Assembly: GCA_028277745.1 (NCBI GenBank)
Contig: JANQFR010000028.1
Coordinates: 1 to 41,850 of the forward strand
Length of the DNA: 41,850 nucleotides
Source: Phycisphaeraceae bacterium
Lineage (GTDB): Bacteria > Planctomycetota > Phycisphaerae > Phycisphaerales > Phycisphaeraceae
Direction: 5' to 3'
The notes under the pieces are model-generated. The model saw only the letters and a program-made list of their open reading frames with translations. It was not told the DNA's origin and searched no databases. Shown piece after piece: positions 1-41,850 of this stretch. How positions within the stretch are numbered: position 1 is the stretch's first letter; each line of letters begins with the position of its first letter. Position numbers and translations under genes: made by a program.

Positions 1-378
1 TCCGCCGCCACCATCGCCGGCGACGGCCTGATCATCGCCACCCCCTCCGGCTCCACCGCCTACAACCTCTCCGCCGGCGGGCCCATCGTCTCCCCCGGCC
101 TCGACGCCCTGTGCATCTCCGCCCTCGCCCCCCAGTCCATCGCCTTCCGGCCGATCGTCTTCAACGCCTCCTGCGACGTCTGGCTCACCATGCTCCGCGC
201 CAACGAGGGCACCGAGCTCGTCCTCGACGGGCAGGAATCCTGCCGCCTCGAGTGCGGCCAGCAGGTCCTGATCCGCAAACACCCCCGCGTCCTGAAACTC
301 GTCCACAACCCCACCCTCAACTACTGGGCCCTGGTCTCGAAAAAAATGCACTGGGCCGCCCGACCGTCACGCGAATAG
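1..378 (+). CDS. nadK: NAD kinase, C-terminal part (5' end outside window)
   Basis: The frame is open from base 1 and stops at 376-378, giving about 125 residues. It contains GDGLIIATPSGSTAYNLSAG, the conserved glycine/serine-rich block of the NAD kinase C-terminal beta-sandwich domain, followed by GGPIV and a late LVLDGQ segment typical of the family. NAD kinase phosphorylates NAD to NADP with ATP or polyphosphate in the cytosol. The N-terminal GGDG motif domain lies outside the window. The assignment rests on the motif block and is firm; the gene's start and operon context cannot be seen. Confidence 0.93.
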   Translation, partial: SAATIAGDGLIIATPSGSTAYNLSAGGPIVSPGLDALCISALAPQSIAFRPIVFNASCDVWLTMLRANEGTELVLDGQESCRLECGQQVLIRKHPRVLKLVHNPTLNYWALVSKKMHWAARPSRE

Positions 379-395
379 CGTCGCGCGGGTAAAAT

Positions 396-707
396 ATGGA
401 CATGCGATCAAACCGGCCCATCGGCGTCCTGCTGGCGCTCTCCCTCTTCCTGCTGCCGGCCTGCGAAAGCGACCGGCCCCGCAACACGCCGCTGACCGCC
501 GCCGAATTGCAGGAACTTCAGAACCGAACCATGCAGAGACGCGCCCGGTCCCTCTCGCCCCGCGACATCTCCGTGGATACCTCCTCCTACAACTCACGCA
601 CCTACAGCGTCAAGGCCAGGGACCTGCCCCCCGAGCAACGGGCGCGCCTCGAAGCCCTCCGCTCCACCGACCCCGACGGCTCGCCCAAGCCGAACATACC
701 CAATTAA
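396..707 (+). CDS. small predicted lipoprotein, function unknown
   Basis: This is a 103-residue protein with a charged N-terminus (MDMRSNRP), a hydrophobic stretch and a lipobox LLPAC around residue 24, so it is probably lipid-anchored after signal peptidase II cleavage. The mature part is short, polar and rich in Arg, Ser and Pro, with no domain I recognise. The second Met at 402 is an equally possible start, since neither has a strong ribosome binding site. It follows nadK by 17 bases and may be co-transcribed with it. Function is not assigned. Confidence 0.65.
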   Translation: MDMRSNRPIGVLLALSLFLLPACESDRPRNTPLTAAELQELQNRTMQRRARSLSPRDISVDTSSYNSRTYSVKARDLPPEQRARLEALRSTDPDGSPKPNIPN

Positions 708-718
708 TCCTGCGAAGA

Positions 719-769
719 TAGCCGGGCCGCTACGCGGCCCCGGACCAGGCGTGCGTAGCACGCCGGCTA
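719..769. repeat. 51-bp three-arm palindromic repeat, copy 1
   Basis: The unit reads as outer arms tagcc / ggcta enclosing two hairpins: gggccgc-tac-gcggccc and ggcgtgc-gta-gcacgcc, joined by a 7-base linker. A second copy at 19915-19965 has the same length and 47 of 51 identical bases. Two of the four differences compensate each other inside the second hairpin (ggcgggc / gcccgcc). It sits between the lipoprotein gene and the 3' end of aroK, so it may also end transcripts. It looks like a dispersed REP-like element. Confidence 0.75.
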
Positions 770-787
770 ACCGACCTACGCCATCCG

Positions 788-1342
788 TTACCCCTCGGTC
801 GACGACCACGCCCCCGCCGCTCGCACGACCTCCTGCACCGCCTGTTCCACGTCCAGCGAGGTCACATCCACCACCGCGTCCGCGGCGGCGCGATAAGCAG
901 GGCCCCGCTCCGCCAGAACGTGCTCGATCTCCTCAAGACCCCCGCCCAGCGCGGTCAGCGATGGACGCGTGGCCGAGGAGTTCGCGTCCGCGGCGATCCG
1001 CCGGTGCAGAACCGCCGGGTCCGCGGCCAGGTACACGCAGCGGGCCGAACCGGCGTCCTTGGCGCTCATCAGCAGGTCCCGCGCCCGCGGCTGCATGATC
1101 GTGCCCCCGCCGAACGCAATGATCTGCCCCCGGCCACCCAGTAACTCGCGCACCACCTCGCACTCCCGGTCCCGGAAGGCGGGCTCGCCGTGGGTCTTCC
1201 AGATGTCGGCGATGGACATCCCGCCGAAACGCTGCACGGTGAGTTCGTCCACATCCGCGAACGTCATCCCCAGCCGATCGGCGGCGAGCCGGCCGACGGT
1301 GGACTTGCCCGAGCCGCGATAACCCAGCAGGACGAGGTTCAT
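788..1342 (-). CDS. aroK: shikimate kinase
   Basis: Starting at the Met at 1342, the protein is 184 residues and opens MNLVLLGYRGSGKST, a P-loop at residues 7-15. FADVDE around residue 30, the shikimate-binding FRDRE segment and FGGGTI (third glycine motif) follow in the order of the AroK/AroL family. The enzyme phosphorylates shikimate at O3 in the chorismate pathway. An in-frame Met two codons upstream (1348) is the alternative start; longer forms add an Arg-rich stretch that is unlikely to be translated. It is the last gene of a minus-strand set coaD / MBL-fold / aroK. Confidence 0.92.
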   Translation of the reverse strand: MNLVLLGYRGSGKSTVGRLAADRLGMTFADVDELTVQRFGGMSIADIWKTHGEPAFRDRECEVVRELLGGRGQIIAFGGGTIMQPRARDLLMSAKDAGSARCVYLAADPAVLHRRIAADANSSATRPSLTALGGGLEEIEHVLAERGPAYRAAADAVVDVTSLDVEQAVQEVVRAAGAWSSTEG

Positions 1343-1386
1343 GCGCATGATTGTATGAATTGATCCGTCCCTCCGGCGGCGGCCAA

Positions 1387-1410
1387 AGCCCCACATACGT
1401 ATGCGGGGCT
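1387..1410. terminator. hairpin between MBL-fold gene and aroK
   Basis: Arms agccccacatac and gtatgcggggct pair over 12 positions with one A-C mismatch. There is no T-tract, so it may be a weak terminator or processing hairpin within the minus-strand gene set. Confidence 0.4.
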
Positions 1411-1451
1411 CCGGCGCGGTTGACGCCTGCGATTTTCTTGAGATGCGTCTT

Positions 1452-2120
1452 TCAAAAACGCCGTGTGGGGTTGAACGTCAGGTTGTCGTGCCCGGGGATG
1501 ATGACGTCGGCGATCTCGACGGCCTCCATGAGGCTCTCCTGCGCCTGATCGATGTCCCCGGCCCCGCGGAGCACGCGGCCGGCGCGGAGGTGCTCGGCGG
1601 TGGCGACGGCGTCGCCCGCGATCAGGGCGGTGGAGTTGGGCTGGCTCAGCAGCAGCCCGCAGGTCCCCGGGGTAAAGCCCGGCAGGGGGAACAGGTCCAC
1701 GTGGGTCGCCAGCCGGTCGGGGGCGGCCTGGCACCGCTTGAGCAGCGCGATGTCGCGCCGCAGGTGGTCCGCCGCCTCCGGGTCCTCTTCCTCCTGAAGC
1801 CGATGGATCAGCATCGGGCCGATCGACTCGCGCTCCTGCTCGCTGATCAACCAGCGCGCGTGATCAAATGCGGGCAACCCCCAGCGATGGGCGGGGCGGA
1901 ACGTGGTGAGAAAGACATCGGTGACGTCGGAGGGCTCGAGCCCCGCGCGTTCCCCGAGCCGGGCCGCGACGACCTGCGGCGGCAGGCCGGGGTCGACCAG
2001 GATGACCCGGTCGTCGCTGCGCACCAGCGTCGTGGTGGCGTGAGCGGTGCGCGGAGCGGCGGGCTTGTCCCACAACTCATGCACGCTCAGCGCGCCGATG
2101 CTGATGATTCGGTAGTCCAT
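1452..2120 (-). CDS. metallo-beta-lactamase-fold protein with altered metal motif
   Basis: The protein is 222 residues. The fold is suggested by ILVDPG near the start, a strand-loop LTT..AHRWGLPAF at the place of the zinc motif, LPGFTPG, LIAGDAV and a final IIPGHD. The canonical LTHxHxDH reads LTTFRPAH here, so two His and the Asp are replaced while the last His, the later Asp (GDA) and the C-terminal His (GHD) stay. Start at 2120 is supported by GGAG seven bases upstream. It lies 41 bases downstream of coaD. It may be a hydrolase with another metal arrangement or a non-catalytic relative; the substrate is unknown. Confidence 0.75.
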   Translation of the reverse strand: MDYRIISIGALSVHELWDKPAAPRTAHATTTLVRSDDRVILVDPGLPPQVVAARLGERAGLEPSDVTDVFLTTFRPAHRWGLPAFDHARWLISEQERESIGPMLIHRLQEEEDPEAADHLRRDIALLKRCQAAPDRLATHVDLFPLPGFTPGTCGLLLSQPNSTALIAGDAVATAEHLRAGRVLRGAGDIDQAQESLMEAVEIADVIIPGHDNLTFNPTRRF

Positions 2121-2161
2121 GGCGATCTCCGGCCGCCCCCAGCGAGCCGCGGCTCAACGGG

Positions 2162-2716
2162 TCAGTTTTCATCCTTGAGGTGATCGATGGTCCGCCAGGG
2201 GATCCGCCCGCCGTTTTCCCGCTTCTTGCGCTTCATCGCCTCCAGCACGAGCGGAGGCAGCAACCGATGAAGACGGTCGATCTCGCCGCCCGCAGCGATC
2301 TGCTTCATCAGCGTGGAACTGGTGAACGCGTACGTCTCGCCGGTCATGATGAACGTAGTCTCGATGTCGGCGATGGCCCGGTTGGTCAGAGCGAGCTGGA
2401 ACTCGAAGTGCAGGTCGGTGACGTTGCGCAGGCCGCGGAGGATGGCGGTGGCGCCGATGGAGCGGGCGAAGTCGACCGTTAGCCCGTGGAACGTCTGCAC
2501 CTCGACGTGCGGCTCGCAGGTCTCGCGGAGCAGGGCCTCGATCATCTCACAGCGTTCTTCAACCGAGAAGAGCTGCTGCTTGGCGGGGTTGTGGCCGACG
2601 GCGACCACGAGGCGGTCGAAGAGGACCTGGCCGCGTTTGATGACGTCGAGATGGCCGTTGGTGATCGGGTCGAAGGTGCCCGGGAAGAGGCCGATTTTTT
2701 CAGGGGTAGCCGGCAT
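2162..2716 (-). CDS. coaD: phosphopantetheine adenylyltransferase
   Basis: From the Met at 2716 the protein is 184 residues and begins with GLFPGTFDPITNGHLDVI, the nucleotidyltransferase (T/H)xGH signature. RGLRNVTDLHFEFQLALTNR and the late TFIMTG..Y.F.SSTLMKQIA block are those of CoaD. The enzyme makes dephospho-CoA from 4'-phosphopantetheine and ATP in CoA synthesis. The C-terminus runs about 25 residues past the E. coli length and is Lys/Arg-rich. A -10-like TATACT ends six bases before the ATG, so the message may be leaderless. Longer frames upstream lack family similarity. Confidence 0.94.
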   Translation of the reverse strand: MPATPEKIGLFPGTFDPITNGHLDVIKRGQVLFDRLVVAVGHNPAKQQLFSVEERCEMIEALLRETCEPHVEVQTFHGLTVDFARSIGATAILRGLRNVTDLHFEFQLALTNRAIADIETTFIMTGETYAFTSSTLMKQIAAGGEIDRLHRLLPPLVLEAMKRKKRENGGRIPWRTIDHLKDEN

Positions 2717-2722
2717 GGCGGG

Positions 2723-2728
2723 AGTATA
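2723..2728 (-). promoter_or_regulatory. -10-like element of coaD, possible leaderless start
   Basis: On the minus strand TATACT sits six bases before the coaD ATG. This places the predicted transcription start at or next to the start codon, and no Shine-Dalgarno sequence is seen there. No convincing -35 box is visible. Confidence 0.35.
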
Positions 2729-2863
2729 GCACCCGCAGCGGGGCGCCGAGCTTGCCCAGCCGCTACAGACCGAACCGATCGGCGGGCCGTGAGAAAAGTC
2801 GCGACTTCGGTTTGGCGTGGGCGGGAGGTGAATTGGACAGTACGGGTGGCGACGCACGTTGCC

Positions 2864-2957
2864 GACAACTCGCCCTGGATCGGGTCTCGTCGCGGCCGCC
2901 TCCCCGCGCGAGACCTTTCAAGGCCGCCCCGGTTTACGCCGGGGCGGCTTGTTTTTT
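2864..2957 (+). ncRNA. candidate small RNA ending in an intrinsic terminator
   Basis: No gene is seen between coaD and 3080, yet the plus strand carries a strong intrinsic terminator (2923-2957): arms gccgccccgg / ccggggcggc followed by ttgtttttt. Just upstream is a second stem with arms ggtctcg (2883) and cgagacc (ending 2915), and before it a small gttg/caac hairpin. A TTGGACA-like box lies near 2833. This could be an sRNA of about 90 nt. Family unknown; the terminator itself is clear. Confidence 0.4.
2923..2957 (+). terminator. strong intrinsic terminator
   Basis: A 10-bp G+C-rich stem (gccgccccgg with ccggggcggc) closes a 6-base loop and is followed directly by a T-rich tract. It faces the plus strand although no plus-strand gene precedes it. 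Confidence 0.8.
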
Positions 2958-3079
2958 CCCCACGTTCAGCGGCGTGGCCTGCCCCGTGCTTTGGCTGCCC
3001 AAAGCCGCCACCATCACGTTTCTCTGGTTCCAAATACAGACGGTGTTCGGTCGTGATAGAGTGAACATGGAGCTCGCCG

Positions 3080-3313
3080 ATGGCTGCAACCGAAGATACC
3101 CGGCTCCGCTGCCCGGCCTGCGGCTATAACCTGACCGGCCTCAATCAAGCGTCATGCCCCGAGTGCGGCCAGCGTTTCCTGATCACTGCCAGAAAACCGC
3201 CCCGCCCGCCGCTGACCGCGTTGCACTGGACGCTGTTGATCATTTTCATCGCGGTCGGCCTCGTGCTCGTCGGCTTTCCGTTGCTGCTTTGGATCAATGG
3301 CACCGGCCGGTGA
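3080..3313 (+). CDS. zinc-ribbon single-span membrane peptide
   Basis: The 77-residue product has CPACGYNL near residue 11 and CPECGQ near residue 27, a CxxC/CxxC zinc ribbon. One hydrophobic span follows (LLIIFIAVGLVLVGFPLLLW, about residues 53-72). Such short ribbon-plus-helix proteins are common in planctomycetes and have no known role. The ribbon probably faces the cytosol with the C-terminus anchored. A start a few codons further upstream cannot be excluded. Confidence 0.7.
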   Translation: MAATEDTRLRCPACGYNLTGLNQASCPECGQRFLITARKPPRPPLTALHWTLLIIFIAVGLVLVGFPLLLWINGTGR

Positions 3314-3361
3314 GCCTTTGCGTGCTTGGTGGGAACAACCATCGTAAACCGTCCGTTGGCC

Positions 3362-3391
3362 TTGACCGCCCCACCGCCACGCCCGTACAAT
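3362..3391 (+). promoter_or_regulatory. sigma70-like promoter for the RIO kinase unit
   Basis: TTGACC at 3362-3367 and TACAAT at 3386-3391 are separated by 18 bases. Transcription would start near 3398, about 185 bases before the kinase gene, leaving a leader that contains a short ORF and a hairpin. Confidence 0.6.
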
Positions 3392-3443
3392 TACAGCTCA
3401 TCGGAACGGACCAACTTCTTCCCCCGCAGCATAAGGAGCAACG

Positions 3444-3500
3444 ATGACCGTCACTGTGAACATCTCGACCGCTTCGTTGCCCCAGCGCGGGAACGGCTGA
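3444..3500 (+). CDS. 18-residue leader peptide candidate
   Basis: A short ORF coding for MTVTVNISTASLPQRGNG begins seven bases after a perfect AAGGAG. It is followed by a hairpin whose arms gctggggt (3542-3549) and accccagc (3567-3574) end ten bases before the start codon of the kinase gene. Position, ribosome site and hairpin together suggest a regulatory leader or an unlisted micro-protein. It has no recognised relatives. Confidence 0.4.
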   Translation: MTVTVNISTASLPQRGNG

Positions 3501-3584
3501 CCGCTCCGACCGAGCTTTCTCCTACACGCCCATCTCCGCCCGCTGGGGTCTGTACGACCTTCCTTCACCCCAGCAGGCGAATCC

Positions 3585-4400
3585 ATGCTATCCAACCACC
3601 ACCAGGCCCCCACCGACGGGGCCTTCGAACCCACCTACACCGGCGGCAAGCTCGAAAGCGCTTTCCTCCTCGATTCACTCACCGAGTTCCACGATGACCA
3701 ACTCATCGCGGACGTGCTCTACAAAGTCAAAGGCGGCAAGGAGGCGAACGTCTACTGCTGCGCCGCCCACCCCCGCCTCGGCGGCGGGCTGCTCGCGGCC
3801 AAGCTCTACCGCCCCGAACGGTTCCGCGCCATGAAAAACGACGGGCTCTACCGCCTCGGCCGCGAGGAAACCTCCGCCGACGGACAGGCGATCCGCGACA
3901 AGCGTGCCCTGCGCGCCATGCACAAACGCACCCGGGCCGGCCGGGCGATGCGCTCGGCGTCGTGGATCCACTACGAATACCGGGCCCTGTGCGACCTCTA
4001 CGACGCGGGGGGCGACGTCCCCGAGCCCGTGTCGATCAACCAGCGCGCGATCCTCATGGAATACCTCGGCGACCGGAACCGGGCCGCCCCGACCCTCCAC
4101 GAAGTCGCCCTCGACCCCGCCCGGGCCCGGCTCATCTTCGACGACCTGCTCCGCAACGTCGCGCTCATGCTTGATGGCGGCCGCGTCCACGGCGATCTCT
4201 CGCCTTACAACGTGCTCTTCCACGACGACCGGGCCGTGATCATCGACCTGCCCCAATGCGTCGACCCGCACACCCACCCCCACGGCTACGAGCTGCTGCA
4301 GCGCGACATCGAACGCCTGTGCGCCTATTTCGCCCGCCAGGGGGCGCCGCGCGACCCGCACATCATCACCGCCGACCTTTGGAAAAGATGCGTGCGGTGA
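3585..4400 (+). CDS. RIO-family serine protein kinase
   Basis: The protein is 271 residues. KGGKEANVYCC (near residue 49) is the RIO-type nucleotide loop, K73 in LLAAKLYRP is the probable ATP-binding lysine, VHGDLSPYNVLF supplies catalytic D204, and IIDLPQ supplies the metal-binding D221. These match the RIO1-like kinases, which lack the activation loop of eukaryotic kinases; eukaryotic members act in small-subunit ribosome maturation, while bacterial substrates are unknown. The start is the Met just after the accccagc hairpin arm; the ribosome site (AGG) is weak and close to that hairpin. A bidirectional palindrome ends the gene. Confidence 0.88.
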   Translation: MLSNHHQAPTDGAFEPTYTGGKLESAFLLDSLTEFHDDQLIADVLYKVKGGKEANVYCCAAHPRLGGGLLAAKLYRPERFRAMKNDGLYRLGREETSADGQAIRDKRALRAMHKRTRAGRAMRSASWIHYEYRALCDLYDAGGDVPEPVSINQRAILMEYLGDRNRAAPTLHEVALDPARARLIFDDLLRNVALMLDGGRVHGDLSPYNVLFHDDRAVIIDLPQCVDPHTHPHGYELLQRDIERLCAYFARQGAPRDPHIITADLWKRCVR

Positions 4401-4420
4401 TGACCCCGGTTCCCCGCCGG

Positions 4421-4444
4421 AGCCCCGCAAGCGCTTGCGGGGCT
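4421..4444. terminator. bidirectional palindromic terminator
   Basis: A perfect 24-bp palindrome with arm agccccgcaagc lies between the converging kinase gene (stop 4400) and GH16 gene (stop 4449). It can act for both strands. Confidence 0.7.
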
Positions 4445-4448
4445 TCCT

Positions 4449-6380
4449 TCACGGCTGCGCCGCGGCCGCTTCGGCGGCGGCGCCTTGATAGCCGTCGACC
4501 TCGGACGCCAGGTCGGCCCGCTGCCAGACGCGGATGTAGTCGATCACGAACTCATCAGGGAGTTGCGTGTCATCGAGCCGGCTGTTGTCCCAGCCGCCGG
4601 TCATCAGGTAGAAGATCGGGTAGGCCTCCACGTGCGAAACGCGGTCGTTCTCCCAACGCGCGACCTCTTTGCCGTTGCAGTAGTAGATCAGCGAGCCGGG
4701 CGTCCAGAGCAGGCCCGCGGTGATGAACCCGTCCTCATCGTGCTGGATGTAGATGTTCGTGCTGCCGGTGGACTTGTGGCGCTTGCCGTAGCCGTCCCAG
4801 TGCATCGCCACGTTGTAGCGATAAGGGCCCCAGCGGGTCAGGTGCTCCATGATGTCGAACTCCATGCCGCCCTTGCCGGTGTCGGCCCGCACCCACTGCG
4901 GCCCGACCTCCTCGCCGCGGTCGGGCATCATCCAGAACGCCGGCCAGAGCCCCGGCGCGGTGGCCAGCTTCATCCGCGCCTCGAAGTACCCGTACCGCTG
5001 CACCCACTTGCCGTAGGTATCGAGGAAGCCGACCGCGTAATCCGTCATTTTGCGCTGAGGGTTGTCGTTCTCGTAGCCGGTTTTCTTCTCCATGAGCAGA
5101 CGCACCATGCCGTCGCCGAGGATGACGTTGTCCTTGGTGAAGTGGCTGCGTTTGTCCCAGTAGTTCTCGGTGTAGATGTTCCAGCGGTTGAGGTCGATGT
5201 TCTCGCCATCGAACTCGTCCTGGAAGGTCAGGGTCCAGTCGCCTTCGACCGGCGGGCGCTGGCCGAGCCATTCGGGGGTCTGGATCGGGTCGGCGGTCGC
5301 CATGATCGCGTCGATGCGCACCGACGCGTCGCCCTCGTGCTTGACGACGACGACCACGGTGTCGGCCTTGTCGCTGGCGAACTTCGTGCCCGTGCCTTTT
5401 TGACCGGGCGCGTGCAGCTTGGTCACCGTACCGGTCTGGCCGCGCCACGGCTCGGCCGCCTCGAACAGCGCGACGACCTCCCCCGTCTCGCCCGGCGGGA
5501 TCGGGGCGTCGACGAACGCCGTACGCGTCGCGTGACGCTTATCGCTCATCACTCGCACGCCCGGGGTCACCGGCGTGTCGCCCGTGTTGGTCACCTTGAG
5601 CTTGACCTCGCTGGCGTTGCGCAGGTCCCACCGCCCGACCGCCGGTCGGAGGACCACCTCATGCGCCGCCTTGTTCGCCGGCAGCGACACCTGCAGCGCC
5701 TGTCGGCCCGCGTGATCGATCATCTCGGCGGCCGCCCCGTTTTTCGCGGTCACCTGCTTGGCCGCGTCGATCTTCACCGGGCCGCCGAACAGGTAGCCGT
5801 CCATCGGCTTCGTGCGGACCTGGTGCGGCTTGAGGCCCGGCTTCTCGCCGACCGGGCCCGCCGCCTGGATCGAGTCGATGCGAAACGACCGGGCGTGCTT
5901 GGTTTTCGTCGTAAACACCAGCAGCTTGTTGATCTTGCTCGGGTCGAGCTTGAAGCCGGGCTTCTGGCCGTGCTGGTAGCCGAAGATCACCTTGAGCGTG
6001 CGCGACTCGCCGGGCTTGAGGCGAATGCTCTCGGTGTTCCATGGCTTCTTGCGCCAGTCGCCAGGGTTGTCGACTCGCAGGCTCAGGCTGAACGCCTTGT
6101 CGCCCGTGTTGGTCACTTGCGCCTCGATGCGGCCGAAGCGCGACAGGTCCCACACCTGGCCGGCCGGCCGGATGAACAACCCCGGGTAGCTCTCCCCGCC
6201 CGGCCCGATGGTGACGTCCAGCCCCCCGTCGCGGATCGCGTAGGCCACCTGGTCGGACGTCGGCTCGAATTGGGCCTCGCCCGCCTCGGCGAAGTCGATC
6301 AACGGCTGGACGTCGTCGGCCAGGCCGGGGTTCGAAGCAGCGAGAAGCAACAGCACGGCAAGGGGCGTGAGGGTGCGCAT
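4449..6380 (-). CDS. secreted GH16-family glycoside hydrolase with two N-terminal beta domains
   Basis: The protein is 643 residues. It has a signal peptide (LAVLLLLAASNPGLA, cut near residue 21), two related beta-sandwich regions of carbohydrate-binding type (about 28-160 and 195-365, both with KVTNTGD/QVTNTGD segments), then a GH16 domain from about 380 to 625. The catalytic ExDxxE is EFDIME, with nucleophile E507, D509 and acid/base E512; LWPAFWMMP and WDN..LDDTQLP..FVIDYIRVWQ are also typical. GH16 enzymes cleave beta-1,3 or beta-1,4 bonds in polysaccharides such as laminarin, agar, carrageenan or porphyran; the substrate cannot be chosen here. The start is preceded by AAAGGA. Promoter and operator lie 78-120 bases upstream. 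Confidence 0.92.
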   Translation of the reverse strand: MRTLTPLAVLLLLAASNPGLADDVQPLIDFAEAGEAQFEPTSDQVAYAIRDGGLDVTIGPGGESYPGLFIRPAGQVWDLSRFGRIEAQVTNTGDKAFSLSLRVDNPGDWRKKPWNTESIRLKPGESRTLKVIFGYQHGQKPGFKLDPSKINKLLVFTTKTKHARSFRIDSIQAAGPVGEKPGLKPHQVRTKPMDGYLFGGPVKIDAAKQVTAKNGAAAEMIDHAGRQALQVSLPANKAAHEVVLRPAVGRWDLRNASEVKLKVTNTGDTPVTPGVRVMSDKRHATRTAFVDAPIPPGETGEVVALFEAAEPWRGQTGTVTKLHAPGQKGTGTKFASDKADTVVVVVKHEGDASVRIDAIMATADPIQTPEWLGQRPPVEGDWTLTFQDEFDGENIDLNRWNIYTENYWDKRSHFTKDNVILGDGMVRLLMEKKTGYENDNPQRKMTDYAVGFLDTYGKWVQRYGYFEARMKLATAPGLWPAFWMMPDRGEEVGPQWVRADTGKGGMEFDIMEHLTRWGPYRYNVAMHWDGYGKRHKSTGSTNIYIQHDEDGFITAGLLWTPGSLIYYCNGKEVARWENDRVSHVEAYPIFYLMTGGWDNSRLDDTQLPDEFVIDYIRVWQRADLASEVDGYQGAAAEAAAAQP

Positions 6381-6457
6381 GGTTCGGTTCGTTCCTTTGA
6401 TATGGCGCGGCGGGACACCGCCGGCGCAATCAGGTATGAATCAACAGGAATCCTTTA

Positions 6458-6471
6458 ACTAAACGTTTAGT
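6458..6471. promoter_or_regulatory. LacI-type palindromic operator of the GH16 gene
   Basis: actaaacgtttagt is a perfect 14-bp palindrome overlapping the -10 box of the minus-strand GH16 promoter. Its form resembles LacI-family sites, so repression relieved by a sugar ligand is likely. No LacI gene lies in the window. Confidence 0.65.
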
Positions 6472-6497
6472 ATCGCAATTTAAGCGGCTTTTGTCAA
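6469..6497 (-). promoter_or_regulatory. promoter of the GH16 gene
   Basis: Read on the minus strand, TTGACA (6497-6492) and GATACT (6474-6469) are spaced by 17 bases. This is a near-consensus sigma70-type promoter, giving a leader of about 80 bases. Confidence 0.7.
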
Positions 6498-6518
6498 GGG
6501 GTGCGCCGAGACGCCGGA

Positions 6519-6540
6519 GCTCCGCAAACCCTTGCGGGGC
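6519..6540. terminator. hairpin downstream of the UroD-family gene
   Basis: Arms gctccgcaa and ttgcggggc (one G-T pair) close a short loop just after the UroD-family stop codon. It resembles the other gene-end palindromes of this window. Confidence 0.45.
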
Positions 6541-6556
6541 CCCGATTCACGCCGGA

Positions 6557-7669
6557 TCAACACCGCAGCGGATACCGGGTGACCCTGTCGCGCACCGTCT
6601 TGATCCGCTGGGGCTCACAGATCGGAGGCATCACGCCCGAAGACGTCAGCACCAGGCCGCGATGATGCGGCAACTCGTCAAGCCAAGACTTGAGCTGGGC
6701 GATGATCGCGTCGGCGGGTTCGAGCCAGAGCATCGCGTGCGTGCCGCCGATGAGGCACTTGTCGGGGCAGGCGGTGCGCCCGTCGAACAGCGTGGTGTCG
6801 CCGAGCGTCGGGGCGGTGAACGCCTCGAAGCCGGCGGTGGGCATCCCGGCCAGCTGTGGGAGCAGCCGCTTGAGGTGTCCGCACATATGCAGGATCAGCC
6901 GCCCTCCGGCGTCGTGAACGATGCGGGCGTACTCGTCGATGTGCTCGGCGTTGAGGGTGCGGTACTGCTCAACGGACACCAGCGTGGTCGAGGTGTTCTC
7001 GGTGAGCCAGATGAAGTCGGCGGGGTGGTGCTCGGCCAGCAGCGTGATCTCTTCGCGGAGCACGCGGTGGACCTGCGCAAAAAGCACCCGGACGCGCTGC
7101 GGCTCGTCGGCCAGCAGGAGGTGGGCGGCTTCGATCCCCGCGAGCCATTCCACCCAATGCATCAACCCCGACTGCCTGACCGACACGGCGGTGACGGCGT
7201 CCTGCCCGACCTCCCGCACACGACTGCGGGCGCGGTGCAACGCCTGGTCGTCCAGCTCGACCCGGACATGTGCGAACCAGTCGGCCATCCGGTCGATGTC
7301 CTCAGCGGTCTTGACCGGGAAAGCGATCGGGTGCCACGACTTGGAATCGTTATCAAACGTGTTGACGCGGGTCAGCGCCCCGCCAGGTGTCGTGTAGACG
7401 TCGCGCCGCACGCCGTCTTCGACGTCCGACGCGAACCCGTATCCGGCGTCGTAGACCCGGCGCAGGCCGGGCGGGAGGTGTTCGATCGGGTCGCTGCCGA
7501 TCCACGCGTGGATCTCGCGCACCTCCATCTCACTAAACGGCGGCCGCTGCATCGGCGGGTACGCCCTGTTGAGTTTCGGCCAGAACGGCAAACGGTCAAC
7601 CGGCTTCAGGTCCAGAGCAGCGCACCATCGTTCGCGCGAAGTCATCGTATCGCTGATCGTTACCGTCAT
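6557..7669 (-). CDS. uroporphyrinogen-decarboxylase-family protein
   Basis: The protein is 370 residues with the TIM-barrel pattern of the UroD/MtaA/CmuA superfamily: TSRERWCAALDLKPVDRLPFWP at the start, then DFIWLTENTSTTLVS, GGRLILHMCGHLKRLLPQLAGM and GLVLTSSGVMPP. HMCG is the segment where methyltransferase members bind zinc through His/Cys. The haem enzyme's N-terminal substrate Arg pattern is not apparent, so a corrinoid-dependent methyltransferase or an unknown activity is more likely than HemE. It is on the same strand as the GH16 gene but separated from it by that gene's own promoter. The substrate is unknown. Confidence 0.8.
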   Translation of the reverse strand: MTVTISDTMTSRERWCAALDLKPVDRLPFWPKLNRAYPPMQRPPFSEMEVREIHAWIGSDPIEHLPPGLRRVYDAGYGFASDVEDGVRRDVYTTPGGALTRVNTFDNDSKSWHPIAFPVKTAEDIDRMADWFAHVRVELDDQALHRARSRVREVGQDAVTAVSVRQSGLMHWVEWLAGIEAAHLLLADEPQRVRVLFAQVHRVLREEITLLAEHHPADFIWLTENTSTTLVSVEQYRTLNAEHIDEYARIVHDAGGRLILHMCGHLKRLLPQLAGMPTAGFEAFTAPTLGDTTLFDGRTACPDKCLIGGTHAMLWLEPADAIIAQLKSWLDELPHHRGLVLTSSGVMPPICEPQRIKTVRDRVTRYPLRC

Positions 7670-8248
7670 GAGCCGGCTCCTCGGCCGAGAACATCGGCGG
7701 CTGCGCCCGTTACGTCGGAATCCGCGCCAGCCAGGAAAGAAGTATTTGTTCTCAACGGGAAAAGCAGTCCTCGGATTATGACGGGAAACAATCCATAATC
7801 CATAGCATGGCTAGCGAAAAACTTGTGCCAGACCGGTGATCACGACGACCGGCCTGACCCCGCCAACCTTTGCGGAGCTAAAGCGCACGGTGCTTAGGCG
7901 CCCACAACAACCAGTGCTGTCTTGCGCAAAAACCTATCGCTGTCTCGCCGACCACGCCGTTGTAGATCCAGACGTTGTTGTGATTGCACCGGTTGATCGC
8001 GGACGCGTCAGAGTGGGAGGAGTAGCTGTATAAATTTTCGGCACCGCGATGCAATCATTCATAGCCAAGGGGCGACGTGTTGAGGCAAGTCGACTAGCGG
8101 CCCCCTGCTCGATATACTTAACTTACCTCGATGAAACGGACTCGGTCGGCCCCGAAACAGACTGGCCCTCGGTCGATTTATCCGTCCCAAGAGTGTGATA
8201 GCGTAACTAGCCAATTATCTGTCCGCCATCAGATTACTTGAGGATTTT
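7670..8248. other. gene-poor stretch before the methyltransferase
   Basis: About 580 bases lie between the divergent UroD-family and methyltransferase genes. The first part is G+C-rich like the neighbours, and base composition falls towards 8100-8248. On the minus strand around 8025-7880 an open stretch without a start reads NHNNVWIYNGVVGETAIGF, which could be a gene remnant, but I recognise no family. The rest holds only upstream regions for the two genes; no RNA gene is seen. Confidence 0.35.
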
Positions 8249-8920
8249 ATGTTAAGTCGTAAAGCAAAAGCAGTATTCTATTATGCTGCGGGTCCACTGA
8301 TGCAGATCAATGGGCTAATATACAGACATTTCCGGGCGCCGAAAAAAGGTGAACTAAAAGTACATTTGGGGCCTGGGCAGAAAAACTACCTCGATGGGTG
8401 GGTAAACGTAGACGCCAACACTTTCACAGGAAAATGCGACGTATGGGCGGACTTGCGAAATCCGCTGCCGTTCCGCAATGAAACGGTTGATGCGATGTAC
8501 TCGCACCATGTGATAGAGCACCTTCCGAATATCGAACACCACTTTAAGGAAGCACATCGTTGTTTGAAACCCGGCGGGGTTTACCGCGTCGGTGGTCCGA
8601 ACGGAGATTCTGCTATTGCGAAATTCGTTGAAAACGACAAGCAATGGTTCGGAGATTTTCCAGACAAGCGGGATAGTATTGGCGGGCGATTTGAGAATTT
8701 CGTTTTTTGCAGGCAAGAACACCTGACAATACTCACTTATTCTTATCTTGAAGAAGTTATGGGAAAAGCCGGTTTTATTAACCTACAACAGTGCAAATGC
8801 GTAAAAGAAACAAACCATCCGGAATTTTTCCAAGAGTGCTTGAGTAAAGAGTCTGAGTCCGATTTTGACGTGCCGCATACCCTGATTGTTGAAGGTGCTA
8901 AACCGGCAAAGGGTGTCTGA
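8249..8920 (+). CDS. class I SAM-dependent methyltransferase, low G+C
   Basis: The protein is 223 residues. KVHLGPGQKNYLDGWVNVDAN (about 31-50) is the SAM-binding motif I region with an acidic residue after strand 2. LPFRNETVDAMYSHHVIEHLPN and CLKPGGVYRVGGPN complete the Methyltransf_11-like pattern often found in polysaccharide clusters. A ribosome site (TGAGGA) precedes the start. Base composition stands out: the stretch 8701-8760 has 21 G+C of 60, far below its neighbours, and codons are A/T-ending. It has no partner genes nearby, so it looks like a recent acquisition, perhaps from a surface-polysaccharide locus. Confidence 0.82.
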   Translation: MLSRKAKAVFYYAAGPLMQINGLIYRHFRAPKKGELKVHLGPGQKNYLDGWVNVDANTFTGKCDVWADLRNPLPFRNETVDAMYSHHVIEHLPNIEHHFKEAHRCLKPGGVYRVGGPNGDSAIAKFVENDKQWFGDFPDKRDSIGGRFENFVFCRQEHLTILTYSYLEEVMGKAGFINLQQCKCVKETNHPEFFQECLSKESESDFDVPHTLIVEGAKPAKGV

Positions 8921-9024
8921 CAAGGCGCTCAACCTAAATTCGCGCAATAGCGCCGTAACCGATCAACCTACCGCAATGTCCGCTCGCAAATACCGCCACG
9001 GCGCCCCACGCCTGACGCATACCG

Positions 9025-9228
9025 ATGCAGAGGGAAGGCAACCAGGCCGTGACACGCGTCATCTACGCCCTCCGCCTTACTTTCGGCCGGGCGCAAACCC
9101 ATAGGATCTACACCCAAGACGAGCGCCACGAACTGCCGCCCCGGCTCGCCGAGACCGACTGGGGCGGGGCGCTTAACGAATCGGTCGAGCGCCGGACCGT
9201 ACCCGACGAACCGACGCCATTAGAATAG
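9025..9228 (+). CDS. small hypothetical protein, uncertain
   Basis: A 67-residue frame in the 330-base gap between the methyltransferase and the C39-like gene. A GTG at 9049 (VTRVIYALRLTFGRAQ...) is another possible start, with AGGGAAGG upstream. The product is polar with no signal, membrane span or known domain. It is 23 bases before the next gene, and composition is that of the host. It may be real or chance; nothing else is seen in this gap. Confidence 0.3.
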   Translation: MQREGNQAVTRVIYALRLTFGRAQTHRIYTQDERHELPPRLAETDWGGALNESVERRTVPDEPTPLE

Positions 9229-9251
9229 ACTGAGCCAAACGGAGCCCAGCC

Positions 9252-10361
9252 ATGCGCAGCGTCATGATGATGGCGGTGATGATGATGCTTACCTCAGGAT
9301 GCGCCATGAGCGAAACCGCGAACCATGCGAATCCCCCTGAGGCGACGGGTTGGACGAGCCGGCTGTTCATGTACGCCGTGGGCCGGCCGGCGCCGGAAGC
9401 GGCGCCGATCGATGCACCGACGCGCGAGCGCGACGCGGCGAGGAGCCTTGAGACGTGGACGTTCCCCGCGAGCGGCCCGGGCGTGGCTTTCACCGAAGCG
9501 CTGGTGTCATGGAACATCGACAGCGAGCGCGCCGAAGCGGCGGTCGTTCAGCTGCGGGTCGGCCGGGCCGGCTTCTGGTCGCCGTGGCTGGTGGTCGGGA
9601 CGTGGGGCGGCGGCGTGTCAGGGGTCGACGTCGTGCGAGACTTCGACGGCCCGGACGCGGAGGGCCGGATCGACGTGGATTACTTCCGGTCGGACCGGCC
9701 GTTCGACCGCTGGCAGGCGCGCGTGATCGCCGCGCCGGCCGACGGGCGGTTCACGGAGCCGCCGGTCACGCGGATGACGGTCTGCCTGACGGGCGCGGCG
9801 GCCGCCGGTGCGGGAGCGGCGGCGCCTCCCGCCGAGCCGGTGCGGCTGGACGTGCCGTTCCGCAACCAGGAGACGGACGACCCTTCGCTGCTGGGCCGGC
9901 TGTGCAGCCCGGCGAGCGTGGCGATGGGGCTGGCGTATCACGGGATTTCATGCGAAACGCAGGACGTGGCGGAGCTGGCGTACGACGAGGCATTCGACCT
10001 GTACGGCAACTGGCCCCGCGCGGTGCAGACGGCCTATACGCTGGGAACGCCGGGCTACGTCACCCGTTTCAACAACTGGGCCGAGGTCGAGCGCGTCTTG
10101 CGCCGAGGCCTGCCGGTGATCGCCAGCATCGACGCCAAAGATGGCGAGCTCACCGACGCGCCCTACGCCACGACCAGCGGCGGGCACCTGATCGTGATCA
10201 CCGGTTGGGACGACGCAGGCGGCGTGTTCGTGAACGACCCGGCGGTGAGCGACGCGGCGGAAGGCCAACGCGTCTATCGCCGGGACGAACTGACCCGGGT
10301 CTGGCTGGAGCGGACGAAAGGGACGGCGTACGTGCTGCTCCCGCCGGCGGGCGACGGGTGA
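9252..10361 (+). CDS. C39-like (papain-fold) lipoprotein
   Basis: The protein is 369 residues. An N-terminal hydrophobic stretch ends in a lipobox LTSGC (Cys 17), so the mature protein is probably membrane-anchored. A beta-rich region (about 60-185) precedes a C39-like peptidase domain starting at LDVPFRNQ. Its likely catalytic residues are C218 (LCSPASVAM), H312 (GGHLIVITGW) and D329 (VNDPAV). Bacteriocin-processing C39 domains belong to ABC exporters, but stand-alone secreted forms like this are of unknown substrate. It ends 36 bases before thyA and may share its transcript. Confidence 0.82.
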   Translation: MRSVMMMAVMMMLTSGCAMSETANHANPPEATGWTSRLFMYAVGRPAPEAAPIDAPTRERDAARSLETWTFPASGPGVAFTEALVSWNIDSERAEAAVVQLRVGRAGFWSPWLVVGTWGGGVSGVDVVRDFDGPDAEGRIDVDYFRSDRPFDRWQARVIAAPADGRFTEPPVTRMTVCLTGAAAAGAGAAAPPAEPVRLDVPFRNQETDDPSLLGRLCSPASVAMGLAYHGISCETQDVAELAYDEAFDLYGNWPRAVQTAYTLGTPGYVTRFNNWAEVERVLRRGLPVIASIDAKDGELTDAPYATTSGGHLIVITGWDDAGGVFVNDPAVSDAAEGQRVYRRDELTRVWLERTKGTAYVLLPPAGDG

Positions 10362-10397
10362 CCGGCCCGCGTTCAAGCGGTGTGATAAAATCAGACC

Positions 10398-11192
10398 ATG
10401 CAGACCTACCTGGACCTGATGCGTCACGTGCTCGAGCACGGGACCGACAAGAGCGACCGCACCGGCACCGGCACGCGGTCGGTGTTCGGCTACCAGATGC
10501 GGTTCGACCTGGCGGACGGCTTCCCGCTGCTGACCACCAAGAAGCTGCACCTGCGCTCGATCATCCACGAGCTGCTGTGGTTTCTCCGCGGCGACACCAA
10601 CGTCGCCTACCTCCACGAGCACGGCGTGACGATCTGGGACGAGTGGGCCGACGAAGACGGCGACCTGGGCCCGGTGTACGGCTACCAGTGGCGGCACTAC
10701 CCCAAGCCCGGCGGGGGCGAGGTCGATCAGATCAGGCAGGTCGTCGACGCAATCCGCCGCGACCCCGACTCGCGGCGGCACCTCGTGTGCGCCTGGAACC
10801 CGGGCATGGTTGACGACATGGCCCTGCCGCCCTGCCACGCGATGTTCCAGTTCTATGTCGCCGACGGACACTTGAGCTGCCAGTTGTACCAGCGCTCGGC
10901 CGACATCTTCCTGGGCGTGCCGTTCAATATCGCGTCGTATGCGCTGCTCACGATGATGATCGCCCAGGCGACCGGCCTGAAGCCCGGCGAATTCATCCAC
11001 ACGTTCGGCGACGCCCACCTCTACAGCAACCACTTCGAGCAGGCCCGGGAGCAATTGACGCGGACGCCGCGCCCGTTGCCGACGATGACGCTCAACCCCG
11101 CAGTGACCGACCTGTTCGCGTTCACCTACGACGACTTCACGCTCAGCGGCTACGATCCGCACCCGGCGATCAAGGCGCAGGTGGCGGTCTGA
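10398..11192 (+). CDS. thyA: thymidylate synthase
   Basis: The protein is 264 residues, the same length as E. coli ThyA. It contains the folate-binding start [29 protein letters not shown] region, the catalytic C146 in [27 protein letters not shown] and HIYSNH-like DAHLYSNH. The enzyme makes dTMP from dUMP with methylene-tetrahydrofolate and yields dihydrofolate. Its stop codon shares one base with the folA start (TGATG), so the two are translationally coupled and the dihydrofolate is recycled by the next enzyme. Confidence 0.97.
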
Positions 11193-11680
11193 TGTGGCTT
11201 TCGCTGATCTACGCCCGGTCGGAGAACCGCGTGATCGGGAAGGACGGCGGGCTGCCCTGGCGGCTGCCGGATGATTTCAGGCATTTCAAAACCACGACGA
11301 TGGGCTGCCCGGTCGTGATGGGCCGCCGGACGTTCGAGGACCACCAGAGCGTGTTGCCGGGGCGGACCAACATCGTGCTGACGCGCGACCCGGACTGGTC
11401 GTTCGAGGGAGTGACGGTGTGTCGCAGCCTGGACGACGCGCTGACGCCCTACCGTGGGACGGACCGGGAGGTGTTCGTGATCGGCGGCGCGGGCCTCTTC
11501 GCGGCGGCCCTGCCGCAGGCCGATCGGGTGTACGAGACGGTGGTGCACGCGGTGGTGGACGGCGACGTGAGGCTGCCGGACTTCGACCTGAGCCGGTTCG
11601 AGCCGGAGGTGCTGATGGAGCACGCCGTTGATGACCGGCATCCTTATGCGTTTACGGTCACGCGATACGATCGACGATGA
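11192..11680 (+). CDS. folA: dihydrofolate reductase
   Basis: The protein is 162 residues. LIYARSENRVIGKDGGLPWRLPDDFRHFK carries the substrate-binding Met20-loop type region and the acidic D in LPDD; VVMGRRTFED and FVIGGAGLFAAAL are the NADPH-binding segments, and YETVVHA follows near the end. It reduces dihydrofolate to tetrahydrofolate with NADPH. It overlaps thyA by one base and is closed by a perfect palindrome. Confidence 0.96.
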   Translation: MWLSLIYARSENRVIGKDGGLPWRLPDDFRHFKTTTMGCPVVMGRRTFEDHQSVLPGRTNIVLTRDPDWSFEGVTVCRSLDDALTPYRGTDREVFVIGGAGLFAAALPQADRVYETVVHAVVDGDVRLPDFDLSRFEPEVLMEHAVDDRHPYAFTVTRYDRR

Positions 11681-11688
11681 ACAGGCCG

Positions 11689-11718
11689 GAAGCCCGGGGA
11701 CTGCAGTCCCCGGGCTTC
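11689..11718. terminator. 30-bp perfect palindrome after folA
   Basis: The arm gaagcccggggactg and its exact reverse complement meet without a spacer nine bases after the folA stop. It probably ends the thyA-folA transcript. No T-tract follows. Confidence 0.65.
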
Positions 11719-11840
11719 GGTCGGCCAACGTCTGCGGGTGAGGGCTTTTCGGAGGCGAACGTTCGGGGAGATAGCGGCTACGTCGCTGTGCGAGGCGGTG
11801 GGGATCTGGAGGAGGGTAGGCGGGGCAACCGAGTCGCTGG

Positions 11841-12353
11841 TCAGGCGCCCTCTGTTGGCCGCAGATCGACTTCGCCTCGATCCACGGGCCGTTCCTGGCC
11901 CTTGATGAGAGGCGTCGGGCGAATATTTTGTGGGAACACCCAGCCCCGCTCGTGCATGTAGATCACCAAGTCGAGCGTCGTGTCGGCGACTTCGATCCGT
12001 GTGATCAGACCGCCCCGAATCGTCATGATGAGGTTTTCGATCGACGTGCCTGAGCGGCCGGTCGGCTCTAGACCGAAAAAGTTGCCGACGTGCGTCCAGT
12101 GCAGGTTCACGGTCGCCACAGCTCGACCGCTGCCAGCCTTGTCGATCGCCAAGATCTCATCCACAAGGTCAATCCGCGCGGCGAAGGCGGTGATAAATCC
12201 CTCGGCCCAGGTCTTGAGGGCGTCGATCCCTTTGTTGCCGAAATTGGCCGAGCTATTGACAACGACATCAGGATGAACGATCGCGTCGAAACGGTCGAAT
12301 TCCCCGCTCTGAAACGCATCGTAGAACTCACGGGCGATGTTTGGCTGTTTCAC
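11841..12353 (-). CDS. SnoaL/NTF2-like protein
   Basis: The protein is 170 residues. REFYDAFQSGEFDRFDAIVHPDVVVNSSANFGNKGIDALKTW and the late VNLHWTHVGNFFGLEPTGRSGT segment fit the SnoaL-like ester cyclase branch of the NTF2 cone fold. Such proteins range from polyketide cyclases to uncharacterised enzymes; the function here is open. The 40 C-terminal residues (from about 130) go beyond the fold and are polar. It stands alone, with a promoter presumably in 12354-12541. No RBS stands out. Confidence 0.7.
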   Translation of the reverse strand: MKQPNIAREFYDAFQSGEFDRFDAIVHPDVVVNSSANFGNKGIDALKTWAEGFITAFAARIDLVDEILAIDKAGSGRAVATVNLHWTHVGNFFGLEPTGRSGTSIENLIMTIRGGLITRIEVADTTLDLVIYMHERGWVFPQNIRPTPLIKGQERPVDRGEVDLRPTEGA

Positions 12354-12541
12354 AATGTGTCTCTGTCAGCAGCTAACGTCAATCGGCTCAGTTGCCGGCG
12401 ACCCGCGGAAGCAAACTCTCAACCGACAACTTTATCCATCGCGGGCGTCGCCGGTCAACTGCATCCGATCCGAATCCGCGACGGCTTCAAATGCAATCTT
12501 TCGGATCGTTGATCATGCTGATGTTCCGGGCGACGGGACGT

Positions 12542-13723
12542 TCACGCTTCCGCGTCCCAGAGCCCGCGACGGACCTCGCGCGGCGTCCGGCCGGTGAAGC
12601 GCACCAGCAGGCGGGACATGTAGTTGGCGCGGCCGAACCCGCAACGCCGGGCGACCTCGTCGATCGGGAGGGTGGTCTGGGCGAGCATCTGCCTGGCCGC
12701 CTCGACCCGCACGCGGTGGATCTCGTCGAGCGGCGTGCGCCCGAGCACCGCGTGGAACCGTCGCTCGAGCGAGCGCCGGCTCATCGGCACGGCCTGCAGC
12801 AGTTCGGCCACGGTCAGGCCGTCGGCGGCGTGGTCGCGGATGTGGGTCAACGCCGCGGCGACCTCCGGATCATCAACGGCGTAGAACTGGCTGGACTGGC
12901 GGGTCGCCACGCCGACCGGGGGCAGGCGTGCGCCGGCGGGGGCCCGGCCGTCGGTCATCGCCAGGTCGAGTTGCTCGGCCGCGAGGTAGCCGATGCGCTC
13001 GCCGGGGACGATCACGCTCGACAGGGGCGGATACGCCAGTCGGCACAGCAGGTCGTCGTTGTCGACGCCGAGGATCGCGATCTCCAACGGCACCTCGATC
13101 TCCGCCTGTCGGCACAACTCGCTGACGAACCACGCCGCCGCGTCGTTGCAGGCGAACAGGCCGGTCGGCACGGGCAGGGCGCGGAGCCAATCGATGAACG
13201 CGCGCACGGGCTTCGAATCGGATGACGGCGAGCGCAGCAGCCACCGCAACGCGATGTCGTGGGCCGCGACGTCGAGCCCCGCCTCTTCCGCGGCCCGGAG
13301 GAAGCCGAGGCGGCGCTGCCGGGCGAAGACCAGGTCGCGCAGGCCCACGAACGCCAGATGCCGGTGCCCGTGATCGCGCAGGTGGCCGCAGGCCAGCCGG
13401 CCGACCGCCATGTCATCAGCGGTGACTGCGGGGAAAGGGTCGTCCTCGATGAGACTCGATACGCCGATCACCGGGCACGCCAGGGGCTCGAGCTCGTGCA
13501 CGACGGAGGGGTGATGGATATGGGTGATGACGCCGTCGCACCGGGCCGGGGCCTTGCCGCCGCGTTGGAAGTCCTCGGGCGGAACACGCTCGAGTCGCCA
13601 GGGCCGGGCGGGGCGGGCGTACGACGCGACGCCGCGCAGCACGGACCGGATATAAAAGGAGTCCTCGTGCAAGACGATGGCGATCCGCTTCCGGGTCCGC
13701 TGGGGGCGTCGAGAAGCCTGCAT
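12542..13723 (-). CDS. XylR-like AraC-family sugar regulator
   Basis: The protein is 393 residues. RIAIVLHEDSFYIRSVLRGVASYA begins a LacI/periplasmic-binding type ligand domain (about 12-285), with GHRHLAFVGL and PTGLFACNDAAAW inside it. A C-terminal AraC double helix-turn-helix follows (about 295-390): LTVAELLQAVPMSRRSLERRF and PIDEVARRCGFGRANYMSRLLVRFTGRTPREVR. This layout is that of E. coli XylR, which activates xylose genes. It is divergent from the prepilin/PEP-CTERM/hydrolase set and probably controls it; the ligand sugar is unknown. Start at 13723 has no clear ribosome site. Confidence 0.85.
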   Translation of the reverse strand: MQASRRPQRTRKRIAIVLHEDSFYIRSVLRGVASYARPARPWRLERVPPEDFQRGGKAPARCDGVITHIHHPSVVHELEPLACPVIGVSSLIEDDPFPAVTADDMAVGRLACGHLRDHGHRHLAFVGLRDLVFARQRRLGFLRAAEEAGLDVAAHDIALRWLLRSPSSDSKPVRAFIDWLRALPVPTGLFACNDAAAWFVSELCRQAEIEVPLEIAILGVDNDDLLCRLAYPPLSSVIVPGERIGYLAAEQLDLAMTDGRAPAGARLPPVGVATRQSSQFYAVDDPEVAAALTHIRDHAADGLTVAELLQAVPMSRRSLERRFHAVLGRTPLDEIHRVRVEAARQMLAQTTLPIDEVARRCGFGRANYMSRLLVRFTGRTPREVRRGLWDAEA

Positions 13724-13806
13724 GACGCAATCGTATCACAAATAGACGCATATTAGTCTTGCCTTATCTGGTTTCTTTTTTATGGTTGAGGTGGAGATTC
13801 TGGATC

Positions 13807-14625
13807 ATGTCAAGTCATTTCAACTCACGCCCCGCCGCCCGCGGCTTCACGCTCATCGAGTTGCTGGTGGTCATCAGCATCATCGCCCTGCTCATCGCCA
13901 TCCTCCTGCCGGTCCTGCAGAGCGCCCGCGCCGCCGCCCGATCGGTCGGCTGCCTGTCCAACCTCCGCCAGATCGGCATCGGCGTCGCGGCGTACGCGGT
14001 CGACCGCCGCGATGTGCTGCCGCCGGGGATGGTCAACGCCGACGCCGCCCTGGGTTTTGAACGGCATCACATGGCCTCCGCGTTGATGCTTGGCGGATAC
14101 GTCGCGGACGCGTCGTACGCCTACCCGGGCGGGGGGGACTACAACGGCCCGCACGATAACGTCAACGTCTTCCGTTGCCCGGACGGCCGGGACGAGGTCT
14201 GGAGCGGCGGCGGCACGACCCCCGCTTCCAAGGACGACCCCAACGGCGCCCGCTTCTGGACCATGAACGCGGCCGGGCTGGGCGACGTCAATGTCTGGTA
14301 CACCGCCATCGGCACGGACGGGACCTGGTGGGCGGACGCGAGCCAGATGCCTTACCCCTTCGGCGTGACCAACAAGTATGGCTGGCTCAGCCAGCAACGG
14401 ATCAGGCGGCCCAGCGAGCAGGCGATGGTCGCCGACGGGCTGTTCTTCCGCATCCACGCCGAGGGATATCTCAACGCCCGCCACCTCAACCAGACCGTGA
14501 CCAACATCCTGATCGCTGACGGTCACGCCTCGTCCTACACCACCGACACGCTGCCGTTTCAGCCCAACATCAACAACAACGCGCTGGGCGGCCTGACCGA
14601 CCCCGTGTGGCGGGTCGACCAATGA
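13807..14625 (+). CDS. prepilin-type N-terminal cleavage/methylation protein
   Basis: Starting at the ATG at 13807 (GGTGGAG ten bases upstream) the product is 272 residues. [45 protein letters not shown] is the type IV pilin-like leader: cleavage after Gly, N-methylated Phe and a membrane helix. The C-terminal LIADGHASS is the DG-type end common in the very large planctomycete pseudopilin-like families. An earlier in-frame Met at 13759 is less likely since it adds a hydrophobic tail before the leader. These proteins are exported and often encoded near carbohydrate genes, as here. No function is proven. Confidence 0.85.
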
Positions 14626-14671
14626 TTGCCCCGTTCGCTTCATTCACCTCGTCATCCACTGGAGGCCGCTG

Positions 14672-15454
14672 ATGATCCTGACGACTCGCCTGACCCTGCT
14701 GACCTGCACCGCCCTGCTGACGCTGGCCGCGTCCATGCCGGCCTCGGCCTCGATGACCTGGAGCCGGTCGGCCGACTGGACCGGGGACGGCTCGAATCCC
14801 GACGGGGCCTGGAGCTATCAGAAGATCATCCTCAACGCCACGGCCGGCGGAACCACGCCCTGGTACGAGGGAGCGATGACGGCGATGACCTGGGACGCCA
14901 CAGATGCCCGGTACGCGGGCAACAACCCGACGTTTGATTGGAACGAACGGGAGTTGGCGGATCAAACGACGCTGACCGCGGGTTATAACGAAGTGATTAA
15001 CCAGGGCAACGGCTGGTTCTTCTACTTCGGCGCCGCCGCGGCCGTGTGGACCAACAACACCGGCTCGACGATGGACATCACCATCACCGGCGACATCGTC
15101 CGGGAATGGAACAACTGGGCCGGGACCCTCGGCAAGAACGGCTCGACCCTCGAAGCCGTGGTTGTGAAGAAGTCGGGCTCGACCTACACGGTTCTGGAAG
15201 ACCTCACCGCGGTCAAACCGGCGCCCACCGCGTGGGAGATTTATTCCGAATCGGTCACGTTGAACGAAACGACCACCGTCTTGCCGGGCGACCAGATCAT
15301 CTTCGCCGTCAAGGGCTTCGACGGCGACACCACATACCTCACCCGCCTCGACGACTCCGGCGTCACGATCACTCTGATTCCCGAGCCCGCGTCGCTGGTG
15401 CTTGCGGGGCTGGGCGGCCTGATCGTGCTCAGGCGGCGAACGTCTAAGAGCTGA
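14672..15454 (+). CDS. PEP-CTERM sorted exported protein
   Basis: The protein is 260 residues: signal peptide LTLLTCTALLTLAASMPASA (to about residue 26), an all-beta, Thr/Asn/Gly-rich body, and a C-terminal sorting signal PEPASLVLAGLGGLIVLRRR. The last part has the PEP motif, a membrane helix and an Arg cluster, the substrate form for exosortase/archaeosortase-like transpeptidases; no exosortase gene is in the window. GGAGG precedes the start. It lies between the prepilin-type protein and the hydrolase, so it may be a surface protein made on the same polysaccharide. Confidence 0.9.
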   Translation: MILTTRLTLLTCTALLTLAASMPASASMTWSRSADWTGDGSNPDGAWSYQKIILNATAGGTTPWYEGAMTAMTWDATDARYAGNNPTFDWNERELADQTTLTAGYNEVINQGNGWFFYFGAAAAVWTNNTGSTMDITITGDIVREWNNWAGTLGKNGSTLEAVVVKKSGSTYTVLEDLTAVKPAPTAWEIYSESVTLNETTTVLPGDQIIFAVKGFDGDTTYLTRLDDSGVTITLIPEPASLVLAGLGGLIVLRRRTSKS

Positions 15455-15468
15455 TGCGGAATGAACAA

Positions 15469-15595
15469 CAGAGGCGCAGAGGACGCAGAGAAGAAATCAT
15501 CAGAAACCAGAACCGTCGGATGACAACGTTTCCGCTTATGAATTTCATCCCCTGCCTTCCTCCGCGTCCTCTGCGCCTCTGCGCCTCTGCGGTTC
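15469..15595. repeat. inverted repeat of the CGCAGAGG type
   Basis: An 18-base arm (15469-15486, starting cagaggcgcagagg) is exactly repeated in reverse complement at 15564-15581, with 77 bases between. The right arm goes on with a further gcgcctctgcg copy to about 15592. This GAGGCGCAGAGG-like motif is a known dispersed non-coding repeat in many environmental bacteria. It fills the gap between the PEP-CTERM gene and the hydrolase. Confidence 0.7.
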
Positions 15596-15638
15596 AAATG
15601 CACCGCCCCTGACACAACTTTTTCTTTGATTCCAAACC

Positions 15639-17831
15639 ATGTACGAGATGTATAAATCCATGAGATCCAGCCTGCGTCCGACCATCATGATTGTGCTGCT
15701 CACCCTGTCCGCCGCGGCCGGCGCCGAGGAGGCGTTGGAAGAGCTTGAACCGATCTGGATGAAGATCACCAGCGATGCGCCGGGCAACCTGTTTATCGAG
15801 GGCGAGCCCGTGGCCCTGAAACTCACCGCCACGCGGCAGGGCAGAGACCCGAAGACCGGGACGTGGGCGGCGGTCAACGTTGCCTACACCGTCAAGGAGG
15901 CGGACGGCGACTGGACGCAGAGCCAGGATTTAGGTGAGTTCGAAGCGTCGGCTGCGCGCGACATGTCGGTGGTGCTCGACGGCCTGCCCGGGCCGGGCCT
16001 TTATGAGATCACGGTCAACGCCAAAGCCTCCAACGGCAACACCGGGACGTACGCCACGCGGCTGGCGGTGGCGTCGGACCCCGGTCCGCCCGACGCTGCG
16101 TCGCCCTGGGGGGTGTTCCTGATCCCCTATGGCGGCAAGCCGGACGCCCAGAAGGCGGCGGACATGGCCGAGAGCATGCGTCGCCTGGGCGTCTCGTGGG
16201 TCCGCCTCAATTTCTGGGAGTACGCGTTCGAAAACGTCGAGGTCGTGGAAGGGGACGCCCCGAAACTGCATGTCGACTTCGAGAAGTGGAAGACGATGTC
16301 GGAGGCGCTTCACGAGCGCGGCATCTCGATCATGGCGACGCTCTGCCACCTGCCCGAAGCGCTCTCCAGCAAACCGGGCGTCATCGGGCCGCAGGCCAGC
16401 GACGCCGGTCCGCTGTGGGCGCGGGTCATGCCGCGCGACCTGGCGCTGTGGGAACAGCTCATGGAAGAGACCGCCCGCCAGTTCCCCGAGATCACTTACT
16501 GGGAAACCTGGAACGAGCCCAACCTGCCCAATCGGTACTGGGCGGGGACGCGGGATGAATTCGCGACCCTCGTCAAACACACGGTCGTCGGCCTCAAGCG
16601 CGGCAACCCGGACGCCAAGATCGTCTTCAGCGGTTTCACGTTCGGCGACGGCGAGCGAGAACACCCGATCCCATATGCCGACGCGGTCATGGGCGACGGC
16701 GTGGCGGAACTGATCGACGTGTTCTCCGGCCACAGCCTGCACGACCGGCCCGAACTGGTCACGGCGTTCCGCAGCCTGATGAAGAAGCACGGCCTCCCCG
16801 AAGACACGCCGCTCTGGGACACCGAGCCCAAGCCGATCATGCCCCTGGGCACGTGGTCGCTGGGGATCGACAAGATGTTCCATTTCATCCACATGGCCTT
16901 GGGGCCGAACTACGGCGCCTTCTCCCCGCTGGTCGGTCACGACCTGACGCCGACCGAAGCGGGGCTGACCTACGCCACCGCGGCACGGCTGATCGGCACG
17001 CGTCCGTTGGTCAGCCACGTGGATGAGCCGACGTGCAGGGTCTATCGATTCGCCGATGATGGCCGGACGACGATTGCGTTCAAGCCATTGATGCGCGGCA
17101 TCGAGGGCGGCAGCCTGACCGTCTATGTCCCCGAAGCTTCGCGGGAGAGCGTCGAGTGGGTCGACCGTCTTGGCCGGGTGCGCGAAGCGCCGCTGAACGA
17201 CGACGGCCGGCTGACCATCCCGATCGATGCGGTCGGCTTCGTGACCGCCGCCGGGCCGCTCGAGGTGAAGGACGTGACGGCCCCGACGCTCAAGCCCGAC
17301 CCGGTGCAGCATGTCTTCGAGTTCCGCGACGGTCGGGAGACCGGGCCGTGGAACATGAGGCGCCCGACGGGCGGCGGCTGGATCCATGACGACGTGGCGG
17401 GCATCTGGACCAGGGACGAGCCCGCCGCCGGCGAGCCGTATGCGATCAGCCTGCCGCTGGACGTGCCCGAGGCCGGCGAGTACGACATCTATATCTCCTG
17501 CGACATCTGGACCCGGCTTCAAGGCGCCCGGTCGATCTCGCCGTGGCGCTGGCGGCTGGATGAGACGGACTGGCAGGACGTGACCGGCGAGCCGAAGCCG
17601 ATGCTCTGGCGCAAGCACGGCGCGTTGCATGAGGCCAACACCCCGGTCCGCGACGACGAGGTCTTTTTCCTCGGCGGGCAGCACGTCCTGCAATACCTGG
17701 CGACGACCGAACTGACCCGGGGCCGGCACACGTTCCAGATCGAACTCACCGGACGACGACAAAACCCTGACAACGCCTACTGCATCTACTTCGACGCGGT
17801 GGTGCTTCGCCCGAAGGGAGCGACCCGATGA
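15639..17831 (+). CDS. secreted TIM-barrel glycoside hydrolase (clan A, GH39-like)
   Basis: The protein is 730 residues. A signal peptide (IMIVLLTLSAAAGA) ends near residue 29; the ATG at 15660 is an alternative start. A beta domain (about 40-145) precedes the barrel (about 150-480). E293 in WETWNEPN fits the clan A acid/base after Asn, and E396 in LWDTEPK fits the nucleophile on strand 7. A C-terminal carbohydrate-binding-like beta domain covers about 555-725 (VFEFRDGRETGPWNM to YFDAVVLRP). The family number is uncertain: GH39- or GH5-like enzymes act on xylosides, mannans and others. Its stop overlaps the GH130 start, so both act on one substrate. Confidence 0.8.
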   Translation: MYEMYKSMRSSLRPTIMIVLLTLSAAAGAEEALEELEPIWMKITSDAPGNLFIEGEPVALKLTATRQGRDPKTGTWAAVNVAYTVKEADGDWTQSQDLGEFEASAARDMSVVLDGLPGPGLYEITVNAKASNGNTGTYATRLAVASDPGPPDAASPWGVFLIPYGGKPDAQKAADMAESMRRLGVSWVRLNFWEYAFENVEVVEGDAPKLHVDFEKWKTMSEALHERGISIMATLCHLPEALSSKPGVIGPQASDAGPLWARVMPRDLALWEQLMEETARQFPEITYWETWNEPNLPNRYWAGTRDEFATLVKHTVVGLKRGNPDAKIVFSGFTFGDGEREHPIPYADAVMGDGVAELIDVFSGHSLHDRPELVTAFRSLMKKHGLPEDTPLWDTEPKPIMPLGTWSLGIDKMFHFIHMALGPNYGAFSPLVGHDLTPTEAGLTYATAARLIGTRPLVSHVDEPTCRVYRFADDGRTTIAFKPLMRGIEGGSLTVYVPEASRESVEWVDRLGRVREAPLNDDGRLTIPIDAVGFVTAAGPLEVKDVTAPTLKPDPVQHVFEFRDGRETGPWNMRRPTGGGWIHDDVAGIWTRDEPAAGEPYAISLPLDVPEAGEYDIYISCDIWTRLQGARSISPWRWRLDETDWQDVTGEPKPMLWRKHGALHEANTPVRDDEVFFLGGQHVLQYLATTELTRGRHTFQIELTGRRQNPDNAYCIYFDAVVLRPKGATR

Positions 17832-18856
17832 CTTCCGGGGCGCTCAATCACCACCCCCGGCGCGTCGTTGAGCGTGTGGACTCGGGCCGCATCCTCCATC
17901 AACCCGTGCGCCTCCCGGCCGCGGACCCGGCGGCGACCGGCCCGCTCGTGCGGCGGCACCCCGGCAACCCGATCGTCTCCGCCGCGATGATCCCCGGCGG
18001 CGCGTCCTGCGTGTTCAACAGCGGCGTCGCCCGCTATGGCGATCACCTCGTCATGCTGCTCAACGTCTGGGACGCCCAGTGGCGCCCCCGGTTCCTCGTC
18101 GCCCGCAGCCGCGATGGCCGGCGGTTCGATATCGACCCCGCCAACCGCTTCACGCCGCCCGACGAGTACCCCTATGTCCCGCACGAAGGCATCTTCGACA
18201 CCCGCATCACCCCCTTCGAAGACCATTACCTCATCACCTACAACGTCGCTTCGCGCCTTGGCGGGCGCATCCGCCTCGCACGCACACACGACTTCGACCG
18301 CTTCGAGGACCTCGGCTTCATCACCGGGCCCGACCATCGCAACTGCGTCATCTTCCCGGAGAAGATCGACGGACAGTTTGTCCGCCTCGAACGCCCCAAC
18401 GTCGACGCCGGCGGCGACATCTACCTGAGCCGATCGCCCGATCTGATCCATTGGGGGCAGACCGACCTCGTGCTCGAACACAACCGACGGTACTGGGAAA
18501 GCGCCAAGATCGGGCCCGGCGCCCCGCCGATCCGGACCGACCGGGGCTGGCTGTGCCTTTACCACGGCGCGCGGCTCGGTATGAACGGCTATTCCTACCA
18601 AGCCGGCGCCATGCTTCTGGACCTGGAGAACCCGGCCCAAACGGTCGGGAAGATGAACCGCTGCCTGTTCGAGCCGACCGAGGACTACGAGCGTGTCGGC
18701 GTGACGCCGAACGTCGTCTTCCCGACCGCCGCCGTGCCCGACGGGGAGCGCCTGCTGATTTACTACGGCGCCGCCGACACCTGCATGGCCCTCGCCGTCG
18801 CCTCGACCGCCGACCTCGTCGAAGCCTGTCTCGCCGACGCGGCGCACGCGGAGTGA
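17828..18856 (+). CDS. GH130-family glycoside phosphorylase
   Basis: The protein is 342 residues with a five-bladed beta-propeller pattern. RRHPGNPIV near residue 42, FNSGVARYGDHLVMLL, HEGIFDTRITPFEDHYLITY (probable proton donor D124), RLERPNVDAGGDIYLSRSPDLIHWG and SAKIGPGAPPIRTDRGWLCLYHGA match GH130. Members phosphorolyse beta-mannosides such as mannosyl-glucose or mannosyl-N-acetylglucosamine, giving mannose 1-phosphate. There is no signal peptide, so it acts in the cytosol on oligosaccharides released by the secreted hydrolase just upstream (ATGA overlap). That pairing suggests a mannose-containing polymer. Confidence 0.92.
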   Translation: MTSGALNHHPRRVVERVDSGRILHQPVRLPAADPAATGPLVRRHPGNPIVSAAMIPGGASCVFNSGVARYGDHLVMLLNVWDAQWRPRFLVARSRDGRRFDIDPANRFTPPDEYPYVPHEGIFDTRITPFEDHYLITYNVASRLGGRIRLARTHDFDRFEDLGFITGPDHRNCVIFPEKIDGQFVRLERPNVDAGGDIYLSRSPDLIHWGQTDLVLEHNRRYWESAKIGPGAPPIRTDRGWLCLYHGARLGMNGYSYQAGAMLLDLENPAQTVGKMNRCLFEPTEDYERVGVTPNVVFPTAAVPDGERLLIYYGAADTCMALAVASTADLVEACLADAAHAE

Positions 18857-18915
18857 AACACGGCGCCTGTCGAGCAACGGGGCGGCCTCGCGTTCTTCTT
18901 TTTCATATTTTTATC

Positions 18916-18943
18916 TTGCATCGGCAAAGGCCGGTGTTACAAT
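18916..18943 (+). promoter_or_regulatory. sigma70-like promoter of the Ro / Y RNA / ubiquitin-like operon
   Basis: TTGCAT (18916-18921) and TACAAT (18938-18943) are spaced by 16 bases in an A+T-rich patch after GH130. Transcription would begin near 18950, about 535 bases before the first solid gene of the operon, leaving a long structured leader that contains Y RNA 1. Confidence 0.6.
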
Positions 18944-18959
18944 CCGCATCCTTCATTGT

Positions 18960-19330
18960 GGCCGGTTGGTTTTCTCTCAGAAAGATGAAACAAACCGGCG
19001 CTCTGAACGTTTGATTTGATGCAAAGGACCATGAACGTGTTCGTCAGACTGTCACAACCTGGAGCCTCGATGGTGTCGAAAGACGGTGGCCTGTCAGGGC
19101 TGTGGCCTGCCGACGCCCATCACGGCGAGGCGTGTGGCTTAATTAGCCCCGCGCATCAACGACCGCTGACCAGTTCTTGACCCGACTCGGGTCGAGGCGC
19201 TGGCCGGCGGAAAGCCGGACCGGCGCCAACCGGAAACACAACCTGGCGCTGATCCGGCTTTCCGACCGGGAGTTGGTTCTCGGAAGAGGCTTTTCAGCCG
19301 GCCGCACCCAGTGCGTTCGGTTGAATAGGA
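18960..19330 (+). promoter_or_regulatory. long structured leader of the operon
   Basis: Several stems are visible. A 12-pair helix near 18961-18999 (gccggttggttt with aaacaaaccggc, one mismatch) is followed by gacccg/cgggtc at about 19180 and a 13-pair hairpin near 19195-19228 (ggcgctggccggc with gccggaccggcgcc, one bulged A, loop ggaaa). A longer pairing joins ccaac..cggaaa with tttccg..gttgg (about 19229-19279). It may be a regulatory leader or a further RNA. It also holds the 49-codon ORF listed separately. Confidence 0.4.
19031..19180 (+). CDS. 49-residue ORF in the operon leader, uncertain
   Basis: An ORF of 49 codons begins MNVFVRLSQPGASMVSKDGG five bases after AAAGGA and stops just before the gacccg/cgggtc hairpin. 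The product has no signal or known domain; its C-terminal half is His/Ala/Gly-rich. It could be a leader peptide or a small protein of the system, or be chance within a structured RNA. Confidence 0.3.
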   Translation: MNVFVRLSQPGASMVSKDGGLSGLWPADAHHGEACGLISPAHQRPLTSS

Positions 19331-19339
19331 TCTTGTATC

Positions 19340-19410
19340 CGCACCCAACGACAAGAGCTTACAAACCGGTCCAAAAAGGACGTTTGAAAACCGCTCCTGC
19401 GACTTGTGCG
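19340..19410 (+). ncRNA. Y RNA 1 (short, hairpin type)
   Basis: Outer arms cgcac (19340-19344) and gtgcg (19406-19410) pair. Inside lie the 5' strand ccaacgacaagagcttac and the 3' strand ctgcgacttgt, both shared with Y RNA 3 (ctacgacgaaagcttac and ggcgacttgt). gagc/gctc form an inner stem. The head is a plain hairpin: caaac/gtttg and gtcc/ggac around an AAAAA loop. There is no tRNA-like module and no T-tract. It lies upstream of the 74-residue gene. Assignment as a Ro-binding Y RNA comes from the shared stem and the neighbouring Ro gene. Confidence 0.65.
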
Positions 19411-19485
19411 AAACCCAACGAATTGAAGGAAAAACACCTGGCTCGCCATGAGAACACGGCAAGCCGCTGACCAAGGAGACCCGTC

Positions 19486-19710
19486 ATGGCCGACGTCATC
19501 GAAAACCCGGTGCTGCACATCCGCTTCGACGGCCGCAGCCTCGACATCCTGCTGGCGGACCTCGACGTCGGCGCCCTGTCGGCCGACCGCGAGGTCAAGC
19601 AGGCCGTCGCGGCGTACCTCGACGTGGCGGTCGACAAGTTCCGCCACTACGTCGTGGACCGACACAACACCGGCAACCTGACCATCCGGCCGGAGGCCGT
19701 GTTCGGTTGA
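19486..19710 (+). CDS. small beta-grasp-like protein, candidate ubiquitin-like modifier
   Basis: The product has 74 residues, with AAGGAG eight bases before the ATG. Predicted layout is two strands (VLHIRFDG, RSLDILLADLD), one long helix (DREVKQAVAAYLDVAVDKFRHYVV) and a last strand NLTIRPEAVFG. This beta-beta-alpha-beta order and the terminal Gly fit a ubiquitin-like modifier, similar in size and layout to the small proteins coded beside E1 and JAB genes in PRTRC-type cassettes. The tail has one Gly, not GG, so it would not need trimming. The assignment is inference from layout and from the E1 and JAMM genes of the same operon. Confidence 0.6.
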   Translation: MADVIENPVLHIRFDGRSLDILLADLDVGALSADREVKQAVAAYLDVAVDKFRHYVVDRHNTGNLTIRPEAVFG

Positions 19711-19728
19711 CCCTGTAACCGTTTAACC

Positions 19729-19848
19729 GCGCGCCCGTATCCAAGCGCAGAAGCATACAAACACGCTCATGGAGAGCATCACAATCCTACTGTGACCTCG
19801 GGTTCGAATCCCGTTACAACACCGCTTCTGGAACTCATACGGGCCCGC
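19729..19848 (+). ncRNA. Y RNA 2 with tRNA-like module in normal order
   Basis: Outer stem cccgtat (19734) / atacggg (19837) extends by four pairs with one mismatch; inner stem cagaagc (19748) / gcttctg (19824). Between them comes agc.tacaaac, shared by all three RNAs, then a D-like arm gctc-atgga-gagc (19765-19777), one A, an anticodon-like arm tcaca-atcctac-tgtga (19779-19795, T33 and CCT in place) and a T arm cggg-ttcgaat-cccg (19799-19813). There is no acceptor stem; the Ro-type stem takes its place. The variable region is only 3 bases. It lies between the 74-residue gene and the Ro gene. This is not a functional tRNA. Confidence 0.7.
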
Positions 19849-19914
19849 TTTAAAATCTCGAACGACCGAGGGAGTCGGTTCGCCTCCCGCGCATGAAGCG
19901 GCTGGGGGTCGGCT

Positions 19915-19965
19915 TAGCCGGGCCGCTACGCGGCCCTGGCCCAGGCGGGCGTAGCCCGCCGGCTA
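19915..19965. repeat. 51-bp three-arm palindromic repeat, copy 2
   Basis: Same architecture as copy 1 at 719-769: tagcc, hairpin gggccgc/gcggccc, linker tggccca, hairpin ggcgggc/gcccgcc, ggcta. It has inserted, or persists, between Y RNA 2 and Y RNA 3 inside the operon, where it could separate or process the transcripts. Confidence 0.75.
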
Positions 19966-20035
19966 AGACAAGAAAGAGATCGACTGAAGGCTGATCTGCT
20001 CTAATGGGGCTTAACCGGAGACCAGACGTTTTACC

Positions 20036-20190
20036 ATCCCGTACCCTACGACGAAAGCTTACAAACAAGGTTCATAGGCCCGGAGGTTGTGGGTTCGAGT
20101 CCCACCGGCCGCATTGATTAATACTGCGGCCGTAGCTCAACGGCAGAGCGCCGTAAGTTTCCCGCTTTGGCGACTTGTACGGGATTTTTT
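20036..20190 (+). ncRNA. Y RNA 3 (YrlA-type) with circularly permuted tRNA-like module
   Basis: The outer stem atcccgtac (20036-20044) / gtacgggat (20177-20185) is perfect and runs into six T. Next come the Ro-type strands ctacgacg and ggcgactt, then an 8-bp stem aagcttac / gtaagttt. The head is a tRNA cut open at the anticodon and joined at its ends: T arm gtggg-ttcgagt-cccac (20089-20105), an 8-bp acceptor stem cggccgca / tgcggccg closed by an 11-base loop, TA as at tRNA positions 8-9, and D arm gctc-aacggca-gagc (20135-20149). This is the YrlA layout known beside bacterial Ro genes. Its end lies 70 bases before the Ro start codon. Confidence 0.8.
20177..20190 (+). terminator. T-tract terminator formed by the outer stem of Y RNA 3
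   Basis: The 3' arm gtacgggat of the outer stem is followed by a T run (20185-20190), so the same helix that should carry the Ro site also works as an intrinsic terminator ahead of the Ro gene. Confidence 0.65.
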
Positions 20191-20260
20191 AAAACACCAA
20201 GCGCCTCCCGTCGCGACGACGCGGCGGGCGTTGCTGAAGACCCTTTTCCAGGGGACCGCC

Positions 20261-21820
20261 ATGACCACGAATGAACAAGACCAGAGACTGGCCATCCTCA
20301 ACACGCTGCTGACCACGCCCCACCGCCGGCTGGACCTCATCTGGCCGGTCCACCGCGAGATGGTCGAGCAGGACCCGCTGTTCTACGTCCGTCTGGCGGC
20401 GTGGTATCACGACCATGGCGACGTGCGCGACCACAAGGAGATGTTCATCGTCACCCTGCTGCTGAGCGACTTCGAGGGCCACCGCGACGTCGGCCTGGCC
20501 CTGCTGCGCGGCATGCCGCCTTACGAGGTGGCGCGGGTGATCGACTTCATCCACGGCCGCAAGACCACCCGCACCGTCCGCGTCTCGGACAAGGCCAAAC
20601 GGCAACGCGCCGCGCGGGCCAAGATCGGGACCGGCAAGGGCGATGACCGCGCCGAGACGAAAACCGTGGTCGAGGAGTTCGGCCTGTTCCGCAACGTGCC
20701 GCGCTCGGCGAAGACCGAGGTCGAGCGGTATCTGCGTGAGCGCGAGGCCGACGCGGACTGGTTCGACTCCACCGTGCTGACCGCGCGCAAGGCGGTCAAA
20801 CGGCTGTACGCGCTGCTGCACATCCGCCCCGGCGACCGGGCCCAGCGGATCCTGTTCGAGAAGGACCCGCCGCCCGACAGCCGGCTGCATGCGCTGCGCG
20901 AGCTGGCGCGGGCGTCGAGCCCGACGGACCAGGCCCGCGCGATCGTGGAGCACAACGTGCCCTACCGCGTCGCCGCGACGGTGATCCGCAAGTTCACGCC
21001 GACCGTGCTGCTGGCCCTGGTCGAGCAGATGAGCCCGCAGGAGCTGATCAACAACCTCGGCTCGCTGAAACGTCGCGGCGCGTTCGACAACGTGGACATC
21101 CGCGCCGCGATCGAGGCCAAGCTCGACGAGGCCAAGCGGTCGCAGCGCGTCAGCGCGTTCAAGGCCGAGGAGGCCATCAAGGCCGCCGGCGTGTCGGACG
21201 ACCTCCGCGAGAAGTTGGAGGAGGTGGCCGACGCGCAGATCAAGGCCAAGGGCAGGATCACCCGGCCGACGGCGCTGCTGGTCGACAAGAGCGCGTCGAT
21301 GGAGCCGGCGATCGATTTGGGCAAGCGGATCGGCGCGATGGTGTCGGCGGTCTGCGAGGCGGACCTGTTCGTGTACGCGTTCGACACGATGGCGTACCCG
21401 GTCAAGCCGGCCGGGCCGGACCTGCCCGACTGGGAGCGCGCCTTCGCCGGGATCAAGGCCGGCGGCGCGACCTCGTGCGGCGTGCCGCTGACCTACATGA
21501 TCAAGCAGCGGCAGTACGTCGAGCAGATCGTGATGGTCACCGACGAAGGCGAGAACAATCAGCCCTCCTTTGTGGTCGAGCTGAAAAATTACCGCGAGGC
21601 GCTCAACGCCGACCCGGGCGTGTGCATCGTGCGCACCCCCGATTCGTGGCAACGCGTCGAGCGGCAGTGCCGGGAGGAAGGGTTCGCGGTCGACGTGTTC
21701 CAGTTCACCGGCGACTACTACTCGCTGCCGAACCTCGTGCCGATGCTCAGCCGCCCGTCGAAGCTCGAGCTGCTGATGGACATCATGAGCTACACGCTGC
21801 CCGAGAGACGAAGCGCCTGA
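20261..21820 (+). CDS. Ro60-family TROVE/vWA RNA-binding protein
   Basis: From the ATG at 20261 (AGGGGA seven bases upstream) the protein is 519 residues; a longer frame would start inside Y RNA 3. The first ~330 residues are helical HEAT-like repeats of TROVE type (MPPYEVARVIDFIHGRK, NNLGSLKRRGAFDN). The rest is a vWA domain with a complete MIDAS: D342-K-S344-A-S346, T404 and D428. Ro60/Rsr forms a ring that binds Y RNAs on the outside and misfolded or 3'-ended RNAs in its hole, and in bacteria works with nucleases in rRNA maturation and RNA decay under stress. The three Y RNAs upstream fit this role. A Lys/Arg-rich insert covers about 108-135. Confidence 0.85.
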   Translation: MTTNEQDQRLAILNTLLTTPHRRLDLIWPVHREMVEQDPLFYVRLAAWYHDHGDVRDHKEMFIVTLLLSDFEGHRDVGLALLRGMPPYEVARVIDFIHGRKTTRTVRVSDKAKRQRAARAKIGTGKGDDRAETKTVVEEFGLFRNVPRSAKTEVERYLREREADADWFDSTVLTARKAVKRLYALLHIRPGDRAQRILFEKDPPPDSRLHALRELARASSPTDQARAIVEHNVPYRVAATVIRKFTPTVLLALVEQMSPQELINNLGSLKRRGAFDNVDIRAAIEAKLDEAKRSQRVSAFKAEEAIKAAGVSDDLREKLEEVADAQIKAKGRITRPTALLVDKSASMEPAIDLGKRIGAMVSAVCEADLFVYAFDTMAYPVKPAGPDLPDWERAFAGIKAGGATSCGVPLTYMIKQRQYVEQIVMVTDEGENNQPSFVVELKNYREALNADPGVCIVRTPDSWQRVERQCREEGFAVDVFQFTGDYYSLPNLVPMLSRPSKLELLMDIMSYTLPERRSA

Positions 21821-21905
21821 GCCCGGCCCGCCCGGCCACGGCCGACGCCCGCCGGGGCTTTATTCTGACTGACGCCAACCCAACCCCTTTCCGGAGGACG
21901 CACCG

Positions 21906-23555
21906 ATGGCCAAGCTCATCCTCAAACGTGAGATCCTGAAGACCGCGGCGACCCGCGCCAACCTCAGCGACGCCGGGGGGACCGAACTGCGCCACCGCAT
22001 CGAGGCCGGCAAGGGGCCGATGTCCCTGCGCCTCGAAGAGCTGCCGATGGCCCTGCTCTACACCCTGCTGGACGACTGCCGGCTCACCCCGAATGAACGG
22101 GCGGTCATCGCCATGCGCGTCTTCGGGGTGGCTGACAGTGCGCGGAACGACGCCGACCGCATCCTCGGCATGAGCGTCTCGAACCCGGTCGAGTTCGGGT
22201 CGGCGTTCGGCATGCTCAACGATCGCTCGCCCAACTGCGAGTTCTTCCTCAACGGACGCTGGTACCCGATCGTCCTCCGCCCGCACTTCGAGAAGAGCCT
22301 TGAGAACCACGTCACCCAGGCCGTGGCGCTCAACGCGGCGCTATCGATTGCGGACATCACCGATCACCTGAGCTATTACGTGTTTCCGGACCTGTTTCTG
22401 GACAGCGCGGGGAACCCGGTCTCCCGCACCGTGCTGGAGGTTCTTCAACAGTTCAACCTCCGCCGCTTCGAGACCTCCTCCGGCGAGTACAACCTCCGCC
22501 TGATCCGCGCCGAGCGGGCGTCCCGCGAGACGGGCGCCGTCGTCTCGGTCAAGGGCCCGGTCGTGTGGCGCCCCGCCCAAAACTGGTGGCCGAGGCTGGA
22601 GTCGCGCGCGCTGGGCGCCCCCACGCAACCCCGGCGGTGCGTCGTGGAGCCCGAACTGGAAGTCGACGAGAACCGCCGCGGCTACTTCGGGCCGCACGCC
22701 CACAACGAGAACGGGCTCTCCCGCCTGCCTTTCGTGAGGTTGTTCAGCCTCGACATCAAGAGCTACGTCTACGCCGACATCGACGATATCGAGCCCTGCG
22801 CGTTCGATCACGAAGCGCTCGACCGGCTGCAGCTGCCTACGCAGATGCTCGGCGTGCTCACAAAGGTCTTCAACACGTCGATGGACGGGTTGTTCGGCGA
22901 TCTGATCGCGAACAAGCACGGCGGGGTCGTGGTTCTGGCGTGGGGCAATCCGGGCGTCGGCAAGACGCTCACCGCGGAGGTCTACGCCGAACACACCCAG
23001 CGGCCGTTGTACGTGCTCGAGCTCGGCGAGCTGGGCACCCACGTCGGCGAGGTGGAGGAGAAGCTGCAGCGGGTCTTCACGCGCGTGGCCCGGTGGAACG
23101 CCGTGCTCCAGTTCGACGAGTGCGAGGTGTTCCTCGCCCGACGCGGCGACGACCTGGAGCGATCGGCCATCGTGGGCGGTTTCCTGCGGCTGCTCGACTA
23201 CTACCACGGCATCCTGTTCCTCACCACGAACCGGCCGGAAGTGCTCGACCACGCCGTCCTCAGCCGCGTCATGCTCAAGCTGCATTACCCCGACCTCGAC
23301 CGCGACGCGCGGGCGGCGATCTGGCGCACCATGTTCGACGCCGCCGGGCTTACCCTCACCGACGCCTCCTTCGCCGAACTCGCCGAAGAACAGGTCAACG
23401 GCCGAAACATCCGCAACCTGACCCGGCTGACCAAGATCCTCCACCCCGACGGCATGGTCACCCTCGAACAGGTCCGCGCCGTGACGGCCTTCGCCGGGAC
23501 GTCCGATGCCGCATGGGCCACGCCGGACGAAGCGGCGGAGCGGGTCGGCGTGTAA
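21906..23555 (+). CDS. AAA+ ATPase with large unique N-terminal region
   Basis: The protein is 549 residues; GGAGGA lies seven bases before the ATG. Residues 1-330 are unlike any domain I know. The AAA module has Walker A GNPGVGKT (G347-T354), Walker B VLQFDE (D404, E405), sensor-1 LTTNRPE and an arginine finger region LSRVMLKLHYPDLD, closing with a helical lid (NGRNIRNLTRL). This is the FtsH/ATAD-like classical clade, so it probably forms a hexamer that remodels or unfolds a target. It follows the Ro gene by 85 bases with a weak hairpin between. In the operon it is the likely motor acting on Ro particles or modified proteins (inference). Confidence 0.85.
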   Translation: MAKLILKREILKTAATRANLSDAGGTELRHRIEAGKGPMSLRLEELPMALLYTLLDDCRLTPNERAVIAMRVFGVADSARNDADRILGMSVSNPVEFGSAFGMLNDRSPNCEFFLNGRWYPIVLRPHFEKSLENHVTQAVALNAALSIADITDHLSYYVFPDLFLDSAGNPVSRTVLEVLQQFNLRRFETSSGEYNLRLIRAERASRETGAVVSVKGPVVWRPAQNWWPRLESRALGAPTQPRRCVVEPELEVDENRRGYFGPHAHNENGLSRLPFVRLFSLDIKSYVYADIDDIEPCAFDHEALDRLQLPTQMLGVLTKVFNTSMDGLFGDLIANKHGGVVVLAWGNPGVGKTLTAEVYAEHTQRPLYVLELGELGTHVGEVEEKLQRVFTRVARWNAVLQFDECEVFLARRGDDLERSAIVGGFLRLLDYYHGILFLTTNRPEVLDHAVLSRVMLKLHYPDLDRDARAAIWRTMFDAAGLTLTDASFAELAEEQVNGRNIRNLTRLTKILHPDGMVTLEQVRAVTAFAGTSDAAWATPDEAAERVGV

Positions 23556-23655
23556 CCTGTCAGCCTTTAGCGCTCTCCGCCGGAAACCCGACAATACGTC
23601 GCGCCGGCCCACTGACAACGTCTGATTCCAGTGCCCGCCGCATCAGGTCCCAGCC

Positions 23656-24609
23656 ATGCCTTCCAAGCGATTCCAGAACGCGTTCGATCGGCTCGCCCGG
23701 GCGGAGGAGCGGTTCCTCAAGAGCGAGTTCCTCGCGCCGGCCGTGGGCGGGGGCGTGGTGCGCGTGCGCATCGCGGGCGTGCCGTGCGAGCTGCGCATCC
23801 GACCTCCGCGGTTCACGGGTTGGGGCATGTTCCGGCCGATCTCGCACGACGAAGCCGAGCTGATCCGCCAGGCCGGCCTGGCGGACCGTCAAAGCTACCT
23901 GAAGTTGTTTCCGCTTGTCAGGCTCGTGCTGTGTCGGCGTGACGAAGCCGGCACATGGCGGGGGCTGGCGGCGCACCGCGACGGCCAACCGTTCCATATC
24001 CAGGGTCTTGTCCCGATCCGCCTGGCGGATGAAGCCGAGCAGTTCGAAACCATCCGGGCCCGTTTCGACGGCGGGAACTTCTGGTTCGAAGGCGCCGACG
24101 CACGCAGCGACCCGGCGGCGGCGCGTTACCTGCGCGAATCGTTGATTCAACGCACACCCGTCGATGAACTGCAACGCGGAGGCCTCAGCCCCGAGCAGCG
24201 CGCCGCGTACGCCGTACATTTCATCGAACCGAAAACCAGCCGAAAAAAAGACGACGGCGGGCCGCCGGCTCCCCATCCTCCTACGACCGAGCAACGGCTG
24301 CGCGAAGCCCTCGCGCACGCCGGCGCCGAACTGAAGGATTTTACGGAGCGCCGCGACGGCTACCGCGTCAGCTACACCATCGGCGGCCGCCGGCATACCT
24401 CATCCGTCAGCAAAGAGGACATGTCCGTCCAGGTCGCCGGCATCTGCCTCAGCGGGGAGGACGAGAACTTCGATCTCAAGAGCCTGATCGGCGTCATCCG
24501 CGAGGCCGAGGGGGCCGGTGAAATCGTGCGGATCGGCGAAGATGAATACATGCCCGAGGAACAGTATTGGCAAATCCACCCCCGTCCACGAAGAAGACGA
24601 CGAAGGTAA
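23656..24609 (+). CDS. unknown protein of the operon, Arg-rich tail
   Basis: The protein is 317 residues and I recognise no family. Two parts are seen. The N-terminal part (1-205) is alpha/beta with conserved-looking VCELRIRPPRFTGWGMF-like and FPLVRLVLCRRD segments; C44 and a Cys near 94 lie in it. A Pro/Lys linker follows. The C-terminal domain (about 215-305) has DGYRVSYTIGGRRHTSSVS and VAGICLSGEDENFDLKSL. It ends in a run of Arg, fit for nucleic-acid contact. Its 3' end overlaps the JAMM gene by 43 bases, so it belongs to the unit. It could be the conjugation partner (E2-like) or the target; neither is shown. Confidence 0.7.
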   Translation: MPSKRFQNAFDRLARAEERFLKSEFLAPAVGGGVVRVRIAGVPCELRIRPPRFTGWGMFRPISHDEAELIRQAGLADRQSYLKLFPLVRLVLCRRDEAGTWRGLAAHRDGQPFHIQGLVPIRLADEAEQFETIRARFDGGNFWFEGADARSDPAAARYLRESLIQRTPVDELQRGGLSPEQRAAYAVHFIEPKTSRKKDDGGPPAPHPPTTEQRLREALAHAGAELKDFTERRDGYRVSYTIGGRRHTSSVSKEDMSVQVAGICLSGEDENFDLKSLIGVIREAEGAGEIVRIGEDEYMPEEQYWQIHPRPRRRRRR

Positions 24610-24989
24610 GCCCCGCCGATGAAGAATGCTGGGTGCTGCTCGGCCAGCGACGCGGGCGGGTGTGGCGCGCGCGGCGGACGTCGTACGCCATCGGCCAGCC
24701 GCACGCCGTCGAATTCGACGCCGCCGCCGTCCTCGAACGCGAAGAGCAACGCGGCGATGTCGTCGGGTTCTACCACACCCACCCCGTCAGCGACGCCTGC
24801 CCCAGCCAACGAGACGTCAAGACCATGCGGGTCTGGGTCGGCTCATTCGGCAAGCCGCTGCTCTGCCTGATTGAAGGGGCCGACCGGCTCGCCGCTTACC
24901 GCTTCGATCATGACCAGTGCAACGGCAAGCGCCTCATGCTTGTCGAACGGTTCCCCCGCAATCGGATTATTGGAGTCGACGATGCCTGA
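24567..24989 (+). CDS. JAMM/MPN (JAB) metalloprotease
   Basis: The protein is 140 residues with a TTG start preceded by GAGGA at six bases. The zinc motif is complete: E19 or E20 near the start, then H70-T-H72-P with S80 and D83 (HTHP, seven residues, S, two residues, D). The family cleaves isopeptide or peptide bonds after ubiquitin-like proteins and also acts in sulphur-carrier processing. With an E1-like gene overlapping it by eight bases, removal of the 74-residue modifier is the natural role. Since that modifier already ends in Gly, deconjugation is more likely than maturation. Confidence 0.85.
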   Translation: MANPPPSTKKTTKVSPADEECWVLLGQRRGRVWRARRTSYAIGQPHAVEFDAAAVLEREEQRGDVVGFYHTHPVSDACPSQRDVKTMRVWVGSFGKPLLCLIEGADRLAAYRFDHDQCNGKRLMLVERFPRNRIIGVDDA

Positions 24990-25623
24990 CAAACTGCACC
25001 ACGAACGGCTGTACCGCGGCACGGACAAACTGGCCGGGCTGGCCGATGTCAACGTCGTCGTCTGCGGGGCCGGCGCGCTCGGCTCCAACATCGTTGACGG
25101 CCTCAGCCGCCAGGGCTTTCACCAGCTGCGCGTGATCGACAACGACCGGGTCGAAGAGCACAACGTCAGCACCCAGGTCTACGGCGAGGGCGATGTCGGC
25201 GCCCTCAAGGTCGACGCCCTGCGCAACAAGGTGTTCCGGGCGGTAAGCGTCGAACTGCAGACCGAATCGAAGCGGCTCGACGACCGCAACGCCAAACGCC
25301 TGCTGCGTAAAGCCGGCTTGGTGATCGACGCCTTCGACAACTCCGCCTCGCGCCAGGCCGTGCAGACCGCCTGCCGCGTCGAGGGGTTGCCCTGCCTCCA
25401 CGCCGGCATGTACGAAGACTACGGCGAAGTCGTCTGGGACCCGGCCTACCGCGTCCCGCAGGACGTCGGAGAAGATCTGTGCGATTACCCCCTGGCCCGA
25501 AACCTCGCGATGCTGACCGCAACGGTCGCCTGCGAAACCACCGTCCGTCATCTGCTGCACGGCGCGGATGAATCATGGTCGATCACGCTCCGCGACCTCG
25601 CCATCCGACCGTTGGAGCGCTGA
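24982..25623 (+). CDS. short ThiF/E1-like activating enzyme
   Basis: From the ATG at 24982 (TGGAG seven bases upstream) the protein is 213 residues; it overlaps the JAMM gene by eight bases. VNVVVCGAGALGSNIVDGLSRQG is the nucleotide-binding GxGxxG, RVIDNDRVEEHNVSTQ holds the acidic and Asn residues, with Thr where most E1s have Arg before Gln, and GALKVDALR gives the lysine. VIDAFDNSASR follows, and C167 in EDLCDYP is at the place of the catalytic Cys. It would adenylate the Gly end of the small modifier. The adenylation domain is nearly all there is; no ubiquitin-fold or separate Cys domain exists. Confidence 0.85.
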   Translation: MPDKLHHERLYRGTDKLAGLADVNVVVCGAGALGSNIVDGLSRQGFHQLRVIDNDRVEEHNVSTQVYGEGDVGALKVDALRNKVFRAVSVELQTESKRLDDRNAKRLLRKAGLVIDAFDNSASRQAVQTACRVEGLPCLHAGMYEDYGEVVWDPAYRVPQDVGEDLCDYPLARNLAMLTATVACETTVRHLLHGADESWSITLRDLAIRPLER

Positions 25624-25652
25624 GCGTCGCATTCAAGGCGATCGCACCAGGA

Positions 25653-26432
25653 TCAGGCCATGCCACGCCGGCGCCTGAGCATGATCAGCCCACCGAGGCC
25701 GAGCAGCACCAACGACACCGGTTCGGGGATAATCACGGCGCCGACAAAACCCGGGTCGAAGCTTTGATCGCCATCGATGATCAGCGAAGTCACCGAAGCG
25801 CCGCTGGCCACGCCGAAGTCGCTGAGATCGATCGCGAAGCCCGCGACATTAAAATCTCTGTCTGGGCCGAAATCGTCAACGGTCGTGATCGATTCCAACT
25901 CGGCCAAGTCATCGATGGTTTGGTTCACATTCTGCGCCCGCGGAAGGTCAACCACCGTGCTTGAGACTAAACCTGTGGTCCAACCCAGGTCGGTGGTCAC
26001 GGTTCTTGTGACGCCGTTGATCGTCACGGTCACACCGTTGTCGGTGGCGTTGCTGGTCGGAGTGAGATCGAAAACGACAATCTCCGCGCCCACGCCGTTG
26101 GTGACGGGCGTGGCGAACGTGAGCGTGATCACGGGCACGTTGGCCAAGCCGGTCAGCAGCTTGTCATCCCCGGTGAGTTGCGCGGCCCGCTGCCCGCTCG
26201 TCGGGACCGAATTGTCGGTGTTGTAGAGATACACCTCGCTGCCGGAACTCCCCGTCCAACCGGTCAGCGTCGGGCGCTGCCAATCGGTGTAAAGCACGCC
26301 ATCGACGGTCACCCCGGTGAGGGTGGCGTCCGGATCGCCCAGCGTTGTAATGGAGTCGATCGTCGCGGCGGAAACCGGCGCCGCCGCCAGAAACGCCGCC
26401 AGTCCAGTGGCCAGGGGCTTGAGTTCGATCAT
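25653..26432 (-). CDS. PEP-CTERM sorted exported protein
   Basis: The protein is 259 residues with a signal peptide (LAAFLAAAPVSA), a beta-rich Thr/Val/Asp body and the C-terminal signal IPEPVSLVLLGLGGLIMLRRRRG. GGAGG stands eight bases before the start. It converges on the E1-like gene with 30 bases between, so it is not part of that operon, and it is divergent from an IclR-type regulator that may control it. No enzymatic motif is seen. Confidence 0.9.
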   Translation of the reverse strand: MIELKPLATGLAAFLAAAPVSAATIDSITTLGDPDATLTGVTVDGVLYTDWQRPTLTGWTGSSGSEVYLYNTDNSVPTSGQRAAQLTGDDKLLTGLANVPVITLTFATPVTNGVGAEIVVFDLTPTSNATDNGVTVTINGVTRTVTTDLGWTTGLVSSTVVDLPRAQNVNQTIDDLAELESITTVDDFGPDRDFNVAGFAIDLSDFGVASGASVTSLIIDGDQSFDPGFVGAVIIPEPVSLVLLGLGGLIMLRRRRGMA

Positions 26433-26645
26433 GGCTCAGAATCCTCCGATGATGGTGAGAGCGAAAAGCGAGAAGCACATCTGACAGCCAAGCTGTCTCT
26501 GACATCATTGATGATCGTATATTGTTTATATTAAAAGACTTATATTCATATAAATACCCCCTCAAACCACAAACGTCAAGATTCATGGTGTGGGATGAGA
26601 GATATTTTTTCATCTTGACTATTCATTTTTTATATCATTGCTGTC
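26433..26645. promoter_or_regulatory. A+T-rich divergent promoter region
   Basis: The gap between the PEP-CTERM gene and the IclR-type gene is rich in A and T over about 26505-26640, with several TATA-like boxes (tatattgtttatatt, ttcatataaat) and a TTGACT at 26615-26620. Both promoters and the regulator's site should be here, but I cannot place them exactly. Confidence 0.45.
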
Positions 26646-27416
26646 ATGCCTGGCTCGGACCTTATACAGTCCGTCTTGCGCGCCACCGATGCGATGGATG
26701 CGATCGCCCGCAGCCAGCAAGGCTTATCCGTGCGGGAATTGGCCGAGTTGTTGAACCTCAAACGCCCCACGGTCAACAACCTGCTGCGGACCCTGGCGGA
26801 GCGACGTTATGTCGAGTTGCGCGGCAGCCCCCGCCGATACTTCGTCGGCGCCGCGGTCAAAGAGTTGGCGGACCTGTCGTCGGACCGTTCGCTACACCAC
26901 ACCGCGGCACTCGAGATGCGCCGGCTTCAAGAGAAGCTGCCGCAAGCCAGCTTCGTGCTCGCCGAGATGATGGATGATCGGATGCAGCCGACGATGCGGC
27001 TCGACAGCACGCGCCCGGGCGTGATACAGCGACCTCGACACGAACTGCTGCATCCTTACTCGAAATCAACCGCGCTCGCCGGGTTGGCGTTCGGGAGCGC
27101 CAGCCTGCAATCCGCCATCCGCCAACGTTTTTCTTTCTGGGAGTTCGGCGCCCACGTTTGGGGGGATGAAGCCAGCCTCGACGCCTACCTGGCCGAGGCC
27201 CGGGAACTCGGCTACACGGTTTCAAGGCAGAGCCCCGCCGTGGCCGCACCGGTCTACGACGCAGGCAACCACTTCGTCGCGGCGCTGGGCGGATTCTTCG
27301 GGCAAACCATCGAGCCCGATCTTGAGGCCTTGACTCAAAACGTGATCGACGCGGCGGGTCGCTTGTCGAAGCCGGAGACACATTCTGCCCCGGCCACTTC
27401 CATGGATGAGGGATAA
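26646..27416 (+). CDS. IclR-family transcriptional regulator
   Basis: The protein is 256 residues. The winged helix-turn-helix is at about 5-65 (VLRATDAMDAIARSQQGLSVRELAELLNLKRPTVNNLLRTLAERRYVE), and the rest has the IclR effector-domain pattern, with LLHPYSKSTALAGLAFGSAS in the middle and APVYDAGNHFVAALGGFFG near the end. Such regulators sense small carbon compounds. No Shine-Dalgarno sequence is visible before the ATG. It is divergent from the PEP-CTERM gene; target genes are unknown. Confidence 0.85.
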   Translation: MPGSDLIQSVLRATDAMDAIARSQQGLSVRELAELLNLKRPTVNNLLRTLAERRYVELRGSPRRYFVGAAVKELADLSSDRSLHHTAALEMRRLQEKLPQASFVLAEMMDDRMQPTMRLDSTRPGVIQRPRHELLHPYSKSTALAGLAFGSASLQSAIRQRFSFWEFGAHVWGDEASLDAYLAEARELGYTVSRQSPAVAAPVYDAGNHFVAALGGFFGQTIEPDLEALTQNVIDAAGRLSKPETHSAPATSMDEG

Positions 27417-27493
27417 TGGCGGGGGGAAAGAAGTCAGGAGCGCCCTCTTGTAAAGCCGCAGTGCCTGGTTCATGTTCGATTCCTGAAACGGGT

Positions 27494-27862
27494 CTAGTTC
27501 TGTTCCAGTACTTCGAAATGGTCTTCGCGCAGTTGAGCGGCGCCGTCGTCTTGGATCGCCCAGAGTTCTTTGTGGATCACGCCAGCGGCTATGTTCATAC
27601 GCCAGCGAGAGGTCAGCAACACGCATTTTTCGTCGATGACCCGGTACTCGGGCTCGATGTACTGCACATCCGTAAAGCCATCTTGGATGAGTTGCTGCCA
27701 GAACGCTCGAATGGCTTCACGCCCTTCGAAAACGCTTAGCGGCTCAGCCCGCATCGTCGCGTCGGGCTCGTACTGCATCGCGCAGCCCCGGGTGTCGCCG
27801 GCGTTGAACGCGTCTCGCCAAGTCTTCGATGCGCGCTTGGCCGCTTCAAGCAGCGTCTCGCC
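27494..27862 (-). pseudogene. SnoaL-like protein lacking a normal start, in frame with the gene before it
   Basis: The fold-like sequence runs from about 27859 to 27494: ETLLEAAKRASKTWRDAFNAGD, FEGREAIRAFWQQLIQDGF and IHKELWAIQDDGAAQLREDHFEV, a complete SnoaL/NTF2-like unit of about 122 residues. No ATG, GTG or TTG is in frame before the Met at 27778, which would cut off the first helix; only a CTG near 27853 is available. The TAG ending the alpha/beta hydrolase (27863-27865) is in the same frame and only three bases ahead. It is a gene that lost its start by a nonsense change, a CTG-started gene, or a 94-residue short form. Confidence 0.5.
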
Positions 27863-28795
27863 CTAACCCGTGCCGGGGGACATCTGCTCGAGCAGGTCGT
27901 TCAACAGCACATCGTCTTCGTCCACGAAGCGTTCGATGATGTCCAGGTGGTCCCGATTGTAAGCCACTTGCAGGTGAGCGAGTTGCCCTTCTTCAAGCAG
28001 TTTGTTGTGGTACTCCTTGGTCTGCCTGAAAAACTCGGCGGTGTCGTGCTCGGGTACAACCAGGTGGATCGGACAAAGGCCCGCGCCGACCTTCGGTTCT
28101 GCCAACAGCGGGCTCATCGCCTCGGCCGATTCAAGCGTCATACCGATCTCATCGTTCACGAAGCTATCCAGCAGGTAGCGAAGATCGAACAAGCCAGCCA
28201 GCGAAAAAACCGCCCTGACCCTTTGCATGGCTTGTTCGGGCAGACCATACGCCTGCGGGTCCATACCGCGCAGCATCGAGACGATGTGCCCGCCCGCAGA
28301 GTGCCCGATCAGGTAGACCGCCGGGGCGTCCTTCGCTTCGGCGTCGCGCAGCGTGGCGGCCAGCGCGTGCCGCATCTGCTCGACGATCGATTCGATCGGC
28401 CTGCCGTTGTTCCAGTCCTGCGCCATCCGGTACCCGGGCATGTACACCGCCATCTGCTTCCGGTTGAACGGCTCGGCGAGGAACGAGAACTGTTCTTTGG
28501 AGAACCACTGCCACCAGCCGCCGTGGACGTAGAAGACGATCGGCGCGTCATCGGGCGCCGCGTCGCCGCGGAACACATCGATCTCGCCAGCAAACCCGCC
28601 TTCGCCAAAAGCCAGCGTGCTTCGACCCGCACCGATTTTCTCACGGTAGTCCTGGCTGCTGCGCGTCGTCCATTCGATATGCGTTGGCAGCAAGTCATCG
28701 GTAGGCAGGCGTCGGGTCCAGAGCGTCGGGTTGTACTGCCGATCGGTCTCTTCACGCGTCAGCCGACTCCAGGGGTGCATCTGTGAGGTGGTCAT
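27863..28795 (-). CDS. alpha/beta hydrolase, kynurenine-formamidase-like
   Basis: Starting at the Met at 28795 (AAAGGA eight bases upstream) the protein is 310 residues. YVHGGWWQWFSKEQFSFLAEPF is the oxyanion-hole HGGxW motif of the formamidase/esterase type, GHSAGGHIVSM holds the nucleophilic Ser, and an acidic PEHDTAEF and late RDHLDII supply Asp and His. Family members hydrolyse N-formylkynurenine or other small amides and esters; the substrate here is open. A TetR-type site lies just upstream and the TetR gene precedes it on the same strand. The C-terminus LEQMSPGTG ends three bases before the SnoaL-like frame. Confidence 0.85.
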   Translation of the reverse strand: MTTSQMHPWSRLTREETDRQYNPTLWTRRLPTDDLLPTHIEWTTRSSQDYREKIGAGRSTLAFGEGGFAGEIDVFRGDAAPDDAPIVFYVHGGWWQWFSKEQFSFLAEPFNRKQMAVYMPGYRMAQDWNNGRPIESIVEQMRHALAATLRDAEAKDAPAVYLIGHSAGGHIVSMLRGMDPQAYGLPEQAMQRVRAVFSLAGLFDLRYLLDSFVNDEIGMTLESAEAMSPLLAEPKVGAGLCPIHLVVPEHDTAEFFRQTKEYHNKLLEEGQLAHLQVAYNRDHLDIIERFVDEDDVLLNDLLEQMSPGTG

Positions 28796-28830
28796 GGGTG
28801 TTTTCCTTTGTTGGGTCGAGGATGTCTTTC

Positions 28831-28844
28831 TGAACAAACGTTCT
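28831..28844. promoter_or_regulatory. TetR-type operator before the alpha/beta hydrolase
   Basis: tgaacaaacgttct is an imperfect inverted repeat (gaac, four bases, gttc). Its other strand reads AGAACGnnnGNTCN-like, matching the site at 29457-29470 in front of the TetR gene. Confidence 0.5.
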
Positions 28845-28862
28845 GATTGTGGGCAAAAAACG

Positions 28863-29444
28863 CTAAGCCCGGATCGTTGTCATCACGATCTCGATGAGTT
28901 TTTCAGGCGGTGTCGTCCAAGCTTTGCTGCGCCCTACACTCATCAAGCCTCGGAGGAAGCACGACAGGTAGCCGGCGATCGCTTTGCAGTCTTTGTTTTT
29001 CGGCAGATCGCCGCGGCCTTGAGCAGCGGCCAGGCAGTTGTGGAAAAACGTATCGTGCGAAGCCAGCATCTCTTGGATCCGCCGATAGGTCTTCGGGCTC
29101 AAAAGTTCCCGGTCATTCACCGCGTTGATCAGGAAGCAGCCCCGGCAGCGTTTGGTGTTGGCGTAGGTCGCGCGGTTGAGGAAGAACGCCTTGATGTTGT
29201 CCAACCCCAGCGGCTCCTTGGCGAGGATGGCGACAAAATCCTGGCTCATGACCTTTGCGTAGTGATTCAGGCATGCCAAGTACAGCCCTTCCTTGTCGCC
29301 GAACTCTTTGTAGAGGCTGTGCTTGTTCAGGCCGGTGTGGCTCACCACATCGTTGATCGATGTGGCTTCGTAGCCCATCGCCCAGAACAACTCGCTGGCC
29401 GCATCGAGAACCTGTTCGCGGTGGTACTCCTTGACTCGGCTCAT
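28863..29444 (-). CDS. TetR-family transcriptional repressor
   Basis: The Met at 29444 is preferred since GGAG stands just before it; the first Met at 29453 abuts the operator. The product is 193 residues. EQVLDAASELFWAMGYEATSINDVVSHTGLNKHSLYKEFGDKEGLYLACL is a typical TetR helix-turn-helix (about 8-57). The C-terminal half holds two Cys (RCRGCFL) that could sense electrophiles, as in NemR-type proteins. It probably represses itself and the alpha/beta hydrolase through the two sites described. Confidence 0.88.
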   Translation of the reverse strand: MSRVKEYHREQVLDAASELFWAMGYEATSINDVVSHTGLNKHSLYKEFGDKEGLYLACLNHYAKVMSQDFVAILAKEPLGLDNIKAFFLNRATYANTKRCRGCFLINAVNDRELLSPKTYRRIQEMLASHDTFFHNCLAAAQGRGDLPKNKDCKAIAGYLSCFLRGLMSVGRSKAWTTPPEKLIEIVMTTIRA

Positions 29445-29456
29445 CAACTCCATACT

Positions 29457-29470
29457 AGACCGATCGTTCT
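29457..29470. promoter_or_regulatory. TetR-type operator before the tetR-like gene
   Basis: agaccgatcgttct is an inverted repeat around gatc. It is close in form to the site before the hydrolase gene and to NemR-type boxes with agacc/ggtct arms. Confidence 0.5.
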
Positions 29471-29652
29471 TCTATTATCTGCGAGCTTTCTCTCGAAAAT
29501 ACCAAACAATTTATAATAGATTGATTTGGAAAAACTTGCGCCATCCCCGGCCTGATGTCGTGATGTTGTTGTCTGGCGCGCAGGCCCCATGCACGCCGAC
29601 TTCTTCGCCAGGCACAGCACCCCAAAAATCGAAACCACCAGCGCTTTTGAGC

Positions 29653-29699
29653 CGCCTCGTATGGGTTGAGGCATCCCCACCAACCCATACGAAAGGCGG
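29653..29699. repeat. long stem-loop in an intergenic region
   Basis: Arms cgtatgggtt (29658-29667) and aacccatacg (29682-29691) are perfect; with ccgcct / aggcgg outside and a two-base bulge the stem reaches 16 pairs around a 14-base loop. No T-tract follows. It could be a terminator remnant, a mobile-element end or an RNA domain. Confidence 0.55.
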
Positions 29700-29710
29700 T
29701 TCTGATGTAG

Positions 29711-29890
29711 ATTCAGTTCGTCCAAACCCCCATCAGCATCATCAACCTGCTCATAAGCATTCTGTTGCCTGCCCTCAGCTCCGCCCGCGAGGCCGCCCGG
29801 TCGGTGCAGTGCCTAGCCGACTCCGCCGACTCCGCCGACTCGGCCTCGACGACGCCAAGCGCGACATCGACAAGCTGCCGGGGTTTGACG
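29711..29890 (+). pseudogene. remnant of a prepilin-type gene
   Basis: Read from 29711, the frame gives PISIINLLISILLPALSSAREAARSVQCLA, the membrane helix and following stretch of the [13 protein letters not shown]...ILLPALSAAREAARSVQCL family, as in the intact gene at 13807. The leader before it is lost (a TAG precedes), and after CLA the sequence turns into a short tandem repeat (gccgactcc about three times, 29815-29845) and unrelated sequence. A dead copy. Confidence 0.7.
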
Positions 29891-30038
29891 CCGAGGGTTG
29901 AGTCCGGTTTCGGCAGCGTTCGGGGACCCGATAAGCAGGAGTAAAACAGGAGTAGCGCCCGTTCCTGAAACGGGTCGGCGTTGCCGCTTCTCTCCGTTAT
30001 TGCCGCGACGGGTGCGGCTGGTGCGGAAGCCATATCGC
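29891..30038. other. intergenic stretch before tRNA-Val
   Basis: It holds no gene I can support. Together with the stem-loop and the prepilin remnant, the whole 29471-30138 interval looks like decayed sequence plus the tRNA promoter. Confidence 0.4.
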
Positions 30039-30067
30039 TTGGCGACGCGTCATAACCCTGCTATATT
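30039..30067 (+). promoter_or_regulatory. promoter of the tRNA-Val gene
   Basis: TTGGCG (30039-30044) and TATATT (30062-30067) are spaced by 17 bases. This would start a transcript near 30074, about 65 bases before the tRNA. Confidence 0.65.
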
Positions 30068-30138
30068 TCCGCGGTTGGCCGTGGCCTGCCGGCCGTTGCC
30101 ACGGCTTGCCGCGACTTCTCGTAAGTCTTTTTTTTCAC

Positions 30139-30212
30139 GGGCGATTAGCTCAGTTGGCCAGAGCGCTTCGTTTACACCGAAGATGTCGCAGGTTCGAGTC
30201 CTGCATCGCCCA
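30139..30212 (+). tRNA. tRNA-Val (anticodon TAC)
   Basis: Acceptor stem gggcgat / atcgccc, D arm with agctcagttggccagagc, anticodon arm cttcg-tttacac-cgaag (anticodon TAC, valine), T arm gcagg-ttcgagt-cctgc and discriminator A are all in place over 74 bases. CCA is not encoded. It lies alone, with a hairpin about 40 bases downstream. Confidence 0.95.
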
Positions 30213-30253
30213 TTGATCGAAGATCGCTGACTCATGACGGCGCGCCGCGTGAA

Positions 30254-30273
30254 CCCCGGATGGCAATCCGGGG
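30254..30273. terminator. hairpin after tRNA-Val
   Basis: Arms ccccgga and tccgggg close a 6-base loop about 40 bases after the tRNA and 50 bases from the 3' end of the converging radical-SAM gene. No T-tract. Confidence 0.45.
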
Positions 30274-30324
30274 CTTCTAACAGATGCAAGCGCCGCCAAT
30301 CGAATGAAAACCCTTCCGCAAACT

Positions 30325-31908
30325 TCACGACACCCTCGACGGGCGCTGGTCATCGGCCCCCAGCGGAGCAGCCACAGAACCCACCCGCTCCTTTAACCGC
30401 GGCGCCCGGACCCGCAACGCCGTCGTCAACGCTTCCTCCTCCGCGTCCTGCGCAGGGCCCCAGAACTCCGCCAAACTCTGTTCGGCCGGCCGACGGAGGC
30501 CACGAGAGAGGAACTCGCCGATCTCAAACAGCCACGCGCGCCGGCCGACGCCGTAGCACCAACGCAGCGCCCGGCGCGCGCCTGGGTCGCGGTGCGCCAG
30601 CACCCGCCACAAGGCGCGCGGACGCAGTTGTAAAACCGCCTCCGTCAGCTTGACCCATAAAAACACCCGCCACGGCGGGATCCCCGTGGCCAGCACCTGG
30701 TGACGGTAGTCCCACCGCCGCCGGTCCGGCTCCACCACCCGCCGGACCGCGCTCTGACGATAAAACGGCGTCCAGCGATGCGGGGTGACATACATCGCGT
30801 TGATCTGGTCGGGGTCGTAAGCCAGCAGCTGCCGCAGCCCCTCCAGCAGGTTGCGGTCGGTCTCCTCTTCAAACCCGACCACGTAAGCGACCTGAGAGAG
30901 GATATCGTGCCGCCGTAGCAACCGGACCGCCTCGCGGTCGGTCGCCGCCGTCGACCCCTTGCGGATCCGCTCCTGGGCGCCGGCGTTGGTGGTCTCCACG
31001 CCCATGAGGATGCGCGAAAACCCCGCCTTCTTATAAAGATGCAGGATGTCGGCGTCCCGAACGATGTCGCCGGCGCGGATCGTCGCGACCAACTGGACGG
31101 GGACCGCCTCAGCGATCAACGCCTCCAGGAAAGCACGCCAGAGCCGCGGCGACGAGGTCGGGTTCTCATCCGCCAGATCGACGAAACCCACGCCATGCGT
31201 GCGGTGCAGCCACCCGATCTCCGCCGCGGCCCGCGCCGGATCGCGATGGCGCCAGCGAGTCCAGAAACCGCGCTGACCGCAATACGTACACCGATGCGGG
31301 CAGCCGCGCGAAAACTGAACCACCGCGGCGCGGCCTGCGCCCCAGTATTGGTAACGCTCCCAGTCTTCAATCAACTCCCAACCCACCCGCAAAGCGTCGA
31401 GGTCTTGAATCACCGTCGCGGGGCGCGTCAGACGCGGCTCGCCCCCTTCGCGATAGCCGATCCCCGCGATACAAGACAACGACCCGCCCGACGCCATCGC
31501 CTCAAGCACAAGCGGAGCGGTCGCTTCTCCTTCCCCCCGAACAATCACATCGATCTGTGGGTGCGACGCAAGGATCTCCCCGGCATGATACGTCGGATAC
31601 GCCCCGCCGTAAACGATCCGCACGTCAGGCAAAGCCGCCTTCAAAGCACACGCGATCTCAACGGACGCCGGATGCGCAGAAGTCGAGCCGGAATGGCCGA
31701 TCAACACCGCATCCGGCGCCCAGGCCGTGGCGGCGGAGACGATCTGCCGCGTGGAAAGAGGGCCGAACTCCGCATCGAGCAGCCGTGCTTCGTGGCCGGC
31801 GTCGATGACCGGGCCGCCGATAGCCAACAGGCCCAGCGGCGGCATGCGGCCCTCGTGGCAGCGGCTGGAAACCGCGGGGTGCGGCGGGTTGAGGAGCAAA
31901 ACGCGCAT
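30325..31908 (-). CDS. B12-binding radical SAM protein, BchE-like
   Basis: The protein is 527 residues. An N-terminal cobalamin-binding region (RVLLLNPPHP to about 140, with VYGGAYPTYHA) leads to a radical SAM domain with the cluster motif RGCPHRCTYCGQ (CxxxCxxC, about 202-213). RGFWTRWRHRDP, FVDLADENPT, LMGVETTNAGAQERIRKGST, DQINAMYVTPHRWTPFYR and WDYRHQVLATG..PPWRVFLWVKLTE match the anaerobic Mg-protoporphyrin IX monomethyl ester cyclase BchE closely in my memory. BchE forms ring E of chlorophylls without oxygen. No other pigment gene is near, so a related oxidative reaction on another tetrapyrrole is also possible. Confidence 0.82.
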   Translation of the reverse strand: MRVLLLNPPHPAVSSRCHEGRMPPLGLLAIGGPVIDAGHEARLLDAEFGPLSTRQIVSAATAWAPDAVLIGHSGSTSAHPASVEIACALKAALPDVRIVYGGAYPTYHAGEILASHPQIDVIVRGEGEATAPLVLEAMASGGSLSCIAGIGYREGGEPRLTRPATVIQDLDALRVGWELIEDWERYQYWGAGRAAVVQFSRGCPHRCTYCGQRGFWTRWRHRDPARAAAEIGWLHRTHGVGFVDLADENPTSSPRLWRAFLEALIAEAVPVQLVATIRAGDIVRDADILHLYKKAGFSRILMGVETTNAGAQERIRKGSTAATDREAVRLLRRHDILSQVAYVVGFEEETDRNLLEGLRQLLAYDPDQINAMYVTPHRWTPFYRQSAVRRVVEPDRRRWDYRHQVLATGIPPWRVFLWVKLTEAVLQLRPRALWRVLAHRDPGARRALRWCYGVGRRAWLFEIGEFLSRGLRRPAEQSLAEFWGPAQDAEEEALTTALRVRAPRLKERVGSVAAPLGADDQRPSRVS

Positions 31909-32764
31909 CGGCTCAAACGCTCACGCCGGTCCGCCGCCAGGTTGCCGGCCGCTCACAGAAGCAAACGCCCAACCGGCAGCCCGGCGCCCGTACCCTTTAA
32001 TCCTGATGGGTTATCCGCCGCGCGTCAATACCCTAACGCCAGCGCTGCAGTAGCCGCATCGCGCTTCAATCTCTTATGTCCGCCCGACGTCGACAAAACC
32101 AGGCGACCTGAAAAGAACCGGCGGCGGCCACCATTGAATTTTTCATTTTTGTGCGCTTGACAAACCGACCCACTTCAGCGAACCTACACCAAACATCGAC
32201 CAATTCGATGTGGCATGAAGGATTCCGGGTCATGGCGTTCGCCGACCGCAGCATAAACTCGTTGATGGGCGACGCCTTCCGGGTTTTACCACTATTCGCT
32301 TTTTCTTCCGGGAGATCAGGAGACATGACCGGCCGTGATGAAGACGGCCGGCGCGGCTGAGGACGTGGGGTCTGCAGGGTCCGGAACACCGGGAGCGATT
32401 CCGCGGGGTATCTGGGTCCGGGGCGAGCCGCACAACTGATGAAGTCCGATGAATCGGGACGCACGGGGGCCTGAGGGCGTTTGACCGCCCGGCGCGACGG
32501 GGTGTGTCTCACGACGATGGAAGCTCCACGGCGAACGGGACCCGCCGGGAGGCGCAGCGCGATGGCCGCGCGCGTGAGAGGCGTGTGATGCCGGATGTCA
32601 GCAAACATTGGATCAAGATGATCACAAATTAGATTGATGATGAAGCCAACCGATCATCCAGACGCCCGGACCCGGAGCGCCCACGGCGGCGTTGGCTCCG
32701 GGTCAGGGCGCCTCTGGGGTGGTGAATCTTTTGAGGATGTTCTTACCGAGGAAGGACTGAAGTC
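31909..32764. other. long non-coding leader region before the giant surface protein
   Basis: About 855 bases without a gene I can support. A TTGACA box is at 32157-32162 after an A+T-rich patch. Hairpins are seen at 32193-32211 (acatcga / tcgatgt), near 32329-32351 (ccggccgt / acggccgg) and at 32670-32703 (acccggagc / gctccgggt, 9 pairs). A ten-codon ORF at about 32325 follows AGGAGA. The block 32140-32330 has lower G+C than its surroundings. It may be a regulatory leader; I recognise no riboswitch class. Confidence 0.4.
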
Positions 32765-35700
32765 ATGCCGCGATGGATCGAGTGCCTGGTGCGTTGGGAT
32801 CGGCTGAACCGTTTGAGGGAGGCGGGGCGGGACTGGGCGCGGTACGCGTACCGGGGGGCGGCGGGTTTAGGGGGTAGGGTGTCGGGTGTGCTTCCGGGGA
32901 CGGGGGCCTCACTTCCGGGGGCGGGTTCGCCGGTGGAGCAGTTGGAGCCGCGGGTGCTGCTGTCGGGGTCGGCCGACGGGCGGGTGTTTGCCGACGTCGA
33001 CCGCGACGGCGTGTTCAGCACGGGCGACGCGGGCCTGGCGGGGTGGACCGTGTTCCTCGACGCGGACGCCGACGGCGTGCTCGACGCGGGCGAGGCGAAC
33101 ACGGCCACCGACAGCGCGGGCCTGTACAGCTTCAGCGGGTTGGCCGACGGCGATCACGACGTGGTGGTGTCCGAACCGGCCGGGTGGGACGCGACCGCGC
33201 CCGTCGGCGGGACGCAGACCGTCACGGTCACCGGCGGGTCGACGGTGAGCGGCGTGGACTTCGCGTACGAGCCGGTGGTGACCGCCACCGGCGCGACGAC
33301 GGTCAACGAGGGGGGCGTCTACACCCTCGACCTGTCGGCGCCGGGGCTGGAGAGCGGCGTGACGTGGCTGATCGACTGGGGCGACGGGATGTCGGGCAAC
33401 GCCACGGGCAACGTGACGCAGGCCACCCACACCTACGACGACGGCGACGCGGTCTATACGGTCCGGGCCTTGGCGGTGAGCACGCTCGGCACCTTCACCG
33501 CCGGGGAGGTCGGCAGCGGCTACGAGGCGCGGTTCGCCGCGACCGCCGCCGCGGCCGACCCGCTGCAGGTCGGCTTCGACGCGAGCGATTCGACCCACGC
33601 CGGCGGGACGGTCACGTCCTGGCAGTGGGACTTCGGCGACGGCGTAACCGGCTCGGGCCAGACCGCGAGCCACACCTACGCCCAGGCCGGGACCTACCTG
33701 GTCACGCTCACCCTCACCGACAACGCGAGCCAGACCCGCTCCCTCACCCGGGCGGTCGAGGTCCGGGCCACCGAAGACGTCGACACCCCCGTGGGGCTGA
33801 GCGTCACCGCCGACGACAGCTACAAGCTCTACATCAACGGCGTGATGGTGGGCGACGCCGACGACTGGGACACGCTGGAGTACTACGCGGCCCACCTCAA
33901 GCCCGGCGAGAACGTCATCGCGATCGAGGCGACCAACACCGCCAGCGCCGCCGGGCTGCTGGCCGAGGTCCGCTACGGCGGCCAGCGGATCGGGACCGAC
34001 GCGAGCTGGAAGGTCAGCGACACCCTCCAGACCGGCTGGGAGCAGGCCAACTTCGACGACACCGCCTGGGCCGCGGCGACCGAGCAGTACGACTTCGGCG
34101 GCGGGCCGTGGAAGTTCAAGCCCGCCGACATGCCCGTCGACACCCCGGCCAAGTGGGTGTGGACCGCCACCACCAGCAGCAACCAGACCATCTACGCCCG
34201 GCGGACGATCACCCTCGACCCGCCCGCCGCGTCGCCCTCCGCTTCCCGCGTGGTGTGGGTCCGGGACCAGCCGCCGGTCGTCACCATCTCCGGCCCCGCG
34301 AGCGTCACCGCCGGCACCGCCTACACCCTCAACCTCGCCGCGGTCGACGCCGGGACCGACACGATCGCCTACTGGCAAATCGACTGGGGCGACGGGACGG
34401 TCGAACGGGTCGACGGCGCCGCGACCCAGGCGACCCACGACTACCCCGCCTACGGCGAGAGCTACCAGATCCGCGCCTACGCCTTCAACGAAGACGCGTC
34501 CGCCCCGCCGGTGCTCGAGGCCAACGGGCGGGTCCACCTCGACGCGGCCAACTTCAACCGCACCGCGTCGGGCGCGGGACCGGCCCACGCGACCGACTGG
34601 GCGCTGGTCGCCGACGCGACCGCCGGCTCGGGCTACGTCGTCCAGGCCCCGGCGTCGCCCCCGGACCTGGGCGACGCGCTGGTCGGCCCCCGGCTCGACT
34701 ACGACATCGACTTCCAGACCGCCGGGACCTACTACGTCTTCGTGCGGATGTCGGGCAACAGCAGCCAGGTCCACGTCGGCCTCGACGGGGCCGTCGCCAC
34801 GTTCGGCGATGACGATCTGGCCAACGTCGCCAGCGGCTGGGAGTGGGTCAACCAGCGCGACAGCGCGTCGTGGGCCCAGCGCGTGACCGTGAACGTCGCC
34901 GCCCCCGGCGTCCACACCCTCAACCTCTGGGCCGCCTCGCCCGGGGCGGCGGTCGACCGCATCCTCCTCACCACCGATCCCGACTTCACCCCCATCCGCC
35001 TCGGCCCCGACCTGAGCCCGCTCGACGTCGGCGCCGACCCCGCCCTGCCCGACCACGGCTTCGCCAGCAACGTGCGAAACGTCCAGGTCGTCGGCCCCGA
35101 CTACTTCACCGTCGACGTCACCGTCCGCGACCTGCGGTCCGACCACCCCGACGCGAACAACGCCTACTCCGACACCGGCGTCGTGACCGGCCTCGTCGCC
35201 AGCCAGCTCGACGCCAACCGCAAGCCCGTCTTCGCCGGCGCCCCCGGCGGCTCCATCACCAGCGCTGCCTCCTTCCAGCAGTGGTACCACGACGCCCCCG
35301 GCGTCAACAAGCCCCTCACCCACCGGCTCGCGTTCGTCGAGTCCGCGACCAGCCCCGGCGTCTTCGAGTTCGACACCGACCGCTTCTTCCCCATCGACAA
35401 CGCCGGCTACGGCGCCGGCGCCGACGGGGCCGTCGACTTCGACGGCGTGAGACGCAACTTCTTCTTCACCGTCGAGCTGCGCACCTCCTTTGTCTACGAG
35501 GCCGGCCAGCAGTACGACTTCCGCGCCGACGACGACATGTGGGTCTTCGTCGACGGGACCCTCGCCCTCGACCTCGGCGGCATGCACCCGGCCCAGACCG
35601 GGACTCTCGACCTCGACGCCCTCGTGACCCAGGGCGTGCTCAATCTCACGCCCGGCCAGACCTACGACCTTGACGTGTTCTATTCCGAACGCCACCCCAA

Positions 35701-38700
35701 GGGCTCCGAGCTCGCCATCCAGCTCCCAGCGCCGCCCGCCCCCGACAACGTCACCCTCACCGAGGCCGACCGCTTCCGCACCGAGCACCGCTATGCGCTG
35801 AGCGTGCCCGCCGGGTCCAAGGCGCTGTCGATCGACCTGCAGAGCCTGACCTTCGACACCGCCGACGGCGACGCGATCAACGACGCGTTCGAGCTGGCCC
35901 TGCTCGATGCGAACGGGCAACCTGTATTGCCCACCATCGGCCAGGGCCGCGACGCGTTCTTCAACCTCACCGAGGGCGAGGTCGCCCTGCTCGCCGACGG
36001 CGTGACCTACGACGGCTCGACCATCACCCTCGACCTCTCCGCCCTGACCGCCGGGGCGTCCGTCACCCTCGTCGCCCGGTTGATCAACAACGACGCCGAC
36101 ACCACCACCACCGCCGTCCTCGGCGACGCGGTCACCTTCGTCGACGTCCCCACTGCCGGCTCGACGCCCCTCCCGGGGGCCGCCGAGGCGCCCGCGCCGC
36201 CGCTGACGGTCGACTTCGATCAACTCGACGACGTCACCACCGGCTTCGACGTCGACTACAGCGCGACCACGTTCGACGAAGACACCAACACGCTGCGCAC
36301 CGTGGTCACCCTCACCCGCCAGGCGGCCGAGCCGGTGCGCGGCCCGTTGCTGGTCGGCGTCGCCAACCTCCGCGTGCGCGGTCACGAGCCGCAGGACGCG
36401 CCCGTCCTGCTCAACGGGCCCGACGGCGTCACCCCCGACGGCGTGCCGTATTACGACCTGTCCCGCTTCGCCTTCACCGACGCCGACCGCGTGATCGAGG
36501 CCGGCGACGCGGTCGGCGGGCTCGAGCTGGCGTTCCACAACCCCGGCCGCGTGCAGTTCGACTACGACCTGGTCATCCTCGGCCACCTCAACGACGCCCC
36601 GTCGTTCACCACGACCGCCCCCCCGGAGGTGGCCAAGGGCAATACGTACGTTTACCGCTTCGACGCGGCCGACCCCGAGGGCGACGCGCTGACTTACGAG
36701 GTCCTGGGCAAGCCCGCCGGCATGGCCCTCGACCCCGCCGACCCGACGGGCCGGACGTTGACCTGGGACACCGCCGCCGACGCCGCCGCGGTCGACGGCG
36801 TGTACACGGTCACCCTGCGCGTGACCGACGCCTACGGCGCCAGCGACACCCAGACGTTCGACCTGCGCGTGCTGGAGAACGCGCCCAACCGCCCGCCGCT
36901 GTTCACCAGCGACCCGGTGGTCGATGCGTATGTGACGACCGCTCAAACACCCGGCGTGGTTGTAGCCGCGAACGACGAGTGGACGTTAAGCGACACCGCT
37001 TTCAATCGCCCAGGCGCGGACACCCGCCAGTTCGCGGTCAATCTTGCGCATTACTTCACGGGTGGGCGGGCGGGCGAATTCCTCGCCTACTCCGACAACA
37101 TCGGTTTGACCGGGAGCCAACTCGCACAGGTGATGGCCGATGAAGGTCACATGTGGACCGTTTCAACGTCGGTCTCATTCACCGCGGAATCGCTGGCGGC
37201 GTACGACGGCGTCTTCCTGGTGGGATACCCCGCCGACAACCAGGTTCTGATCGAATATGTGAACGCGGGAGGCAACGTCTACCTAGCGGGAGGCAGCGGC
37301 GGCACGGGAAGCTTCGGGGGCGGGCCGCAGGCCGAATCGGCGGCGTGGTCATCCTTCCTGTCAGAATTTGGGCTGCAATTCCGTGATAACACATGGGATG
37401 GAGTCTTCACCCGAGACGTGTCATTTTCCGTTGATCACCCGCTTTTCCACGATGTCAACGCGCTGTACCAGAGCAATGGCCAGAGCATCCTTGACCTGGA
37501 CCCCTCCGATCAGCTGACCGCCTTGACCGTGCCGAGCCCGACGGGCAACCCTGATTACGCCATGATCGCGGTTGTCGATCCACGGCAGGCGAGTTCAATG
37601 GTTGCCGGTTACGAATACGACGCAGACGCCCTCGATCCTGACGGCGATGCGCTGGTTTATACGCTGGACGACGCACCCGACGGCATGCGGATTGATCGCA
37701 CGACCGGCGTCATCCTCTGGAGCCCGGCCGCCGACGACATCGGCGAGCACGCGGTGGTCGTCCGCGTCGAAGACGGCAACGGCGGCGTCGCGCTGCAGCC
37801 CTACACGGTCAGGGTCCACGCGGACCCGGCCAACCACGACCCGGTGATCGTGACCGAGCCGGTGGTCACGTATGTCATCCCGCCACTTGATGAGATGGAA
37901 GGCGGCTCGGTCATTATCACCGGGCACGATCCCGACCATCATGCCCACAAAGGGCAAAACTTCGCCGGCGCGCGTCAACTACTTAATTCATTTGTGTCAT
38001 ATGTGATGGACGCCACATGGAACCCGTTTGTCGATGCGGGAGCAGATAAGTTTTTGTTCGTTGACTCGCAAACCGCCAACAATACTGGAGTCGATAGCAT
38101 GATCGACGCGGGCTATACGCTGGGCGTCGATTTTGAACATCACGATTTCTCGACCCTCGACACCGAGTTAGACAAACTTGGGTCCAACTTTGGCGCAATC
38201 GTAATTGCATCCGATTATGGAGGTACGCTCACGCAGGCCGAGCTTGATGTGTTAATCGACCGATCCAGCGACATCGAGGCTTTCATTGACGCTGGCGGCG
38301 GTTTATTCGTGATGGCCGAAAGCAACCATACAGGACGTTTGCCGGATGGGAACAAATATGGGTTCTTGCCGTTTGGTGATATAAGTCACCCCCAGGATCT
38401 CAATGGGTCGGGCTTTACCGTAACGGACTTCGGCCTAACGCTCGGTTTGAACAACGGCAACCTCCAGACAAACTACGCCCATGCCTACTTCGATGATTTC
38501 TTAGGCTTCGTTCCGGTCGATATCAACGCCGCCGGGCACTCCCTGACGCTGGCGGGCCGCGGCGAACTGTCGCCGCGCGGCCTCGTGATGCGAGGCGACT
38601 ACCTCTATGACGTCGACGCGATCGATCCCGACGGCGATGTGCTGACTTACAGCCTGGCGGACAACGCTCCCACGGGCATGACCATCGACCCGGCCACCGG

Positions 38701-41700
38701 CCTGATCCAATGGGAGTTGCGGCGCGACGAGCTGGGCTCACACCAGGTCACGGTCATCGTCACCGACGGCCGCGGCGGGGTCGACACACAGACCTTCACC
38801 ATCAACGTGGTCGAGGCCGGCACGGGTGAGATCCGCGGGACCAAGTGGAATGACATCAATCTTGACGGCGTGCAGGACGCCGGCGAACCCGGCGTCTCCG
38901 GCGTCACGATCTACCTCGACGACAACAACAACGGCCGGCTCAACTGGTACGACCTCGACAGCGACGGCGCGTGGGACCCCGGCGAGGGCGAACGCTGGAC
39001 GCTGACGCTCGAAGACGACCCGGCGACGACCGACGTTGACGAGGCCGGGACATATGTGCTCAGCGGCCTGCCCGAGGGCGACTACGTGGTGCGCGAGGTT
39101 GTGCCCGAGGACTGGGTTCAGACGTATCCAGGCAGCGGCGCTCAGCAGGTGACGGTGGGATCGACGGCCGTGACCGGCGTCGACTTCGGCAACACCCCCG
39201 ACCCGACGCCGCTGAACACGGCGCCGGCGTTCGACAGCAGCCCGGTCCTCACCGCGCCGGCGGGCGAGCGGTACGACTACGACGCGTCGGCGCGCGACGC
39301 CGACGGCGACGCGCTGACCTATACGCTGGCCTACGGGCCCGAAGGGATGGTGGTCGACGGACAGACCGGCCGGGTGATCTGGGAGCCGACGCTGCGCGAC
39401 CTGGGCCCGCACACCGTGGTGCTGCGCGTCGACGACGGCCGGAGCGGGACCGACCTCCAGGCGTTCTTGCTCGAGGTGGTCGACCCCAACACCGCGCCGC
39501 AGATCACCTCGGCCCCGCCGCGGGTGTGGGCCCTCGACGGGACCACGACCTACACGGTCACCGCGACCGACCCGGACGCGGGCGACACGCTCTCGTACCG
39601 GATCATCGACCCGATCGGCGACATGATGCTCGACGAGAGCGGCGCCCAGCCGGTGGTGCGGTGGACCCCGGAAGCGACGGGCGATTACACCTTCACCATT
39701 GAGGTGCGCGACGGCCGGTTCGGCATCGCGAGGCAGGAGGTGACGGTGCAGGTGACGGACACGAGCCTGCCCAACACGCCGCCGGTGATCCTCTCGGGCG
39801 CCCCGCGGTCGGTCACGATGGTCGACCGGCCGTTCGCCTATGTGATCGACGCGTTCGACGCCAACGGCGACCCCCTGACCTACAGCCTCGTCGGCGCCCC
39901 GACCGGCATGAGCATCGACGTCGCCACGGGCGTGATCGAGTGGACCCCGACCAGCGACCAGGTCGACCCCGCGACGCCCCACACCTTCCAGTTCCGCGTC
40001 GATGACGGCGTGAACCCGCCGGTCGACAGCCCGGTCTACAGCGTCACGGTCGTCTCGCGGTTCACCAACAGCCCGGCCGATCTGGTCTCCGGCTTATTCC
40101 CCGACGCGACGGTCGGGCAGATGCTGCGCTTCCAGTTCCAGGGGACCGACGCGGACAACGACCCGCTGAGGTGGTACCTCGACAAAGCGCCCGAGGGCAT
40201 GACGATCGACGCCGCCACCGGCGAGGTGACCTGGGTCCCCACCGCGAATCAGATCGGCTCGCACCGCTTCTATATCAATGTGGTCGACGTGCACGGCTAC
40301 GGCGAGGGCGGGCGGGTCCGCACGACCGTGCGCGGCGTGAACCTGCCGCCGCGGCTGCTCGAATCGCCGCCGACGTTCGTCAACGGCGGGGACACGTACG
40401 ACTATCAACTCCAGATCACCGACCCCGACACCCCGCCGCTGGGCCTGGAGGTGACGCTGGCGTCGCCCGCGTTGACCGGCATCTACGCCGGGCTGTCGGT
40501 CACGGATGGCGGGCGGATCACCTGGGCGACCCAGGACGACCCGGCCTACTTCGGTACGCATACGCTGACCGTCCGGATCAGCGACGGCTACAACGTCACC
40601 GAGCAGCCCATCGTCATCCAGGTGCTCGACCCGTCGGCGGCTGCGCCCACTTTTAGCAGTCTGCCCGCGGTGATCACCGTCGAGCCCGGCGTCGCGTGGG
40701 AGACCACCCTCACCGTCACCGACGACGACACCCCGCTCGACACCCTCACGTTCAGCACGACCGGCCCGCTGCAGGTCGACACGTCGGGCCTGACCGCCGC
40801 GACGGGGTCGGGCACGGTCCGCCTGTACTGGGACGCCCCGACCGTGGTCGGCGGGCCCGACCACGCGGTGAGCGTCACCGTCCGCGACGGGTCGTCCGGC
40901 GTGACCCGCCCCTTCACCCTCCGCGTCCAGGCCAACACGGCGCCGACGATCGACCTGCCCGACCAGACCCTGCAGGTCGGCGAAGGCGACGACCTGGCGT
41001 TCGCGGTCTCGGGCTACGCCGGCGACGACGGCCCGCTCACCTTCGCCCTCTCCGACGGCGGGGCCGGGCCGGTAACCGACGGGCTGGCGTTCCTCGACGA
41101 ACACCAACGCATCATCTGGGACAACATGGCCGCCGACGCCAACCCCTACGTGTTGACCGTCACCGTCACCGATGCGCACGGCCTGACCGCGTCGGACACC
41201 CTGACGATCCATGTCAACGCCGACACGACGGCGCCGTCGGTCGTGGTCACCCCGGCGGTCGACTCGGCCCTGGTCGGCGAGACGGTCCTGCTCCGCGTCG
41301 ACGCGTGGGACGACCAGGGGATCGCGGCCCTGAGCGTCGCGGTCACCACGCCGTCCGGGGGGACGCTCAACCTCGCGGTCGCCGACGACGGCACGGCCCG
41401 GTTCGTCGCCAGCGAAACCGGGACGTACAGCGCTGTCGCCACGGCGACCGACGCGGCGGGCAACGCCGCGACGTCCGCGGCCGCGGCCGTATCCATCACC
41501 GTCGACCCGCCCTTCTCCGGCAACGAGCCGCGTGTCAGCCTCGTTGATCCCACTTCCGGGGGCGCCCCCGGAAGCAACCCGATCGGTGCGCCCACCGATA
41601 TCTACGGCATCGTCGACGACCCTGACGACAACCTCGCCTCTTACACCCTCGAACTCCACGACGACCGCGGCGGCGACCCGATCGTCCTCGCCACCGGCTC

Positions 41701-41850
41701 CGCCGAGGTCGGCGACTGGGACACCTCCACGTCCGCCCTGCTCGGCGCCATCGACCCCACCCTCCTGCCCAACGGCGCCTTCACCCTCGTCCTCCGCGCC
41801 GTCGACCACGCCGGCAACGTCTCCACCGACACGCTCGACCTCGCCATCGA
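32765..41850 (+). CDS. giant mosaic surface protein (3' end outside window)
   Basis: The frame stays open from 32765 to the window end, at least 3,028 codons; GAGGAAGGA stands eight bases before the ATG. The N-terminus has LEPRVLLSG (residue 60), found at the start of giant exported planctomycete proteins. Then in order: SdrD B-like domain (about 71-170), PKD-like domains (170-320), a jelly-roll region (342-470), PKD-like (505-580), CBM-like (590-740), a fibro-slime/PA14-like domain (773-990), cadherin/He_PIG Ig-like repeats from about 1284, a second SdrD B-like domain (about 2018-2147) and seven or more further Ig-like repeats. Two other domains are inserted at about 1396-1610 and 1708-1940. 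Most likely a cell-surface adhesin or matrix protein; no enzymatic motif is certain. Confidence 0.88.
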   Translation, partial: MPRWIECLVRWDRLNRLREAGRDWARYAYRGAAGLGGRVSGVLPGTGASLPGAGSPVEQLEPRVLLSGSADGRVFADVDRDGVFSTGDAGLAGWTVFLDADADGVLDAGEANTATDSAGLYSFSGLADGDHDVVVSEPAGWDATAPVGGTQTVTVTGGSTVSGVDFAYEPVVTATGATTVNEGGVYTLDLSAPGLESGVTWLIDWGDGMSGNATGNVTQATHTYDDGDAVYTVRALAVSTLGTFTAGEVGSGYEARFAATAAAADPLQVGFDASDSTHAGGTVTSWQWDFGDGVTGSGQTASHTYAQAGTYLVTLTLTDNASQTRSLTRAVEVRATEDVDTPVGLSVTADDSYKLYINGVMVGDADDWDTLEYYAAHLKPGENVIAIEATNTASAAGLLAEVRYGGQRIGTDASWKVSDTLQTGWEQANFDDTAWAAATEQYDFGGGPWKFKPADMPVDTPAKWVWTATTSSNQTIYARRTITLDPPAASPSASRVVWVRDQPPVVTISGPASVTAGTAYTLNLAAVDAGTDTIAYWQIDWGDGTVERVDGAATQATHDYPAYGESYQIRAYAFNEDASAPPVLEANGRVHLDAANFNRTASGAGPAHATDWALVADATAGSGYVVQAPASPPDLGDALVGPRLDYDIDFQTAGTYYVFVRMSGNSSQVHVGLDGAVATFGDDDLANVASGWEWVNQRDSASWAQRVTVNVAAPGVHTLNLWAASPGAAVDRILLTTDPDFTPIRLGPDLSPLDVGADPALPDHGFASNVRNVQVVGPDYFTVDVTVRDLRSDHPDANNAYSDTGVVTGLVASQLDANRKPVFAGAPGGSITSAASFQQWYHDAPGVNKPLTHRLAFVESATSPGVFEFDTDRFFPIDNAGYGAGADGAVDFDGVRRNFFFTVELRTSFVYEAGQQYDFRADDDMWVFVDGTLALDLGGMHPAQTGTLDLDALVTQGVLNLTPGQTYDLDVFYSERHPKGSELAIQLPAPPAPDNVTLTEADRFRTEHRYALSVPAGSKALSIDLQSLTFDTADGDAINDAFELALLDANGQPVLPTIGQGRDAFFNLTEGEVALLADGVTYDGSTITLDLSALTAGASVTLVARLINNDADTTTTAVLGDAVTFVDVPTAGSTPLPGAAEAPAPPLTVDFDQLDDVTTGFDVDYSATTFDEDTNTLRTVVTLTRQAAEPVRGPLLVGVANLRVRGHEPQDAPVLLNGPDGVTPDGVPYYDLSRFAFTDADRVIEAGDAVGGLELAFHNPGRVQFDYDLVILGHLNDAPSFTTTAPPEVAKGNTYVYRFDAADPEGDALTYEVLGKPAGMALDPADPTGRTLTWDTAADAAAVDGVYTVTLRVTDAYGASDTQTFDLRVLENAPNRPPLFTSDPVVDAYVTTAQTPGVVVAANDEWTLSDTAFNRPGADTRQFAVNLAHYFTGGRAGEFLAYSDNIGLTGSQLAQVMADEGHMWTVSTSVSFTAESLAAYDGVFLVGYPADNQVLIEYVNAGGNVYLAGGSGGTGSFGGGPQAESAAWSSFLSEFGLQFRDNTWDGVFTRDVSFSVDHPLFHDVNALYQSNGQSILDLDPSDQLTALTVPSPTGNPDYAMIAVVDPRQASSMVAGYEYDADALDPDGDALVYTLDDAPDGMRIDRTTGVILWSPAADDIGEHAVVVRVEDGNGGVALQPYTVRVHADPANHDPVIVTEPVVTYVIPPLDEMEGGSVIITGHDPDHHAHKGQNFAGARQLLNSFVSYVMDATWNPFVDAGADKFLFVDSQTANNTGVDSMIDAGYTLGVDFEHHDFSTLDTELDKLGSNFGAIVIASDYGGTLTQAELDVLIDRSSDIEAFIDAGGGLFVMAESNHTGRLPDGNKYGFLPFGDISHPQDLNGSGFTVTDFGLTLGLNNGNLQTNYAHAYFDDFLGFVPVDINAAGHSLTLAGRGELSPRGLVMRGDYLYDVDAIDPDGDVLTYSLADNAPTGMTIDPATGLIQWELRRDELGSHQVTVIVTDGRGGVDTQTFTINVVEAGTGEIRGTKWNDINLDGVQDAGEPGVSGVTIYLDDNNNGRLNWYDLDSDGAWDPGEGERWTLTLEDDPATTDVDEAGTYVLSGLPEGDYVVREVVPEDWVQTYPGSGAQQVTVGSTAVTGVDFGNTPDPTPLNTAPAFDSSPVLTAPAGERYDYDASARDADGDALTYTLAYGPEGMVVDGQTGRVIWEPTLRDLGPHTVVLRVDDGRSGTDLQAFLLEVVDPNTAPQITSAPPRVWALDGTTTYTVTATDPDAGDTLSYRIIDPIGDMMLDESGAQPVVRWTPEATGDYTFTIEVRDGRFGIARQEVTVQVTDTSLPNTPPVILSGAPRSVTMVDRPFAYVIDAFDANGDPLTYSLVGAPTGMSIDVATGVIEWTPTSDQVDPATPHTFQFRVDDGVNPPVDSPVYSVTVVSRFTNSPADLVSGLFPDATVGQMLRFQFQGTDADNDPLRWYLDKAPEGMTIDAATGEVTWVPTANQIGSHRFYINVVDVHGYGEGGRVRTTVRGVNLPPRLLESPPTFVNGGDTYDYQLQITDPDTPPLGLEVTLASPALTGIYAGLSVTDGGRITWATQDDPAYFGTHTLTVRISDGYNVTEQPIVIQVLDPSAAAPTFSSLPAVITVEPGVAWETTLTVTDDDTPLDTLTFSTTGPLQVDTSGLTAATGSGTVRLYWDAPTVVGGPDHAVSVTVRDGSSGVTRPFTLRVQANTAPTIDLPDQTLQVGEGDDLAFAVSGYAGDDGPLTFALSDGGAGPVTDGLAFLDEHQRIIWDNMAADANPYVLTVTVTDAHGLTASDTLTIHVNADTTAPSVVVTPAVDSALVGETVLLRVDAWDDQGIAALSVAVTTPSGGTLNLAVADDGTARFVASETGTYSAVATATDAAGNAATSAAAAVSITVDPPFSGNEPRVSLVDPTSGGAPGSNPIGAPTDIYGIVDDPDDNLASYTLELHDDRGGDPIVLATGSAEVGDWDTSTSALLGAIDPTLLPNGAFTLVLRAVDHAGNVSTDTLDLAI
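41553..41574. repeat. 22-bp perfect palindrome inside the giant gene
   Basis: The arm cttccgggggc and its exact reverse complement lie in the coding frame, where they give SGGAPGS. The form resembles the intergenic gene-end palindromes of this genome, and near-copies of one arm (cttccggggacggg, cttccgggggcggg) occur at about 32890-32930 near the start of the same gene. Confidence 0.55.

Follow-up and report, generated by a model that had tools for sequence, protein, structure and literature searches.

A bacterial gene cassette uniting a Ro-like protein, tRNA-copying Y RNA candidates and a predicted ubiquitin-like modification set

Results

Gene content of the locus

The window analysed here is a 41,850-nucleotide stretch from a Phycisphaeraceae bacterium (contig JANQFR010000028.1). 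Within it lie the following RNAs and genes:

19336-19415, + strand: Y RNA 1, a short Ro-type stem RNA with a 34-nt insert, without tRNA arms and with a paired tail
19486-19710, + strand: putative ubiquitin-like protein (UBL), 74 aa, C-terminal AVFG, 152 homologues
19731-19850, + strand: Y RNA 2, a linear tRNA mimic with D-arm, anticodon-type arm and T-arm
20035-20190, + strand: Y RNA 3, a permuted tRNA mimic within a Ro-type stem
20261-21820, + strand: Ro60-like protein, 519 aa, with a vWA/MIDAS domain
21906-23555, + strand: AAA+ ATPase (Pfam AAA, 6e-16)
23656-24609, + strand: partner protein of unknown family, 317 aa, a core member with an Arg tail and predicted OB-like domains
24567-24989, + strand: JAMM/MPN+ metalloprotease, TTG start (Prok-JAB, 8e-10)
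24982-25623, + strand: E1/ThiF-like adenylating enzyme, 214 aa (ThiF, 2e-27)

All genes that an earlier note on this DNA had placed here were confirmed at their coordinates, and the overlaps that it had described among the last three hold (43 nt between the partner and JAMM genes and 8 nt between the JAMM and E1 genes), provided that JAMM starts at TTG. The single promoter that it had proposed was not confirmed, as a scan of the + strand for the sigma-70-like consensus returned no such promoter; a TACAAT at 18938 is suggestive only.

Protein families

The product of 20261-21820 had been described as a TROVE/vWA protein with a complete MIDAS. A profile built from 15 relatives matches the Ro60 chain 9nen over positions 202-446 (E 2.8e-5) and the Ro60 chain 1yvp through the vWA part alone (8.8e-4), the single sequence reaching only 0.007 against the TROVE chains 9l5y/9kop. 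The MIDAS is indeed complete, its DxSxS, T and D being invariant in 15 rows. The Ro60-like and MIDAS parts of the description thus stand, but the window protein has no match to Pfam TROVE at E<=1 and scores 21.3 bits with vWA_Ro60, under the cut-off of 27.7. Because of these two results we name it Ro-like; judged by its sequence, it is a divergent relative of Ro60.

The 74-residue protein, previously described as beta-grasp-like and ending in Gly, has -V[FY]G at its terminus in 12/12 cassette rows; in a larger alignment (A2), VFG is the terminus in 27 of 28 rows and one protein (P0131) extends beyond it. The terminus thus carries one Gly (-FG/-YG) and not Gly-Gly. An AF2 model (pLDDT 84.6) has the strand-strand-helix-strand-strand order of a predicted ubiquitin-type beta-grasp, the fold matches being weak.

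The zinc motif of JAMM proved as complete as had been claimed, and the E1 has its adenylation motifs. GxGAxG, the D/R/N/K set and Cys168 of the E1 are invariant in 15 rows, with a nearly invariant Ser following GxGAxG, and HTHP..PSxRD of JAMM is invariant in eight rows together with candidate upstream Glu residues. Such conservation of active-site motifs among homologues argues for more than chance. JAMM also matches a desampylase model (2e-11, below the cut-off of that model), and the E1 and JAB domains match the PADLOC E1-E2 and JAB models. No E2 domain was found among 29 proteins scanned.

A Foldseek search with the partner protein returned no known fold at E<=0.001, and VIA Z values were at most 6.1. 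Many rows among its structure matches, which are weak, are of OB/TRAM type (RlmCD, the Mpa inter-domain, IF-1, RNase R), a modelled resemblance that may reflect a common arrangement only; no E2 fold occurs among the structure matches listed. A conserved AGICLSG block was modelled at pLDDT <50. The Arg tail pointed out earlier is present in the window protein but is not kept in its homologues, and a conserved Arg tail was accordingly rejected.

Conservation of the cassette

A profile of the partner protein recovered 21 named loci, making the window operon one copy of a conserved cassette. The Ro-like gene is present at 16 of these loci, the E1 gene at 15, the UBL gene at 11 and the JAMM gene at seven, so that JAMM is absent from most. 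Taxa bearing the cassette include Planctomycetota, Cyanobacteria/Melainabacteria, Abditibacterium, Sandaracinus and Thermoflexales, and the interleaved order UBL-Ro-partner-(JAMM)-E1 is repeated in different phyla with short spacers and overlaps. In the phylum of the window the partner protein occurs in 5 of 392 genomes, with Ro and E1 adjoining it in all five; among these is a very divergent set (L061), which retains the order Ro-partner-JAMM-E1. The joint occurrence of Ro with UBL and E1, and in part with JAMM, is therefore borne out in several phyla, so that the condition under which the earlier note would have been refuted, a lack of joint conservation in other genomes, does not apply.

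Ro and the partner protein form the most constant pair of the cassette, a point that the earlier note had overlooked. Both occur without UBL or E1 in L047, L048, G134 and G044, where the G044 contig ends shortly downstream of them, which implies that not every cassette requires tagging. In L049 partner, JAMM and E1 are present and the fetched stretch contains no Ro, and the Ro genes of L040 and L051 are about 3 kb distant. An all-against-all comparison of 28 stretches, in which families present in at least three were sought, yielded, to judge by the coordinates listed, only frames overlapping core genes, thus no further recurrent gene family, and no RtcB relative. Directly upstream of the UBL gene, L036 and L038 carry arrays of tRNA genes (18 and 29, respectively); the latter includes tRNAs for all 20 amino acids, and its genome has 76 tRNA matches. 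A single ARAGORN tRNA call near the cassette in L045 coincides with a Y-RNA candidate and was not counted as a tRNA gene.

Membership of the AAA+ ATPase in the system, as proposed earlier, was not borne out. An AAA profile found this family at no other cassette locus, and in L033 an unrelated AAA protein occupies the same slot. Among 293 other genomes of the phylum, one (G242) has a near full-length relative, but neither partner protein nor Ro match; 156 further genomes have AAA matches, which cover the ATPase domain alone among the matches listed. The AAA protein was for these reasons rejected as a core member and, on this sequence comparison, is a lineage-specific passenger. Its AAA domain resembles IetA defence ATPases (5.6e-16 and 1.1e-11), the IetA NCBIfam model giving 44.6 bits against a cut-off of 510. 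No IetS-type protease adjoins it in the window, the next gene being that of the partner protein.

Y RNAs of the window

Evidence for the three Y RNAs recognised in the earlier note comes from a 28-nt repeat (at 19339, 19735 and 20039), which forms their shared head, from the stability of their folds and from a YrlA match; what had been overlooked is that they include tRNA mimics of two kinds, linear and permuted. Y RNA 1 folds with a z of -3.8, no shuffle being equally stable. In the minimum-energy fold of Y RNA 2 (z -3.5) the Ro-type stem stands in for the acceptor stem of a linear cloverleaf, whose anticodon-type loop, AUCCUAC, bears the triplet CCU. The module of Y RNA 3 runs T-arm, acceptor 3', loop, acceptor 5', D-arm and matches YrlA (RF02553) at 20081-20157 with an E of 2.6e-6 and 37.8 bits, below the 69-bit gathering cut-off, as are the scores of 37.8 and 34.7 bits obtained in L039. 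A tRNA call was obtained for it solely with the insert doubled, and 7/7 acceptor pairs form; its fold has a z of -3.3, and the T-arm is not formed in the minimum-energy fold.

tRNA mimicry across loci

Searching by motif, that is, a head and a tail pairing with it, gave 49 Y-RNA candidates from 16 of 26 loci, a nested candidate in L046 being excluded. The ten loci that gave none (L037, L041, L042, L043, L044, L047, L049, L052, L058, L061) include some short contigs, although L041, L042 and L047 have long flanks. A T-arm motif is present in 27 of the 49 inserts and missing from 22, and the YrlA-type design (closing stem plus T-arm, acceptor and D-arm) fits only the subset of 15 candidates with a permuted tRNA module, which have 15 different acceptor arms.

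Since two neighbouring tRNA genes can be mistaken for a permuted signal, we compared the pairing of each RNA's own acceptor halves with cross-pairings between RNAs, allowing the same offsets to both. Own halves pair at 6-7 of 7 positions in 14 of the 15 permuted RNAs, with complete pairing in 13; among the 210 cross-pairings, 30 reach this level and 4 are complete. An alignment of 11 of the 15 contains two-sided changes in 15 of 28 predicted pairs, and seven of these pairs belong to the T, acceptor or D stems; head-tail pairing is partly built in by the candidate search, whereas pairing in those three stems is not. ARAGORN called a tRNA in 14 of 49 doubled inserts, in none of the 49 undoubled ones and in 0 of 980 doubled shuffles.

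A 5-bp anticodon-type hairpin occurs in 15 of 49 inserts (300 shuffles: mean 1.46, maximum 6), though in merely three of the 15 permuted ones, and the triplets include GUU, GUA, GUG, CAU, GAG, CUU, UAG and CCU. As a control we took 16 canonical YrlA RNAs, of which six were evaluable; this is a weak control, the rough head/tail pattern having left tail bases in two. The pattern failed on the other ten, three of which seem to be real YrlA (L093, L095, L098), the remaining seven being weaker and resembling pairs of neighbouring tRNA genes. Doubled tRNA calls were obtained for 2 of the 6, and in this small control 5-bp hairpins numbered 0/6 and 4-bp hairpins 1/6, against 15/49 and 21/49 in cassette inserts. 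On the sequence comparisons made here, what is new is a set of Y-RNA candidates whose inserts copy different tRNAs.

Separately, a run of 16 nt in L039 is identical to part of E. coli 23S, the longest match in 980 shuffles being 14; neither BLAST in E. coli genomes nor Rfam gave a match, and this candidate 23S mimic is recorded as a side observation only.

Discussion

Our preferred reading, offered tentatively and at somewhat less than an even chance, is that the cassette forms a Ro RNP with tRNA-copying Y RNAs under reversible UBL control, acting as a decoy or tripwire for tRNA-cutting enzymes. We infer as its likely function the sensing or blunting of tRNA damage. Ro would hold each Y RNA through its conserved head/tail stem, with the tRNA module facing outwards, and the partner protein, with its predicted OB-like domains, would bind the Y RNA itself or its tRNA module. 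E1 would activate the UBL at its terminal -FG/-YG, transfer to Ro or the partner would follow without an E2, and JAMM, where present, would take the UBL off. An anticodon nuclease that bound or cut the displayed modules would alter the particle, and the tag would lock or reset it.

A decoy or tripwire is supported by the co-occurrence of the genes, the tRNA-copying Y RNAs, the tRNA arrays in L036 and L038 and the proposal (PMC7790460) that the YrlA tRNA-like domain might be a competitive inhibitor of an anticodon nuclease. Counted against it are that permuted modules are already the standard YrlA design, that in Salmonella, the sole tested case, the anticodon nuclease did not cut YrlA (PMC7790460), and that 22 of 49 inserts have no T-arm motif; so are the scarcity of anticodon hairpins in permuted inserts (3/15), the 10 of 26 loci without candidates, the loci with Ro and partner but no UBL or E1, the mostly missing JAMM, the single Gly and the weak fold matches of UBL and partner. 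A mobile immune RNP, in which a Ro ring would carry a library of Y RNAs, each imitating another tRNA (perhaps also rRNA) as a tripwire for tRNA-cutting enzymes, in which an E2-free ubiquitin-like tag would report the cut and beside which, in some lineages, a complete spare tRNA set would serve to restore translation, strikes us as unlikely.

The same RNAs could be docking sites. The YrlA tRNA-like domain is known to bind PNPase (PMC8394870), and by analogy with the YrlA-PNPase RYPER, the modules might tether a tRNA-binding or S1/OB-type RNA-binding enzyme to Ro, with the UBL regulating or turning over a decay machine. The OB-like domains predicted in the partner and the constancy of the Ro-partner pair would suit such a tether, which we regard as doubtful though worth serious consideration: no additional gene family recurs at the loci, and a single docking partner needs neither 15 different acceptor arms nor varied anticodon-type loops. 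We find it quite improbable that the E1 instead forms a UBL thiocarboxylate, by ThiS/Urm1 chemistry, with which tRNA or the Y RNAs would be thiolated. Its nearest models are ThiF, no E2 was seen in the 29 scanned proteins and the Y RNAs bear tRNA modules, yet the same 29 proteins include no rhodanese or tRNA-thiolase family, JAMM is present at seven of 21 loci and the UBL does not end in -GG.

Two further readings appear very improbable. In one version of the proposal of the earlier note, tagging would control the AAA+ ATPase as the executor of an anti-phage response; the IetA-like domain speaks for this, and against it stand the failure to find the ATPase at other cassette loci, the position of its only near full-length relative in a genome without partner or Ro and the missing IetS-type neighbour. 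Equally hard to credit is a mere neighbourhood of two separate systems, UBL/E1/JAMM and Ro/Y RNA. L047 and L048, with Ro and partner but neither UBL nor E1, L049, with no Ro in the fetched stretch, and the distant Ro of L040 and L051 would fit it, but not the compact interleaved order recurring in different phyla.

If the decoy or tripwire reading is true, this would be the first bacterial Ro/Y-RNA particle tied to ubiquitin-like chemistry known to us; no paper joining Ro/TROVE with UBL conjugation was found among the matches listed, whose coverage is incomplete, so that a prior description is possible. It would also suggest why Y RNAs resemble tRNAs, several different counterfeit tRNAs being displayed by one genome, and the purpose of bacterial Y RNAs would become directly testable, each mimic naming a candidate partner or attacker.

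Comparison with known systems

The accessory ATPase shares its AAA domain with the IetAS anti-phage ATPase, a similarity at the domain level only: about 330 aa of its N-terminus lie outside the model, and the window operon has no IetS partner. Type II CBASS, Bil and related conjugation defence operons resemble the cassette in their E1 and JAB domains, as the PADLOC matches indicate. Unlike type II CBASS and Bil, the cassette has a stand-alone 214-aa E1, no identified E2 domain, no CD-NTase in the window operon, and Ro and Y RNAs instead. The PRTRC cassette comprises a ThiF-type E1, a JAB protein and a small UBL, all of which have counterparts here (PRTRC_ThiF model 2e-13, below cut-off), but the UBL belongs to another family, with no NCBIfam match, and Ro and Y RNAs take the place of the plasmid-type set. 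SAMP/Urm1/desampylase-type systems likewise combine a small beta-grasp modifier, here a predicted one, with a ThiF-type E1 and a desampylase-related JAMM, and no E2 was identified. SAMP and Urm1 modifiers end in -GG, whereas the cassette UBL ends in -FG/-YG and is tied to a Ro RNP.

The window genome itself has a textbook RtcR-Rsr-YrlA-RtcB operon elsewhere (L112), so that the cassette is a second Ro system. In both, several Y RNAs lie next to the gene of a Ro60-type protein, and a permuted tRNA-like module occurs in these RNAs. The cassette differs in that its Ro has no Pfam TROVE match, no RtcB relative was found in the 28 stretches searched and its Y RNAs depart from canonical YrlA in head and tail sequence; it adds the partner protein, UBL, E1 and JAMM, and its Y RNAs are more varied than the canonical ones, with linear and anticodon-bearing forms too.

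Organization of the operon and its neighborhood

The six genes of the cassette region lie on a single strand of the window and span 19486-25623. Their layout agrees with the earlier note, in that Y RNA 1 precedes the gene for the ubiquitin-like protein (UBL), Y RNAs 2 and 3 (Y2 and Y3) separate UBL from the Ro-like gene, and the last three genes (partner protein, JAMM and E1) overlap, as seen from the starts of JAMM and E1.

Gene starts in the window
20261, + strand, Ro-like protein, ATG
24567, + strand, JAMM, TTG, inside the 3' end of the partner-protein gene
24982, + strand, E1, ATG, inside the 3' end of the JAMM gene

The same note had placed these genes behind one promoter, which was not confirmed, and counted an AAA+ ATPase among them, whose gene is not part of the conserved cassette. 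A consensus scan of the operon strand found no sigma-70 promoter. The AAA+ query matched in 158 of 294 genomes, and the only near full-length relative among the matches listed belongs to G242, a genome with neither a partner nor a Ro match in profile searches. At L033:8373-9884, in one of the fetched loci, an AAA ATPase unrelated to that of the window fills the same gap between Ro and partner; the gap may thus be a slot with variable content. The operon has a glycoside hydrolase family 130 gene as its upstream neighbor and is followed by an opposite-strand protein with a weak PEP-CTERM match and an IclR-type regulator; the single tRNA gene of the window lies at 30139, ~4.5 kb from the cassette.

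Distribution of the cassette

A partner-protein profile collected 21 named loci, whose reading frames, searched with profiles, contained Ro in 16, E1 in 15, UBL in 11 and JAMM in 7; the figure for UBL is a minimum, since four contigs (L032, L034, L035, L037) begin in Ro or ≤30 nt from it. The order UBL-Ro-partner-(JAMM)-E1 is repeated in Planctomycetota-type records, in Abditibacterium and Sandaracinus, and in L042 and L045, whose records carry just the title "bacterium", bearing out the conservation in other genomes on which the operon claim had depended. Ro lies ~3 kb past E1 in L040 and L051, both Cyanobacteria/Melainabacteria records, and L047 and L048 hold just Ro and partner. No Ro was found within the fetched stretches of L049 (partner, JAMM, E1), L050 (UBL, partner, E1), L052 (at a contig end), or L043 and L044, which have the partner only. 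The last two are a Bacteroidia and a Prochloron record, lacking UBL and E1 as well in the fetched stretch, and in L043 a Y-RNA-like head precedes the partner gene. One UBL homologue (P0131) carries eight residues beyond the Gly and could be a precursor for trimming by JAMM.

The closest relatives with a name are Planctomycetota records. Within the window's phylum, the partner is present in 5 of 392 genomes, with Ro and E1 adjoining in all five. The Ro profile matches 20 of the 392, comprising six strong matches (E < 1e-200), one short form without the middle part (G214, 4e-58) and 13 weak partial ones. Two genomes with strong Ro (G044, G134) have a weak partner match on a contig without UBL or E1, an absence limited in G044 by the contig stopping ~300 nt later. 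With the partner in 5/392 and strong Ro in 6/392, the cassette has a rare and patchy occurrence in the phylum, the pattern that a mobile system would be expected to show.

In two Phycisphaerales/Phycisphaerae records, same-strand tRNA arrays stand immediately 5' of the UBL gene, with 18 genes at L036:4505-6330 and 29, representing all 20 amino acids, at L038:186-5887; the tRNA genes they share are in identical order. The L038 array is probably extra to the genome's complement, because that genome has 76 tRNA matches in total. A few tRNA genes also lie near the cassette in L041 and L042. Mycobacterial tRNA arrays are discussed in PMC12803027 as a putative anti-defence measure.

tRNA-like modules in the Y RNAs

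A common head, approximately CCGnRnCCnACGnCnnnAGCnTACAAAC, and a common tail, ACTTGnRCGG or a variant thereof, pair with each other in the three window repeats. A search of 26 cassette loci with a head/tail-type motif gathered 49 candidates from 16 loci, with at least two in 11 of these and ten in L039, and none in the other 10. The tRNA T-arm motif occurs in 27 of the 49, and in 15 of these the insert between head and tail is a permuted tRNA, with the T-arm first and the D-arm later. Their acceptor sequences all differ. At least 6 of the 7 positions pair between an insert's own two halves in 14/15 inserts, against 30/210 combinations of halves from different inserts, and all 7 pair in 13/15 against 4/210. 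When 11 permuted inserts are aligned, both sides have changed at 15 of the 28 predicted pairs, 7 of which belong to the T, acceptor and D stems. ARAGORN called tRNAs in 14/49 doubled inserts, 0/49 undoubled inserts and 0/980 doubled shuffles. The conservation of the cassette and the anatomy of its RNAs are shown by these data.

A second form is linear. Inserts L039:5863-5921 and L051:3956-4018 exceed the tRNA-family cut-off with most of the acceptor missing, and Y2 folds into a D-arm, a 5-bp arm with the 7-nt loop AUCCUAC and a T-arm. Anticodon-arm-pattern hairpins occur in 15/49 inserts (mean 1.46, maximum 6 in 300 shuffles), with triplets including those of Asn, Tyr, His, Met, Lys, Leu and Arg tRNAs; among permuted inserts, only 3/15 have a 5-bp anticodon-type hairpin.

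In six loci, a short Y RNA lies shortly ahead of the start of the partner match, two with an anticodon-type hairpin.

Short Y RNAs before the partner match
L032:1406-1503
L033:9887-9971
L034:1722-1820, hairpin UAG
L035:1181-1267
L036:9847-9961, hairpin GUG
L039:9894-9994

An exact 16-nt match to E. coli 23S rRNA (zero-based position 1918; our chance estimate ~0.007 over 49 inserts) lies in the insert of L039:6357-6500, which may be an rRNA mimic. ARAGORN reads candidate L045:8103-8182 as a tRNA-Leu (UAG) gene, either a linear mimic or a real tRNA gene.

Possible function

We infer that the cassette Ro binds these Y RNAs and that tagging takes place; the purpose is likewise inferred. We tentatively favor, at somewhat less than even chances, a Ro particle that would display several tRNA mimics; toward tRNA-cutting enzymes these would act as decoys or tripwires, and the particle's state would be governed by E2-free tagging that JAMM would reverse. 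The idea of YrlA as a competitive inhibitor is already published, and YrlA itself was uncut by the nuclease in that study (PMC7790460). The main rival, which we rate only a little less probable, keeps the same particle, with the mimics serving as handles for an RNA enzyme; its precedent is YrlA, described in PMC8394870 as acting so for PNPase.

Comparison with known Ro systems

We found no paper joining Ro/TROVE with UBL conjugation in the open-licence literature searched, where coverage was incomplete and an earlier description is possible; we rate the cassette as of the Ro ribonucleoprotein kind, its Ro-UBL combination apparently new within that literature. Elsewhere in the window's genome (G000), contig C88 (L112 = G000:C88:20001-38000, about 5106-11489) encodes RtcR, RtcB and a TROVE-positive Rsr and has YrlA matches at three places, of which one is above cut-off, making up a textbook RtcR/Rsr/YrlA/RtcB operon. 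Given this operon, the cassette is not a drifted copy of the genome's sole Ro system. No RtcB relatives were found in the 28 cassette stretches searched.

Weak RF02553 matches in L099, L101, L102, L104, L105, L107 and L108 are sub-threshold. Adjacent tRNA gene pairs can mimic the permuted YrlA module and yield such matches, which genome surveys of Y RNAs need to guard against.

Canonical YrlA from related genomes (16 taken, six evaluable) gave a doubled-insert tRNA call in 2/6 and a 5-bp anticodon hairpin in 0/6, so that, with six controls only, the hairpin surplus of the cassette Y RNAs is suggestive, not secure. Ordinary YrlA is already built around a permuted T-acceptor-D module, and Y3 aligns in this order to the Rfam model of YrlA, whereas the variety within a single locus and the second, linear form clearly set the cassette Y RNAs apart from ordinary YrlA.
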